Shown: in pieces, positions 1-64,000 of the stretch
How positions within the stretch are numbered: position 1 is the stretch's first letter
Layout: every line of letters begins with the position of its first letter
Origin: Mytilisepta virgata
Taxonomy: Eukaryota; Mollusca; Bivalvia; Mytilida; Mytilidae
Direction: 5' to 3'
DNA length: 64,000 nucleotides
Assembly: GCA_028015205.1 (NCBI GenBank)
Contig: JAPWFG010000022.1
Span: forward strand, 1 to 64,000
Program-made: the position numbers and the translations under genes
The notes under the pieces: generated by a model
Seen by the model: only the letters and a program-made list of their open reading frames with translations
What the model was told of the DNA's origin: nothing
Databases searched by the model: none

Positions 1-62
1 TATTAAAGTTTATGTTGCAGTTTGAAAATTACTTGTTTTTTTTTTCATTAATAAATATATTG

Positions 63-240
63 GGTGGCCATGGTAGCTGAGTGGTCTAGTTTGGTTGCCT
101 ATTTATGATCACTAAGCCTGTTAGAGTTTAACCCATCTTGTGGTATGGTGTGTTCAACTCCTATCTAAATTGACAGGGATTGCCTGACATTGGTCATTGG
201 TTCTCTCCAACGTCCACCAATACATGATTAAAACTATAAA
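63..240 (+). repeat. tRNA-derived SINE fragment
   Basis: A class-II (Ser/Leu-like) tRNA-related head is visible, with a box-A-like TAGCTGAGTGGTCTAG from about 74 and a box-B-like GTGTTCAACTCC at 150-161. A tail with TCTCC..CCACCAATA and an A-rich end follows. The layout fits a mollusc V-type SINE. The tRNA part is too diverged to be a functional tRNA. Confidence 0.55.
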
Positions 241-464
241 AACATATCTTTTACTATATTTCAAATAAGAATGCATGTATCATTTTGCATGTATTTAAAT
301 GGGCATACATGAATACATTATATCTTGCAAATGTTATTTGTGTACACCACCATTTAACAAATTCTTACCACTTATATCACATACAACTGATGTTACCAAA
401 TTAAGTTTCTAAATATACCACAGAATGGTTCCTTGTATGTGCCCAGTATATGCAAATTTAAGTC

Positions 465-483
465 GGGGGGGGGGGGGGGGGGG
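465..483. repeat. poly-G homopolymer tract
   Basis: Nineteen consecutive G residues sit in otherwise AT-rich intergenic DNA. The tract could form a quadruplex, and its exact length may be a sequencing artefact. Confidence 0.9.
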
Positions 484-2373
484 TTGGTATCTGTCAAAAC
501 AGAAAAAAAACATAATATTTACATTAAAAAATAATTAATTCATAAGTTACAAGTTTTCTACTACATTGTAACTATGCTTATTTATTTATGGAAGGGAAAG
601 GAATTTAAAAGGAAATAATGCTCCAAATTACATTATTTGTATTAAAGAATTATAGTTTTAGAATGTAAATAAAAAAATCTGGATTAAAAATTACTTTGAC
701 ATATATTTTGAATAATAAAATATGCAATCATATACAGGATCATAGATACTGCAAAAAAAAAAAAAGAAAAAAAAAAAAGCATATAAAACATTTCAAGGAT
801 CAATTTGAACCTTCCTAATAAATAAATAAATTATGGTTGCTCCTATAAAGTACAAGTTGACTGATGTACATGTACATAATATCTTTTATTTCAAACAAAA
901 AAAAATATCATAATACAGAGCTCTCAGATTTAGAAATTGTTTTTTTTTATTTAATTAGTCACGTGTAAAATCAAGATATGGTGAGCATCACAATAACCAA
1001 GCAAGGCTTGCATTTCTAGAAATACAGTATCCTGTATTATAAAAATAACTTGTTTATGAATTGCATAAAGTATTCTTTTTCTATTACCAATTTCTCATGG
1101 TAAACAATAAGGTCTTTGTTTACAGTAAAAAAAAAATGAACGAATGCAATTTAAATCTAAACAAATATCAGAAATTCTAAATTGATCAAAACAATATTTT
1201 TAAACAGGTTAAAATTTCCATAAGACTGCAGCAAAGAGTAAAATAAACAAATGTAAAGCTTAAGTAATCCTTCCTGTGCAGCAGGCTTTTTTTAACCTAT
1301 TTTTATGTTCACTATTAACAACTTTTGCATGTGCTTTAATTCCATAGTTTAAAAAAAGCTTTTACTTCAAATTTACTATTTAGTGCTTATGAAATGTAAT
1401 TTGGTTGAGATATATATCTATATGTTATCTGCCTTGGGAGTTAACGCTTGATTTTGAGTACAAGATAACATTTATCGATGAGAAAAAATATACTTTTACC
1501 CATTATTAGAACTGGAACAAAATCATCATCTTCTCACTTTCTTTCTCCTCGCAATCGTTTATTTCGTGATTCAGCAACAAATCAAGAGAGTCCTCTTATT
1601 CTTCATACAGGATATATCGTTTGCAATATTTACAGCCATTTTCACTTGGAAATTAAATAACTTCACTAGATTAATCGTACATTCTTGAGCGTAATTGTTG
1701 AAACGCACATGTAAGTCGGTTCAAAAGTCGGCACGTCGTAATAATCTGAAAACCGATCTCCGGAAAGCTATTTACGCTGTTGCACATGTTTAAGTTTAAC
1801 CGGCAGTTGCAACGCCATCAAAGGGTCAATATCTGAAAACAAAAGTGTTTTGAAAAGCTTGTAAACTGGAGAAAAAATGTTCGATTTAGATTTTCCTATT
1901 TCGATTTGCAATTTTAAAAATTTGACGTAAATTGAAAAGATAGAGAAAAACGAGGGAATTCTTCTGCATTAACTAGATTATTTCATCCGCAAAAATGATA
2001 AATCTAGATCTTTTTAAGATATATTATATCACAATAAAAGTCTTTTTCTGCACTTTAGAGTACACTTTTCATATTGTGAATTATTAGTCAAACGAGTGAG
2101 AATATACGCTTCAAGTACATCGGACATCGTTGTAAAATTGCAGATGAAAATTGAATAAGTGTAGCAACGTTTACACCATAATAACTCGTCTTTTTACAAA
2201 CAAATATTTTATAGAATTATAATAATGTGAAAAAGGAAATTATTGGCTTTAAATCAAGCCCTTTCTGGCCAAACTCCGTTGAGTATTGAGGCAATTATCA
2301 AGTTTTTGTTGGAATGATACTACACGTTGAACGCTTACCGGTCAAATTTGACCGGTACAAACGTTAAAGGGTT
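484..2373. other. AT-rich non-coding stretch upstream of copy A exons
   Basis: I see no exon, P-loop motif or recognisable repeat here beyond A/T runs. This matters because the matching position in copy B holds the P-loop exon. Similarity to copy B starts only at about 2374 (matching about 52200), so this stretch is either unrelated intron of copy A or lies outside that gene. Confidence 0.5.
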
Positions 2374-2759
2374 AAGGCATTATTGCCCCTGGTTTTGTAT
2401 CATTCCCTTAGCTGCTACTGTTTCGGCAAGGAATGCATATAAATGTGTTGTAAGTTTCATTTTGATAATTAAGACATTTCATCACATATTGGGAAACTAA
2501 ATAAAACTTTGACCTGTTCTGAATATTGACTATCCTGTTTAGTAGTACTCAGGTTTTGTTTCTTTCAATGTTTTGGATTTTTCATTATTTTGATCTCTGA
2601 AAAAGTATGATATAGAAAGTCATAACAGTTACATTCCTATGTTCATTCACTTTTAAGTTTGGTTATTGAGAACTCCATAAAGGTTTCAAAAGATATTTTT
2701 TCTTTAGATTAAACATTTCATTAAACTAATGTGATGCTCTAATTAACGTATTTTTGCAG

Positions 2760-3110
2760 GTCACCATTCTTTCCCAAAGGCATTGTACCAAAAGTTATTG
2801 GCATACCTGAACATGGACTTGATTCAAAGGAAGCGAGAACCAGAAAAGAATCAGTGGACGATAAGACCAGCAACCATAAAAAATATACAAGATAAAGTAA
2901 ATGTGTTTGCGGAATCAGCAGATGCCCACAATGAAGAGTTAATTCCTATCCCGATTCTAGATTTTGCTGGTCAGATTGTCTATCTAGCAACACATCAAAC
3001 ATTTATTACATCACATGGTATTTATGCTGTTACTTTCGATGGAGCAAAAGATCTAAGCAGCGTATTGCAGGAAGATTTTAGCACTGTAAATGAAAACTAC
3101 ACAATACTTG
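2760..3110 (+). CDS. Copy A exon: ROC domain with G3 motif
   Basis: The acceptor TTTTTGCAG and donor G|GTAATTATG bound 351 nt, phase 1 at both ends. It encodes the middle of the ROC domain, including IPILDFAGQIVYLATHQ, where DFAGQ is the switch-II DxxGQ motif typical of ROC GTPases. The exon is one codon shorter than its copy B partner (LNMDLIQ against MKTVDLIQ). Confidence 0.85.
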
Positions 3111-6100
3111 GTAATTATGATTTAAATAAACCAACACTGTTTTCTGGATTAATTTTCCAAGAATGTATCAGCTTCATTTAGACTTTATTTATGAGATTAA
3201 AACCAAACCAAACAATAGGGGTAGATTACTCGTATTACGTCGTTTAATTAATCACATTTAATTGGAAACTCAAATGTATTCTTCCCCAAGCAAGAACAAA
3301 TTTAGCTGTTACTGTATAAAAAGAATATGAGATTACAGTCTTCACCAAAAAACAAAACAAGTATATAATTTTTTATCAAGTCTTTATTTGTTATTTTATT
3401 GAGGCGTGATTAGGTCATTAGGTTTTTTTCATGTAATTTATGACGTGCAATCGATGTGTTTAGTTATTAATAGTATTAGATTTTTTTCCTGTATTGACTT
3501 TGATTTTTTATTATTATATGATTTTGAATTTCAGATGGCATCCGACAGTGGGTTTCCTCAATTCTTACATATTGTTTCCTAGAAACCAAAGGATACCCAA
3601 AGATATTGTTTGTTGCTACGCATAGAGATCTTCTGGAAGATGTAAATATATTCACAAAAATAACACAACGTAAAGTGGGATCTAAACACTAAATTTCCAA
3701 AAAAATACATAAAGAGATGCAATTATGGAATAGTAAAGCAGAAACAAACATAATATATGTAACAAAATTTAAAAGGCAAAGACACTCATGACCGTTAAGG
3801 AATGTTGGAAAAACAATTAACCAAGGAATATTGTCAAAGTTATTGATATATGTTTTACATCCAATATTGTTATTAAGCTTTGTTTCAAGCGTCACTCGTT
3901 TAACAAACAAACATACATGAACGTGGACATGGTTCGCTGTGCTATCTTGTACAGTGGCAATGTTCCGCTAAAAAATGCATCCTTAGCTGAACATTCTGTA
4001 TTCTGTTCTACTGACGATACAATATACTCTTTGAAAAAATATTCTAAAGGATAATTTCGTACTTAAAAGAGAATTCCATACACATGTATATATATTCCCA
4101 TCAATTTTTATTACCCAAAAGAAAAATCCCTTCGCAAATATTTACACCGGAAGTAACTGTCTGACTTTCCGGTTGTGTAAAAAAAGACCAGTTTATAATA
4201 TATAATATTTTTATGTAACTGTTTTATGTACAGTTTTTTTATATGAAGAAAAACAACACATTCTACCCATAATATAAATCCGAATGGCAAGCCTAATTCA
4301 AAGCTGCAAAAATCACTAAAAACAACGTGTTCCTCGACCAACATTTTCATCGCAAATTCAAACTCAACTTGTGGAAACTTCTTTTTACAGTTAGTATTTT
4401 CAGAAATCAAAAGGATAGATTTTATTCAAAATAGTAGCTAAACATTGCAAAAAAAATAAATCGAATAGAGAATGGGAACGGGGAAAGTGCCAAAGAGACA
4501 ACAACCCGACCAAAGAGTAGAAGACTGCCCAAGGCCACCAATTTGTCGGGTTTCAGCTGGCCCCTAAACAATAATTCATACTGGTTCAGCGAAATGGACG
4601 CCATACTAAACTCCGAAACGTAAAAATGAACCAAAATTAACAAAACACACAAGTCTAACAAAAATCCTGACTTGGGACTTGGGACGGGCGCAACAATGCG
4701 TCTGTGTTAAACGCATGCATGTTACACGATATTGAATCTATTGTCTTCTGCAAAATGTGGTCGACATTCATTATAGAATCTATATAATGACTCTGAAAAA
4801 AAACGGAGATATATAAAAATTAAGAATGATATGAGTATAAGTGTTTTAATAAAACGCTTTAAACGCACCAAAAATAAATGATTTTTTGAATATCAAAACA
4901 GAGTGCATGTAACATAGCAACATTTCAATTTTGTAAATTTATTTTTTGACCTTTTAAAACAATTCCTCTGATTGTTAAAAATCGTTAAGAGTAAAGCTAA
5001 ATTTACACATTTTTCTTACAGTATAACATATTAATGTTTAATAAATCTACATTCCTCTCTACTTAATGTTGGGACCTCGAAATTGTACACAGGCTAATCA
5101 TCATTTTTAATTTTCATTATTTAAGATCATATTATCGACTGAAAAAACATGTGAATTTTAAGTTTATCTGGCAAAAGGCCAATTTGAGCTATTACCATCA
5201 CTTGGTTCCATCGTTATTTCGTACGTCGTCATCCGTCCGTTAACTTTTTCGCATTTGGATCTTCTTCTTGAGATCTACTGAACACAATTTGACCAAAGTT
5301 GTAAGAGATTTTCGGTCTTACTGTTGTTACTTGGGTACCGATTGGTCAGGAAACATGGCTGTCAGACCCTATTCTAATTTCTGAATGGTTGTACTTTGAA
5401 AAAAAATCGGAAGAAATACATCCCCGATTGAACCCAAATTTAATAAATATGTTTTTATATAGGTTCTTAACAAGTGTTGTCACTTTGGTGCCGATCCGAA
5501 ATCCAAGATGGCCACCACGGCTGAATCCTTTTTAACATAGGGATTATATGGGACGATTCATTTAAAAATCTTGTGTGAAACCACATAGTCAATTGGAATA
5601 AGACAGCAATGGTCCTTGACGATACTCAGTATTGTGTCGAATGACCCAGACTGCTAACCACTAAGGCCGTAACAGCCGAACTTTGTTGAATATAGGACCC
5701 CTTGGGGAAAATTCATCGAAAATCTTCTTATCTGAAACTATTGAGCTTATAAGAACCAAAGTCGGCAGAACTGGTCCTTAGGTTATCTGTCTTATGACCA
5801 GGGATGTCGAGAACGATGGTCGCAACCGTCGAACGTTTTTTAACATAGGATCCTATAAGACAATTCTTTAAAAAATCTTGTCTAAAACTACTGAGGCAAT
5901 TAAGACCAGACCAGAAATTGCGCCTGCGTGGTCCTCAGTAAGAATTGTGTTTGATGACCCGGAATGTCAAAAAAAAAAAAAAAACGTGGGCGCTAGAGCG
6001 AAACATAGCTTTGAACCAAACTTGGCAGAAATGTATCGTAGGGCGTCTTCCCGCAGAATTGTTTCTGATGACCCGGGTTGTCAACTAATATGGCCACCAA

Positions 6101-9100
6101 CGCCGTCTTGGCAGCCATAGTTATTAGACTGTCCTCTCAGAGAATCATCTACAATAATATGGACTGCTGTGTTTTAGGTGAATCTTTGGTCTTGATTGAC
6201 AAATTGAATCCAAGTGCCGATACAGGCTCCCCGGAGACTATTTTTCAATAGGTTTAAACAATAACAAAAATAAATGAAGTTATGTTTCAGAAAATCATTT
6301 CAGGAACAAGTGGAAGACAAGAGGGAAGAATTTCTTCGAATTCTGAAGAGCACGCTTACAGAGGAAAACATGAAATCACATCTTATGCTGGACACATTAT
6401 TTTTTATCAACGCGACAGACCCAGAAGACGCTGAGATAACGAATCTTCGAACTGTCCTTGAGAAACTGATCTTGGAAAATCCACATTGGGATAAAAAAGT
6501 ACCACGTCAGTTCCTTGTTCTTGAGATGATGCTGGCCGCATTAGTTGAAGAAGGAAAGCTGATAATGTCTCGGACAGAGATAGATGAATTGAACAGGCAG
6601 ACAGGGGATAAACCTCTTTCAGAAGAAGAGTTGGCTTTTTTCCTTCACATTCAACACAATTGTGGAAAGTTGACATATCTGAATGTACCGGGTCTAAAGG
6701 ATAATGTTGTGATCAATCCCGTCTGTTTGGTAGATGTCCTCAAGTCAGTTGTGACTTCAACTCCGACTTTACCAGACCTGAAAGAAGGTCGTCTTCGAAA
6801 ATCCGAGCTGGCAACATTATGGAAATCTGGCAATTTCATACAGTTACTGCCTTTTGAAGATTACCTTAGAGAGCTCCTTGTTCACTACGACATCTTAGCA
6901 GAGGTTAGACGGTATGATAAAGAAAGTGGAAAGAGGGGAGACGTGGATGTGTATCTTGTTCCGTGCATGGCGACTAGGCATAACAAAACATCATTTGTGA
7001 GGAATTTTCTTACCAGAGATAAGTGCATCAGCTTCGTGTTTGAGTTCAAAACATCAGTTGTTCCTTCAGCCATACCAAGCAGAATGATAGCCTGCCTTAT
7101 AAGTATGTGGAATGTCAAAGCTTACGAAAACACGGAACTACTTTTTTCTGGGTTTGCTGGCGTGACAGTTGACAGAAAACACGATCTTGTCTTGCAGACT
7201 GAGGGAAACAAGCTGGTATTGATTTTAATCCATAAAGAAAGAAAACAGCTTATCGTACGTGATCTTGCCTCGAGTGTACGAGAATGTCTTGAACAAAATT
7301 TAATAAGAATTTCAGAGGTGTACTCTCTTTCTTTCTCTACTGATCTGATGTCAAAAAGGTACTTGCCATTTGAGCTAAAAGTAAGATCAGGATGTTTCAA
7401 CTCCAGTTGCTTGTTGGATCCAAACAATTTGTCGCATCTAGACCAAACCTGGAAGTGTGCCAATCATGGTGTCGAGACACCATCATCAGAGCTGGATATT
7501 TGGTATACTGATAGGGTATGTCTTATTTTGTCATGAAGCGATAACAGAAAATTGTATACAGATCCTCCAATGAAAGCAAAATTAACACATTATTACAATA
7601 AAATAAACCGGGGTAAAAAGTAGTCAGACTAGGAGTCTCTCTGAGTTTGAATATTGTAAATGATAAAACTGATCACAGGAAAGATCAACATACCAATCAA
7701 ATTGACAGAACCTCAGATAAACAATATCATAAAAGATCATAAAACTAAAAACTACAAATAGAACGATAGTTTGATTTAGTTATTACAACTAACAATGCAA
7801 AAGATAATACAACGAGTTACCAAAGAGGACAAACATATAAATTGTCTGTTATAAGCCTAACAGTTAAAAACTTTGAAAGAAAAAAAAATCTGCAAAATAA
7901 AAGATCAGACAAGTGTTGTATATTAATCTCTCCTTTTCCGTGTTATTGGTAAGAGACATGTATTGTTATTCATTCTAGATAAACTCCCTGAAAGTAACCT
8001 AAAAATCATGTGTACTTGTTAACACTTTAAGAATTTAGTAAGAAATAAAATGTTCCTTTTATTTTCTAGGGATTTCAAGAATGTACTACCTCTTGTCATG
8101 GTAAGTACTGACTGAAAATGTATCCCCCATTAACTTGTATTTCGAAAAGTAATTAACAGTTGTTGTTGTTTTGTTTTATTTAGTTCAAACTTTAATATAT
8201 TCCGAAAAAAATTTTTGATAGTCTTCCAACGTAAATATTATTTGAAATTGACCGTATTAAAGTAATATCAAAACATTGGGGAAAAATAAAAAGAGAGAAA
8301 CCTTTCTAGTTATGTGTTTCTGTATCAAGTTAATCGTTTAACATCTAAATGGATTTTCCAGGCATTGTGGACGCTGTACTTTCCATGCTTTTAAACGATA
8401 CACATTTGTTGCGTATATGCAGCTTTCTGACTGTAGAGGAAGTTCGTAGTCTTGCAGTACATCTTGGGATGTCTAAGCCAGAATTGGATGAAGTTGAGCA
8501 AAACAAACATATGCCATCAATGTTGAAGTTTTACAGTCTACGAGCCTGTAGAGAGAAGAATAAATCGTGTGCAGATTTTGTCAAAGCGATGGTACAGGCC
8601 GAAATCAACAAACACACAATGTGCAAGGTACTTACTTTGTTGCTATAAGCAATATGTGCAATATACCTAAAAATATTGTTTTTTATTCTAACGAATGCGA
8701 TCACAAGAAGCCGTTTCTCCTGCCGTTCCTACTACACATAATACAGATACAAATCATAGTAATGTTTTCACTCTACTGTTTTTTATTTCAATGTGATGAA
8801 AATGATTTCAAATATTTTATATTCGAAAAATTATGTGGTTTAGAAAGTTAAAGTTTAGTTTGATTATTAATTGTTTGAAGTCGCATTTAAACAGTCGGAA
8901 CGTGGATGTGTAGGAGAATTAAATGTCTTGATAAAACCATCCTACATATATCATGTTTTATGGTTCATCATCATATGATCATTATGATCTATGGTCATCG
9001 TTGGTAAATTTTGCATTCGAATCTTGCAATTTAAAGATATGTGTTTGCGTAAAGTATAATTATAATTTGTATCTTACAAATTAAGTTGCTGTTGTAGTTT

Positions 9101-11058
9101 GTAAACCGGCACTTATTTACTTTAAATGCTTATAAAACATTTCTCATTTCGTAGTAAAACTTAAAAAAACTTCTTTATCGAGAAGATATATTTGAAGCCA
9201 AAAAGTCAAACACTAATCGTGATCCAAACGTTATAATATCATAGCATTTTCACATTCTAAGATTTCTTAAAGTTGAAGTATAAAGTCTTTAGAAATGACA
9301 AGTTTATTTGGTTTGTTTGATTTTGTTGACAGATACTGAGACAACAGGAAATACAAACAGGTAATATTTTCTTATATTTTTTACAATGTACAGGTAAATG
9401 AAGATAGTAAATAATCGTATACACATTAATACAAAACAATACAAATGTATTAAGAATAAGCTCCAGTGTGGTATGTTTATATTTCGCTGTAAACAACTTT
9501 TTTTATAATTTCAGTTGAAGTACTGTTGTAAGCATTTGATGACATACACAAAAACACAAATAACAGAAAGGGTCAGCAATGACATACCATTCAATCTAAA
9601 CACCATCCAATCTACAGAACATAGACAAAAATAACATAAAAGAGCACAAAACAAAAACATGTTTGTAAAAAACATAGATTTAGGATGTTTCGTCTTTGGA
9701 CGGACAGAAAACAGGGGTGGCTTTAATCCTTTTTTATAGGTCAACACAGATCCTTGTCTGCCCTGACCAATTAGTGAGCAAATCACAAATGTGATTCAGT
9801 ATTAAAGCTATAAAGTATAAATAGATCCAATGGATCATCCAGCAAAATTTGCTCTGCTGTTTTTAATCTTTTCCTCTGAAACTACTGTATACATTGAGTC
9901 CGAACTCTTATTTTCCCTTGTGGTGATCTCAATTTTCCTCATCGAATAGTACTGCTGTTAAAAATAATTAACAAATTGAACTAATCTCGTCTGAAATTGG
10001 TGAAGTTGATACTAAGGTCTGATGCAGTGGTACATGTGGACAATTTTATGTATTATCGGACACTAAACCATTACAGCATACCTTTAAACAAACTCATGTA
10101 TAACTGCTGGATTTATCACACACAATTCTTTTATTCCATTTTTAATGCCCAGGATGTGCTCAAAGCTCAAACCCATAATCCAAACAAAAAGTCGAAGAGC
10201 AAATTCAAAAAGGCAAAAACAATCAGCATAAATATTGACTAGGCTTTCTTTTTAATACCGTTGTATAGTTCTTTTGAGTTCAAATTAAGGGAAGGTGAGG
10301 GATAAAGACACTTGGTTCAACCATTGGATAAGAAAAAACGGAAATGCAGTAAAAATATTTATCCTATACGACCAGAATGTTTACCCTGCTGATTTATTAA
10401 GTAAATGAATTTAAATTTTCCTTTCAAAATTTGAAAAAATTTACCAGAAATTGCTAAGGCTGAGTTTGGATTCCTGTTTGTTTTGATTGTTTTAGTTTTT
10501 GATGTTTGTGCTTATTAATTCATCATTATATCTTTAACTAAATTTCCAACATTTTGATCTCGAGCAATGTTGATGAGTTGTCAGTCAACGAAATGGCCAT
10601 AAAATGCATCAATTTTACTTCGGTGTTTTGTGATACATTGTATTAATGGCTTGCATGGAAACCATCCTTTATATTGACTAATTTCTAGGATAGTATTATA
10701 TAGCCTAAGTGTTCATTGTCATTTATTAGAGTACTTAACTTTAGATTTACCAGACAATATTCTGAAGCATTCACCTAGTGATGAAATGTTAGACAAGATC
10801 TGTTTACGCATTGGAAAAGAATGGATGGTATTAGGCCTGGAGCTTGGTTTGGAAATCGAACGTCTCGAACAGATTGAGTACGACAGTCCGAGAGTGTTAC
10901 GTGAAGTGAGTCGAAATATGCTGTACTGTTGGAGAGACAGTGACGCTACGATTAGAGAGCTTTTACATGCCTTGGGAAGATGTGGAAGGAATCCTGGACT
11001 CATCCGGGAGATCTTGGAGAACTGCGACAGCTTCCCAAATCTCAAACCCGAAGACTAA
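2760..11058 (+). CDS. ROCO protein copy A (ROC-COR-death-death), 5' part outside window
   Basis: Seven exons join in one open frame of 774 codons plus stop: 2760-3110, 3535-3641, 6304-7515, 8070-8100, 8362-8627, 9333-9360 and 10730-11058. All introns are GT-AG with phases 1, 0, 0, 1, 0, 1. The order is second half of a ROC GTPase (DFAGQ as G3, VATHRD in the G4 position), a COR domain (404 codons in one exon) and two death-domain-like modules. ROCO proteins are GTPases that dimerise through COR; death domains recruit partners in apoptosis and innate signalling, and DAPK1 is a related ROC-COR-death protein. The ATP-binding-like P-loop exon is not visible in the 2.7 kb upstream, so it lies before the window or is missing. 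No stop or frameshift was found in the visible part. Immune function is inferred from domain content only. Confidence 0.85.
3535..3641 (+). CDS. Copy A exon: ROC domain G4 region
   Basis: The exon follows GAATTTCAG and ends at GAAGAT|GTAAAT; it is 107 nt, phase 1 in and phase 0 out. It encodes DGIRQWVSSILTYC and KILFVATHRDLLED. The THRD sequence stands where NKxD occurs in Ras-like GTPases; ROC domains often use THxD. Reading past the donor soon meets a stop, which supports the splice. Confidence 0.85.
4463..4650 (+). repeat. Mussel-type dispersed repeat (intron of copy A)
   Basis: The block contains GAGAATGGGAACGGGGAAAG, AACAACCCGACCAAAGAG, CAGCTGGCCCCTAAACAA and a GCGAAATGGACGCCATACTAA segment. 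The same string set recurs at about 54300-54680 (same strand) and at about 13080-13312 and 63380-63606 (reverse strand). Copy B keeps a longer 3' part than copy A. Confidence 0.75.
5156..6245 (+). repeat. CTCACCTGGC-type element with internal tandem units
   Basis: The 5' edge resembles TTATCTGGCAAAAGGCCAA..GAGCTATTACCATC followed by GTCGTCATCCGTCCG. The body repeats segments such as CCAAGATGGCCACCA, TTTAACATAGGA and GGAAAATTCATCG. The 3' edge resembles GATACAGGCTCC..GGAGAC. It is the orthologue of the element at about 55173-56325. An A homopolymer lies near 5970. Confidence 0.7.
6304..7515 (+). CDS. Copy A exon: COR domain
   Basis: One 1212-nt phase 0-0 exon starts after ATTTCAG with EQVEDKREEFLRIL and ends WYTDR before GTATGT. 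It encodes 404 residues with COR-type features: the linker helix after ROC, a winged-helix-like stretch (KVPRQFLVLEMMLAALVEEGK, positions about 77-97 of the exon, and SEEELAFFLHIQHNCGKLTYL) and the NPVCLVDVLKSVV strand-helix. The copy B exon has the same length and is roughly 92-93% identical by eye. Confidence 0.85.
8070..8100 (+). CDS. Copy A short linker exon (31 nt)
   Basis: The acceptor TTTTCTAG and donor CATG|GTAAGT bound an exon encoding GFQECTTSCH, phase 0 in and 1 out. It has two cysteines four residues apart and joins COR to the first death-like domain. Copy B has RFQECTTSCH. Confidence 0.8.
8362..8627 (+). CDS. Copy A exon: first death-domain-like module
   Basis: The exon is 266 nt, phase 1 in and 0 out. 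It encodes LLRICSFLTVEEVRSLAVHL, GMSKPELDEVEQ and FYSLRACREK, fitting the six-helix death fold pattern (LA..LG.s...id.ie ... l..w). The match is weaker than for the last exon, so DED or another death-fold member remains possible. Confidence 0.7.
9333..9360 (+). CDS. Copy A short linker exon (28 nt)
   Basis: A strong acceptor TTTTGTTGACAG and donor ACAG|GTAATA bound 28 nt encoding ILRQQEIQT, phase 0 in and 1 out. It is fully conserved in copy B at 59447-59474 and keeps the frame between the two death-like exons. Confidence 0.75.
10545..10655 (+). repeat. Dispersed ~110-bp repeat, copy 1
   Basis: The block contains CATTTTGATCTCGAGCA, GTTGATGAGTTGTCAGTCAA and CGAAATGGCCATAAAATGCA. Related copies occur near 33487-33600, 50283-50395 and 60692-60795. 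Confidence 0.75.
10730..11058 (+). CDS. Copy A last exon: C-terminal death domain and stop
   Basis: The exon enters in phase 1 after CATTTATTAG and ends with KPED and TAA. It encodes ICLRIGKEWMVLGLELGLEI, RLEQIEYDSPRVLREV, NMLYCWRDSD and LLHALGRCGRNPGLIREIL, a clear death-domain pattern including the helix-5 W and the terminal L..AL motif. It differs from copy B at only three bases of 329, which is unusually few next to the COR exon. Confidence 0.85.
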
Positions 11059-11652
11059 ATACGTCTGATAGTAACATTGTTTCAGATAGAGATATTGAAT
11101 TACATCAACAAATGTTATTACCTAGATGTACATATTTATGGAAGAACATTTTTGTATAGCGAATGAACTTTTAGTATAACTGTAAATAGAAAATGGAAAA
11201 GCTTATATTTTGTGTAAATTTAAAATAGTTCATAAAGACATTTTAGTTAGTTAGTTGTTTTAACCTTCGTCTGAAAAGTGTGCCTCTGAACTGTCATATA
11301 TATGTTCCAACACATTTTGAAAACTGCTTTGAATTTAGACAAACACAGCCAAATAGGTTAATTTATTTAAATACTTTCAAAAATTAAGGCCAATTCAATA
11401 CGGTATGAAAATGTAGAAAACTGTACTATATGATTAGGAACAAGGTCAGCTCAATTTAGAAATATATTCTATTTAAAGGAAGTCTGTTAATGAGATATGT
11501 TAACAATTTTATCTCGCTGTTGCCTAAAGCTGTCTTCAGGTGCATGATACTGTAAGGTTTATATATATACATGTGCATGTAAATATGTTCTTGTACATGC
11601 ATGCCTATAAAGTATATGGTACAAGATGGACCTTTATATAATTCGCATACTA

Positions 11653-11670
11653 ATAAACTTAGACAATAAA
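11653..11670 (+). terminator. Candidate poly(A) signals of copy A
   Basis: Two AATAAA hexamers at 11653-11658 and 11665-11670 lie about 600 nt after the stop. Both are kept in copy B at 61836-61841 and 61849-61854. Another AATAAA near 12200 is followed by T/G-rich sequence and could be the true site. Confidence 0.35.
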
Positions 11671-13075
11671 ATTAGAAAGACACAACCAAGGAAATATATC
11701 CGCCTAAAATATCATGCATGTTATTAACTTTTTTAAATCAAAACCAGTCTGGATATACAAATTCTGAAACTAACCTTAGTTTAATTGTCACACTGATTCT
11801 CTTATTCTACTCGTTTATGATCATTACTCGACATATCCCAAAGCTACAGGAAGGACATACGAACAAAACGATAGATGGAAGAAAGTATAACAAAACTCTA
11901 AACATTATTTTATCTCAATATTCTTTCCAATGGTTCTACTTAATACACATCGAATAAAAAGGAGTTTTGTTGAGGTAGGGACTTTAAAAAGCTTTAAATT
12001 GAACTTTGTCCAAATTCAAAACAATAAATAATATTTGTGAAAGTGTAGAAAATAATATATTTGTTTTAAAAAGCTACTTGTTGGGTAATGGTTAAATTAA
12101 ATTATTTTTGTTTGTTTATATTTGATCATCTTGAATAATGACAAGAGCATATTTACATTGTAGCTGACTTTTTATATATGTTTACATCAGCTTTATTTCT
12201 AATAAATATTTGTTGTCTTTATGTGGTAATTCAAGCTAAAAATGAAACAAGACAAGAACTCGTTTACCTTTACAATCATGCGATACAACCATAATAATTG
12301 TACACACTACAATACACATTAACGTAGGCCGCGTTATCCTGTTTTTTTATGACATGACGGCTACTAGTAGGTCTGTTAAAATATGCGTCCTATTATTATT
12401 CCCTCACTTTCGAAGAAATTTCGTAGATATAGCGATTGTCTCCGCCCCTCACACATTCTTGTGACATCAACTCACCCTTTACTTTTGGGTTTAAGAGAGA
12501 AATGTTGCCTAATACCTGTAGATGCGCTATAATTTTTTGGAATTTTTGTTTTCTAAAATTGTGGCTCACAGGGGTCGAATTTGGACAATTATCAATTTAA
12601 GCTTGTAATATAAACTGTGATTTTTTTAAAGTGTACTTAGTTCTAAGTACAAAAGAATTAGTGGAATGTTAAGTAATAATTTTGGATAACATAACGTTCT
12701 TCAAATCGAAATATCGATACGAGACATTTCTATTTGATGACTTTGTTTGCAAATTTGGATAACAACCAGGTAGATTTAAATAGTCAAGTTACTTTAAGCT
12801 GGTTCGGGCTTAAGATTGAATTCATAGGCATGGTAATTTTTGGTTCTGATTTGTTTTTATTTCTGGGAAAACCCTATCCTGCAACTTCGTAAATATATGA
12901 GAATCTCAGCTGTTTTATAATTAAGACGAACATATTGACCCGATGAAATCTACGTAACAAATTATGTCATTCGTTCGCTCCTGTTACCCTTTTTTTATTC
13001 CTTTTTAGATTTACAGTAAAAATATAATAAAACTAAAACATTGATCCTGGGCTGCTACAGCAATTAAGTTCTAAT
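11671..13075. other. Convergent intergenic spacer
   Basis: AT-rich DNA lies between copy A and the C1q exon. It is alignable with about 61855-63370 over its whole length. I see no coding exon; the 79-codon frame at 11718-11957 is broken in the paralogous stretch. Confidence 0.55.
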
Positions 13076-13079
13076 TCTT

Positions 13080-13312
13080 GAATAATAGTTTATCCAAACA
13101 AAAATTTTGGTTCATTTGTATGTTTCGGAGTTTAGTGTGGCGTCCATTTCGCTGAACTAGTATGCATTTTTGTTCAGAGGCCAGCTGATGCCCGCCTCCG
13201 GATGCTGCTTTTCTTGCTACGGTGAAGACCCATTGGTGGAATTTGGCTGTTTTCTGTTCTTTTGTCGGGTTATGGTCTCGTTGACACATTCCCCGTTTCC
13301 ATTGTCTATTCA
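13080..13312 (-). repeat. Mussel-type dispersed repeat, reverse orientation
   Basis: Read on the minus strand it starts GGAAACGGGG.. and includes CATAACCCGACAAAAGAACA, CATCAGCTGGCCTCTGAACA and CGAAATGGACGCCACACTAA, matching the repeat in the copy A and B introns. Its 72-codon open frame is repeat-derived. Confidence 0.75.
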
Positions 13313-13849
13313 GTAAGATATAACTAACTGCACATTGTACGTATTTGATAAAGTATTCAGTGTTCTATATTAATCCCTATGAATCAAGCTACACTGTCAA
13401 ATGAAAGCAATGTCTGCCTTTAAAAAGGAAAATCACTGCAGAAAAAAAAGGATGGAGATAAGCAAAACGAAACTATATGGAGACACTTGAATTTCAGATC
13501 TAGAAACCTGCACTGAAAACGTGCAACTGGGGCCTTTCTTGTCAGAATTATTTCTTTGATACCAAATTCGATGAACAAGGTATGCACATGTCGTTTATTT
13601 AAGACTCATCAGTTGCGCTCAAGGCCAAAAAATAATCCAACACGTTTAGATGCCGAAATGCCTCCCAAAACGTAGAGCCAAACCATATAAGAACAGAGTT
13701 ACGTCTATATAAGACAAAAATACTCCTTATATACATTTTGTCATTTTTGCAACAGTAAATTTGAAGATTCAATTGTTGAATATAATGTCGCAGTTTTCGT
13801 ACGATGAATTGACCACAAATTTTACAATTTTTTTCTTATAAATTATTTC

Positions 13850-13855
13850 TTTATT
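13850..13855 (-). terminator. Candidate poly(A) signal of the C1q gene
   Basis: AATAAA on the minus strand lies about 105 nt after the C1q stop codon, a suitable spacing for a short 3' UTR. Confidence 0.45.
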
Positions 13856-13958
13856 TCAATAGTACAATGTAAGCACAAGTAATACTTATAATAGGTTGGG
13901 TTAAATGGAGTTATTTGTTAGAAAGCATTTAAAATATACGTTGATATTACAGACTATA

Positions 13959-14374
13959 TTACTTTCGATACTTTGGTGTATTCAAATTTATCATAAATCC
14001 ACAAAAGGAATATGAATCCTTTCCACTTTCAGCGTCACCGAATACCCAACTCGTTGCTACCAGTACTGCAACAGTGTCACCTTGGTTAAGGAAGACAACA
14101 ACGTTACCTGTCCGACTTTGAGAATATATAGTCCTTTCTCTAAGTTTTAACAATCTTTGGTTACCATTTTTTACAAGCTGATTATCATGGTCGTTGAGTG
14201 GTATAGTTGTAAAGAAGAAGTACATTCCTGATCTGGGAGCTGTAAACAAACCACTCGAGGAACTATATCCACCATCTGCATTAGTAACTACTTTGTCGAA
14301 TTTGAGATAATCCCCTTTGTTCACAGATACTGGTGTTCTTAGTACGGCGAAAAATGCCGGATGTACTTTCGATT
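13959..14374 (-). CDS. C1q-domain-containing protein, C-terminal exon
   Basis: The minus-strand frame encodes a near-complete C1q globular domain of about 135 residues. It starts HPAFFAVLRTPVSVNKGDY, then FDKVVTNADGGY, GLFTAPRSGMYFFFTTIPL and, near the end, SYSFCGFMINL. These match the conserved aromatic and glycine positions of the TNF/C1q jelly roll. A splice acceptor (TTTCATTTGACAG) ends at 14375, so this is probably the last exon. An in-frame ATG at 14379-14381 is the alternative start, which would give a protein with no signal peptide. Secreted C1q-domain proteins are hugely expanded in bivalves and act as pattern-recognition lectins; that role is inferred. The gene is convergent with ROCO copy A. 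I could not find its upstream exon (signal peptide). Confidence 0.85.
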
Positions 14375-14462
14375 CTGTCAAATGAAAGGTAAATGGTGAA
14401 TTGTATGTTCCTTTGGCAGTGAAACATTAAGTAATAAATTGGAAGAATTCACTCTTGACATA

Positions 14463-14636
14463 AAGTTGACTCTCGTTATCTCAAAGTGAAAGGGGCCAAC
14501 ACAAAAAGTTTGAGATAACAGGACTTTGAAATTTCAGGAGGAAATATAGTGCAAAGTTTAATCTACGGACCAAAACATCACTTTGAGATATCGGGAGTTT
14601 TGATATAAAATAGTTTCAGATAACGAGAGTCTACTG
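14463..14636. mobile_element. Tigger/pogo-like MITE
   Basis: A 174-bp element has terminal inverted repeats containing GACTCTCGTTATCTCAAAG and AGATAACGAGAGTC and is flanked by TA on both sides (14461-14462, 14637-14638). The termini match the pogo/Tigger type. It has no coding capacity. Confidence 0.75.
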
Positions 14637-14639
14637 TAT

Positions 14640-17600
14640 TTATAGAATTGAGGAAATTAAATTCTTAAATTTGGAATATAAGTACATGTATAGCATAATG
14701 ATGACTTGAGTCTTGAATATATAGAGATACAATGCATAGGATAAAAGATGAAAGAGGAGTTTTGGTCTCAAATTTAAGTTTTGAAATCCGACTCCTGAAG
14801 GCAACACGTTTTGAAGTAAAAATTCTAAAACCTTATAGTGCATTTACATATGAAGAAAATTTAGAATCATCCGATTGTATTCATGCGTTTGTCCGTCTGT
14901 CATTTTCATGTGACATCAAGTCATCTTTCAACTTTCCGTTTAGGTATTTAATTTTGTATAGAATGGTTGTTGATTATCTATAAATAAGATTTGATTGTCG
15001 AAGCATTAGGTCTTTTTGGGTCAAATTTTAAAAATCTATAAGCTTGGAACCCAAATTCTTGTTTAAGTTTGCAATTTATGAATTATTTTTACAGAATATT
15101 GTCACACATTGTATATTGCTGCGCTTTACGATTTTAGAATAATAATGATTTTGGGGCACACATGGTCTAATTTAAAACTTGGAAATTTCAGATATTTCCC
15201 TAAACCCTTTTTTTATTTTAATTTTATGCATTTTATTTCTTCAGTTTATCGTTATATATTTGATGTACATGCGCAACTAGGTATAAGAATTTTTCATTTT
15301 CAAAATCGGGGCCCACAAGGGTCTAATATCGAATTTAAGCTTGACACCAAAACTTTTGCAATCACCACTGGGCTGAGTTTTATAATTTTTTAATAGAATG
15401 ATAGCATACAAAAAGTAGTTGGAGAAACAGATTTTACGTTTTGTATTTGGATAAGTGCTAATACATGCATAGGGTGTGGGGATCGATTCAAAGGTTCGAA
15501 AATTCGCCCAGATGAAATCTCCCCGTCTGATAAGTATAACTTGCATCCCTATTTTTTCTCATATGGAATTTCATATAGTATTACGTATTAATAACAACAA
15601 AATTATCGAGACAAAAGTAGCTTCTAATGCTTTATCCCAAACACTCTTCATTAATGGATTTAATTTATAGTTTAGACACAGTGTACATGTACAATGACTG
15701 CATTAAAAACAAGAAGTAAATATTACACCCAGACGCATGTTACATACTTCAATTCCGGAAAAGGTTCTTCAAGTTTCCTTCGTACATAAAGAATATAGGA
15801 ATAAACACTCAAGAGAACGTGACATGTGTGAAGTATTACAAGGACGATGTATAGCTATTATTTTTGTAATTAACTTGTTTACAGGCTAAATAAAGAGGTT
15901 TAATAAAATAATTTCTTATATAATATCTATATTGACAGACTGGAATAACGCAGCATAAAATACAGTTGTCTGATCTTGCTTCGACGTTTTATGTGTATTA
16001 TAGATCTCCTGACCCTGGTGCTATAATATGTAACTTTTGAAATGTACATATATATCTACACACATGGATAAAAATTCATTTCAATCTATAGTACTCCATC
16101 CAAATAAGCTTTATAAAGAAATTAATTATTTTCTTTCAAAATTCATATAAATTATATATGTTCCAGAATTTTACGTTTTGCAGTATGTAATACTTGAAAT
16201 TAATAAGCAATGGTAAACACTTTCCTTCTTCTATATTAACTGAAATTAAATTTCCAGTGGAGGGATTAACAATGTCGGGCTATCAGTTCATGACAGTTTT
16301 CAATACACAATACGCAATCACAGATACGTATGAAATTAATCTACGTATAGCATTTCCTTTTGAAAATCCAATCTGTACTCGAACTTCCTAGGTCGAAATT
16401 ATTTTTTTTCCATTTATTTCATAAAAGAAATGAAGGTCATATTAAACTATATAGCGAAAATCTCAGTTCTAAATTTTGTATGACTGTATTTTTATTTCAT
16501 GTGTATGTATGTTTTGCAGCGTGTTTCCTCCTTGTCACTGAATTTGTCCCACTTGCAATGCTATAGGGGTGTCGTTAACGGGGCGGGACATACACTTCCG
16601 AACGTCGTTTTAGTTGGGTTCCCATTGTTCATTTTTTGTTTATTTTATTATACCTTTTTTATTCTTTCGGTTATAGGTGTATTCTTGACCTGTTTTTTTC
16701 TCTCTTTTCTTTGGATTTCGAATTTACGGATTATCCCACTGTTTTTTTTTTTCGCTTCCGTATTCTTTTTCCTATATGTGTTGAATATTACAGTATTAGA
16801 AAGATGACTTATAATTTAATGAATAATTTTTTAATATGTATTGATTATCTCGTTTGGAATCCAATTATTCATTTTAGTTTTCAAAATATAGTGCGTAAAT
16901 GTATTACAGTCTATGTCTGGATACATTTTAACACATTTTAGCAAAACGGTGTCAAACGGTGTCGAAATGAAAGTTTATTTTGACCCATTGTTAGCAATTA
17001 AAAACGGTTCATTATCCAATTTTAATATTTTAAACTATTAAATATTAAATTTCCTTTTCTTTATGAGTGAACATATTTTACTATAATGGTGTGTTAAACT
17101 ACACTAGCCAAAAAAAATAAACGTTACATGGTAATGTTTTTTCCAATTGACACAAGATTTTAAAACGTCGTAGTGAGCTTCAAAATTGTCCGATCCTTTT
17201 CCTGATCACAGGGCATCGTTTTCTCGTCAAACCTTAGATTTTGTGGGAAAAAAATAAATACCACTTTTTACCAAAAAATTTAACAAATTGTAATTTTCAC
17301 ATTAAGTTTGAAGTACGGATAATGTCTCATTGCCATATTGTTCGATTTTCAATAATACTGGACTATAACATTTTTTGATTTTCCAGTTCTGATAATGATT
17401 TTGGTCATGACTTTTACGAAATTGAATTTGAGCCTTTCGATCAAAACTCCAGATTTTATACCTGTTCTTGTGATATCAGATTATCGAGACCAATCAAATA
17501 ATTTTTATTGAATGATACATTTTAGCAGAATAAAGTGGAAAACTTATCTTTCTTTGCAGGTAAAATGTTTACTCTTTTACCCGATAACTTATAACAACAT

Positions 17601-18520
17601 ATCGAAAAGGTAGTATGTTAGATATCACAATAAATAAAGTAACTTAACCCTTCAAAGTTAGATGATTTTATTTCATACATACATGTATTGAATTACCTTT
17701 CTTTATCTGGTAAATTGTAATATTCGTTTTTCATTAACCATTAATGTATGGTTTTATCACATAGCAAAAATTCCACAATTTTTCTAATTTTCTAAAAGCG
17801 TCAGAATAGTTCTAGAACCATTCTAAAATTGTTTTTCTGACAGTTTAGGAATGTTAGAACTGAGCGCAGCTGAAAATGGGCCTGCTAGGACTTCAATCTA
17901 TGTACTTTTATTTGCAGTCTCTAATTGACTGGACGATGAATGATTGGAACACTGAATTTTATGGGGGGATTTATAGTTACTTTTGTTTCAGATATATTTT
18001 GTAGGGAGTGTTACTTCTTTTCTAAATTAATATTAAAATACCAAATCAAGACATTTCGCCTTTCAATCAATCAAGATTAGTCAAGATCAGTTGAGGTGAG
18101 CACAACTACAGTCATTAGCATCGGAAGATGATGTTTGTGTTCATACTTGCCAACATATTTTTGCTGGATAAAATCGGCAAGGTGTCTGCGGGGGGTCCAT
18201 GGCGAAGCCCCGACCGAAAGAGATTTTAAGGTATTCGGCAGCTGTTTCCAGAGTGCAAAAATGTGAATAAATGTTTATGAATATTACTTTATTTTGATGT
18301 AAAATATCTTCATTCTTGATATTTTGACTGGAACAGCAGTAATAAAAACACCAGATGTAAATGCATATGGGTATCCATGTGATGAAGTGCCGCGCCGCTG
18401 CGGATCTGTAACCCCACCATTTTCATAGAATTAAGATTTTGAAAATGTATACCTTTTCATACAGGTTGCGCAGGCAGAAATTTAACTGGAAAAAAACTAT
18501 ATGAAAACAATAACTTTACA
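14640..18520. other. Non-coding intergenic stretch
   Basis: AT-rich DNA with no exon I can support. Several frames of 65-104 codons here are rich in F, I, Y and L and lack domain motifs, splice context or codon bias. They look like chance openings in T-rich sequence. Confidence 0.5.
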
Positions 18521-18523
18521 GTA

Positions 18524-18611
18524 TATATAACCTGATGGGAACGTACATCACTACCAAACTTTGTGTGTATATAACCTGATGGGAACGTACATCACTACCA
18601 ACCTTTGTGTG
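18524..18611 (+). repeat. 44-bp tandem duplication
   Basis: Two nearly identical adjacent copies, each containing TATATAACCTGATGGGAACG and ACATCACTACCAA, have a period of 44 bp. Confidence 0.85.
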
Positions 18612-19032
18612 AATTTTTTTTTCTTCCAGCTAGCTATAGGGAAGAAAACACAACAACAAACATTTGGCTTTTTAACAGCGGTTACATTTAATATTAAATA
18701 TAATACATGTATATTAATTCACAAGATCAGAACTGCGGACAGGGGACTAAAATTGTATATACTCAATCTACTTAATTGTATTTACAATATCGTTTTTCTT
18801 TCTTGTTGTATTTCATTATGTTTGTCACAAATCGTATTTCATAATTTAAATGACAATAAAAAGTTTGAAAATTAAAACACAAGATCTTTTTGGGTCACAC
18901 GATGTGATAATTTACTTTAAACATTTGTTTTGTTTATATTTCTAAACATTTCTAACCCCGAGAAAAAGTGTTTAAAAAGCCATTGATACGCATTGAACCG
19001 GTACACTAAGTGTGGTATTTAACCATTTTTGC

Positions 19033-19139
19033 TATATTTAGATGCATGGGAATACCCTCGTAAACTCTCTCGTTTTCAATGGTTGCTAGGCCGACTGAGG
19101 ACAAATTTATTATTGAAACTGTAACTGCAGTGGGTTGTT
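19033..19139 (+). promoter_or_regulatory. Possible promoter and 5' UTR of ROCO copy B
   Basis: TATATTTA at 19033-19040 lies about 30 bp before a pyrimidine-rich CTCTCTCG that could be an initiator. It precedes the proposed start codon by about 100 bp. This depends on the tentative first exon. Confidence 0.2.
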
Positions 19140-19152
19140 ATGGATTCTCCGC
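19140..19152 (+). CDS. Tentative first coding exon of ROCO copy B
   Basis: ATGGATTCTCCGC encodes MDSP plus one base and is followed by the strong donor GTAAGTAATG. G at -3 and at +4 gives a favourable start context. The phase-1 end fits the exon at 33308, where C joined to GA gives Arg. It is one of very few GTAAGT donors I found in 11-33 kb. The implied intron of about 14 kb is long but possible. No transcript evidence exists here. Confidence 0.4.
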
Positions 19153-19895
19153 GTAAGTAATGTTTCCTTTTGAGTTGTCATAGCTAACATTACAATTATT
19201 GTTTTTCATTATTTGATGTGTTATAGTTATATTCAATTATGAATGTATGATTTATTGTAATTAATCTGCTCCTTGTGGGCGCAAATAAAACATACGCATC
19301 TGTTGTGCATGCAATACGATGCTGGCCGGTAATTTCGTTCGCCTGATAAGTCCGTTCATTGAGTGTTATTTCAACGAATGAACGGACTAACTGGACAAAC
19401 AAAGTGGACCGGACTTGAGGGGTATGTAAACTTTATTAATTCATATAAACCCACTAAGTGTTATACTATTAAGTATTACTCTAAGTAACTCTGTTACAGA
19501 AATCTGAGGAAGAACCACGGCCCAGTTTTCCAAAAGTTAACCACAACTAATTATCCGTTTCTAATTAATTTTCACTTCCTTGATTATGCCAGAGAAATGA
19601 AATTTGCTGATGGGTTAATCATATGACTTTTTGTGTCCATGCAAAATTCTGTACAGAAATATTACTTAAAATCAAAATAATAGAGAGTGAAAAAAGTGAT
19701 TTAAAACTTTCGAACAACTGGGTCCTAAATCGAGGTACTGTCCTACTATGACGATATACAACCAATCGGATAATCCTCGGCTATTTTCGCCTATCGTCAC
19801 TTTTCTTTTCGTTTCGTGCGGAGTTTAGTTTATAGGAAATATATTAGTTTTTACTAAGTCTAATTAATGTATGTAGTTTGTTTCATTTTATTTGA

Positions 19896-20285
19896 TTGAA
19901 AGGCCAGTAGTTACGGACGAAGGCCTATTGTTAATTTGGAACTATTTGAAGGGTCAGTAATTACGGAAGAAAACCCATTAAATTTTGAAATAATTTTATG
20001 AGGAAATATTTGAAGGGTCAGTATTTACGAACGAAGACCAATAAAATTGTTAAGCTCAGTAGTACAGACGAAGGCCCATGGTTAATTTGAAAATAATTGG
20101 AAGGGCCATTAGATATGAAAACCCATGGTTAATTTGGAGTTAATTTTATGAGGATATATTTGAAGGGTTTAACGGTGACCTATGGTAACATTTTGACTGA
20201 GGGACAATTCTATGAGAAGATAGCACAGGGTCGATAGTTTTTGGTGAAGACCCATTGGTAATTCGACCAAAATTTTATGAGTTAA
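19896..20285 (+). repeat. Degenerate tandem repeat
   Basis: Diverged units recur containing TTTGAAGGGTCAGTA, ACGGACGAAGGCC and CCATGGTTAATTTGGA, with AATTTTATGAGGA between some of them. Spacing varies, roughly 60-130 bp. Confidence 0.6.
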
Positions 20286-20719
20286 ATGCTTGAATAAGAT
20301 GTTTCCTCTGTGTTTTGATGACAGAATTTTCACGAAATTAAAGATTATTAGAGGCCATTGAACAGCTTGAGCATAAAACTCAAATTAGATAGTCCTTTGT
20401 TGTAGTTTCTGGAACTTATGTCTAACGGTGTGGTGGGTGTGATATTTAATTTCAATTCAAAGCTAGTTTCAAGTGATTGTGTTAATATATTCATAGACAG
20501 TTATATTTTAAACATACTTTCAAGTATTTATCTTAATTGTTTACATGTGATCGATTGTCACATTTTGTGGTCAGCAGAGCGTGAATTTATCTATCGTTTT
20601 AATTTTTATCTGTTGACTTTTTCAAGTTATATTTTTGCGGTAAGACTTTTATCTGAACCCCCTTCATGTATATCTTTATTTATTCCGTCATTTAAGGGGG
20701 GTTTAAAAGGAAGTATTTC

Positions 20720-21770
20720 CACCTTTTTAGCTCACCTGGCAAAATGCCATATATGGGAGGTCTTTTATGAAGTGTGCACATTTCGTCCCAGTCTGATTAC
20801 AAATATACCCGCAATGGGCAGTTCTTTTTGTGTTTGGCTGATAAAAAAAAATCTCCTCTGAAATTGCTTGACCAAATGGAATTTGACTTAACAGGAAGCA
20901 TATATGGGAGGTTGTTCACAAAGATTCCTCATTTCGTCCCGATCTGGCAACAAACATGGTCATCATGGGCAATTCTTGTTCTCATTGGTTGATTAAAATT
21001 GTTTTTTTTTTCTGGAACTGCTTGGACAAATGGAATGAAACCTGACAGGAAGCATCTATGGGAGGTTCTGTACAAATCTCCTCATTTTGTTCAGACAGAG
21101 CTACAAATATGGCCACCATTGGCAGTTCTTGTTTCTGATTGGCTGATATAAAAACAATCTTCTCCTCTGAAATCACTTGGTTAAATGGAACGAAACTTGA
21201 CAAGAAGCATATATGTGAGGTCCTTTATAAAATTTCCTCATTTCGTCCCGATTGGACTACAAATATGGACGCCATTCGCAGTTTTTTTTTATTGGCTGAT
21301 ATAAAACAAACTTTTCATCTGCAGTCGCTTGGCCAAATGGATCGACACTTGACACGAAACATCTATGGGAGGTTCTTTACGAAATTTCTTCATTTCGTCC
21401 CGATCAGGGAACAAACATGGCTGTCATAGGCAATTCTGGTTTCTCATTGGTTGATTAAAAAAAAAATCTTGAACTACATGGCCAAAACTGTCGACTTGAC
21501 AGGAAGAATCTATGGAAAGTCTATTATAAAATCAATTGTTTCATCCTGATTGGAAATCAGACATAGCTCCCATGGGCAATTCTTCTTTTTGATAGGCTGA
21601 TATAAAGAAATCTTTTTCTCTGAAACCGCTTGGCCAAATGAAACGATACTTGACAAGAAGCATCTTCGGATGTTTTTTTTTACAAATTTTTCTCATTTTG
21701 TCAAGATCATGCGACAAACATGGCCGCCATGGGCAGTTCTTGTTTCTGCGAGCCTCTAGTTTTGTTTTGT
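20720..21770 (+). repeat. CTCACCTGGC-type element with ~152-bp internal units
   Basis: The element starts TTTTAGCTCACCTGGCAAAA and ends GCGAGCCTCTAGTTTTG. In between, about seven units repeat at roughly 152 bp, each with a version of CTATGGGAGGTTCTTTA, CCTCATTTCGTCCCGATC and GGGCAGTTCTTGTTTCTGAT. The open frames on both strands here are by-products of the units. Confidence 0.75.
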
Positions 21771-21775
21771 TTCCT

Positions 21776-22690
21776 TTCACATGCTACACTTGCTTATGTG
21801 TTGGTTGATACTATAAAATTTAAAACATAGAGTCTACAGAAAGAATACAAATAGTACGCAAATTACTTTCGCAAATGGATAGGGTTTTTTTGTGTCAAAT
21901 ATTTCCTTTGGTTACCTACATGTGCCCAACGTACCTGTTCCTTGATGAAATTGGCTAACCAAACAAACAAACAAATACGCGCCCAAAATGATCTTAATTT
22001 TCAAACATAATGTAAAATAAAATAAAAATAGATTAATCAAAGTATAACATGATAAGTTTTGATTTAATTGATTAAAGTAAATGAAATATGAAAATATGTA
22101 CACGTGTATGACCCATTGTTTGTTACTCTGGTCCCCTTACTAGACAGGACGCTTAACCGGTGTTATAGTTATGTAGAAAAACCAATTGAACCCATGTTTT
22201 TTTTATTTTGTTTATATTGTTTACCAAGTGACAAAAAAGAACCCAACAAGTAGGAATTTTCTGATAATGAAATATCAATCTTAAAAGAAGATTTATCATT
22301 TCATGCCGAAGTTTACAAAGTAAAGGCTCATATATTTATAGTGCATACATGCACGAAGTATCCAGAAGAAATCCGGTTTGTCCGTTTAGAAATTATGAAA
22401 TCCACATTTAAGGCCAAAAACAAACGTTTGAGTGATAAAAAGTGTTGGAAAACAATATTTTCCCATTTTGTAGAAAAATATTATTCTGTTTGAATTCCCA
22501 TAATTCCATGTTTCATATTTCATTACGATCTACGTTTTTCGTCATAATTTATTATTTCTCCACAAACACGATCGTATTTACGGCATTTTACTCTATGTTG
22601 TAACTTTTTGTAAGCCTCTATAACAACATTAAAGACTTCAGCGGCCCCGATTTACTATGCTATGATATAGTACATCGGGACAGCCCCGCT
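21776..22690. other. Non-coding AT-rich stretch
   Basis: I see no gene, splice-supported exon or recognisable repeat in this stretch. Confidence 0.45.
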
Positions 22691-22727
22691 CTCGAAGATT
22701 ATTAAATAACGAAAAATAAATAGTCTC

Positions 22728-22800
22728 TATGTACCAACCGAAGATCGAACCCGGAAACTTTGTTTCTGTAGTCTACCACCCTACCAACTGAGCTTCCTTA
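22728..22800 (-). repeat. tRNA-like sequence (degenerate tRNA or SINE head)
   Basis: On the minus strand a box A (AGCTCAGTTGGTAGGGTGG) and a box B (GGGTTCGATC) stand about 30 nt apart, and the T-arm stem CCGGG/TTCGG can pair with wobble. The acceptor and anticodon stems do not pair well, so a functional tRNA is unlikely. Confidence 0.5.
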
Positions 22801-22984
22801 ACTAAGGACTACTGCCCTAGTGCAGCTTATGAAGGATACAAATAAAATTTTTACTGTTGCATGTCTGTCGTACATTATACCAAATGAGTGCTTCTATGTT
22901 TGTAAACGTTTTCCTGATCTGATTATGTATATTCATATTTGAAAAACAAGTATAATTTGTATGCTAGATTCCTACATGTTTTAA

Positions 22985-24150
22985 ATTTTTAGCCCGAAGT
23001 ATCATGTGAGCTATTACCATCGTTTTGTGTCCGTCGTCTGTCCGCCTGTTCGTCCGTTCACATTTTACATTTTTAACTTCTTCTAACATGTCTAATGGAT
23101 GGAAACGAAACATGGCACATATGTTGCTTACAAGGTGCTGCCAAGTGCTGCTATTTTGGTTCCGATCCGTCATCCAACCTAGCTGCCAGCGGGGACTTAG
23201 TTTAACAGCGGACCCGTTATGAGAAAACCTTCTTTTAGAGAGCCGCTGGTTGGATTGAAACAAAAAATGGCATGAATGTTCCTTATGCGGTGCTGACCAA
23301 GGGTTGTTACTTTGATGCCGATCCGTTTTCCGAGATGGCCACCACCGGTCTTAGTTTAACACAGAACCATGTGGGAAATACATACAAAAATATTCTTCTA
23401 GGGAACCGCCGAATGAACTGAAACGAGTCCTGACCAAGAGTTGTTTTTTTATACCTATCCGTTAGCCAGAGGGAGACCTAGTTTAACAAAGAACCCCGTG
23501 GGAAAAGCATACAAAAATCTTCTTCAAGAGAACCGCTAAATGGATTGAAATAAAACATGGTATGACTGTTCCTTGTGAGATGCTGACGTTATATTGCTAT
23601 CCCTTTTCCAAGATGGCCGCCGGCGGGGGACTTCGTTTAACATAGGGCCATAAGGGTAATACATACAAAACTCTTCTTCAAGAGAACCACTAAATGGAAC
23701 GAAACGAAACATTGCGTGAATGTTCCTTATGAGGTGTTGACCAAGTGTTGGTACTTTGGTGCTAATACGTCGCCCAAGTTGGCTGTCAGCGGGAGACTTG
23801 GTTAAAGATAGGACCCAATGGAAGAAACATACAGAAATCTTCTTCTAGAGAACCGCTGAATGGATTGAAACCAAACATAGCATGAATGTTCCATATGACC
23901 TTCTGAGCAAGTGTTCTTACATTGCTGCCCATCTTTAATCCAAAATGACCATCAGCGGAAGACTTAGTTTCACATAAGATACTGTATGCGGGAATTATAG
24001 AAATACATACAACGGCTTCTTTTTAAAAAATACTAAATGGATTGAAACCAAACATTGCATGGATGTTGATCATGTTAATCTCAAGGTCCTTAAGCAATGA
24101 ACAAATGGAAATATCAGTTGAGCGATACCGGCCCACGGGATCCTCTGGTT
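22985..24150 (+). repeat. CTCACCTGGC-type element with internal tandem units
   Basis: The 5' edge reads ATCATGTGAGCTATTACCAT then GTCCGTCGTCTGTCCG. The body repeats AGAGAACCGCTAAATGGATT, GTTCCTTATGAGGTGCTGAC and CCAAGATGGCCGCC-like segments at about 160 bp. The 3' edge is GAGCGATACCGGCCC..CCTCTGG. Confidence 0.7.
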
Positions 24151-24409
24151 TTATATATATATATTTCATTGCATAAGAAGCAGTGTAGCAGTAAGAATCA
24201 GATTACATGTACGGCCAATTCAATTCAATTCAATACGTTTATTGGAAAGCACCCTGTGACAACGATAGACGGGACGAAGATTACTGCCGATTTTACAATT
24301 ACCTTAGTGACATTCTCGCCTCGGAGCAAGGTAAGTGTTGACAGATTTGTAATTTGTGAAGTATTCCAGATTAAGTAACAAAAGTTACATTTTCAGAATG
24401 AGCTACAAG

Positions 24410-24815
24410 CTAAGAGTGTTTCCAATTGACTTCGATGGGACGTGTTCGGTTCACAGCCCGTTTTTTTTAAGCAAGGATTGATTATTTGAATACCCACCAC
24501 TCAAACGGTTTATTTGCATTGGGTTTATGGCCTATTTCTTGGGGAGTGCAATATTATTTTCCACAAAATCGTACATATATCACTTGGTTTACCGTATATC
24601 AGTTGGTACCAGAAATAAATGAATTGCAGTACGCATTAGTGTCTATTTGCGATTTTCTGGAAAATAATACATTCCCAGGAAAGAAGGCAAAATCAAACTC
24701 TAAATACTTTAACTGTTTGAGCGGATTGTATTCAAATTTAGAGTACAATCAATCCTGGCTTGAAAAACGAGCTGTGAAACGAACACGTCACATCAAATCG
24801 ATTGGATAATCTCTT
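24410..24815. mobile_element. Foldback MITE with long terminal inverted repeats
   Basis: The left end (CGATGGGACGTGTTCGGTTC and ACAGCCCGTTTT) is the imperfect reverse complement of the right end (AAAACGAGCTGTGAAACGAA and CACGTCACATC) over about 80 bp. AAGCT next to both ends may be a target-site duplication. The 107-codon frame at 24486-24809 runs into the right inverted repeat and is not a gene. Confidence 0.7.
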
Positions 24816-26490
24816 TTAAGCTCACCTGACCTAAAAGGCCATGTGAGCTATTGCAATCACTTTGCATCCGTCGTCGTCAGCTTTTCACATTTCAATCTTC
24901 TCCAACACACCATGGCCAATTGACACCAAACTTGGTGGAGATGTTCATTGGATGGTCCTCTACAAACGTTATATTTTTGGTTCTAATCCAAAATTCAATA
25001 TGGCTGCCAGGGCCATTTATTCACTCTGATTGGCTGCATTGAAAAAACCTCTGATACTACAAAAAACAGTTGAATTGTTATATTACAGAAATGATCCTTA
25101 CATGGTCGTCTAAAACATTTATGTTTTTCGTGCCGATATGAAATCCAAGATGGCTGCCACCACAGTACACATTTAACATAGAATCCTTTGGGAAATACAT
25201 AAAAACATCTTGTAAGAAACCGTTTGACAAATGGAGGTAATATTATACCTGAATGAATAGGTTATGGTCCTTGACAAAATGGATGTTTTTTGGTGCTGAT
25301 CTGAAATTCAAAAACATGGCTACCATGGCCATTTATGCCCTCTAATTGGCTGAAATTTAAAAAATCTCCTCTGAAAGACAAAAGCAATTGAATTGTTGTA
25401 TTGCTGGAATGGTCCTTACATGGTCCTCTACAAAATGTATGTTTTTTGTGCCGATCTAAAATCCAAGATGGCCGCCGCCACGGGACATATTTAACATAGG
25501 ATCCTATGGGAAATACATGCAAACATCTTCTTGTCAGAAAATATTTTACAGATGAGAGTAATATTATGCCTGAATGATCAGATAATGGTCCTTAACAAAA
25601 TGTATGTTTTTGGTGCGATCCGAAATACAACATGGCTGCCAGGGTCAATTATGCACTCTGATTGGCTGAAATTTCAAAAAATATTCTTCTCTGAAACTAC
25701 AAAAGCAATTGAATCGTTACATTCCTCGAATGATCCTTACATGGTCATCTACCAACTTTATGTTTTTCATGCCAATATGAAATCCAAGATGCTTGAACCT
25801 ACAGAGCCAGTTGGAACCAAACTTGGCAAAAATGGTCCTAAAATGGTCCTCTGTCAGGATTTTGTCCGATGATCCAGAATGGCAACCAAGATGGCCGCCA
25901 CAGCCGAACTTAAGTAAACAAAGGACCCTATTGGAAAATTCATTAAAAGATCTTCTTTTCTGAAACCATTAAGCCAATTAGAACGAAACTGGGCAGAAAT
26001 GGTCCTTGGGTGGTCCTCTTTCAGAAATATGTCCGACGACTCGGAATGTCAACAAAGCTGGCCGTCACAGCTGAACTTAATTTAACATAGGACCCTTTGG
26101 GAAAATTCATTAAAAATTCTTCTGATTTGAGACCAATTGACTACTTTTATAATTGTGTCCGCTGACCTGGCCTGTCAATCAATATAGCCACCAAAGCTGA
26201 ACTTAGTTTAACAGGACACTATGGGAAAATTTAATTTGCAGTCACCATACCTTAAACTTGGCCATTTGGAATCAAACTAATAACGGCAATGATCCTCTTT
26301 CAGAATTGTGTTTGATAACCTTGAATGTCAACTAAGATGGCTTCCACACCCTAACTTTGTTTAACATTGAACCTATGGAAAAAACTAGCCAAGATAACTG
26401 CTATACTTAAATAAATTATCAGTCCTGCTGAAGGTAGACAAGTAAATCCAGGTGAGCGATACAAGCTCTTAAAGCCTCTAGTTTAATGTT
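24816..26490 (+). repeat. CTCACCTGGC-type element, longest copy
   Basis: It starts AGCTCACCTGACCTAAAAGG and ends GGTGAGCGATACAAGCTCTT and AGCCTCTAG. Internal units carry AAATCCAAGATGGCTGCCA, AACATAGGATCCTATGGGA, CTGATTGGCTGAAATTT and GGTCCTTACATGGTC. All open frames here follow the unit period. Confidence 0.75.
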
Positions 26491-27615
26491 TACCGAACTT
26501 GTAACTTATTCTGAAAGTATAAAATTTGTTTTGGACGCCCACATGTAGGGTTCGTTAAACGGGTAATATATAATTATGATTTTCAGTCTGGAAAACGTTA
26601 TAATGTACAAAAATGTCAACAATTACCTTTGGCGCGACCCAGATGTCATGGCAACAATCGTAAAATCGGCCTATAGTAACTGCTATAATCATCTTCCCGT
26701 CTATCGTTGTCACGGGGTGGACAAAGCGCATATAAGAGGCGTGATTGTCTTAAATGTTTTCAAAGAATTTGGGTTTAGATATTTTATCAATAAGTTGACT
26801 GGTACATTTACTTGAAAATCTTCTATGTCTTAATTTCTCCTAATGTTGTTATAATGAGGACACCGGAAAATGTATTTCGTCCTCTATTTTATTTCAACAA
26901 AATTTACAAAATCTTTGATCATCTTTCATTGGGTGGGATTTTAGATCTTTAATATCTCCCAGTTTCATTGGCTAGGGGGTGAGCACTTATTCTCAGTTTG
27001 GTTATATTTTTTCTCATTCCTTCTCTCAGAAAATTTTGCTTTAACGTTTAAGCGCTTCTTTTATTTTTGAGAATTCAGATTTCAACTTTGATTTGCAAAA
27101 TTTGTCTATTCCTGTCTTTTCTGAAATTTTTCATTTAAATTATCACGCGAAAGACAAGATGAGGAAAATCCGAATTGCCCCCCCCCCCCCCAAACAATCA
27201 TGAATCCAAAGATTCATTATGCTGATAAAATATAAAAAAGAATTCAGAGTGAAAAAAACAATTTCAAGCGAAAGTTGCAGTCGCTAGACAAACTATCAGA
27301 ATGGTCTGTCTTCAAAGAAAAACCAAATTTATATTTCAATATCAAGTTCTAACTTAAAATAAAATTATGATTCATACAAGCTTTGAAAGACTTGCAAAGA
27401 ATATTTCCAACTTACCGTAATACAGATATACCAATGAATCTACGAAAAAAGAAGCGAAACAAAACTCAGCAAACTATATGAAACAAAAATATCAAAATAA
27501 GTTTAGATCTGGTTTAGTTAAATCAAGAACCTAAGTTTAAATTAAACTCTATTCACGAAAGAAATTTAATCCTAGTTTAGGTAAACGTAGTTTTAAACTA
27601 AATAAACTTGGTTAA
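26491..27615. other. Stretch without assignable gene
   Basis: A 79-codon plus-strand frame at 26576-26815 is less AT-biased than its surroundings but matches no family I know. A run of C lies at about 27178-27190. Nothing else is recognised. Confidence 0.4.
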
Positions 27616-27619
27616 TTTT

Positions 27620-29315
27620 TATACGACCGCAAAATTTTTGCGGTCGTATATTGGTATGACGTTGGCATCGTCGTCGTCCGGCGTCGTCCGAAGACATTTG
27701 GTTTTCGCACTATAACTTTAGTATAAGTTAATAGAAATCTATGAAATTTAAACACAAGGTTTATGACCCCAAAAGGAAGGTTGGGATTGATTTGGGAGTT
27801 TTGGTTCGAACAGTTTAAGAAATAGGGGCCAAAAAAAGGCCCAATAAGCATTTTTCTTGGTTTTTGCACAATAAGTCTAGTATAGGTTAATAAAAATCTA
27901 TGAAATTTTAACACAAGGTTTATGACCACAAAAAGAAGGTTGGGAATGTTTTTGGGAGTTTTGGTCCCAACAGTTTAGGAATTAGGGGCTAAAAAGGGCC
28001 CAAAATAAGCATTTTTCTTGGTTTTTGTACAATAACTTTAGTATAAGTAAATAGAAATCTATGAAATTTAAACACAAGGTTTATGACCACAAAAGAAAGG
28101 TTGGGATTGATTTTGGGAGTTTTGGTCCCAACAGTTTAGGAATTAGGGGCCAAAAGGGTAAAAAATTAAACTTTGTTTGATTTGATCGAAAATTGAACTA
28201 TTGGGGTTCTTTGATCTGCTGAATCTAACTGTGTATTTAGATTCTTAATTTTTGGTCCTGTTTTCAAATTGGTCTACATTAAGGTCCAAAGGGTCCAAAA
28301 TTAAACTTAGTTTGATTTTAACAAAAATTGAATTCTTGCGGTTCTTTGATATGCTGAATCTAAACATGTACTTAGTTTTTTTATTATGGGCTCAGTTTTC
28401 AAGTTGGTCCAAATCGGGGTCAAAAATTAAACTTTGTTTGATTTCAACAAAAATTGAATATATGAGGTTCTTCGATATGCTGAATCTAACCATGTATTTA
28501 GATTTTTGATATTTTGCCCGGTTATCAAATTGGTCCACATTGAGGGTCCAAAATTGAACTTTATTTGATTTGTATATTGGAAATTTGCCAAAAACTTTAT
28601 TATTAAATTTCTGATTTATATATAAAAGCAAATAATAATGATAAGGCCAGAGATACACACCAAACAGGATGTGTAAATTATCATAATAAGTATTGTGCAA
28701 TAACAAGAAATTTTCAATTGCACAGTATTGCGCAATAGCAAGAAATCTTCAATTGCACAGTATTGTGCAATAGCAAGAAATCGTCAATTGCACAGTATTG
28801 CGCAATAGCAAGAAATCTTCAATTGCACAGTATTGTTCAATAGCAAGAAATTGATATTTGGGCCCGGTTATCAAATTGGTCCACATTGAGGTTTAAAGGG
28901 TCCAAAATTGAACTTTATTTGATTTCATCAAAAATTGAATCATCAAAAATTGAACTATTGGGGTTCTTTGATATGCCGAATCTAACCGTGTATTTAGATT
29001 CTTAATTTTTGGTCCCGTTTTCAAATTGGTCTACATTAAGGTCCAAAGGGTCCAAAATTAAACTTCTTTAAAATTTTCCATTTTAAATTGGTTATTTCTG
29101 ATTTATATATAAAAGCAAATAATACTGATATGGTTTGAATAGGTAAATTAAAATTTTTTAAGTTCTTAGACCACATTAATTCTGTGTCAGAAACCTATGC
29201 TGTGTCAATTATTTATTCACAATCCAAATTCAGTGCTGTATCAAGCTTGAATGTTGTGTCCATACTTGCCCCAACTGTTCAGGGTTCGACCTCTGCGGTC
29301 GTACCAAGCTGCGCC
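27620..29315 (+). repeat. Composite element bounded by CGACCGC/GCGGTCG motifs
   Basis: The left edge is a hairpin ACGACCGC..GCGGTCGT; the right edge has GCGGTCGTACC at about 29295. Inside are three units of about 160 bp (AACTTTAGTATAAGTTAATA, AACACAAGGTTTATGACC, GGAGTTTTGGTCCCAACAG). A second family follows, with units containing TCAAATTGGTC, GGTCCAAAATTAAACTT and GGTTCTTTGATATGCTGAA. A 35-bp minisatellite lies within. Confidence 0.75.
28695..28852 (+). repeat. 35-bp minisatellite
   Basis: Four and a half units of 35 bp contain TTGCGCAATAGCAAGAAATC and TTCAATTGCACAGTA. Each unit carries short palindromes (TTGCGCAA or a near form, and CAATTG). Confidence 0.9.
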
Positions 29316-29544
29316 CAGCGGGGAATTTTATTTAAAACTAAGTTTAAATTTAAACTTTGATAACGAAAATAAAAACAACCGGCCCAGAACCGCATTTCAT
29401 TGTGACGGTCTGTTTATGGCACATCTAGACACTAAATTCAAAGCTGCTAGTAAATGCTCTAATGTAATGCTAATTAGTGTAATTCGGGTGAACGTAACAG
29501 TGTTATTTAAAATTAAATCTTGAAGCTGACTTCCAACTATAAGA

Positions 29545-30600
29545 AACAAGAGGCTCTCAAGAGCCTATATCGCTCACATGGATTTATTTTGTCCACCTTG
29601 AGCATGACTAAAGTTTAAGTGTAGCAGTCGATGTGGCTAGTTTTCTCATAAGGTCCTATGCTAAACTAAGTTTTGTTTTGGTGTCAGTCGGGGTCGTCGA
29701 GCATAATTCTGAAAGAGAACAATCTAAGGACCACTGCTGCCAGGTATGGTTCAAATTGGTCAAGTAGTTTCAAACAGGTCCTATGTTAAAGTAATGTGGC
29801 AGCCATCTTGGTTGACAGTCTGGGTATTCAGACACATTTCTGAAACAAAACCAAGTAAGGACCATTGCTTCCAAAGCTGGTTCCAATTGCCCCTGTGGAT
29901 TCAAACAAGAAGATTTTTGAATGAATTTTCCAAAAAGATCCTATGTTAAACCAAGTTCAACTGTGGTGGCCTACTTGGTTGACAATCTGGGTCATTGAAA
30001 ATAGTTCTTAAAGAGGGACATCTGAGGCACATTGCTGGCAAGTCTGGTTCCAATTGGTCAAGTGGTTCCAGACAAGGAGATTTTTCAATGAATGTTCCCA
30101 TAGTGCCCTATGTTAAACTAAGTTCGACTGTGGCAGCCATCTTGATTGACAGTCCGTATCATCACATATAACTCTTAGAGAGGACCATCTAAAGACCATT
30201 GCTGCCAAGTCTGGTTCCAATTGGCTCATTGGTTTCAGACAAGAAGATGTTTTTAAAGCTGTGGCAGCCATCTAGGTTAACAGTACGGATCATCGGACAT
30301 AAATCTGAAGGAGATCCTTATAAGGACCATTACTGCGAAGTCTGGTTCCAATTCGCCATGTAGTCTCATAGAAGATTTTTGAAATTCATCCCCCCTTTTT
30401 TATATTTTTAATAACAGCGGCCATGTCGATTGGACGTAGGGGGATGCCGGACATAAATTTGGAAGGGACCACCCATGGACCATTCCACCAAAGTTTGGTC
30501 CCATTTGGCCCAGAGATTTCAGAGGAAAGATGATGACATACGACAGACGCCAAGTGATGGAAATAGCTCACTTGGCCTTTTAAACCAGCTGAGCTAAAAC
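29545..30600 (-). repeat. CTCACCTGGC-type element, inverted
   Basis: Read on the minus strand it starts AAAAGGCCAAGTGAGCTATT and ends with the palindrome AGGCTCTTGAGAGCCT and CTTGTTT. Units contain CCAAGATGGCTGCCAC and TTTAACATAGGAC. It is inverted relative to the copy at 24816-26490. Confidence 0.75.
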
Positions 30601-32380
30601 ATGTCAATCCAAAGTTTCTAATCAGAAAACTTGATATTTGTTTTCCGTCCGATAGAAATGTATTCAAAGAAAAGCTGCATATGTTTCACCCATCCTTTTA
30701 CTGACGGTAAGGTACTTGTAATGTTGTTTTTATTTCAACAAAAGCAGAGGTTTAAATGCTCAAAGTAATTTGTTCAATTACAAATATGAATATTTCTCGG
30801 ACACGGATTTTAAATTCGCGAAGAGGTGCTATACATAAGGCTCAGTACAATTATCTACAAGTATGGTTCCCTCCTTCCTTAGGAGAAATGATGTTAAATC
30901 TACTAGGATTCGTGATCTTAAATAGACGGTGCGGGACAATAGAGAATGACATAAGACACTCGTTAAATTATGTAACGCAGAGTCCCTTTTTTCTTTATTT
31001 CAGTCAAAATAATTCCCAAATTAATTAAAATGTAATTTTCAGGGTAAATAAGTAATTTTTTGGTGCCAGTTTTAATTACATGATATATCTTTGGAAAATC
31101 TGTGAATGCTTGCCGCTAATGAAAGTTTTATATTTAGGAATGTTTTCGAAACATTTGAGTACGGTAACCTCTAAACAGTTTATATCTACCATATATCTTT
31201 TATATCAACATTACATAACTTTTTTAACATTTCACAATGATTTGTACGTATCTCACGGCTTTTATTCTAGCAGATTCAAACCTTCCCTAGATATCACTTG
31301 GGAACAAATCCATTACAGACAAATATGGGTACATGTACTCCATTTGTAGCCCAACCATTTGTTTCTAATGCATAAAAAATGTATAAATTTAAATTTTGAC
31401 GATATGCTGAACAATTTCAAAATGTATATGTGATATAACAATGAGAAAAGTACATGGTGTATGTCTGTAACCCATTTAGATGATCACAAAGTTTAAAAAA
31501 TCTGTTTCGACCAAATTTGGCTATACAAGAATGAAAATTATAAGCCTCGCAGTTTCAAAATGAAAATTTATTTATCTACAAATGTTGTTCAATATTGATG
31601 TGACCCGATTTTCATATGAAAACAACTTCAACTCAAACCTTCACATGAGGCGGGATGGACGTAAGGATGGTCCAACAAACGGAAGCACAGACCGCAAATC
31701 TATACTTTCCGTAACTTTCGTTGGCAGTACATGTTAGAAACAAAATAATTGGTCTGCAAGGTGAACAGCTCGGCCTAATAGTAATCGGAAACGCGTTAGC
31801 GTTCTGCTAACGATGTCATGAGGTTGTACAAATATTCATCAAAATTAGTACCTTATTGTAAGTTTCAACACCCGATACAAGTCGAGCAAGGTGACCCCAA
31901 CATATTGTTATATCATCTGAAATATGTGCCAATATTAGTTTTTCACGAAAATGTAGGATAAATATCGATGATTGTTACAGACTTCGATCGTCATTTTTGG
32001 ATATTCGATCTTTCCCTATTCTATATTACTAATTAAAGAGACTCGAACTTGTGTGTTGATTCTTCTTCTTTCGAGTAGAATCAATGAATATGCTTTTTAA
32101 TATAAATGATGAACGCAATAGATAATTTCGAACCCGCAATTTCGGGGTTGTGATCTATGTAAAAAGTACGATTCAGAACGTGTTTTAAAGGGCTATAGCA
32201 ACCAAAAAAAATCGCTTGTTTTTTTCATGTTTTTATTTCATATTCCAATGTATAACGCTTATATTAGCTTCACATACTGACAAAAACTGTGGGATACTTT
32301 CAATTTCTTCCACCAAACCTTATAGAAGAAATGAGCCAATCTAAAAGGAATATCGCAACTGTAGACCACCATCCATTCAA
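30601..32380. other. Stretch without assignable gene
   Basis: Frames of 89-90 codons at 30756-31028 and 31080-31349 have no recognised motif or splice context. Nothing else is identified. Confidence 0.4.
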
Positions 32381-32384
32381 GATT

Positions 32385-32650
32385 GGAGGCCAAGTTCGAT
32401 TATGACCCTTTTCACTTTAACCACTCCGGAGTTAAGGTCTTTGATAAATTGGGAAATGACACTTTTTGTCGATTCCATGCAATAACAAATTAACCGATCA
32501 AGCAATTCTTTTCAAATTATATTATGTTGTTCCCGATGATAAAATGGAGGTCAAGTTCGATATTGACCATTTTCATTTTACCGCTCTGGAATTACGGTCC
32601 TTGATTAAATTGGAAACTGACAGGTTTTGTCGTTTACGTATATAACAAAC
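32385..32650 (+). repeat. Two-unit tandem repeat (~150 bp)
   Basis: The segments GGAGGCCAAGTTCGATTATG and ATGGAGGTCAAGTTCGATAT each begin a unit continuing ACC.TTTTCA.TTTA, ACGGTC.TTGAT.AATT and TTTTGTCG. The two are about 80% alike by eye. Confidence 0.65.
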
Positions 32651-33307
32651 ATATTGTACAACATATGTTTCTTTAATAGCTCTTATCGGGTACACTGGAG
32701 ACCTAAAGTTTTAAAAGTAAAAAAAAACAAAAAACAAAAACAAAAAACAAAAAAAAAAAAAAACAACGGAAAAAAAACTACCTACCTGTTATAGTCAAGG
32801 TTTGAATATATGTCGCTTCAGTGGTCAGGTCAATTTATGTGTCTTACTATACATGGTTGGTCAGCTTTGTTGTGGAAACTCCTCTCAGAGGAATATGTCT
32901 TTCGGACATTTGTTGCATCTCTTTAAACTCATGTGCCGATCGGGTTATTACGGTGTACCCCTTGCAAACATAGTTTTAAGATTTGTTGGAGTCAGTCTGT
33001 CCATACGTCTTCGTCCGTTTCACATATTCAAGGACTTTTCTCACAGCTCAAGCCGGTAGAGGACAGTGTATTTCCCAGCAATTAATAAGTAGTAACGCAA
33101 CTGTATTTGGTTCGTATATACCATTTAGCACGGCTGTCTGATATATGTCACCCGATCTTGACCTCACTTCAACTAAACAGGAGGCAGGCGAGGCATTTTT
33201 GTTGTTGCTTATCTTTGATTTCAGTTTTGGAGTGGTCATTTACTTCATAAATATAACCTACTAGGAAATTGTAAAGTGACTGATGTTTATTTTGAATAAT
33301 ATTTTAG

Positions 33308-33376
33308 GACGATCCCCAGAGGATGCATGTGGAACAATACCATATGATATCAGTACGTCGGATAGTACAGATGAAG
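33308..33376 (+). CDS. Copy B exon upstream of the microexons
   Basis: The acceptor ATTTTAG and donor GAAG|GTAATAATA bound 69 nt, phase 1 at both ends. It encodes RSPEDACGTIPYDISTSD and TDE, a Ser/Thr/Asp-rich stretch with no known domain. Its phase matches both the proposed first exon and every microexon. It has no counterpart in the visible part of copy A. Confidence 0.6.
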
Positions 33377-36300
33377 GTAATAATAATATATCAAAGTTTA
33401 ATGTAAGTAATTTGGTATCGCCCTTTGGCAAGAAGCCTCAACATTAACCAAAATCAACAATGCAAAAATAGCTACAGGTCCATTCCTCGTTTTACCGGAT
33501 TTCCAACATTTTGATCTCGAGCACTGCTGATGAGTTGTCAGTGAACGAAATGGCTATACAGTGCATCAAATTTATTCAGTATTTTTGTGATACATTTTAT
33601 TTGCATATGCTCAAACCTTTTCATGTAAGTGACCCACAGGAGAGCATGCTGTAGATCTGTGGTGACAGGCCATAAATATTTGAACTATGTCCAGTACACG
33701 ATGTTGTGTCGATATCGTCCACATCGTTGTATAGTCTTCATTACATTTCAACATCATCGACATCGCCGACATCGCGATGTTGACAACATTGTAACGACAT
33801 CGTTCACATCGATATATAGTCTTCATAGCATGTTTACATCGTCGACATCGCCGACATCGCAATGTTGACAATATCGTGTCGACATCGACGACATCGCGTC
33901 AGCATCGATGACATCGCGATGTTGTCAACATTGTGTCGACATCGTTCACATCGTTGTATAGTCTTCATTACATATATACATCGTCGACATCGTCGACATC
34001 GCAATGTTGGCAATATCGTGTCGACATCGACGACATCGCGATGTTAACAACATCGCGTCAGCATCGATGACATCGCGATGTTGTCAACATTGTGTCGACA
34101 TCGTTCACATCGTTGTATAGTCTTCATTACATGTATACATCGTCGACATCGCCGACATCGCGATGTTGTCAACATTGTGTCGACATAGTTGTGTAGTCTT
34201 CATGACAGCATAGTGTCGGCATCGTTCACATCAATATACAGTATTTATTGCATGTCAAAATCTTCGACATTGACGACATCAAGATGTGGTAGTGGACATC
34301 GTCCAAATCGATATATAGTCGTATATCCAGAGGTAGCGATATGTAGACGTTCCTGTACAATGCCTTTTAAATTGTATGGAAGGATTTTCATTGCAAGTAA
34401 ATAACTGAAAACTGATTAAGAACATCCAACCTAATATTTCAGAGTATCTTGATTTCATTTCGAAACTGTACATTAAACTCCTGTGTTGACATGAAACGAT
34501 TTTAGTTATTCTCTCAATATTGTAAATGCATCGTTAGACAAGAAAACGATTATTATTAAGTGGCAACTAATCACAATGAAATTAATGATAATGCCCGAAA
34601 CACGGATTCCATAAGAATAAATTTGGGCGCTTCAATGGAGTAAGCAGTTAACGTTTCCTAGCAAGAAACGTGTCATGTTCCTCATCGTAAAGCATATTTA
34701 TGGATGGCTTTACAACCGTTCATTTGCATTGTAATTTAGGTATATACAATACATGTGCATTGTCGAAGCATGTATGTGCACGAGGCTTAGAAACACGGGC
34801 AACTGCGAGGCTCTGTCGAGCTTTTTTCCGCCAAACACATATGTTACCTAAATGCGTTGATAATCCATACGTATTGTGTTTATCCTGTAATTTAAATTCA
34901 TTATTGTTTCATTTCCTACCAAAATGAAGTGAAATAACATCAAATTAGTGAGAATTATATTAAAAAAAAATCCCGTGACGCGCCCCGATATTCGGCAATG
35001 GGCGTGGCTAACATAACTGATTAATATCAAAAACGATATTGGTCAGGCTGTATTGGTCAGCTAGAGCTGTCATTGCAGGATAAATATATAATACATGGTC
35101 ATTGTCGGAAAATATAAAATTTATTTGTGCGAGCTTTAGAAACATGACAAAAGGCGAGCCTTGGCGAGCTTTTTTCGCATATTTTGTAGCGAGCACAAAT
35201 AAATTTTATATTTTCCGACAATGACCATGTATTGTCTTTTTCCTGCAATGTAAAAATAGCTACTTTATCAGTAAACATGCGTTAAAATTTCAATTTAAAA
35301 TCATCGCGTAAAACGCGGGAAATGTCGTGACGTGAACTGGTATACAACTACTTTGCCTTTGCTCTGTAACGTCAAAAGGTACCAGAAACTTTATTAGGTC
35401 AATGACCTAATACGACTCAATGTTATTCTACCCCCTTTATAAGGTCGCAAAAAGGCGTAATTGCAGGATAAAAGTATTCATTAGATAATATCCAAAACTG
35501 AGATTGTTACTGCCTGACAATACCTTGATCAATTACAACAGATAAATACCGGCGAATTCAAGACAACGCGTTAATTGTAGTAAGTAAGACATAGATATAA
35601 AGAAACTGACTGTTATTATCATCAAGAAAGTTATACAAAAACACGTTAAAATTGCACTAATGCATTTACAATATACAGTATCATACATGTATGTTTCAAG
35701 CTTTATGTTTGTATGTTTTCTTCAGTTGGAAACTATTTGTTCATTATCGTCTCTAACTTTTATATTCTTCGCTGGTGGTGCATTTTCCTGATTCTCCATA
35801 GAGTTTACATAATCGTCAAACGTTATTCCGATGTCGGCGATGTGAACAAGGTAAATACTGGACAAAACGATGTCGTCAATGTTGGACCGATATCGTGACG
35901 ACATTGCCGACATCGCGATGTCGGCAATGTGAACAGGTAAACACTGGAGAAAACGATGTCGTCAATGTTCGACCGATATCGTGACGACATTGCCAACATC
36001 GCGATGTCGGCGATGTGAACAAGGTAAATACTGGACAAAACGATGTCGTCAATGTTGGACCGATATCGTGACGACATTGCCAACATCGCGATGTCGGCAA
36101 TGTGAACAGGTAAACACTGGAGAAAACGATGTCGTCAATGTTGAACCGATATCGCGACGACATTGCCAACATCGCGATGTCGGCGATGTGAACAAGGCAA
36201 ATACTGGACAAAACGATGTCGTCAATAATGGACCGATATTGTGACGACATTGCTAACATCGCGATGTCGGCGATGTGAACGAGGTAAACACTGGACAAAA

Positions 36301-39300
36301 CGATGTCGTCAATGTTGAACCGATATCGTGTCGACATTGGCAACATCGCGAGGTCGACGATATCGTGACCACATCGTGAACTGGACATTAATGAAATATT
36401 TTAACATTTTATCAATAAATAATTTTGTTAACTTAAGAGACTTAATGCTATAGATTTGCTGACAAAATATAAATATAATATAAGATGAACAGCTATAGCA
36501 GAATAGCGGAAAAAATACACTAAAGCTAGTTATCCTTCATTGTCACAATTAACGCAATACCGAGTGAAACGTGTATATATGCCTGCTTCCATATCAAATT
36601 GTGGAGCCTTTTTTAAATATAACTTATTTTAAATGCAAATTTATACCCCAGAGGGTTGACAGCATTATTTAAACATTAAAACAACATAAATTAAAAGTAG
36701 AACAGAAATACATAAAAAAAAATGTGTAAAACAATACACATATTATGCAGATGTAGAGTCACTTTCCTCTATGGACTTTTTTATAAATGGAGCAACAAAC
36801 CGCATAAGATCGTTAGAAGTTAAAATAAGTTTTAGTTTTTCAAAAGGCAAATAAATATTTATACTTGGTTGTATTTCAATGATGTTATTGAAGTAATCTT
36901 GCCTTAACATGTCATATTTCGGACAATTAAAGAAGAAATGTATTTCATCCTGTATCTCATTTAAATTACAATTTTGACTTATTCTGTTTTCTCTTCTGAT
37001 GTTTTTATGCCATCCTCTTTCAATTTCTAAAACGTGGTCACTAACTCATTTTTATAAGGTTTTTTCGATTTTCAAAGTTTGTATGAAGTAAAAAAAAATT
37101 CAGTTTGATATTCAGTTTTTATTTTACTGTATAAGTATTTTATTAAAGAACACACTTTCATAATTATTTCTATGTTTCTGTTTCAAAGTTTTAGTTAAAT
37201 TTCTTTTAAAACTCATTTGTTGCTTGTGTCCCCTAAAAATCAAACGGATTTTATTTTATTTACGTTACTTTTCTATAAATTTATACAGCAGTTAAATATA
37301 AGCGTACATACATTAGTCCGGCATTTACTGTGACCTCTGTACAGCATGGCGAATACTGCACGCAACTTTTATCAATATTTCGATTGTAAAATTAATTTCC
37401 TGCCAGCAAAACCTTGTATCACCTCTGTGACCTAAGATATTACGTACAAATAATATATTTGTGAGGCACTTTCTAAAATATATGCCATTATAAAGTTTTG
37501 ACTTAAATTTATCGGTTCAATAAACACGGAAAATGTGATGGTAAATCCTCTGGTTAAGGTTTGCTTTGAAGCTTTTTAACTATGAATAGGGTCACACCAT
37601 GATGAAAATTGGTACATATGTACATCATTATATGAACTTTCTTATTTATAACTTTTATAGGTTATGACTTCGGAGGCGGAACATTTGACCGACAGTTATT
37701 ATGACATCAACGGCAGACATATTTGAGTTGCACACGGATTTGGGACTACATGACGCAAATATAAATGATATATAAAAAAATAGTGACATAATAGAAGAAT
37801 TGTCTTAATAGTAAAACCATATTAACACATTAATTTGAGACCACTCCCAATATGCCACAAATTATTCAACACCTACTTTCTTTCCATAAATATTTCATCA
37901 CGTAGTTTTGTTATATTTTCGTGACATTCATTAAATCAGTTTCATACCAAAAGAAAAAAATCAATTTGTTTGAAAATATACTAACATAGTTAGATCGGAT
38001 GGATAATGTCTACGCAAGTTGTAAGATTTTGTAGATAATGACATTGAGAGAAATATTTGATTCTGTATATGTCTGTGCTTTAATACATACATATATATGA
38101 TGAAAAAAAAAAACAATTCGGAGGTTTAGCATATCATCTAATTTTATTGAGAGCGGAAATATAGATACAATGAGAGTAGTAAATGTGTTATTAAATTCAT
38201 TGTTGATAGGGTTTTTATATTTATTTTACAGAGGAATTTGAAAGTAAGTATAACCTACATATTTAAAATAAATGCAACTGCAGGTAATTGTTGAAGAAAT
38301 GCCAAAGTCTGTATTGTATTTAAGATATAATACATTCATTGCACTAAGTATTAGACACTGTATTCTCTTTTCTAATATAATGGACCGCCGCCCCGCAGAG
38401 TAGACAAGAACAATGGATATAATAAAATGTTTGATACCAGTTTTGATGCACAAGATGTGCAAATGTCGTCGATTTACCACTTGTGAGTCGTTGAAAGCCA
38501 AAACAACAATCCGAAAACTTGAAGAGAAAATTTCAAAAATTCCAAAATAAAACAGTGTTGGATAATGTTGTATTGTGATTTTTTCTATAATCATAGCTAC
38601 TTTCTCACAAAAATATTTTATGCACGTAGTACTAGATAACATGTCAGCATCATTGATATGGTTGTGTTACTTTACAACTCAGATGCATTTTAAAACCTCT
38701 GCTGTCGTATCACTTAAATAGATTTTATGAACAAATTACTGATCAAGACGTTAGTGACTAATTAATTAAAAAATACGGAAACAATTTGCCGAATAAAACG
38801 ACACAAATCTTTTCCGGTATTAAGTTTGTGGAAATTTTTGGGCCTAACTATTCAAACTAATCAATTTTTGTGTATTGGTAATAAAAGGCATCTGCTTAGT
38901 TTCGTTGATTTAAAATTTCAAAAAAATTGAAATGAAAAGGTGTTGTTATTGGCGCCATTGTTTAATTTCAAATGATAAATAAACATTAAACTTCCTTGAA
39001 GTACCTCAGTGGTTAATTTTATCTCATACAGATGTATTACCATTTAAATTGAAACAAAACATGCTATTTCAAGAATAATTCATATGTTGTTGGGTTCGTA
39101 AATTGTTCATGGTATCCGCTAAAATTGGTGTACGACTAATATAAAAGGTTCCTAGTATTTTAAACTTTCAGAGGTTATTGGTGGATTGATGTCAGACTTC
39201 AATTTTCTTTCCATAAATATTTCATGACGTACGTTTGTTATATTTTCATTACATTCCTTAAATCAGTTTCATATCAAAAGAAAAAACTCAATTTGTTTGA

Positions 39301-42300
39301 AACTATACTAACATAATTAGATCGGATGGATAATGTCTACACAAGTTGTAAGATTTTGTAGATAATGATATTGAGAGAAATATTTGATTCTGTATATGTC
39401 TGTGCTTTAATTCATACATATATATAATGAACGTAAACAATTCGGAGGTTTAGCATATCATCTAATTTTAGTGAGAGCGGAAATATAGATACAATGAGAG
39501 TAGTAAATGTATTATTAAATTCATTGTTGATAGGGTTTTTATATTTATCTTACAGAGGAACTTGAAAGTAAGTATAATCTAGATATTTAAAATAAATGCA
39601 ACTGCAGGTAATTGTTGAAGAAATGCCAAAGTCTGTATTGTTTATAAGATATAATACATTCATTGTGCTAAGTATTAGACATTGTATTCTCTCTTCTAAT
39701 ATAATGGACCGCCGTCCCGCAGAGTAGACAAGAACAATGGATATAATAATATGTTTGAAACCAGTTTTGATGCACAAGATGTGCAAATGTTGTCTATTTA
39801 CGACTCGTCAGTCGTTGAAAGTCAAAACAACAATTCGAAAACTTGAAGAGAAAATTTCAAAAATTCCAAAATAAAACAGTGTTGGATAATGTTGTATTGT
39901 GATTTTTTCTATAATCATAGCTACTTTCTCACAAAAATATTTTATGCGCGTAGTACTAGATAACATGTCAGCATCATTGATATGGTTGTGTTACTTTACA
40001 ACTCAGATGCATTTTAAAACCTCTGCTGTCGTATCACCTAAGGAGATTTTATGAACAAATTACTGATCAATACGTTAGTGACTAATTAATTAAAAAATAC
40101 GGAAACAATTTGCCGAATAAAACGACACAAATCTTTTCCGGTATTAAGTTTGTGGAAATTTTTGGGCCTAACAATTTCAAACTAATCAATTTTTGTGTAT
40201 TGGTAATAAAAGGCATATGCTTAGTTTCGTTGATTTAAAATTTCAAAAAAATTGAAATGAAAAGGTGTTGTTATTGGCGCCATTGTTTAATTTCAGATGA
40301 TAAATAAACAGTAAACTTCCTTGAAGTACCTCCGTGGTTAATTTTATCTCATACAGATGTATTACCATTAAGATTCAAACACAACATGCTATTTCAAGAA
40401 TAATTCACATTTTGTTGGGTTCGTAAATTATTCATGATATCCGCTAAAATTGGTGTACGACTAATATAATAGGTTCCTCGTATTTAAAACTTTCCGTGGT
40501 TATTGGTGGATTGATCTCAGACTTTAATTTTCTTTCCATAAATATTTCATGACGTACGTTTGTTATATTTTCATTACATTCCTTAAATCAGTTTCATATC
40601 AAAAGAAAAAAAACTCAATTTGTTTGAAACTATACTAACATAGTTAGATCGGATGGATAATGTCTACACAAGTTTTAAGATTTTGTAGATAATGATATTG
40701 AGAGAAATATTTGATTCTATATATGTCTGTGCTTTAATTCATACACATATATAATGAAAAGAAAATAATTCAAAGGTTTAGCAAATCATCTAATTTTACT
40801 GAGAGCGGAAATAAAAATACATTGAGACAAGTAAATGTATTATTAATTTCATTGTTGATAGGGTTTTCATATTTATTTTACAGAATTTTGTGGTAAGTAT
40901 AATCTAGATATTTAAAATAAATGCAACTGCAGGTAATTATTGAATAAATGCCAAAGTCTGTATTGTTTATAAGATATAATACATTCATTGTACTAAGTAT
41001 TAGACATTGAATTCTCTTTTGTTATATAATGGACCGCCGTCCCGCAGAGTAGACAAGAACAATTGATATAATAAAATCTTTGATACCAGTTTTGATGCAC
41101 AATATGTGCAAATTTCGTCGATTTACGACTCGTCAGTCGTTGAAAGCGAAAACAACAATCCGAAAACTTGAAGAGAAAATTTTAAAAATTCCAAAATAAA
41201 ACAGTGTTGGATAATGTTGTATTGTGACTTTTTCTATAATCATAGGTACTTTCTCACAAAAATTTTGTATGCGCGTAGTACTAGATAACATGTCAGCATC
41301 ACTGATATCGCTGTGTTACTTTACAATTTAGATGCATTTTAAAACCTCTGCAGTTGTATCACTTAAATCGATTTTATGAACAAATTACTGATCAATACGT
41401 TAGAGACTAATTAATTGAAAAATACGAAAACAATTCGCGCAATAAAACGACACAAAACTTTTGCGGTATTAAGTGGGGGGAATTGTTGGGCCTAACTATT
41501 CAAACTAATCAATTTTTGTGTATTGGTAATAAAAGGCATCTGCTTAGTCTCGTTGATTTAAAATTTCAAAAAAATTGAAATGAAAACGTGTTGTTATTGG
41601 CGCCATTGTTTAATTTCATATGATAAATAAACAGTAAACTTCTTGAAGTACCTCAGTGGTTAATTTTATATCATACAGATGTATTACCATTTAGATTGAA
41701 ACAAAACATGCTATTTCAAGAATAATTCATATTTTGTTGGATTCGTAAATTGTTCATGATATCCGCTAAAATTGGTGTCCTAGTATTTTAAAACTTTCCG
41801 TGGTTATCGGTGGATGGATGTCAGACTTTAATTGTCTTTCCATAAATATTTCATCGCGTAGTTTGTTATATTTTCATTACATTACTTAAATCAGTTTCAT
41901 ATCAAAAGAAAAAAAAATCAATTTGTTTGAAAATACACTAACATAGTTAGATCGGATGGATAATGTCCACACAAGCTGTAAGATTTTGTAGATCATGATC
42001 TTGAGTAAAATATTTGATTCTCTATATATCTGTGCTTTAATTCATACACATATATGATGAAAAAAAACAATTCGGGGTTATGCATATCATCTATTTTTAT
42101 TGAGAGCGGAAATATAGATATAATGAGACAAGTAAATGTATTATTAAATTCATTGTTGATAGGGTTTTTTTATTTATTTTACAGAAATGTACGGTAAGTA
42201 TAATCTAGATATTTAACATAAATGCAACTGCAGGTAATTGTTGAAGAAATGCCAATAGTCTAGTCAATCTAGCATAAATTTTACCCTAACCTTAAAGTAA

Positions 42301-45300
42301 TTGCAAAAGAAGATTTTTAAGTTTTAATGTTTAGCATTATACCCCATATATACACAGCAAAAAGTCCAACAAAATCTAACTTGACGAAGATTTAAAAATC
42401 ACGATTTTAAAATTCCTATGGAAATTTGCATTGAAAATAAGAGATAACTCTGCAAAAAAGACAGAAATATCAATAAAAATTGATACAAAATTATCACTTT
42501 ACCGCTTCTATTCAGCAGAATGTATTGATTCTTGATATTTTAGCCCTCTTTAGAGTATAACAAACAACTCCAAAGGTGTTTTTGTATCCTTTATCAAGCT
42601 ACAACCTTGATTTCGTAATTCGTTAGTTGACCATTTATTAAATTTTTCAACATGTCAAGGTAAAGAATCTCAAATTTAATAAAAATGATTAATCATATAT
42701 TCTTCTTTTTGTGGTTCAAAGTTTCTTTAAACAAGGTAGATGCTGAACAAACATAATTTACAGATATAAACAATACCACATTTTCACATTATTTTTTCAA
42801 AATGGTCACAAAGCCACAAATTTGCAATTTCTTTAATAAAAAATGTGCAAAAAAAATAAAAATACCCATAAATCTTCGGTTTTGTACATTTCATGAGCAG
42901 AAGATTATATAATATAGTCAAATACGAACTTATAACCCCATCAAAGTATCATACTTTACATGAATTTTAAGAAAATCAACCAAAAACTGACAAAAAGGCT
43001 AAGTTATCTCCCCTTTTCAATGTTAATTTCCATAGGAAATTAAAAATGCTGATTTTGAGTTTTCCTCAAGTTAGATTTTATGGGACTTTTTTCTGTGTAT
43101 ATTTAAGGCTTAATGCTATAGATTAGAACTAAAATATTTTCTGTTGCAATTAGTTTGAGGTTAAAACTTAGTTTGACTGGACTACAAAGTCTGTATTGTT
43201 TATAAGATATAATACATTCATGGTACTAAGTATTAGACATTGGATTCTCTTTTCTAATATAATGGACCGCAGTCCCGCAGAATAGACAAGAACAATGGAT
43301 ATAATAAAATGTTTGATACCAGTTTTGATGCACAATATGTGCAAATGTCGTCGATTTACGACTCGTCAGTCGTTGAAAGCCAAAACAACAATCCGAAAAC
43401 CTGAAGAGAAAAATTTTAAAAATTCCAAAATAAAACAGTGTTGGATAATGTTGTATTGTGACTTTTTATTGAAGAGAAAATTTTAAAAATTCCAAAATAA
43501 AACAGTGTTGGATAATGTTGTAATGTGACTTTTTCTATAATCATAGCTACTTTCTCACAAAAATATTTTATGCGCGTGGTACTAGATAACATGCCAGCAT
43601 CACTGATATCGTTGTATTACTTCACAATTCGCATGCATTTTAAAACCTCTGCAGTCGTATCACTTAAGGATATTTTATGAACAAATTACTGATCAATACG
43701 TTAGTGACTAATTAATTAAAAAATACGAAAACAATTTGCGGAATAAAACGACACAAAGCTTTTCCGGTATTATGTTGATGGAATTTTTCAGGCCTAACTA
43801 TTCAAACTAATCAGTTTTTGTGTATTGGTATTAAAAGGCATCTGCTTAGTTTCGTTGTATGAAAATTTCCAAAAAATTGAAATGAAAAGGTGTTGTTATT
43901 GGCGCCATTGTTTAATTTCAGATGATAAATAAACAGTAAACTTCCTTGAAATATCTCAGTCGTTAATTTTATCTCATACATGTATATTACCATTAAGATT
44001 GGAACAAAACATGCTATTTTAAGAATAATTCATATGTTGTTGGGTTCGTAAATTGTTCATGATATCCGCTAAAATTGGTGTACGACTAATGTAATAGGTT
44101 CCTAGTATTTTAAAACTGTCCTTGGTTATTGGTGGATGGATGTCAGACTTTAATTTTCTTTCCATAAATATTTCATTACGTACAATGACGTAGTTTTGTT
44201 ATATTTTCATTACATTACTTAAATCAGTTTCATATGGAAAGAAAAAACTCAATTTGTTTGAAAATATACTAACATAGTTAGATCGGATGGATAATGTCTA
44301 CACAAGTTGTAAGATTTTGTAGATAATGATATTGAGAGAAATATTTAATTCTGTATCTGTCTGTGCTTTAAATCATACACATATATAATGAAAAGAAAAC
44401 AATTCGTGGTTTAGCATATCATCTAATTTTATTGAGAGCGGAAATATAGATACAATGAGACAAGTAAATGTATTATTAAATTCATTGCTGATAGGTTTTT
44501 TATATTTATTTTATAGAGACATTTGACAGTAAGTATAATCTAGCTATTTAAAATAAATGGAACTGCAGGTAATTGTTGAAGAAATGCCAAAGTCTGTATT
44601 GTTTATAAGATATAATACATTCATTGTACTAAGTATTAGACATTGGATTCTCTTTTCTAATATAATGGACCGCCGTCCCGCAGAGTAGACAAGAACAATG
44701 GATATAATAAAATGTTTGATACCAGTTTTGATGCACAAGATGTGGAAATGTCGTCGATTTACGACTCGTCAGTCGTTGAAAGTTAAAACGACAATCCGAA
44801 AACTTGAAGATCAAAATTTTCAAAATTCCTAAATAAAACAGTGCTGGAAAATGTTGTATTGTGATTTTTTCTATAATATTAGGTACTTTCTCACAAAAAT
44901 ATTTTATGCGCGTAGTACTAGATAACATGTCAGGATCACTGATATCGTTGTGTTACTTTACAATTCAGATGCATTTTAAAACTTCTGCTGTCGTATCACT
45001 TAAGGAGATTTTATGAACAAATTACTGATCAATACGTTAGTGACTAATTAATTAAAAAATACACGGAAACAATTTGCAGAATAAAACGACACAAAGTTTT
45101 TCCGGTATTAAGATTGTGGAAATTTTCAGGCCTAACTTTTCAAACTAATCAATTTTTGTGTATTGGTAATAAAAGTCATGTTCTTAGTTTCGTTGATTTA
45201 AAATTTCAAAAAAATTGAAATGAAAACGTGTTGTCATTGGCGGCGTTGTTTAATTTCAGATGATAATTAAACAGTAAACTTCCTTGAATTACCTCAGTGG

Positions 45301-48300
45301 TTAATTTTATCTCATACAGATGTATTACCATTTACATTGAAACAAAACATGCTATTTCAAGAATAATTCATAGTTTGTTGGGTTCGTTAATTGTTCATGA
45401 TTTCCGCTAAAATTTATGTACGACTAGTATAATAGGTTCCTAGTATTTTAAAACTTTCATTGGTTATCGGTGGATGGATGTTCGACTTTAATTTTCTTTA
45501 CATAAATATTTCATCACGTAAAATGACGTAGTTTTGTTATATTTTCATTACTTTACTTAAATCAGTTTCATATCAAAAGAAAAAGCTCAATTTGTTTGAA
45601 AATACACTAACATAGTTAGATCGGATGGATAATGTCTACACAAGCTGTAGGATTTTGTAGATAATGATATTGAGAAAAATATTTGATTCTGTATATGTCT
45701 GTGCTTTAATTCATACACATATATCATGAAAAGAAAACAATTCGGGGTTATGCATATCATCTATTTTTATTGAGAGCGGAAATATAGATAAAATGAGACA
45801 AGTAAATGTATTATTAAATTCATTGTTGATAGGGATTTTATATTTATTTTACAGAAATGAGTAGTAAGTATAATCAAGATAATTAAAATAAATGGAACTG
45901 CAGGTAATTGTTGAATAAACGCCAAAGTCTGTATTGTTTATAAGATATAATACATTCATTGTACTAAGTATTAGACATTGGATTCTCTTTTCTAATATAG
46001 TGGACCGCAGTCCCGCAGAGTAGACAAGAACAATGGATATAATAAAATGTTTGATACCAGTTTTGATGCACAAGATGTGCAAATGTCGTCGATTTACGAC
46101 TCCTCAGTCGTTGAAAACCAAAACAACAATCCGAAAAGTTTAAGAGAAAAATTTAAAAATTCCAAAATAAAAGAGTTTTGGATAATGTTGAATTGTGACT
46201 TTTTCTATAATCATAGGTACATTCTCAGAAAAATATTTTATGCGCGTAGTACTAGATAACATGTCAGCATCACTGATATGGTTGTGTTACTTTACAAATC
46301 AGATGCATTTTAAAACCTCTGCTGTCATATCATTTAAGGAGATTTCATGAACAAATTACTGATCAATACGTTAGTGACTAATTAATTAAAAACTACGAAA
46401 CAATTTGCGGAATAAAACGAGTCAAAGCTTTTGCGGTACTAAGTTTGTGGAAATTTTTGTGCCTTACTATTGAAACTAATCAATTTTTGTGTATTAGTAA
46501 TAAAAGGCATCTTCTTAGTTTCGTTGATTTAAAATTTCAAAAAAATTGAAATGAAAACGTGTTGTTACTGGTGCCATTGTTTAATTTCAGATGATAAATA
46601 AACAGTAAACTTCCTTGAAGTACCTCAGTGGTTAATTTCATCTCATACAGATGTACTACCATTTAGATTGAAACAACACATGCTATTTCAAGAATAATTC
46701 ATATTTTGTTGGTTCATGATATCCGCTAAAATTGGTGTACGACTAATATATTAGGTTCCTAGTATTTTACAACTTTCTGTGGTTATCGGTGGATGGATGT
46801 TAGACTTTAATTTTCTTTCCATTAATATTTAATCGCGCACTTTTGTTATATTTTCATTACATTACTTAAATCATTTTCATATAAAAAGAAATAACTCAAT
46901 TTGTTTGAAAATATAATAACATGGTTAGATCGGATGGATAATGTCTACACAAGTTGTAAGATTTTTGTAGATAATGATATTGAGAGAAATATTTGATTCT
47001 GTATATGTCTGTGCTTTAATTCATACACATATATCATGAAAAGAAAACAATTCGGGGTTATGCATATCATCTATTTTTATTGAGAGCGGAAATATAGATA
47101 CAATGAAACAAGTAAATGTATTATTAAATTCCTTGTTGATAGGGTTTTTATATTTATTTTACAGAAATGAAACGTAAGTATAATCTAGATATTTAAAATG
47201 AATGCAACTGCAGGTAATTGTTGAAGAAATGCCAAAGTCTGTATTGTTTATAAGATATAATACATTTATTGTACTAAGTATTAGACATTGGATTCTCTTT
47301 TCTAATATAATGGACCGCCGTCCCGCAGAGAAGTCAAGAACAATGGATATAATAAAATGTTTGATACCAGTTTTGATGCACAAGATGTGCAAATGTCGTT
47401 GATTTACGACTCGTCAGTCGTTGAAAGCCAAAACAACAATCCAAAAACTTGAAGACAACATTTTAAAAATTTTAAAATAAAACAGTGTTGGATAATGTTG
47501 TATTGTGACTTTTTCTACAACCATAGGTACTTTCTCACAAAAATATTTTATGCGTGTAGTACTAGATAACATGTCAGCATCACTTATAGGTTGTGTTACT
47601 TCACAATTCAGTTGCATGTTAAAACCTCTGGTGTTGTATAACTTAAGGTGATTTTATGAACAAATTACTGATCAATACGTTAGTGGCTAATTAATAGAAA
47701 AATACGAAAACAATTTGCGGAATAAAACGACACAAAGCTTTTCCGGTATTAAGTTGGTGGAAATGTTTGGACCTAACTATTCAAACTAATCAGTTTTTGT
47801 GTATTGGTAATAAAAGGCATCTTCTTAGTTTCGTTGATTTAAAATTTCAAAAAAAAATGAGATGAGAAGGTGTTGTTATTTGCGCCATTGTTTAATTTCA
47901 GATTATAAATAAACAGTAAACTTGCTTGAAGTACCTCAGTGGTTAATTTTATCTAATACAGATGTATTACCATTTAGATTGAAACAATACGTGCTATTTC
48001 AAGAATAATTCATATTTTGTTTGGTTTGAAAATTGTTCATAATTTGCTATGCATGTTGGCTCTGTGTTTTTGTTAAAAGTGATGAAAATTTAAAAAAGGT
48101 ATAATTATCCCTATGGCCAAATGAACACTACCGTTTTCCCTAAAACCTCTGTTAGCGTATTAATGAGATTTTTTAAACAAATTACTGAATAATATGTTAG
48201 TGACGAGTCAGTTAAGAAAAAAACACAATTTGCACAAAGCGACACGTACAAAGCTTATATTCACAGGATTATATTTTAATAAGAAGATAGTATAAATATG

Positions 48301-51300
48301 TAGTTATATTACTTTCTATATATTTGTCTCTAATTATTTATACTTAGTATCCTGACTATTTTCCGTTTGTTTTTTACGGGAACGCCAATTTCCAGCTACA
48401 CTGAGAATGCACTCCAACTTCAATCCAGGATATATTTTTTCCATTCCTGCCTTATTCCACCCTTATTTCCGAGACTCTCTTTTACCACATTTTGGCCTTA
48501 TATTTTTTTTTTTGTCTTCTACGACTAATGTTACACAACATTTAGATTTAACTTCTCACTGTCATTTCTCATGTGTCTGTGTGGTTCTCGGAAAAGTGTC
48601 GATTGAGAGATAAGATTTCGAATGAGAAAATTTGTTTGAATTACATTGTATGTTTTCATTAATCATAAATAGTTATAAATAGTTAGTTATTTAATAAAGA
48701 ATTATATCCAACACTGAAAATTTAAAAAAAAATTAAGCGAAAAACAAACCAATTTTAAAGAAATCATATGAACATCTCAAAATGTTACTATTACCATTAG
48801 GTCTGTTTCAGACTTGTTGTCATGTTCTAGTAAATATCCAACAATACAATGTGGTAATATGTTCCCTCCAGTTGTATAATATGGAAATATATTGTTTTCT
48901 TATGTTATATGAATTGAACGTGTCTCATAGGATTACAGTTCTAGCCGGATGATTACAAAAATATAACAATTTTATTATATTATATTTATGTTTTGTCTTT
49001 CAGTTTTCGCGGTTGGTAAGTATGATGTTGATAGGTATTACAAAAACATGATGAAATAAGAATGTATCCAGATAACTTATTACTCTATTATTAACATAAA
49101 AGAAAGACATGTATTACCTTGTTACTTTAAACCGCCATAATAACATAGAAAACAAAATATGTAATGTATGACATTCCAGAGATAAAATGGAAGAGAAATA
49201 CATAGTTTGGATTAACTTCTTAATGTCATTCCTCCGTGGTTCTCTAAAAAGATCAATATGTATTGAAAGAAAAGAATTTGACGGTGAAAGTATTTCTGAA
49301 TTATGTTAACATTAATCATAAATTTATTTTTGCTATCTAATGAAGAAATGAACATTTTGGTTTCTGCAGACAAAGAACACTTTTTGTAATTGATACTAAA
49401 TATGTGTTTAGTTTTTATATTCCTGAAAATAGAAAATTACTATTTTGATAATTATATTGAAGGGAAAGAGATATAATCTTGGATTAAAAAAAGAAATAGT
49501 TAAGAGGATCGATAAAAATGTCAAGAATTTTTTTTGTGCGCGTTTTTTTCTAGTTTTTCCCACTAATGTAATGAATGGACTTTCACAATCTATCATCTAT
49601 TAACAAAATTCCTGTCTATGATGCAACAGTAGATTAGGGTCAAAACAACTATGAATAAAAGCCTTCCCCAAAAAGATTTTTTTCGGAAACCCGACGGAAA
49701 AAGTTGACCTTGTATTAGCCAACAAATCTATATTGTCACTTGGCTAGATTATTATGGAAATTCATTTATTCTTTTGATCTTTTAGATTTTGTATTAGTGG
49801 GAAAAATAGGTTTGGTAAAAAAAGTTTTACTTGTCATTCAAAAAAATATCAGGGCAATTGATCTTCATATTAATAAGTTTATGTCTTCATATTAATAAGT
49901 TTATGTCTTAATTATCATAATTAAAAGCATCGTTTGATTTTCCTAGGAACTTATATACCGCAACACATATTAAATAAACTTCTATCAACTGACTTGGTGC
50001 CATCACATGACGGTAGAATCCTTGTGGTTGGAAGTTTTGGAGCAGGTAAAACTACACTAGTAATGAACCTTATCTATGACAAGATACCAAAAGAAAGACA
50101 GAGTACCATTGGAATTGATGTTTATTTTGGAAACCTGCTGTTTGATGTGAAGAATAGACGACTTCTTAGGAGAAGAGCTGGTAATCACAATTTCATTTAT
50201 CTTACATTTTTAAGAGTCCAATTTCATATTGTTTCAAGATTGGGATGATATATGCAGATACATGTAATATTGAATAATGAATTATTTTGATCATTTTGAT
50301 CTCGAGCACTGCTGATGAGTTGTCAGTCAACGAAATGGTCATACAGTGCATCAAATTTAATTCGGTATTTTGTGACATATTTTATTATGAAGAATTAGTG
50401 AATAAAGAGTACCATTTTTTGTATACATATAAATCTATCTTAAAAGTACTGTTGGATTATCTGGTAATTTGGTACTTAGAAGATTTTCGAAGAATTCATG
50501 TTATGTATTTTAAAAGTCAAATACAATTTATATTGACGTGTATTAAGATTGCCTCCAGAATTACTGTGAAACATCATATTCCATCAGTGTCGCCAATCAG
50601 ATGTGGATTCTTAAAAACTCAAAAAAATTACTACATGTACAATATCTAAAATCAAAATCTTTGGCTACATGCAACAGCATAAAAACATTCGATTTCTTAG
50701 CACTCTACACTAGCATACCACATTCTCAATTATATATCGCACACACAGGTATACATTTTTATTTATAGGTAGAGAAAAGGCTTATTTCGTGAAGAACTAC
50801 TCTAATTCTTACAAAAACTATTCTGAAGATGAAATTACAAACATGTTAGATTTTCTCATAGACAATATTTTTGTTAAATTTGGCGGTCTAATTTTTCAAC
50901 AAACAATCGACATTCCAATGGGAACCAACTGTGCTCCTCTCCTCGTCGATATGTTTCTGTACTCAATTGAGGGGGACTTAATTCAAGGGCTACTATGTGA
51001 AAACAAAAAGAAACAAACCCAATCCTTTAATTTCACTTTTCGTTATATAGACGACGTGTTGTCGTTAAATAACGACAAATTCAAAGACTTTCTACATCTA
51101 CCCCAGTGAGTTTGAAATTAAGGATATTACATATACACCAAAGTCCGCTTCATATTTGGATTTGTTTCTTGAAATAAACAATGAGGGACATTTGAAGACA
51201 AAACTTTATGACAAAAGTGATGACTTCAACTTTCCTATTGTTAACTTTCCCTCCATGAGTAGCAATATACCAGCATCGCCTGCATATGGCGTCTACGTTT

Positions 51301-54300
51301 CTCAGCTTATCCGATTTTCATGGGCATGCATGAGTTACCCTGACTTTCGACAAAGAGGATTACTGCTGTCGCAAAGGCTTAACCAGGGGATAAGTTCATG
51401 TCATCACTTACGAAATTTGGCGGTTGTCATCACGAATTGATTGACCGTTACAGTGTCCTAATATCCAGGATGATGTTTGACCTGTTCCCACAATCGTCAC
51501 ATTTCATGTGCCACCACCGATTTGTGACGTTGTTGAACTTCACGACGGGTGCCGGATACGAAGCAGGAACTGCATACCCTTCCGAAGCACCTGTGTTCAC
51601 TCCTGGTTTTTATAAGAGTCCGTGCTGTTCGTTGTTTTTTAATTTTCAGTGTTTATTTGGTGTGCTTATAGTTGTTCATTGTCTGTCCAATGGATTACGT
51701 TTTTTATTATCTCCTTAGGTATATTTGTCCTTTTTATATCTCCTAAAGTGACCTTGATTACAAGAATAGATTAAATTTTTGCAAAATACAACGTCAGTTT
51801 ATTGTCACGTAATTACTACCTATGCATACTCAATAATAACTCTCTTACAGAACTGCAGTAAATAGTTATCATTAAGTTGAAAGATGATTTCAAAACACTG
51901 GAAATTAAGACGTGGATATAACATACATTTTGTAGAAAAAACGTCTTCACTGCATAGGTGCAAATGTTGTCCATGTTGCAACATTATATCCTTCTTTTTT
52001 TAGATAAGTAGAAGCCTGCAAAGGATTTTACTTACTACTCGCCTCGTCCACGCGAACAAGTATTGTTTGTCAAGAACATCCTCACAAATGGTAACCAAAG
52101 GACGTCCTAAATGTCAGTCCTGACATTTTTTCCCGAAACGGGAATCAAACAATGAAACTTTAACTACTACCCCATGGCGCATACATAGTACTTTCTATCA
52201 TTAAGGCATTATTGCTCCTGCTGTGTATCATTCCCGCGGTTGTTACAGTTTTGACAAGGAATGCATATATATGTGTTAAACGTTTCATCTTGATTATTTA
52301 GATATTTTAAAAAAGAGTGGGAATGTAAAGACAAAGTTGACCTGTTCTGAATATTGGCTATCCTGTTTATTTACCACGGGTTTTTTCCTTGCAATGTTTC
52401 GGATTTTTCATTGTTTTGATCTCTGACAAAGGCTGATATAGAACGTTATAACAGTTTCTATGTTTATTTACTTTTGAGTTTGGTTATTGACGACTGCGCA
52501 TAAAGATTACAAAGGACCATTTTTCTTTAGGTTAAACATTTCATTAAACTAATATGATGCTCTGATTTATGTGTTTTTCAGGTCAGCATTCGTTTTCAAA
52601 GGCATTGTACCAAAAATTATTGGCATATATGAAGACAGTGGATTTGATTCAAGAAAAGGGAGAACCAGAAAATAATCAGTGGGAGATAATAGCAGCAACC
52701 ATAGAAAGTATACATCAAAAAGTGAATGTGTTTGCGCAATCAGAAGATGCACACAATGAAGAGTTTATTCCTATCCCGATTCTGGATTTTGCTGGTCAGA
52801 TTGTCTATCTAGCAACGCATCAAACATTTATTACATCACATGGAATTTACGCAGTTACTTTCAATGGAGCAAAAGATCTACACAGCGCATTGAAAGAAGA
52901 TTTTAGCACTGTAAATAAAAACTACACAATACTGGGTAATTATATTTGAAATAAACCAGCACTGTTTTCTGCATTAACATTCCCTCGACCGGGTCAAACC
53001 AAAGACATTACAATTGGTATTTGCTGCTTCTCCGCCAAGCACGCGGCATCTATGAGTAATAGCAAAGACTGGTCGGCTCGGAGTCAGTATAATGTGTCCG
53101 AGTGAGGTGATATGTCTTCCTGCAGACAGTTACCTCGTGAGCTAGCACATTAAAAATCCGACTTCGGTCTAGTACAAAGCAGGGTTCATATTCATTATCA
53201 TATCAACATGTTCCCGTCCTGTATGTACCTGGTGCCACTGGACGTTAAACAATAATTCATCCATCTTTCGAACTTTTTATATGAGAATAAAAAAAAAATC
53301 AGGTGGTATGACTGATCTACGTTATTACGTCGATAATTAACGGGAAACTGTCTCAAATTTATTCTGTCTCAAACAAAAACAAGCTGACCCCTTACTCTAG
53401 ACAACAAATATGAAATTAAAGTATTTATAAAAACAAACTCGGTATGTATGTGCAATATACATAATGTTTATGTTTTTTATTTGTTTTTTACGAAGACGTC
53501 CTGAGGTCATTAGTTGTTTTTTTTTTTTTTGTTTAGTTATAATCTATGACGTGCAAATAATCTGTTAGTTATAAACAATAATAGCTTCTTTCCTGTATTG
53601 ACTGAAATTTTATAATTAAATGATTTTGAATTCCAGATGGCATTCGACAGTGGGTTTCCTCAATTCTTACATATTGTTTCCAAGAAACCAAAGGATACCC
53701 AAAGATATTGTTTGTTGCTACACATAGAGATCTGCTAGAAGATGTAAATATAATATTCACAAAAATAACACAGCGGAAAGGGGGATCTCAACGCTAAATT
53801 TCCACAAAATACAGAAACAGATGCAATCATTGAATAGTAAAGCAGCAACAGACATATATATGTAACACAATTTAAAAGGCAAAGACAGTCATTGCCGTTA
53901 AGGAATGTTCGACAAAACAATTTACCAAGGAATATTTTCAAAGTTATTGATATATATTTTACATCTAATCCTGTAACCTTTCTTTCAAGCGTCAATCGTT
54001 TAACAAACAAACATACATGAACCTGGACATGGTTCGCTGTGCTATCTTATACAGTTACAATGTTCAATTAAAAATATCATGCTTAGCTGAATAAATGAAC
54101 TACCACTACTTCGTAATTTCCGTGTAATTTGGTCTTGTTTTCGTTGTTTTCCGGAGTTTGTCAGTTGTTTCGTTTTTCCATCCTTCGAATATCCATTTGG
54201 TATTTCTTCACTTTACTTAATATTTTAAGAAATAAAAAGGATAGCTTTTATTAAAAATATGGTTTCGAATAAACTGAGCTCTGCAAAAGAAAAAAGCAGA

Positions 54301-57300
54301 AGAGAGAATAGAAACGTAGAATGTGTCAAAAAGACAACAACCCGACTAAAGAGCAGAAAACAGCCCAAGTCCACCAATGGGTCTTCAACGCAGCTAGAAA
54401 ATCCACCAGCCGTAGCCGGGTTTTAGCTGGCCCCTAAACAATGATTCATACTAGTTTAGCGAAATGGACGCCACACTAAACTCCGAAACGTACAAATGAA
54501 CCAAAATTCCAAAAAGCACACAAGACAGGCTGAAAAATGCCGTACAATTAAACATGTTTTGTGAGATCTCAACCCTCCACCTATACCTCTAGCCAATGTG
54601 GAATAAACAAACACACAGCGATACGCACAGTAAAACTCACTTCAAAATAAGTCCGAGTCCATTGTTATAAAAGGTAACAGAAGAAGCTAAACACAGTCTG
54701 TGTGAAAAGCTTTTTATATGTGTGGCAAGTGCGTGGATGCATGCTACAGCATATTGCATCTATTGTGTTCTGCACAATGTGGTCGACATTCATTATAAAA
54801 TCTATATAATGACTCTTAAAAAAACGTGATATATAAAAATTAAGAATGATATGTGTATAAGCGTTTTAAACGCACCAAAAATAAATGATTTTTGAATATC
54901 AAAACAGAGTGCATGTAACATAGCAACATTTCAATTTTGTAAATTTGTTTTTTGATCTTTTTATGACAATTCCTCTCACTGTTAAAAAATCGTTAAGAAT
55001 AAAGCTAAATTTATACATTCTTCTAACAGTATAACATTTTAAAGTTTAATAAATCTACATTCCTCTCTGCTTAATGTAATAGTACAATAGTTCGAAATAG
55101 TACAAAGGATAATCATCATTTTTAATTTTCATTATTTTAGATCATATTATCACCTGAAAAAACCATGTGATTTTTAATCTCAACTGGCCAAACCCCAATA
55201 TGAGCTTTTACCATCACTTGGTTCCATCTTTCTTTCGTACGTCGTCATCCGTCCGTTAACTTTTTTGCATTTGGATCTTCTTCTAGAGATCCACTGAACA
55301 GAATTTACCAAAGTTGGCAGAGATGTATTTCTTACTGTTGTTACTTGGGCACCAATTGTCAGGAAACATGGCTGTCAGACCCTATTCTAATTTCTGATTG
55401 GTTGTACTTTGAAACAAATCTCAAGAACGATACACCCGATTGAACCCAAACTTAATAAATATGTTTCTATAGAGGTTCTTAACAAGTGTTGTCATTTTGG
55501 TGCCGATCCGCAATCATAGATTGCCACCACGGCTGAACTTTTTTAACATAAGGATTCTATGGGAAGATTCATTTTCAAATCTTCTTGCGTGAATCCACAT
55601 AGTCAATTGGAATAAGACTTAGCAGCAATGGTCCGTGACGATACTCCTTCAGTATTGTGTCGAATGACCCAGACTCTACTTATTATGACCGTCACAGCCG
55701 AACGTTGTCAAATATAGGACCCTTTTGGAAAATTCATCGAAAATCTTCTTATCTAAAACTATTGAGCTTATAAGAACCAAAGTTTGAAGAAATGGTCCTT
55801 AGGTTATCTGTGTTATGACCCGGGCTGTCGACAAAGATGGTCGCCACCGTTGAACGTTGTTTAACATAGGACCCTATAGGACAATTCTTTAAAAAAATCT
55901 TGTCTGAAACTACTGAGGCAATTGAGACCAGACTTGGCAGAAGTTGCGCCTACGTAGTCCACATTAAAAATTGTGTTTGATGACCCGGAATGTCAAAAAA
56001 CGTGTGCGCCAGAGCGAAACTTAGTTTAACATAGGATCTTGTGGGAAAATTCATCAAAAATATTCTGATCTGAAAGCAATTAACCAATTGGAACCAAACT
56101 TGGCATAAATGTATTGTAGGGCGTCTTCCCGCAGAATTGTTTCTGATGACCCGGGCTGTCAACTTAGATGGCCACCAACGCCGCAATGGCAGCCATAGTT
56201 ATTAGACTGTCCTCACTGAGAATCATCTACAATAATATGAACTGTTGTGTATTAGGTGAATCTATGGTCTTGATTGGCAAATTGAATCCAGGTGGGCGAT
56301 ACAGGCTCCTCGGAGACTATTTTTCAATTGGTTTGAACAATAAAAACGGTAATTGTAGTTATGTTTAACAAAATCTTTTCAGGAACAAGTGGAAGACAAG
56401 AGGGAGGAATTTCTTCGAATTCTGAGGACCACGCTTGCAGAGGAAAACATGAAATCACATCTTATGCTGGACACATTATTTTTTATCAACGCGACAGACC
56501 CAGAAGACGCTGAGATATCGAATCTTCGACATGTCCTTGAGAAACTGATCTTGGAAAATCCACATTGGGATAAAAAAGTACCGCGTCAGTTCCTTGTTCT
56601 TGAGATGATGCTGGCCGCATTAGTTGAAGAAGGAAAGCAGATAATGTCTCGGACAGAGATAGAAGAATTGAACAGGCAGACAGGGGATAAACCACTTTCA
56701 GAAGAAGAGTTGGCTTTGTTCCTTCACATCCAACACAATTGTGGAAAGTTGACATATCTAAATGTACCGGGTCTAAAGGATAATATTGTAATCAATCCCG
56801 TCTGTTTGGTAGATGTCCTCAAGTCAGTTGTGACTTCAACTCCGACTTTACCAGACCTGAAAGAAGGACGTCTTCGAAAATGCGACCTGGCAACATTATG
56901 GAAATCTGGCAATTTCATACAGTTTCTGCCTTTTGAAGATTATCTTAGAGAGCTACTTGTTCAATACGACATCTTAGCAGAGGTTAGACGGTACGATAAA
57001 GAAACTGGAAAGAGGGGAGAAGTTGATTTGTATCTTGTTCCGTGCATGGCGCCTAGGCATAACAAAACATCATTTGTGAGGAATTGTCTTACCAGAGATA
57101 AATGCATCAGCTTCGTGTTTGAGTTCAAGACATCAGTTGTTCCTTCAGCCATACCAAGCAGAATGATAGCCTGCCTTATAAGTATGTGGAATGTCAAAGC
57201 TTACGAAAACACGGAACTACTTTTTTCTGGGTTTGCTGGTGTGACAGTTGACAGAAAACACGATCTTATCTTGCAGACTGAGGGAAACATGCTGGTATTG

Positions 57301-60300
57301 ATTTTAATCCATAAAGAAAGAAAACAGCTGATCATACGTGATCTTGCCTCGAGTGTACGAGAATGTCTGGAACAAAATTTATTAAGAATTTCAGAGGTTT
57401 ACTCTCTTTCTTTCTCTACTGATCTGATATCAGAGAGGTACGTGCCATTTGTTCTAAAAGTAAGATCAGGATGTTTCCACTCCAGTTGCTTGTTGGATCC
57501 CAACGATTTTCCACAGCTAAACCAAACCTGGAAGTGTGCCAATCATGGTGTCGAGACACCATCATCAGAGCTGGATATTTGGTATACTGATAGGGTATGT
57601 AATATTTTATCTTGAAGCGATAACAGAAAATTGTGTACAATATCCTCCAATGAAAGGAACATTTAAACATTATTAGAGTAAAATAAATCAAGTTAAAAAG
57701 TAGTCAGACTAGAAGTCTCTCAGATATTGAATATTGTAAAACATAAAACGGATAACACGAAAGGTCAACAAATAGACCGACACTCAACACATATCATAAC
57801 AGATCATAAAACAAAACACTAAGAACAAAACATAGTCTGATTTGTTAGAAATGTTTTCAACAAACAATATAAGTAAATATATGTAATACAACGAGTCATC
57901 AAAGAGGACAAAAAAGAAATTGACTATTATAAACTAATAGATGTAGTTCAAAACTTTGGAAGAAATAATTTAAAACAATCTGCAAAATAAAAGATCATAC
58001 AAGCGTTGTATATAAATCTTTTTCCCTCTCCCTATTATTATTTATTACAGATAAATTACTTGATATGCAACCTACAAATCATGTGTACTTGTTAACACTT
58101 TAAGAATTTAGTAAGAAAAAAATGTTCCTTTCATTTTCTAGCGATTTCAAGAATGCACTACCTCTTGTCATGGTAAGTACTGACTGAAAATATATTCCCC
58201 ATTAACTTGTATTTCGAAAAGTAATTCTCAGTTTTTGTTGTTTTGTTTTATTTAGTTCAAACTTTAAAATATTCCGAAAACAATTTTTGACAGTCTTCCA
58301 ACATAAATATTATTTAAAATTGATCGTATTAAAGTATTATCAAAAGATTAGGAAAAATGAAAGGAAAGAAACCTTAATAGTTATATGATTCTGTATCAAG
58401 TTAATCGTTTAACATCTAAATGGATTTTTCCAGGCATTGTGGACGCTGTACTTTCCATGCTTTTAAACGATACACATTTGTTGCGTATATGCAGCTTTCT
58501 GACTGTAGAGGAAGTTCGTAGTCTTGCAGTACATCTTGGGATGTCGAAGCCAGAATTTGATGAAGTTGAGCAAACCAAACATATGCCATCAATGTTAAAG
58601 TTTTACAGTCTACGAGCCTGTAGAGAGAAGAATAAATCGTGTGCAGATTTTGTCAAAGCGATGGAACAGGCAGAAATCAACAAACACACAATGTGCAAGG
58701 TACTTACTTTGTTGCTATAATCAATATGAAGGTACCTAAAAATATTGTATTTCACTCTAAAGAATGCGATCACAAGAAGCCGTTGCTCCTGCCGTTCCTA
58801 CTACACCTAATACAGATACAAATCATAGTAATGTTTTCACCCTACTGTTTTTAATTTCAATGTGATGAAAATGATTTCAAATATTTTATATTCGAAAAAT
58901 AAAAATGTGAATGTCAAATACTAAAGGATGAATAAATAGACAATCAAACCAGTTAAATGGTGTGGTTTAGAAATATAAAGTTTAGTTTGATGATTAATTG
59001 TTTGAAGTCGTATTTAAACAGTCGGAACGTGGATGTGTAGGAGAATAAAATGTCTTGATAAAACAATCCTAAATGTATCATGTTTTATGGTTTATGATAT
59101 TTAACCGTCTTCGATGATAAATCTTGATTTCAAAGCATATAATTTAAAGATGTGTGTTTGCATAAAGTATTATTATAATTTGCATCTTACAAATCAAGTG
59201 GATGTTGTCGTCTGTATACCAGCACTAATTTACTTTAAATGCTTATAACACATTTCTCAATTCGTAGTAAAACCTAAAAACAACTTCTTTATCCAGAAGA
59301 TATATTTTAGGCCAAAAAGGCAAACACCAAACGTGATCCAAACGTTATAATATCATAGCATTTTCACTTTCTAAGACTTCGTAAAGATAAAATATAAAGC
59401 CTTTGGAAATGACAAGTTTATTTGGTTTGTTTAATTTTGTTGACAGATACTGAGACAACAGGAAATACAAACAGGTAATATTTTCTTACATTTTTTACAA
59501 TGTACAGGTAAATGAAGATAGTAAATAATCTTATACACATTAATACAAAACAATACAAATTTATTAAGAAATATGCTCCAGTGTGGTATGTTTATATTAC
59601 GCTGTAAACAACTTTTTTATAGTTTCAGTTGAAGTACTGTTGTAAGCATTTGATGACATACACCACAATATAAATAACAGTAAGGGTCAGCAATGACATA
59701 CCATTCAATCTAAACACCATCCAATCTACAGAACATAGACAAAAATAACATAAAAGAGCACAAAACAAAAACATGTTTGTAAAAAACATAGATTTAGGAT
59801 GTTTCGTCTTTGGACGGACAGAAAACAGGGGTGGCTTTAATCCTTTTTTATAGGTCAACACAAATCCTTGTCTGCCCTGACCAATTAGTGAGCAAATCAC
59901 AAATGTGATTCAGTATTAAAGCTATAAAGTATGAATAGATCCAATGGATCATCCAGCAAAATTTGCTCTGCTGTTTCTAATCTTTTCCTGTGAAACTACT
60001 GTATACATTGAGTCCAAAATCTTATTTTCCCTTGTGGTGATCTGAATTGACCTCATCGAATAGTACTGCTGTTTAAAATAATTAACAAATTGAACTAATC
60101 TCCTCTGAAATTGGTGAAGTTGATACTAAGGTCTGATGCAGTGGTACATGTGGACAAGTTTATGTATTATCTGACACTAAACCATTACAACATACCTTAA
60201 ACAAACTTATGTATAACTGCTGGATTTATCACACACAATTCTTTTATTCCATTTTTAATGATCAGGGTTTGCTCAAAGCTCAAACCCATAATCCAAACAA

Positions 60301-61203
60301 ATAGTCGAAGAGGAAATTCAAAAAGGCAAAAACAATCAGCATAAATACTGACTAGGCTTTCTTTTTAATACCGTTATATAGTTCTTCTGAGTTCAAATTA
60401 AGGGATGGTGAGGGATAAAGACACTTGGTTCAACCATTGGATAAGAAAAAAACGGAAATGCAGTAAAAATATTTATCCTATACGACCAGAATGTTTACCC
60501 TGCTGATTCATTACGTAAATGAATTTAAATTTTCCTTTCAAAATTTGACAAAATTTACCAGAAATTGCTAAGGCTCTTCTTTTTTATGCAGATGTAACCC
60601 TTAGCTGAGTTTGGATTCCTGTTTGTTTTAATTGTTTTAGTTTTTGATGTTTGTGCTTATTAATTCATCATTATATCTTTAACTAAATTTCCAACATTTT
60701 GATCTCGAACACTGTTGATGAGTTGTTAGTCAACGAAATGGCCATACAATGCATCAAATTTACTTCGGTGTTTTGTGATACATTTTATTAATGGGTTGCA
60801 TGGAAACCATCCTTTATATTGACTAATTTCTAGGATAGTATTATAAAGCCTAAGTGTTCATTGTCATTTATTAGAGTACTTAACTTTAGATTTACCAGAC
60901 AATATTCTGAAGCATTCACCTAGTGATGAAATGTTAGACAAGATCTGTTTCCGCATTGGAAAAGAATGGATGGTATTAGGCCTGGAGCTTGGTTTGGAAA
61001 TCGAACGTCTCGAACAGATTGAGTACGACAGTCCGAGAGTGTTACGTGAAGTGAGTCGAAATATGCTGTACTGTTGGAGAGACAGTGACGCTACGATTAG
61101 AGAGCTTTTACATGCTTTGGGAAGATGTGGAAGGAATCCTGGACTCATCCGGGAGATCTTGGAGAACTGCGATAGCTTCCCAAATCTCAAACCCGAAGAC
61201 TAA
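33308..61203 (+). CDS. ROCO protein copy B (ROC-COR-death-death) with microexon linker
   Basis: Supported exons: 33308-33376; microexons 38232-38243, 39556-39567, 40884-40892, 42185-42193, 44517-44528, 45855-45863, 47165-47173 and 49014-49025; then 49947-50180, 52582-52935, 53637-53743, 56383-57594, 58142-58172, 58434-58699, 59447-59474 and 60875-61203. The proposed start exon is 19140-19152. With everything included the frame is open for 908 codons. Approximate residues: acidic leader 1-28; microexon linker 29-56; P-loop GSFGAGKT 84-91; STIGID switch-I-like motif about 106; DFAGQ 202-206; THRD 280-283; COR 288-691; death-like 703-790; death domain about 801-908. All key GTPase motifs are present, so GTP binding is likely. 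Microexon choice would change the residues just before the ROC domain. Start and microexon use in mRNA are inference. Confidence 0.8.
33487..33600 (+). repeat. Dispersed ~110-bp repeat, copy 2
   Basis: The block contains CATTTTGATCTCGAGCACTG, TGATGAGTTGTCAGTGAACG and AATGGCTATACAGTGCATC, matching the copies at 10545, 50283 and 60692. Confidence 0.75.
33690..34330 (+). repeat. Palindromic satellite array 1
   Basis: Irregular units contain GACATCGCGATGTTGTCAAC, ATTGTGTCGACATCGTTCAC and GTATAGTCTTCATTACAT. CATCGCGATG and GTCGAC are palindromes. The array lies in the copy B intron just before the microexon cluster. Confidence 0.85.
35071..35250. repeat. Near-perfect inverted repeat (hairpin)
   Basis: Arms at about 35071-35130 and 35193-35250 are reverse complements, with CATGGTCATTGTCGGAAAAT in the left arm and its complement in the right. 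The loop is about 60 nt. A diverged relative appears to start near 34740. It is probably a foldback element. Confidence 0.8.
35830..36365 (+). repeat. Palindromic satellite array 2 (86/87-bp units)
   Basis: Units start at 35830, 35917, 36003, 36090, 36176 and 36263, giving alternating 87- and 86-bp lengths. Alternate units carry GAACAAGGTAAATACTGGAC or GAACAGGTAAACACTGGAG, a 173-bp higher-order unit. Each holds CATCGCGATGTCGGC and CGATATCG. The long open frames on both strands come from this periodicity. Confidence 0.85.
36743..37045 (-). pseudogene. LINE (non-LTR retrotransposon) ORF2 C-terminal remnant
   Basis: The minus strand reads about 100 residues to a stop at 36743-36745. It includes DHVLEIERGWHKNIRRENRI, NCNLNEIQDEIHFFFNCPKY and LRQDYFNN. 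The C-x9-HFFFNC-PKY pattern is the zinc-knuckle-like tail of LINE reverse transcriptases. A stop codon lies directly upstream in frame, so this is a 5'-truncated dead copy. Confidence 0.7.
38232..38243 (+). CDS. Microexon 1 (12 nt)
   Basis: AGGAATTTGAAA lies between TTATTTTACAG and GTAAGTATAACC. In phase 1 it adds E-F-E plus split codons; the other two frames give either RNLK or a stop. Confidence 0.65.
39556..39567 (+). CDS. Microexon 2 (12 nt)
   Basis: AGGAACTTGAAA lies between TTATCTTACAG and GTAAGTATAATC. In phase 1 it adds E-L-E and differs from microexon 1 at one base. Confidence 0.65.
40884..40892 (+). CDS. Microexon 3 (9 nt)
   Basis: AATTTTGTG lies between TTATTTTACAG and GTAAGTATAATC. 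In phase 1 it adds F-C plus split codons. Confidence 0.6.
42185..42193 (+). CDS. Microexon 4 (9 nt)
   Basis: AAATGTACG lies between TTATTTTACAG and GTAAGTATAATC. In phase 1 it adds M-Y. Confidence 0.6.
42256..43184. mobile_element. Foldback MITE inside array unit 4
   Basis: A 929-bp insertion starts TAGTCTAGTCAATCTAG and ends AGTTTGACTGGACTA, giving imperfect inverted termini. CAA flanks both sides (42253-42255 and 43185-43187) where other units have one CAA. The halves are also complementary internally: TTCCTATGGAAATTTGCATT against the reverse of AATTTCCATAGGAAATT. It has no coding capacity. A 3-bp duplication would suit a PIF/Harbinger-like element, but the termini do not prove this. Confidence 0.8.
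43402..43536 (+). repeat. ~67-bp local tandem duplication in unit 4
   Basis: GAAGAGAAAAATTTTAAAAA through TTGTATTGTGACTTTTT occurs twice in a row in this unit and once in the others. Confidence 0.8.
44517..44528 (+). CDS. Microexon 5 (12 nt)
   Basis: AGACATTTGACA lies between TTATTTTATAG and GTAAGTATAATC. In phase 1 it adds T-F-D. It is the only unit with a TAG acceptor. Confidence 0.6.
45855..45863 (+). CDS. Microexon 6 (9 nt)
   Basis: AAATGAGTA lies between TTATTTTACAG and GTAAGTATAATC. In phase 1 it adds M-S; in phase 0 it would contain TGA. Confidence 0.6.
47165..47173 (+). CDS. Microexon 7 (9 nt)
   Basis: AAATGAAAC lies between TTATTTTACAG and GTAAGTATAATC. In phase 1 it adds M-K; in phase 0 it would contain TGA. 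Confidence 0.6.
48041..49013 (+). other. Intron after the array
   Basis: AT-rich intronic DNA not sharing the array unit. I see no exon; the 68-codon frame at 48407-48613 has no recognisable motif. Confidence 0.5.
49014..49025 (+). CDS. Microexon 8 (12 nt), outside the array
   Basis: TTTTCGCGGTTG lies between TTTTGTCTTTCAG and GTAAGTATGATG. In phase 1 it adds F-A-V and its last G joins GA to give Gly before TYIPQ. The surrounding intron is unrelated to the array unit, so this is probably the single-copy member of the set. Confidence 0.6.
49947..50180 (+). CDS. Copy B exon: ROC P-loop
   Basis: The acceptor TTTTCCTAG and donor GCTG|GTAATC bound 234 nt, phase 1 at both ends. It encodes TYIPQHILNKLLS, then RILVVGSFGAGKTTLVMNLI with a Walker A/G1 motif GSFGAGKT, then STIGIDVYFG, which resembles the switch-I STDGID motif of ROC domains. 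Reading beyond the donor reaches a stop within about 23 codons. No matching exon is visible for copy A. Confidence 0.85.
50283..50395 (+). repeat. Dispersed ~110-bp repeat, copy 3
   Basis: It contains CATTTTGATCTCGAGCACTG, TGATGAGTTGTCAGTCAACG and AATGGTCATACAGTGCATCA, and lies about 100 bp after the P-loop exon. Confidence 0.75.
50660..51720 (+). pseudogene. Reverse-transcriptase relic (retroelement)
   Basis: Broken frames give RT motifs in order: SIKTFDFLALYTSIPHSQL near 50675-50735, then IDIPMGTNCAPLLVDMFLYS (50910-50970), then FNFTFRYIDDVLSLNN (51030-51075) with the YIDD catalytic box, then KLYDKSDDFNFPIVNFP and, in another frame, HHELIDRYSVLISRM. At least two frame changes are needed, so it is inactive. 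The family looks Penelope-like or a similar retroelement common in lophotrochozoans; I am unsure of the clade. It lies in the intron between the P-loop and G3 exons. Confidence 0.75.
52582..52935 (+). CDS. Copy B exon: ROC domain with G3 motif
   Basis: The exon starts after TGTTTTTCAG and ends CTGG|GTAATT; it is 354 nt, phase 1 at both ends. It encodes HSFSKALYQKLLAYMKTVDL through IPILDFAGQIVYLATHQ. It is the homologue of 2760-3110 with one extra codon. Confidence 0.85.
52985..53265 (+). repeat. SINE-like insertion specific to copy B
   Basis: The segment includes GAGTAATAGCAAAGACTGGT, GTCAGTATAATGTGTCCGAG, CTCGTGAGCTAGCAC and GGTGCCACTGGACGTTAAAC, which I recognise as a widespread mollusc dispersed repeat. 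Copy A has no such segment at the matching place near 3150, so it was inserted after the duplication or lost from A. Confidence 0.7.
53637..53743 (+). CDS. Copy B exon: ROC domain G4 region
   Basis: The exon follows TGAATTCCAG and ends GAAGAT|GTAAAT; it is 107 nt, phase 1 in and 0 out. It encodes GIRQWVSSILTYC and KILFVATHRDLLED and differs from copy A at few sites. Confidence 0.85.
54300..54680 (+). repeat. Mussel-type dispersed repeat, longer copy
   Basis: It starts GAGAATAGAAACGTAGAATG and includes CAACAACCCGACTAAAGAGC, AGCTGGCCCCTAAACAATG, GCGAAATGGACGCCACACTAA-type sequence and the 3' segment CCTATACCTCTAGCCAATGT. Copy A lacks that last part. Confidence 0.75.
55173..56325 (+). repeat. 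CTCACCTGGC-type element in copy B intron
   Basis: It pairs with 5156-6245 in copy A. The 3' edge AGGTGGGCGATACAGGCTCC is closer to the family form here than in copy A. Confidence 0.7.
56383..57594 (+). CDS. Copy B exon: COR domain
   Basis: The 1212-nt phase 0-0 exon starts EQVEDKREEFLRILRTTLAE and ends WYTDR before GTATGT. It has the same landmarks as copy A (VPRQFLVLEMMLAALVEEGK, NPVCLVDVLKSVV, YLVPCMAPRHNKTSF). Changes from copy A are scattered and mostly conservative, and the frame is intact, which suggests both genes are under constraint. Confidence 0.85.
58142..58172 (+). CDS. Copy B short linker exon (31 nt)
   Basis: It follows CATTTTCTAG, encodes RFQECTTSCH and ends CATG|GTAAGT. Confidence 0.8.
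58434..58699 (+). CDS. Copy B exon: first death-domain-like module
   Basis: The 266-nt exon matches 8362-8627 with the changes ELDEVEQN to EFDEVEQT and MVQAE to MEQAE. It is phase 1 in and 0 out. Confidence 0.7.
59447..59474 (+). CDS. Copy B short linker exon (28 nt)
   Basis: It encodes ILRQQEIQT, identical to copy A, between TTTGTTGACAG and GTAATATT. Confidence 0.75.
60692..60795 (+). repeat. Dispersed ~110-bp repeat, copy 4
   Basis: It is the duplicated partner of the copy at 10545-10655 and lies about 80 bp before the last exon. Confidence 0.75.
60875..61203 (+). CDS. Copy B last exon: C-terminal death domain and stop
   Basis: It encodes a death domain with one residue change from copy A (ICF for ICL). 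It shares KEWMVLGLELGLEIERLEQI and the end KPED plus TAA. Only three bases differ in 329. Confidence 0.85.
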
Positions 61204-63370
61204 ATACGTCTGATAGTAACATTGTTTTAGATAGAGATATTGAATTACATCAACAAATGTCATTACCTAACTGTACATATTTATGGCATAAAATTTTTGT
61301 ATAGCGAATGGACTTTTAATATTACTGTAAATAGAAAATGGAAAAGCTTATATTTTGTGTAAATTTAAAATAGTTCATGTGCTATGAATTTGAATTTAAC
61401 ATCAGATTTCTAAAGACATTTTAGTTAGTTAGTAGGTTTAACCTTCGTCTGAAAAGTGTTCGTCTGAACTGTCATATATATGTTTTAACACTTTTTAAAA
61501 ACTGCTTTGAATTTAGACAAACACAGCCAAATATGTTAGTTTGTTTAAATACTTTCAAAAATTAAGGCCAATTCAATGCGGTATGAAAATATCGAAAACT
61601 GTTCAATATTATTAGGAACAAGGTCAGCTCAATTTAGAAATGTATTCTATTTATATGGAAGTCTGTTAATCAGAAATCAGATATGTTAACAATTTTATCT
61701 CGCAGTTGCCTAAAGCTGTTTCCAGGTCCATGATACTGTAATACTAATATATGCCTTTGCATGTAAATATGTTCTTGTACATGCATGCCTATAAAGTGTA
61801 TGGTACAAGATTGACCTTTATATAATTCGCATACTAATAAACTTAGACAATAAAATTAGAAAGACAAAACCAAGGACATATATCCGCCGAAAATATCATG
61901 CATGTTATTAACTTTTTTAGATCAAAACCAGTCTGGATATACAAATTCTGAAACTACCCTTAGTTTAATTGTCACACTGATTCTCTTATTCTACTCGTTA
62001 ATGATCATTACTCGACATGTCCCAAAGCTGCAGGAAGGACATACAAACAAACAGATATATACAATGTAGATGGAAGATACAATAACAAAACTAAACATTT
62101 GTTATCTCAATATTCTTTCCAATGGTTCTACTTAAAACACATCGAAAGAAAAATAATTTTGTTGAGATAGGGAAAATTCTGTGGGCACTTTAAGATTGCT
62201 TTAAATTGAACTTTGTAAAAATTCAAAGCAACAAATGATATTCATGAAAGTTTAAAGGTTAATATATTTGTTTTAAAAAGCTACTTAGCAGGTAACGGTT
62301 GAGTTAAATTATTTTTGCTTGTTTATATCTGTTCATCTTCAATAATGACAAGATCATATTTACATTGTAGCTGATTTTTTAAATATGTATATTTCAGCTT
62401 TATTATTAATAAATATTTGTTGTCTTTGTGTTGTAATTAAAACTAACAATGAAACAAGAAAGAAATCGTTTACCTTTACAAACAGTGATGCGATACAACC
62501 ACAATAGTTGTACACACTACAATAGACATTAACGTAGGCCGCGTTATCCTGGTTTTTTTCATGACATGACGGCTAGCAGTAGGTCTGTGAAATATACGTC
62601 CTATTGTTATTCCCGTACTTTCGAAGAAATTTCGGAGATATAGCGATTGTCTCCGTCCGTCACACTTTCCTGTGACATCAACTCACGCTTCACCTTTGGG
62701 TTTAAGATAGAATTGTGGCCTAATACCTGTAGATGCGCTATAAGGTTTCGGATTTTTTATTTTCTAAAATTGTGGCCCACAGAGGTCGCATTTGGAAAAT
62801 TATCAATTTAAGATTGTGACTTAAACTGTGGTATTTCTATTTGTGTGCAAATTTGGATAACAACCTCGTGTTAAAGGTAGACTTAAATAGTCAAGTTACT
62901 TTAGGCTAGTTCGGGCTTAAAATGAACTTCATAGGCATGGTTGTTTTCGTTCTGATTATTTTTTTATTTCTAGAAAAACCTGTCCTGCAACTTTATAAAT
63001 ATATGAGAATCTCAGCTGTTTTACAATTGATACGAACATATTGACCAGTATATCATTACTGGCTAGCTGTCGTCTTATCTTTATTCATCTGGATCTTGAC
63101 TTTTATAGTTAGTTTTAAACACCAGAAGGTTAGGATGAATAAGGGTGGACTTTGTATTAAACCTTATAATGCTAAAAGTCTGTTTTATATCGCAGTATAC
63201 TAATAGGTTGACTAAACGTTTGGGGTTTTCGTCAAATGAACTGTTCGGGTTAATTGATTGGCTGTCGTTCCCTCCTGTTATCCATTTTCTTATTTCTTTT
63301 TAGATTTACAGTAAAAATATAATAAAAGTTAAACATTTATCCTGGCCTGCTACAGCAATTAAGTTCTAAT
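61204..63370. other. 3' UTR and flank of copy B
   Basis: The stretch aligns along its length with 11059-13070. Candidate AATAAA signals lie at 61836-61841 and 61849-61854. An extra stretch of about 200 bp near 63040-63250 is absent from copy A. No gene is seen. Confidence 0.55.
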
Positions 63371-63379
63371 TCGTGAATG

Positions 63380-63606
63380 ATATTTTATCTAAACAAGAAT
63401 TTTGGTTCATTTTGTATGTTTTGGAGTTTAGTGTGGCGTCAATTTTGCTGAACTAGTATGTATTTGTGTTCAGAGGCCAGCTGAAGCCCACCTCCGGATG
63501 CTGATTTTCTCGCTACGTTGAAGACCCATTGGTGGCATTGGGCTGTTTTCTGTTCTTTTGTCGGGTTCTTGTCTCGTTGACACATTCCCCGTTTCCATTC
63601 TCTATT
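63380..63606 (-). repeat. Mussel-type dispersed repeat, reverse orientation (duplicate)
   Basis: It is the partner of 13080-13312, with the same CCATTGGTGG, TTCTTTTGTCGGGTT and GTTGACACATTCCCCGTTTC landmarks. Confidence 0.75.
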
Positions 63607-64000
63607 CTATAATATATTACTAACTGCACATTGTACGTATTTGATATAGTATTCAATGTTCTATATTAATCCGTATGAATCAAGCTACACTGTCAAAGGA
63701 AAGCGATGTCTGCCTTTAAAAATGAACATTACTGCAGACAAAAAATGATGGAGATAAGAAAAACGAAACTATATGGAGACACTTGAATTTCAGAACTAGA
63801 AAACTGCACTGAAAACGTGCAACCCGAGCCTTTCTTTTCAGAATAATTTCTTTGATACCAAATTCGATGTACAAGGTATGCACATGTCGTCTATCTAGGA
63901 CTCATTAGTTGTGCTCAAGTCCTAAAAAATAATCTAAAACGTTTAGATGCCGAAATGCCTCCCAAAATGTAGAGCCCAAACCAAATAAGGACAGAGTTAC

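Follow-up and report, generated by a model that had tools for sequence, protein, structure and literature searches.

The window, by which we mean the whole 64,000-nt stretch of Mytilisepta virgata DNA that was analysed, holds on its forward (+) strand a gene of the Roc-COR-Death (ROCO) family. Its Roc domain (Pfam Roc 40.1 bits against a cutoff of 27, with LRRK2 Roc chains appearing among weak sequence matches in the PDB) is encoded by exons at 49947-50180, with the P-loop (GSFGAGKT), 52582-52935 (DFAGQ) and 53637-53743 (THRD). A 1212-nt exon at 56383-57594 matches COR-A at 30.1 bits, below the Pfam cutoff of 35.3 but correctly placed directly after Roc. Downstream lie two constant exons, one of 31 nt (58142-58172), conserved in par1 and in the gene copies c6A and c6B, and one of 28 nt (59447-59474). 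The exon between them (58434-58699) has no Pfam hit and, at a guess from its look alone, might encode a death-like fold. The C-terminal exon (60875-61203) carries a Death domain (Pfam Death 51.5 bits) and the stop codon. Most of the coding sequence resides in the 1212-nt COR exon and others rather than in small exons, and the exons examined are intact in both the window gene and c6B.

Upstream, a constant 69-nt exon of phase 1-1 (RSPEDACGTIPYDISTSDSTDE; 33308-33376) has an open frame and AG/GT splice sites. Its counterpart precedes the arrays of both C6 copies, c6A and c6B, at 62.5-70% protein identity; none was found for the copy g3. No N-terminal start of the window gene was found, and at E up to 1 Pfam detected neither a leucine-rich repeat (LRR) nor any other N-terminal domain on the + strand from 14.0 to 33.5 kb. 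A second P-loop exon was sought within the window, but the + strand lacks another such motif and tblastn gave no convincing match. A tandem paralogue occupies 2.4-11.2 kb, and its P-loop exon would fall to the left of the contig start.

The microexon array of the window gene

Between the 69-nt exon and the Roc domain stand eight predicted coding microexons of 12, 12, 9, 9, 12, 9, 9 and 12 nt (84 nt in total), each with an AG acceptor and the donor GTAAGTAT (GTAAGT). Seven occur singly in the units of a tandem type A array with a period of ~1.33 kb (37877-48043, delimited by blastn of unit 7), whose unit 4 has taken up an insertion of ~0.9 kb at about 42262-43184. In order they are AGGAATTTGAAA (38232-38243; [E]EFE[K]), AGGAACTTGAAA (39556-39567; ELE), AATTTTGTG (40884-40892; FC), AAATGTACG (42185-42193; MY), AGACATTTGACA (44517-44528; TFD), AAATGAGTA (45855-45863; MS) and AAATGAAAC (47165-47173; MK). 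The eighth, TTTTCGCGGTTG (49004-49015; FAV), lies in a type B unit (48740-49475) which, by blastn, is present once in the window gene and as tandem copies in g3. The exons on either side of the array, 33308-33376 and 49947-50180, set phase 1, and all eight microexons fit it, forming a series of very small, symmetric exons.

A preliminary description of this DNA had proposed seven units of ~1.3 kb with one microexon each and an eighth downstream, all of 9 or 12 nt and in the phase 1 of their neighbours. Coordinates and frames agree with this layout, as they do with the acceptor and GTAAGT donor claimed for each microexon (8/8) and with the claim that any subset would keep the frame, and no microexon-microexon junction of the window gene creates a stop. 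The number of microexons said to contain a stop in another frame needed correction, from three to five of the eight (phase 0 or 2). The pattern YYNYAG, 3-27 nt and GTAAGT occurs ten times on the window's + strand, eight of these being the array microexons, so that the set stands well above chance; the - strand has three such sites. Judged from the DNA, a tandem array of putative in-frame coding microexons ahead of the Roc GTPase domain is genuine.

Joined in order, the eight would encode one segment, EEFEKELEKFCEMYETFDKMSKMKLFAV, which is largely amphipathic. Amphipathicity was tested in the window gene, c6A and c6B. It was significant for the type A part of the window array (p 0.034 at 100 degrees and 0.005 at the best angle) and for c6B (p 0.004 and 0.017, respectively), and not significant for c6A (p 0.26) or for all eight window microexons together at the best angle (p 0.07). 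Type B peptides have no helical look.

Further arrays and the divergence of their units

At least three further array-bearing copies of the gene are present in the same genome, with 5, 5 and 26 microexons. The comparison covered four genes: the window gene, c6A, c6B and g3 (C92:108-163 kb), the last of which holds the array of 26. Counts were drawn from a table of 48 rows for these copies and used the 44 microexons with intact AG/GT; in three others of the arrays a splice site has been lost. Every one of the 44 is 9, 12, 15 or 18 nt long, and internal stops number 8, 0 and 19 in phases 0, 1 and 2, although these are related copies, some identical, and so not independent. Adjacent microexons create no junction stop in any of the four genes, and neither does any ordered pair in the window gene, c6A or c6B; in g3, three of 325 pairs do. 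Spacer length follows unit number, eight microexons giving 84 nt and five giving 54-57 nt. Of the four array genes, c6A and g3 are disabled by lesions: the former has a frameshift in its second Roc exon and a stop in COR, and in the latter a nonsense codon occurs and the COR match is shortened. The in-frame arrays of these damaged copies may be just recent relics.

In most copies of both unit types, blastn places shared start and end points inside introns and not at splice sites, with the exon in mid-unit; such intronic breakpoints imply that duplication copied intron, exon and intron together. Some whole units are nearly identical, and most code for differing peptides. When flank divergence exceeds a few percent, that of the microexons reaches 37-60% in the main bins: 37.5% for type A pairs whose flanks differ by 3-6% and 60% for type B pairs at 6-9%, the exons of type B pairs at 3-6% being only 5% different. 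Above about 16% flank divergence there is no further rise. The excess ends abruptly at both splice sites, and in the window's seven units divergence beside the exons is as low as farther off. Within a unit the microexon diverges most, and control windows that match it in divergence were rare: 0/1286 (first 9 nt) and 1/1286 (last 9 nt) for the window array without unit 4, 0/476 for all seven window units with shorter flanks, and 0/348 for 19 type B units of g3. Among distinct intron gap events near microexons, 7 of 53 are multiples of three. Synonymous positions are also elevated, in five of eight bins, which is not predicted by plain amino-acid selection. The preliminary description had missed the excess of exon over intron divergence, the intronic breakpoints and the arrays in other gene copies.

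Whether relations among units follow exons or introns was addressed by a unit-history test, in which pairs are not independent. The window array gave no significant correlation in either direction; c6A (6 pairs, 100 nt) gave a same-intron rho of 0.94 and a same-exon rho of -0.91; and g3 was mixed, with same-exon 0.31 at 60 nt and same-intron 0.37 at 150 nt. We do not build upon this test because of the non-independent pairs and because the insertion in unit 4 disturbs the window set. The c6A result counts against the reading favoured below and slightly raises mobile introns and concerted evolution.

Splicing and origin of the array

We favour, with a probability of roughly 0.58, a symmetric phase-1 microexon array in a ROCO-Death gene whose ordered inclusion would build a hypervariable pre-Roc spacer, perhaps with some skipping. 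The frame, intact splice sites, intronic breakpoints, recurrence across copies and exon-only hyperdivergence can be read from the DNA itself; one-of-N choice and free 256-fold choice have less support than ordered inclusion. The array would lie in the spacer that runs from a short N-terminal exon to the Roc GTPase domain, having grown by tandem duplication of intron-exon-intron units of types A and B. All or most microexons would be spliced in order into the mRNA, with some skipping possible, each adding perhaps 3-6 residues, so that array size would set spacer length. In type A, each microexon may extend an amphipathic helix running into Roc by about one turn. Diversifying selection, by rapidly replacing microexon sequence, would set the surface of the spacer, whose likely role would be to vary docking or oligomerisation of the Roc-COR-Death switch, perhaps as part of innate immunity or cell death.

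Rival readings concern both the use of the microexons and their origin. They might be skipped or included independently; the window gene could then produce up to 2^8 linkers, and g3 many more. This fits their symmetry and common phase 1, the stop-free ordered pairs of the window gene, c6A and c6B, and the frequent skipping of such short exons; unit duplication, however, yields symmetry by itself, g3 has stops at three of 325 ordered pairs and three of 26 exon-Roc joins, and 256 is an arithmetic ceiling, the continuous joined peptide fitting ordered inclusion at least as well. Independent choice is a minority possibility. Dscam-like mutual exclusion, with each transcript taking one microexon, would account for tandem homologous exons of hypervariable sequence, and each single choice in the window gene stays in frame. 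Against it, two unlike unit types stand in series, and docking complementarity between the unit and two single-copy introns of the window gene was no better than in shuffles, which matched the best hit in 42/60 and 34/60 cases. In g3 alone, a damaged copy, three of 26 microexons have T as their last base, and joining them directly to the Roc exon, which starts with GA, would form TGA. We consider mutual exclusion highly improbable. The array might also be a non-functional tandem repeat of an ancestral microexon fallen out of use, as the damage to c6A and g3 and the splice sites lost from three microexons would suggest, but all 44 intact-site microexons keep the frame and are open in phase 1 while nearby introns gain non-triplet indels, exon-only acceleration stopping at splice sites is not expected of drift, and neither the window gene nor c6B is damaged in the exons examined. 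This, too, appears quite unlikely.

As to origin, the unrelated look of the exons led us to try a model in which mobile introns (introners) split one old exon into fragments; it was disfavoured on the mostly intronic unit boundaries. Introners would explain why intron copies are alike, exon fragments seemingly unrelated and the joined peptide coherent, and in c6A (6 pairs) the correlations for intron ends and exon flanks point their way. Yet in most copies of both types the exon lies within a unit with intronic ends, spacer length scales with unit count, all introns share one phase, and the history test was null in the window array and mixed in g3, which leaves this the most remote of the readings. 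Under concerted evolution, which is compatible with the splicing models, gene conversion would keep the introns young and the exon differences would be old and maintained by selection, a pattern with a parallel in PRDM9. Exon divergence near saturation between similar flanks, the nearly identical whole units and the mixed histories found on either side of exons agree with this, but a zone of raised divergence would be expected beside the exons, and the window's seven units have none; we rate it as rather improbable.

Should the array be expressed, duplicating its microexon units would lengthen and re-sequence a protein spacer in steps of 3-6 residues, and diversification would stay within 9-18 nt. 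Rapid evolution would be linked to exon duplication and to the splicing of microexons in the Roc-COR-Death family, which is plausibly tied to immunity or cell death. In a bolder and unlikely extension, the array would generate a repertoire for a family of invertebrate cell-death GTPases: two self-multiplying unit types with 5 to 26 microexons per copy would be spliced combinatorially ahead of Roc, and exon-confined replacement would refresh the sets between copies, perhaps between haplotypes, to give each individual private switch variants. As the contrast between exon and intron is unusually sharp, the array could be used to test selection against local replacement as the source of exon-only acceleration. 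Splice aligners often ignore very short exons, so annotation pipelines may miss exons of this kind.

Comparison with known systems

Dscam-type mutually exclusive clusters are tandem exon arrays that yield variable segments. They differ from the present array in that no docking element was found here in two introns of the window gene, and in that three g3 exons joined directly to Roc would give a stop. In ASSET, as described in the available text on snake venom toxin genes, short exon segments were changed to unrelated sequence (PMC2711939, PMC2474615), whereas the change here is between tandem exons of one gene and between gene copies.

The closest precedents are brown-algal ROCO exon arrays, avian troponin T P exons and schistosome micro-exon genes. 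The preliminary description knew of no array of repeated microexons in ROCO genes, and this needs qualifying: brown-algal ROCO genes are described, in the available text, as carrying tandem arrays of 72-bp, phase 2 LRR exons under positive selection and with alternative splicing (PMC11378527). These share with our array tandem symmetric exons within ROCO genes; they are not microexons and lie elsewhere, while those here are of 9-18 nt and phase 1, in a pre-Roc spacer, with no LRR found. Avian fast troponin T, on the account available, has seven tandem P exons (the Tx segment), each encoding a pentapeptide repeat and expressed jointly as one segment (PMC11016001). The likeness lies in tandem small exons, here arising by unit duplication and including seven type A units, but P exons code for nearly the same pentapeptide whereas the present exons have diverged far beyond their introns. 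In schistosome micro-exon genes, according to the text available, the coding region consists mostly of small exons, and alternative splicing is documented (PMC4350168). They resemble the present case in their series of very small symmetric exons, rapid protein change and small peptide steps by skipping, and differ in that the microexons here are tandem unit copies within one spacer of a GTPase gene, their splicing being predicted.

The microexon array and its gene

The contig that starts with the window's 64 kb (C92, in a genome of 1.03 Gb and 109 contigs) carries on its forward strand a ROCO (Roc-COR-Death) gene whose exons at 33308-33376, 49947-50180, 52582-52935, 53637-53743, 56383-57594, 58142-58172, 58434-58699, 59447-59474 and 60875-61203 are stop-free when joined, with AG/GT at every position needing a splice site. 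The gene is intact in every exon examined; no N-terminal start was located. Pfam recognises Roc (40.1 bits, cutoff 27) and Death (51.5 bits, cutoff 22.6), and COR-A scores 30.1 bits, below its cutoff of 35.3. Between exons 33308-33376 and 49947-50180 lie seven tandem units of ~1.33 kb (type A; 37877-48043, forward strand), each holding one microexon of 9 or 12 nt, and an eighth microexon (49004-49015, forward strand) whose context is unlike that of the seven. The tandem array and the common phase claimed in the preliminary description are thus borne out: both neighbouring exons are phase 1, and all eight microexons are open in phase 1. Each has an AG acceptor and a GTAAGT donor. The three microexons credited there with an off-frame stop become five of eight when the other two phases are counted. 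A generic microexon-like pattern has ten forward-strand matches in the window, eight of them the array microexons, and three on the reverse strand; there are ten other forward matches in 178 kb of C92 (three of triplet length) and seven in 168 kb of a second contig, C6 (four of triplet length).

Several further features accompany the array. About 40 nt 3' of the donor, all seven type A units in the window hold CTGCAG/GTAATT, formally an acceptor with an immediate donor-like GT (a zero-length exon or ratchet-like site), which may be due to chance. The first intron holds two CGATGT/ACATCG-rich minisatellites (33710-34191 and 35829-36361); on visual inspection each looks like the reverse complement of the other, and the two could base-pair in RNA. 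A reverse-transcriptase-like fragment (50714-51106; Pfam RVT_1, 16.3 bits, below the cutoff of 29.6) lies within the intron 3' of the P-loop exon.

Four gene copies and 44 microexons

A pattern search of the genome returned three matching sites in the window and one further site on C6; reading outward from the latter and along C92 revealed three more array-bearing copies, c6A and c6B on C6 and g3 at C92:105-177 kb. A blast-based census with two flank types, in which triplet length was not required, gave 48 rows, of which one (134619) was one-sided and left out, and in three a splice site is broken (at C6 index 90839 and 91635 and at C92 147047; lengths still 9, 9 and 15 nt). The 44 microexons kept comprise 8 from the window gene, 5 each from c6A and c6B, and 26 from g3, with two entries set by hand (106781, listed at 16 nt but 12 nt from the AG; 108966, lacking a donor match but ending at GTAAGT). 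Every one is 9, 12, 15 or 18 nt long, and internal stops occur in 8/44 in phase 0, 0/44 in phase 1 and 19/44 in phase 2, although the microexons are interrelated, some of them identical, and do not amount to 44 independent trials. Among distinct gap events in the introns nearby, counted without 108966 and without two C6 units whose flanks are rearranged, only 7 of 53 are multiples of three (type A 4/25, type B 3/28). Type B, the repeat type that holds microexon 8, forms ~22 tandem copies in g3 (C92:147047-162938), mostly at ~0.8 kb spacing, some of which alternate in two-unit blocks whose microexons are identical (GTCTTCATCGTAGTG occurs four times). At C6:8647839 and C6:8648635, c6B has two additional type B microexons in which a donor (now TTAAGT) and an acceptor (now CAA) are lost, which shows array members decaying.

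Across all exons examined c6B is intact. The second Roc exon is frameshifted in c6A, which also has one stop in COR, and bears a nonsense codon in g3, where the COR match is shortened. A tandem Roc-COR-Death paralogue (2372-11233) has no lesion in those of its exons that the window includes, which lack the one with the P-loop; its array would be expected before the first base of the contig. Beyond the paralogue is a C1q-domain coding stretch (13962-14426, reverse strand), the adjoining 12971-13702 of which repeats at 63265-64000 with 91% identity, and a repeated element of ~104 bp (86-90% identity) occupies four sites in and around both genes (10542-10645, 33499-33601, 50284-50387, 60687-60790).

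Identity between the paralogue and c6A is 97.5-98.5% in the main aligned blocks; between the window gene and c6B it is 95.7% over 8.3 kb. On these identities, C92 and C6 may carry a single gene cluster as two diverged haplotypes that vary in copy number, in which case alleles would differ in microexon number. Similarity between C92:1-100000 and C6:8557001-8725000 is patchy and partly collinear, at ~81-98% with rearrangements. Unit 4 of the window contains an insertion of ~0.9 kb (42262-43184) without counterpart in its sister units; it is apparently also present (one 2982-column match) in the c6B unit bearing the near-identical microexon AAATGTACA, and given this common insertion and microexon the two units look like direct counterparts.

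Growth and divergence of the arrays

The type A unit (46712-48043) and the type B unit (48740-49475) end in most copies at or near those points, inside introns, some copies being partial; duplication therefore copied intron, exon and intron together. Mobile introns splitting one old exon are a tempting alternative, opposed by these intronic ends, between which a whole exon is carried. Type B is present once in the window gene and as a long array in g3. Setting exon-following against intron-following histories had a mixed outcome: it gave no signal in the window array, favoured the same intron in c6A (6 pairs), and returned both signals in g3.

Same-length pairs of type A (81 pairs, 18 units) have an exon divergence of 4% when their flanks differ by less than 3%, of 37.5% at 3-6% and of 43% at 6-9%; the type B values (83 pairs, 25 units, without 108966) are 5% for flanks at 3-6% and 60% for flanks at 6-9%. 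Where flanks are more than 16% divergent, exon divergence lies at 25-61% with no further rise. The pattern is a jump and not a slope. Control windows of 9 nt seldom reach the divergence of the exons: in the window array without unit 4 (because of its insertion), 0/1286 reach that of the first nine bases and 1/1286 that of the last nine; with all seven units and a shorter flank, 0/476; in g3, 0/348 (from the 147-163 kb block, with 19 units after two partial ones were set aside). A separate test of the seven window and four c6B units, its C6 set having one unit with rearranged flanks, gave 0/281 for 9-nt and 2/264 for 12-nt exons. No zone of raised divergence was found beside the window exons, which argues against gene conversion as the sole cause. 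Nonsynonymous differences are high and synonymous ones are also elevated in five of eight bins; the pattern appears nearer to replacement of whole exons, as is reported for snake toxin genes under the name ASSET, than to ordinary selection on amino acids.

Predicted peptides, splicing and known systems

Joined in order, the microexons would encode EEFEKELEKFCEMYETFDKMSKMKLFAV in the window gene, EEIKKELAKMYKESLKFF in c6B and EEIKKELAMTIEQSSLKIE in c6A; in g3 the peptide begins EETKRQLQK and continues as a long run rich in Ser, Arg, Gly and Pro. Each type A microexon contributes three or four predicted residues, about one helical turn, mostly with one large hydrophobic. The hydrophobic moment is significant for the type A part of the window array (p = 0.034 at 100 degrees; 0.005 at the best angle) and for c6B (0.004; 0.017), is borderline for all eight window microexons (0.038; 0.073), and is not significant for c6A (0.26; 0.52).

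The candidate splicing modes differ in the junctions that they would need open. Ordered inclusion would require only that adjacent junctions be open, and in all four copies neighbouring microexons meet without creating a stop. Free choice would require every ordered pair to be open, as is the case in the window gene, c6A and c6B; in g3, 3/325 pairs fail. One-of-N choice requires direct joining to Roc, and would fail for the 3/26 g3 microexons that end in T, since the Roc exon starts with GA and TGA results (read off, not computed). Because g3 is damaged, its junction stops are a weak argument. In the two introns tested, docking-like complementarity was no better than in shuffles.

The preliminary statement that no such array was known in ROCO genes stands in part: among the open-licence PMC matches listed, no title deals with microexons arrayed in tandem ahead of a Roc domain, or with such arrays in molluscs, but tandem arrays of 72-bp LRR exons are described in brown-algal ROCO genes (PMC11378527). 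Series of small symmetric exons are likewise known from schistosome MEGs (PMC4350168). Tandem small exons are shared with troponin T, and those of avian troponin T are expressed jointly as one segment (PMC11016001), a precedent for such a mode. What is unusual is the confinement of hyperdivergence to the exons among tandem microexons, and the growth of two unit types within one spacer.
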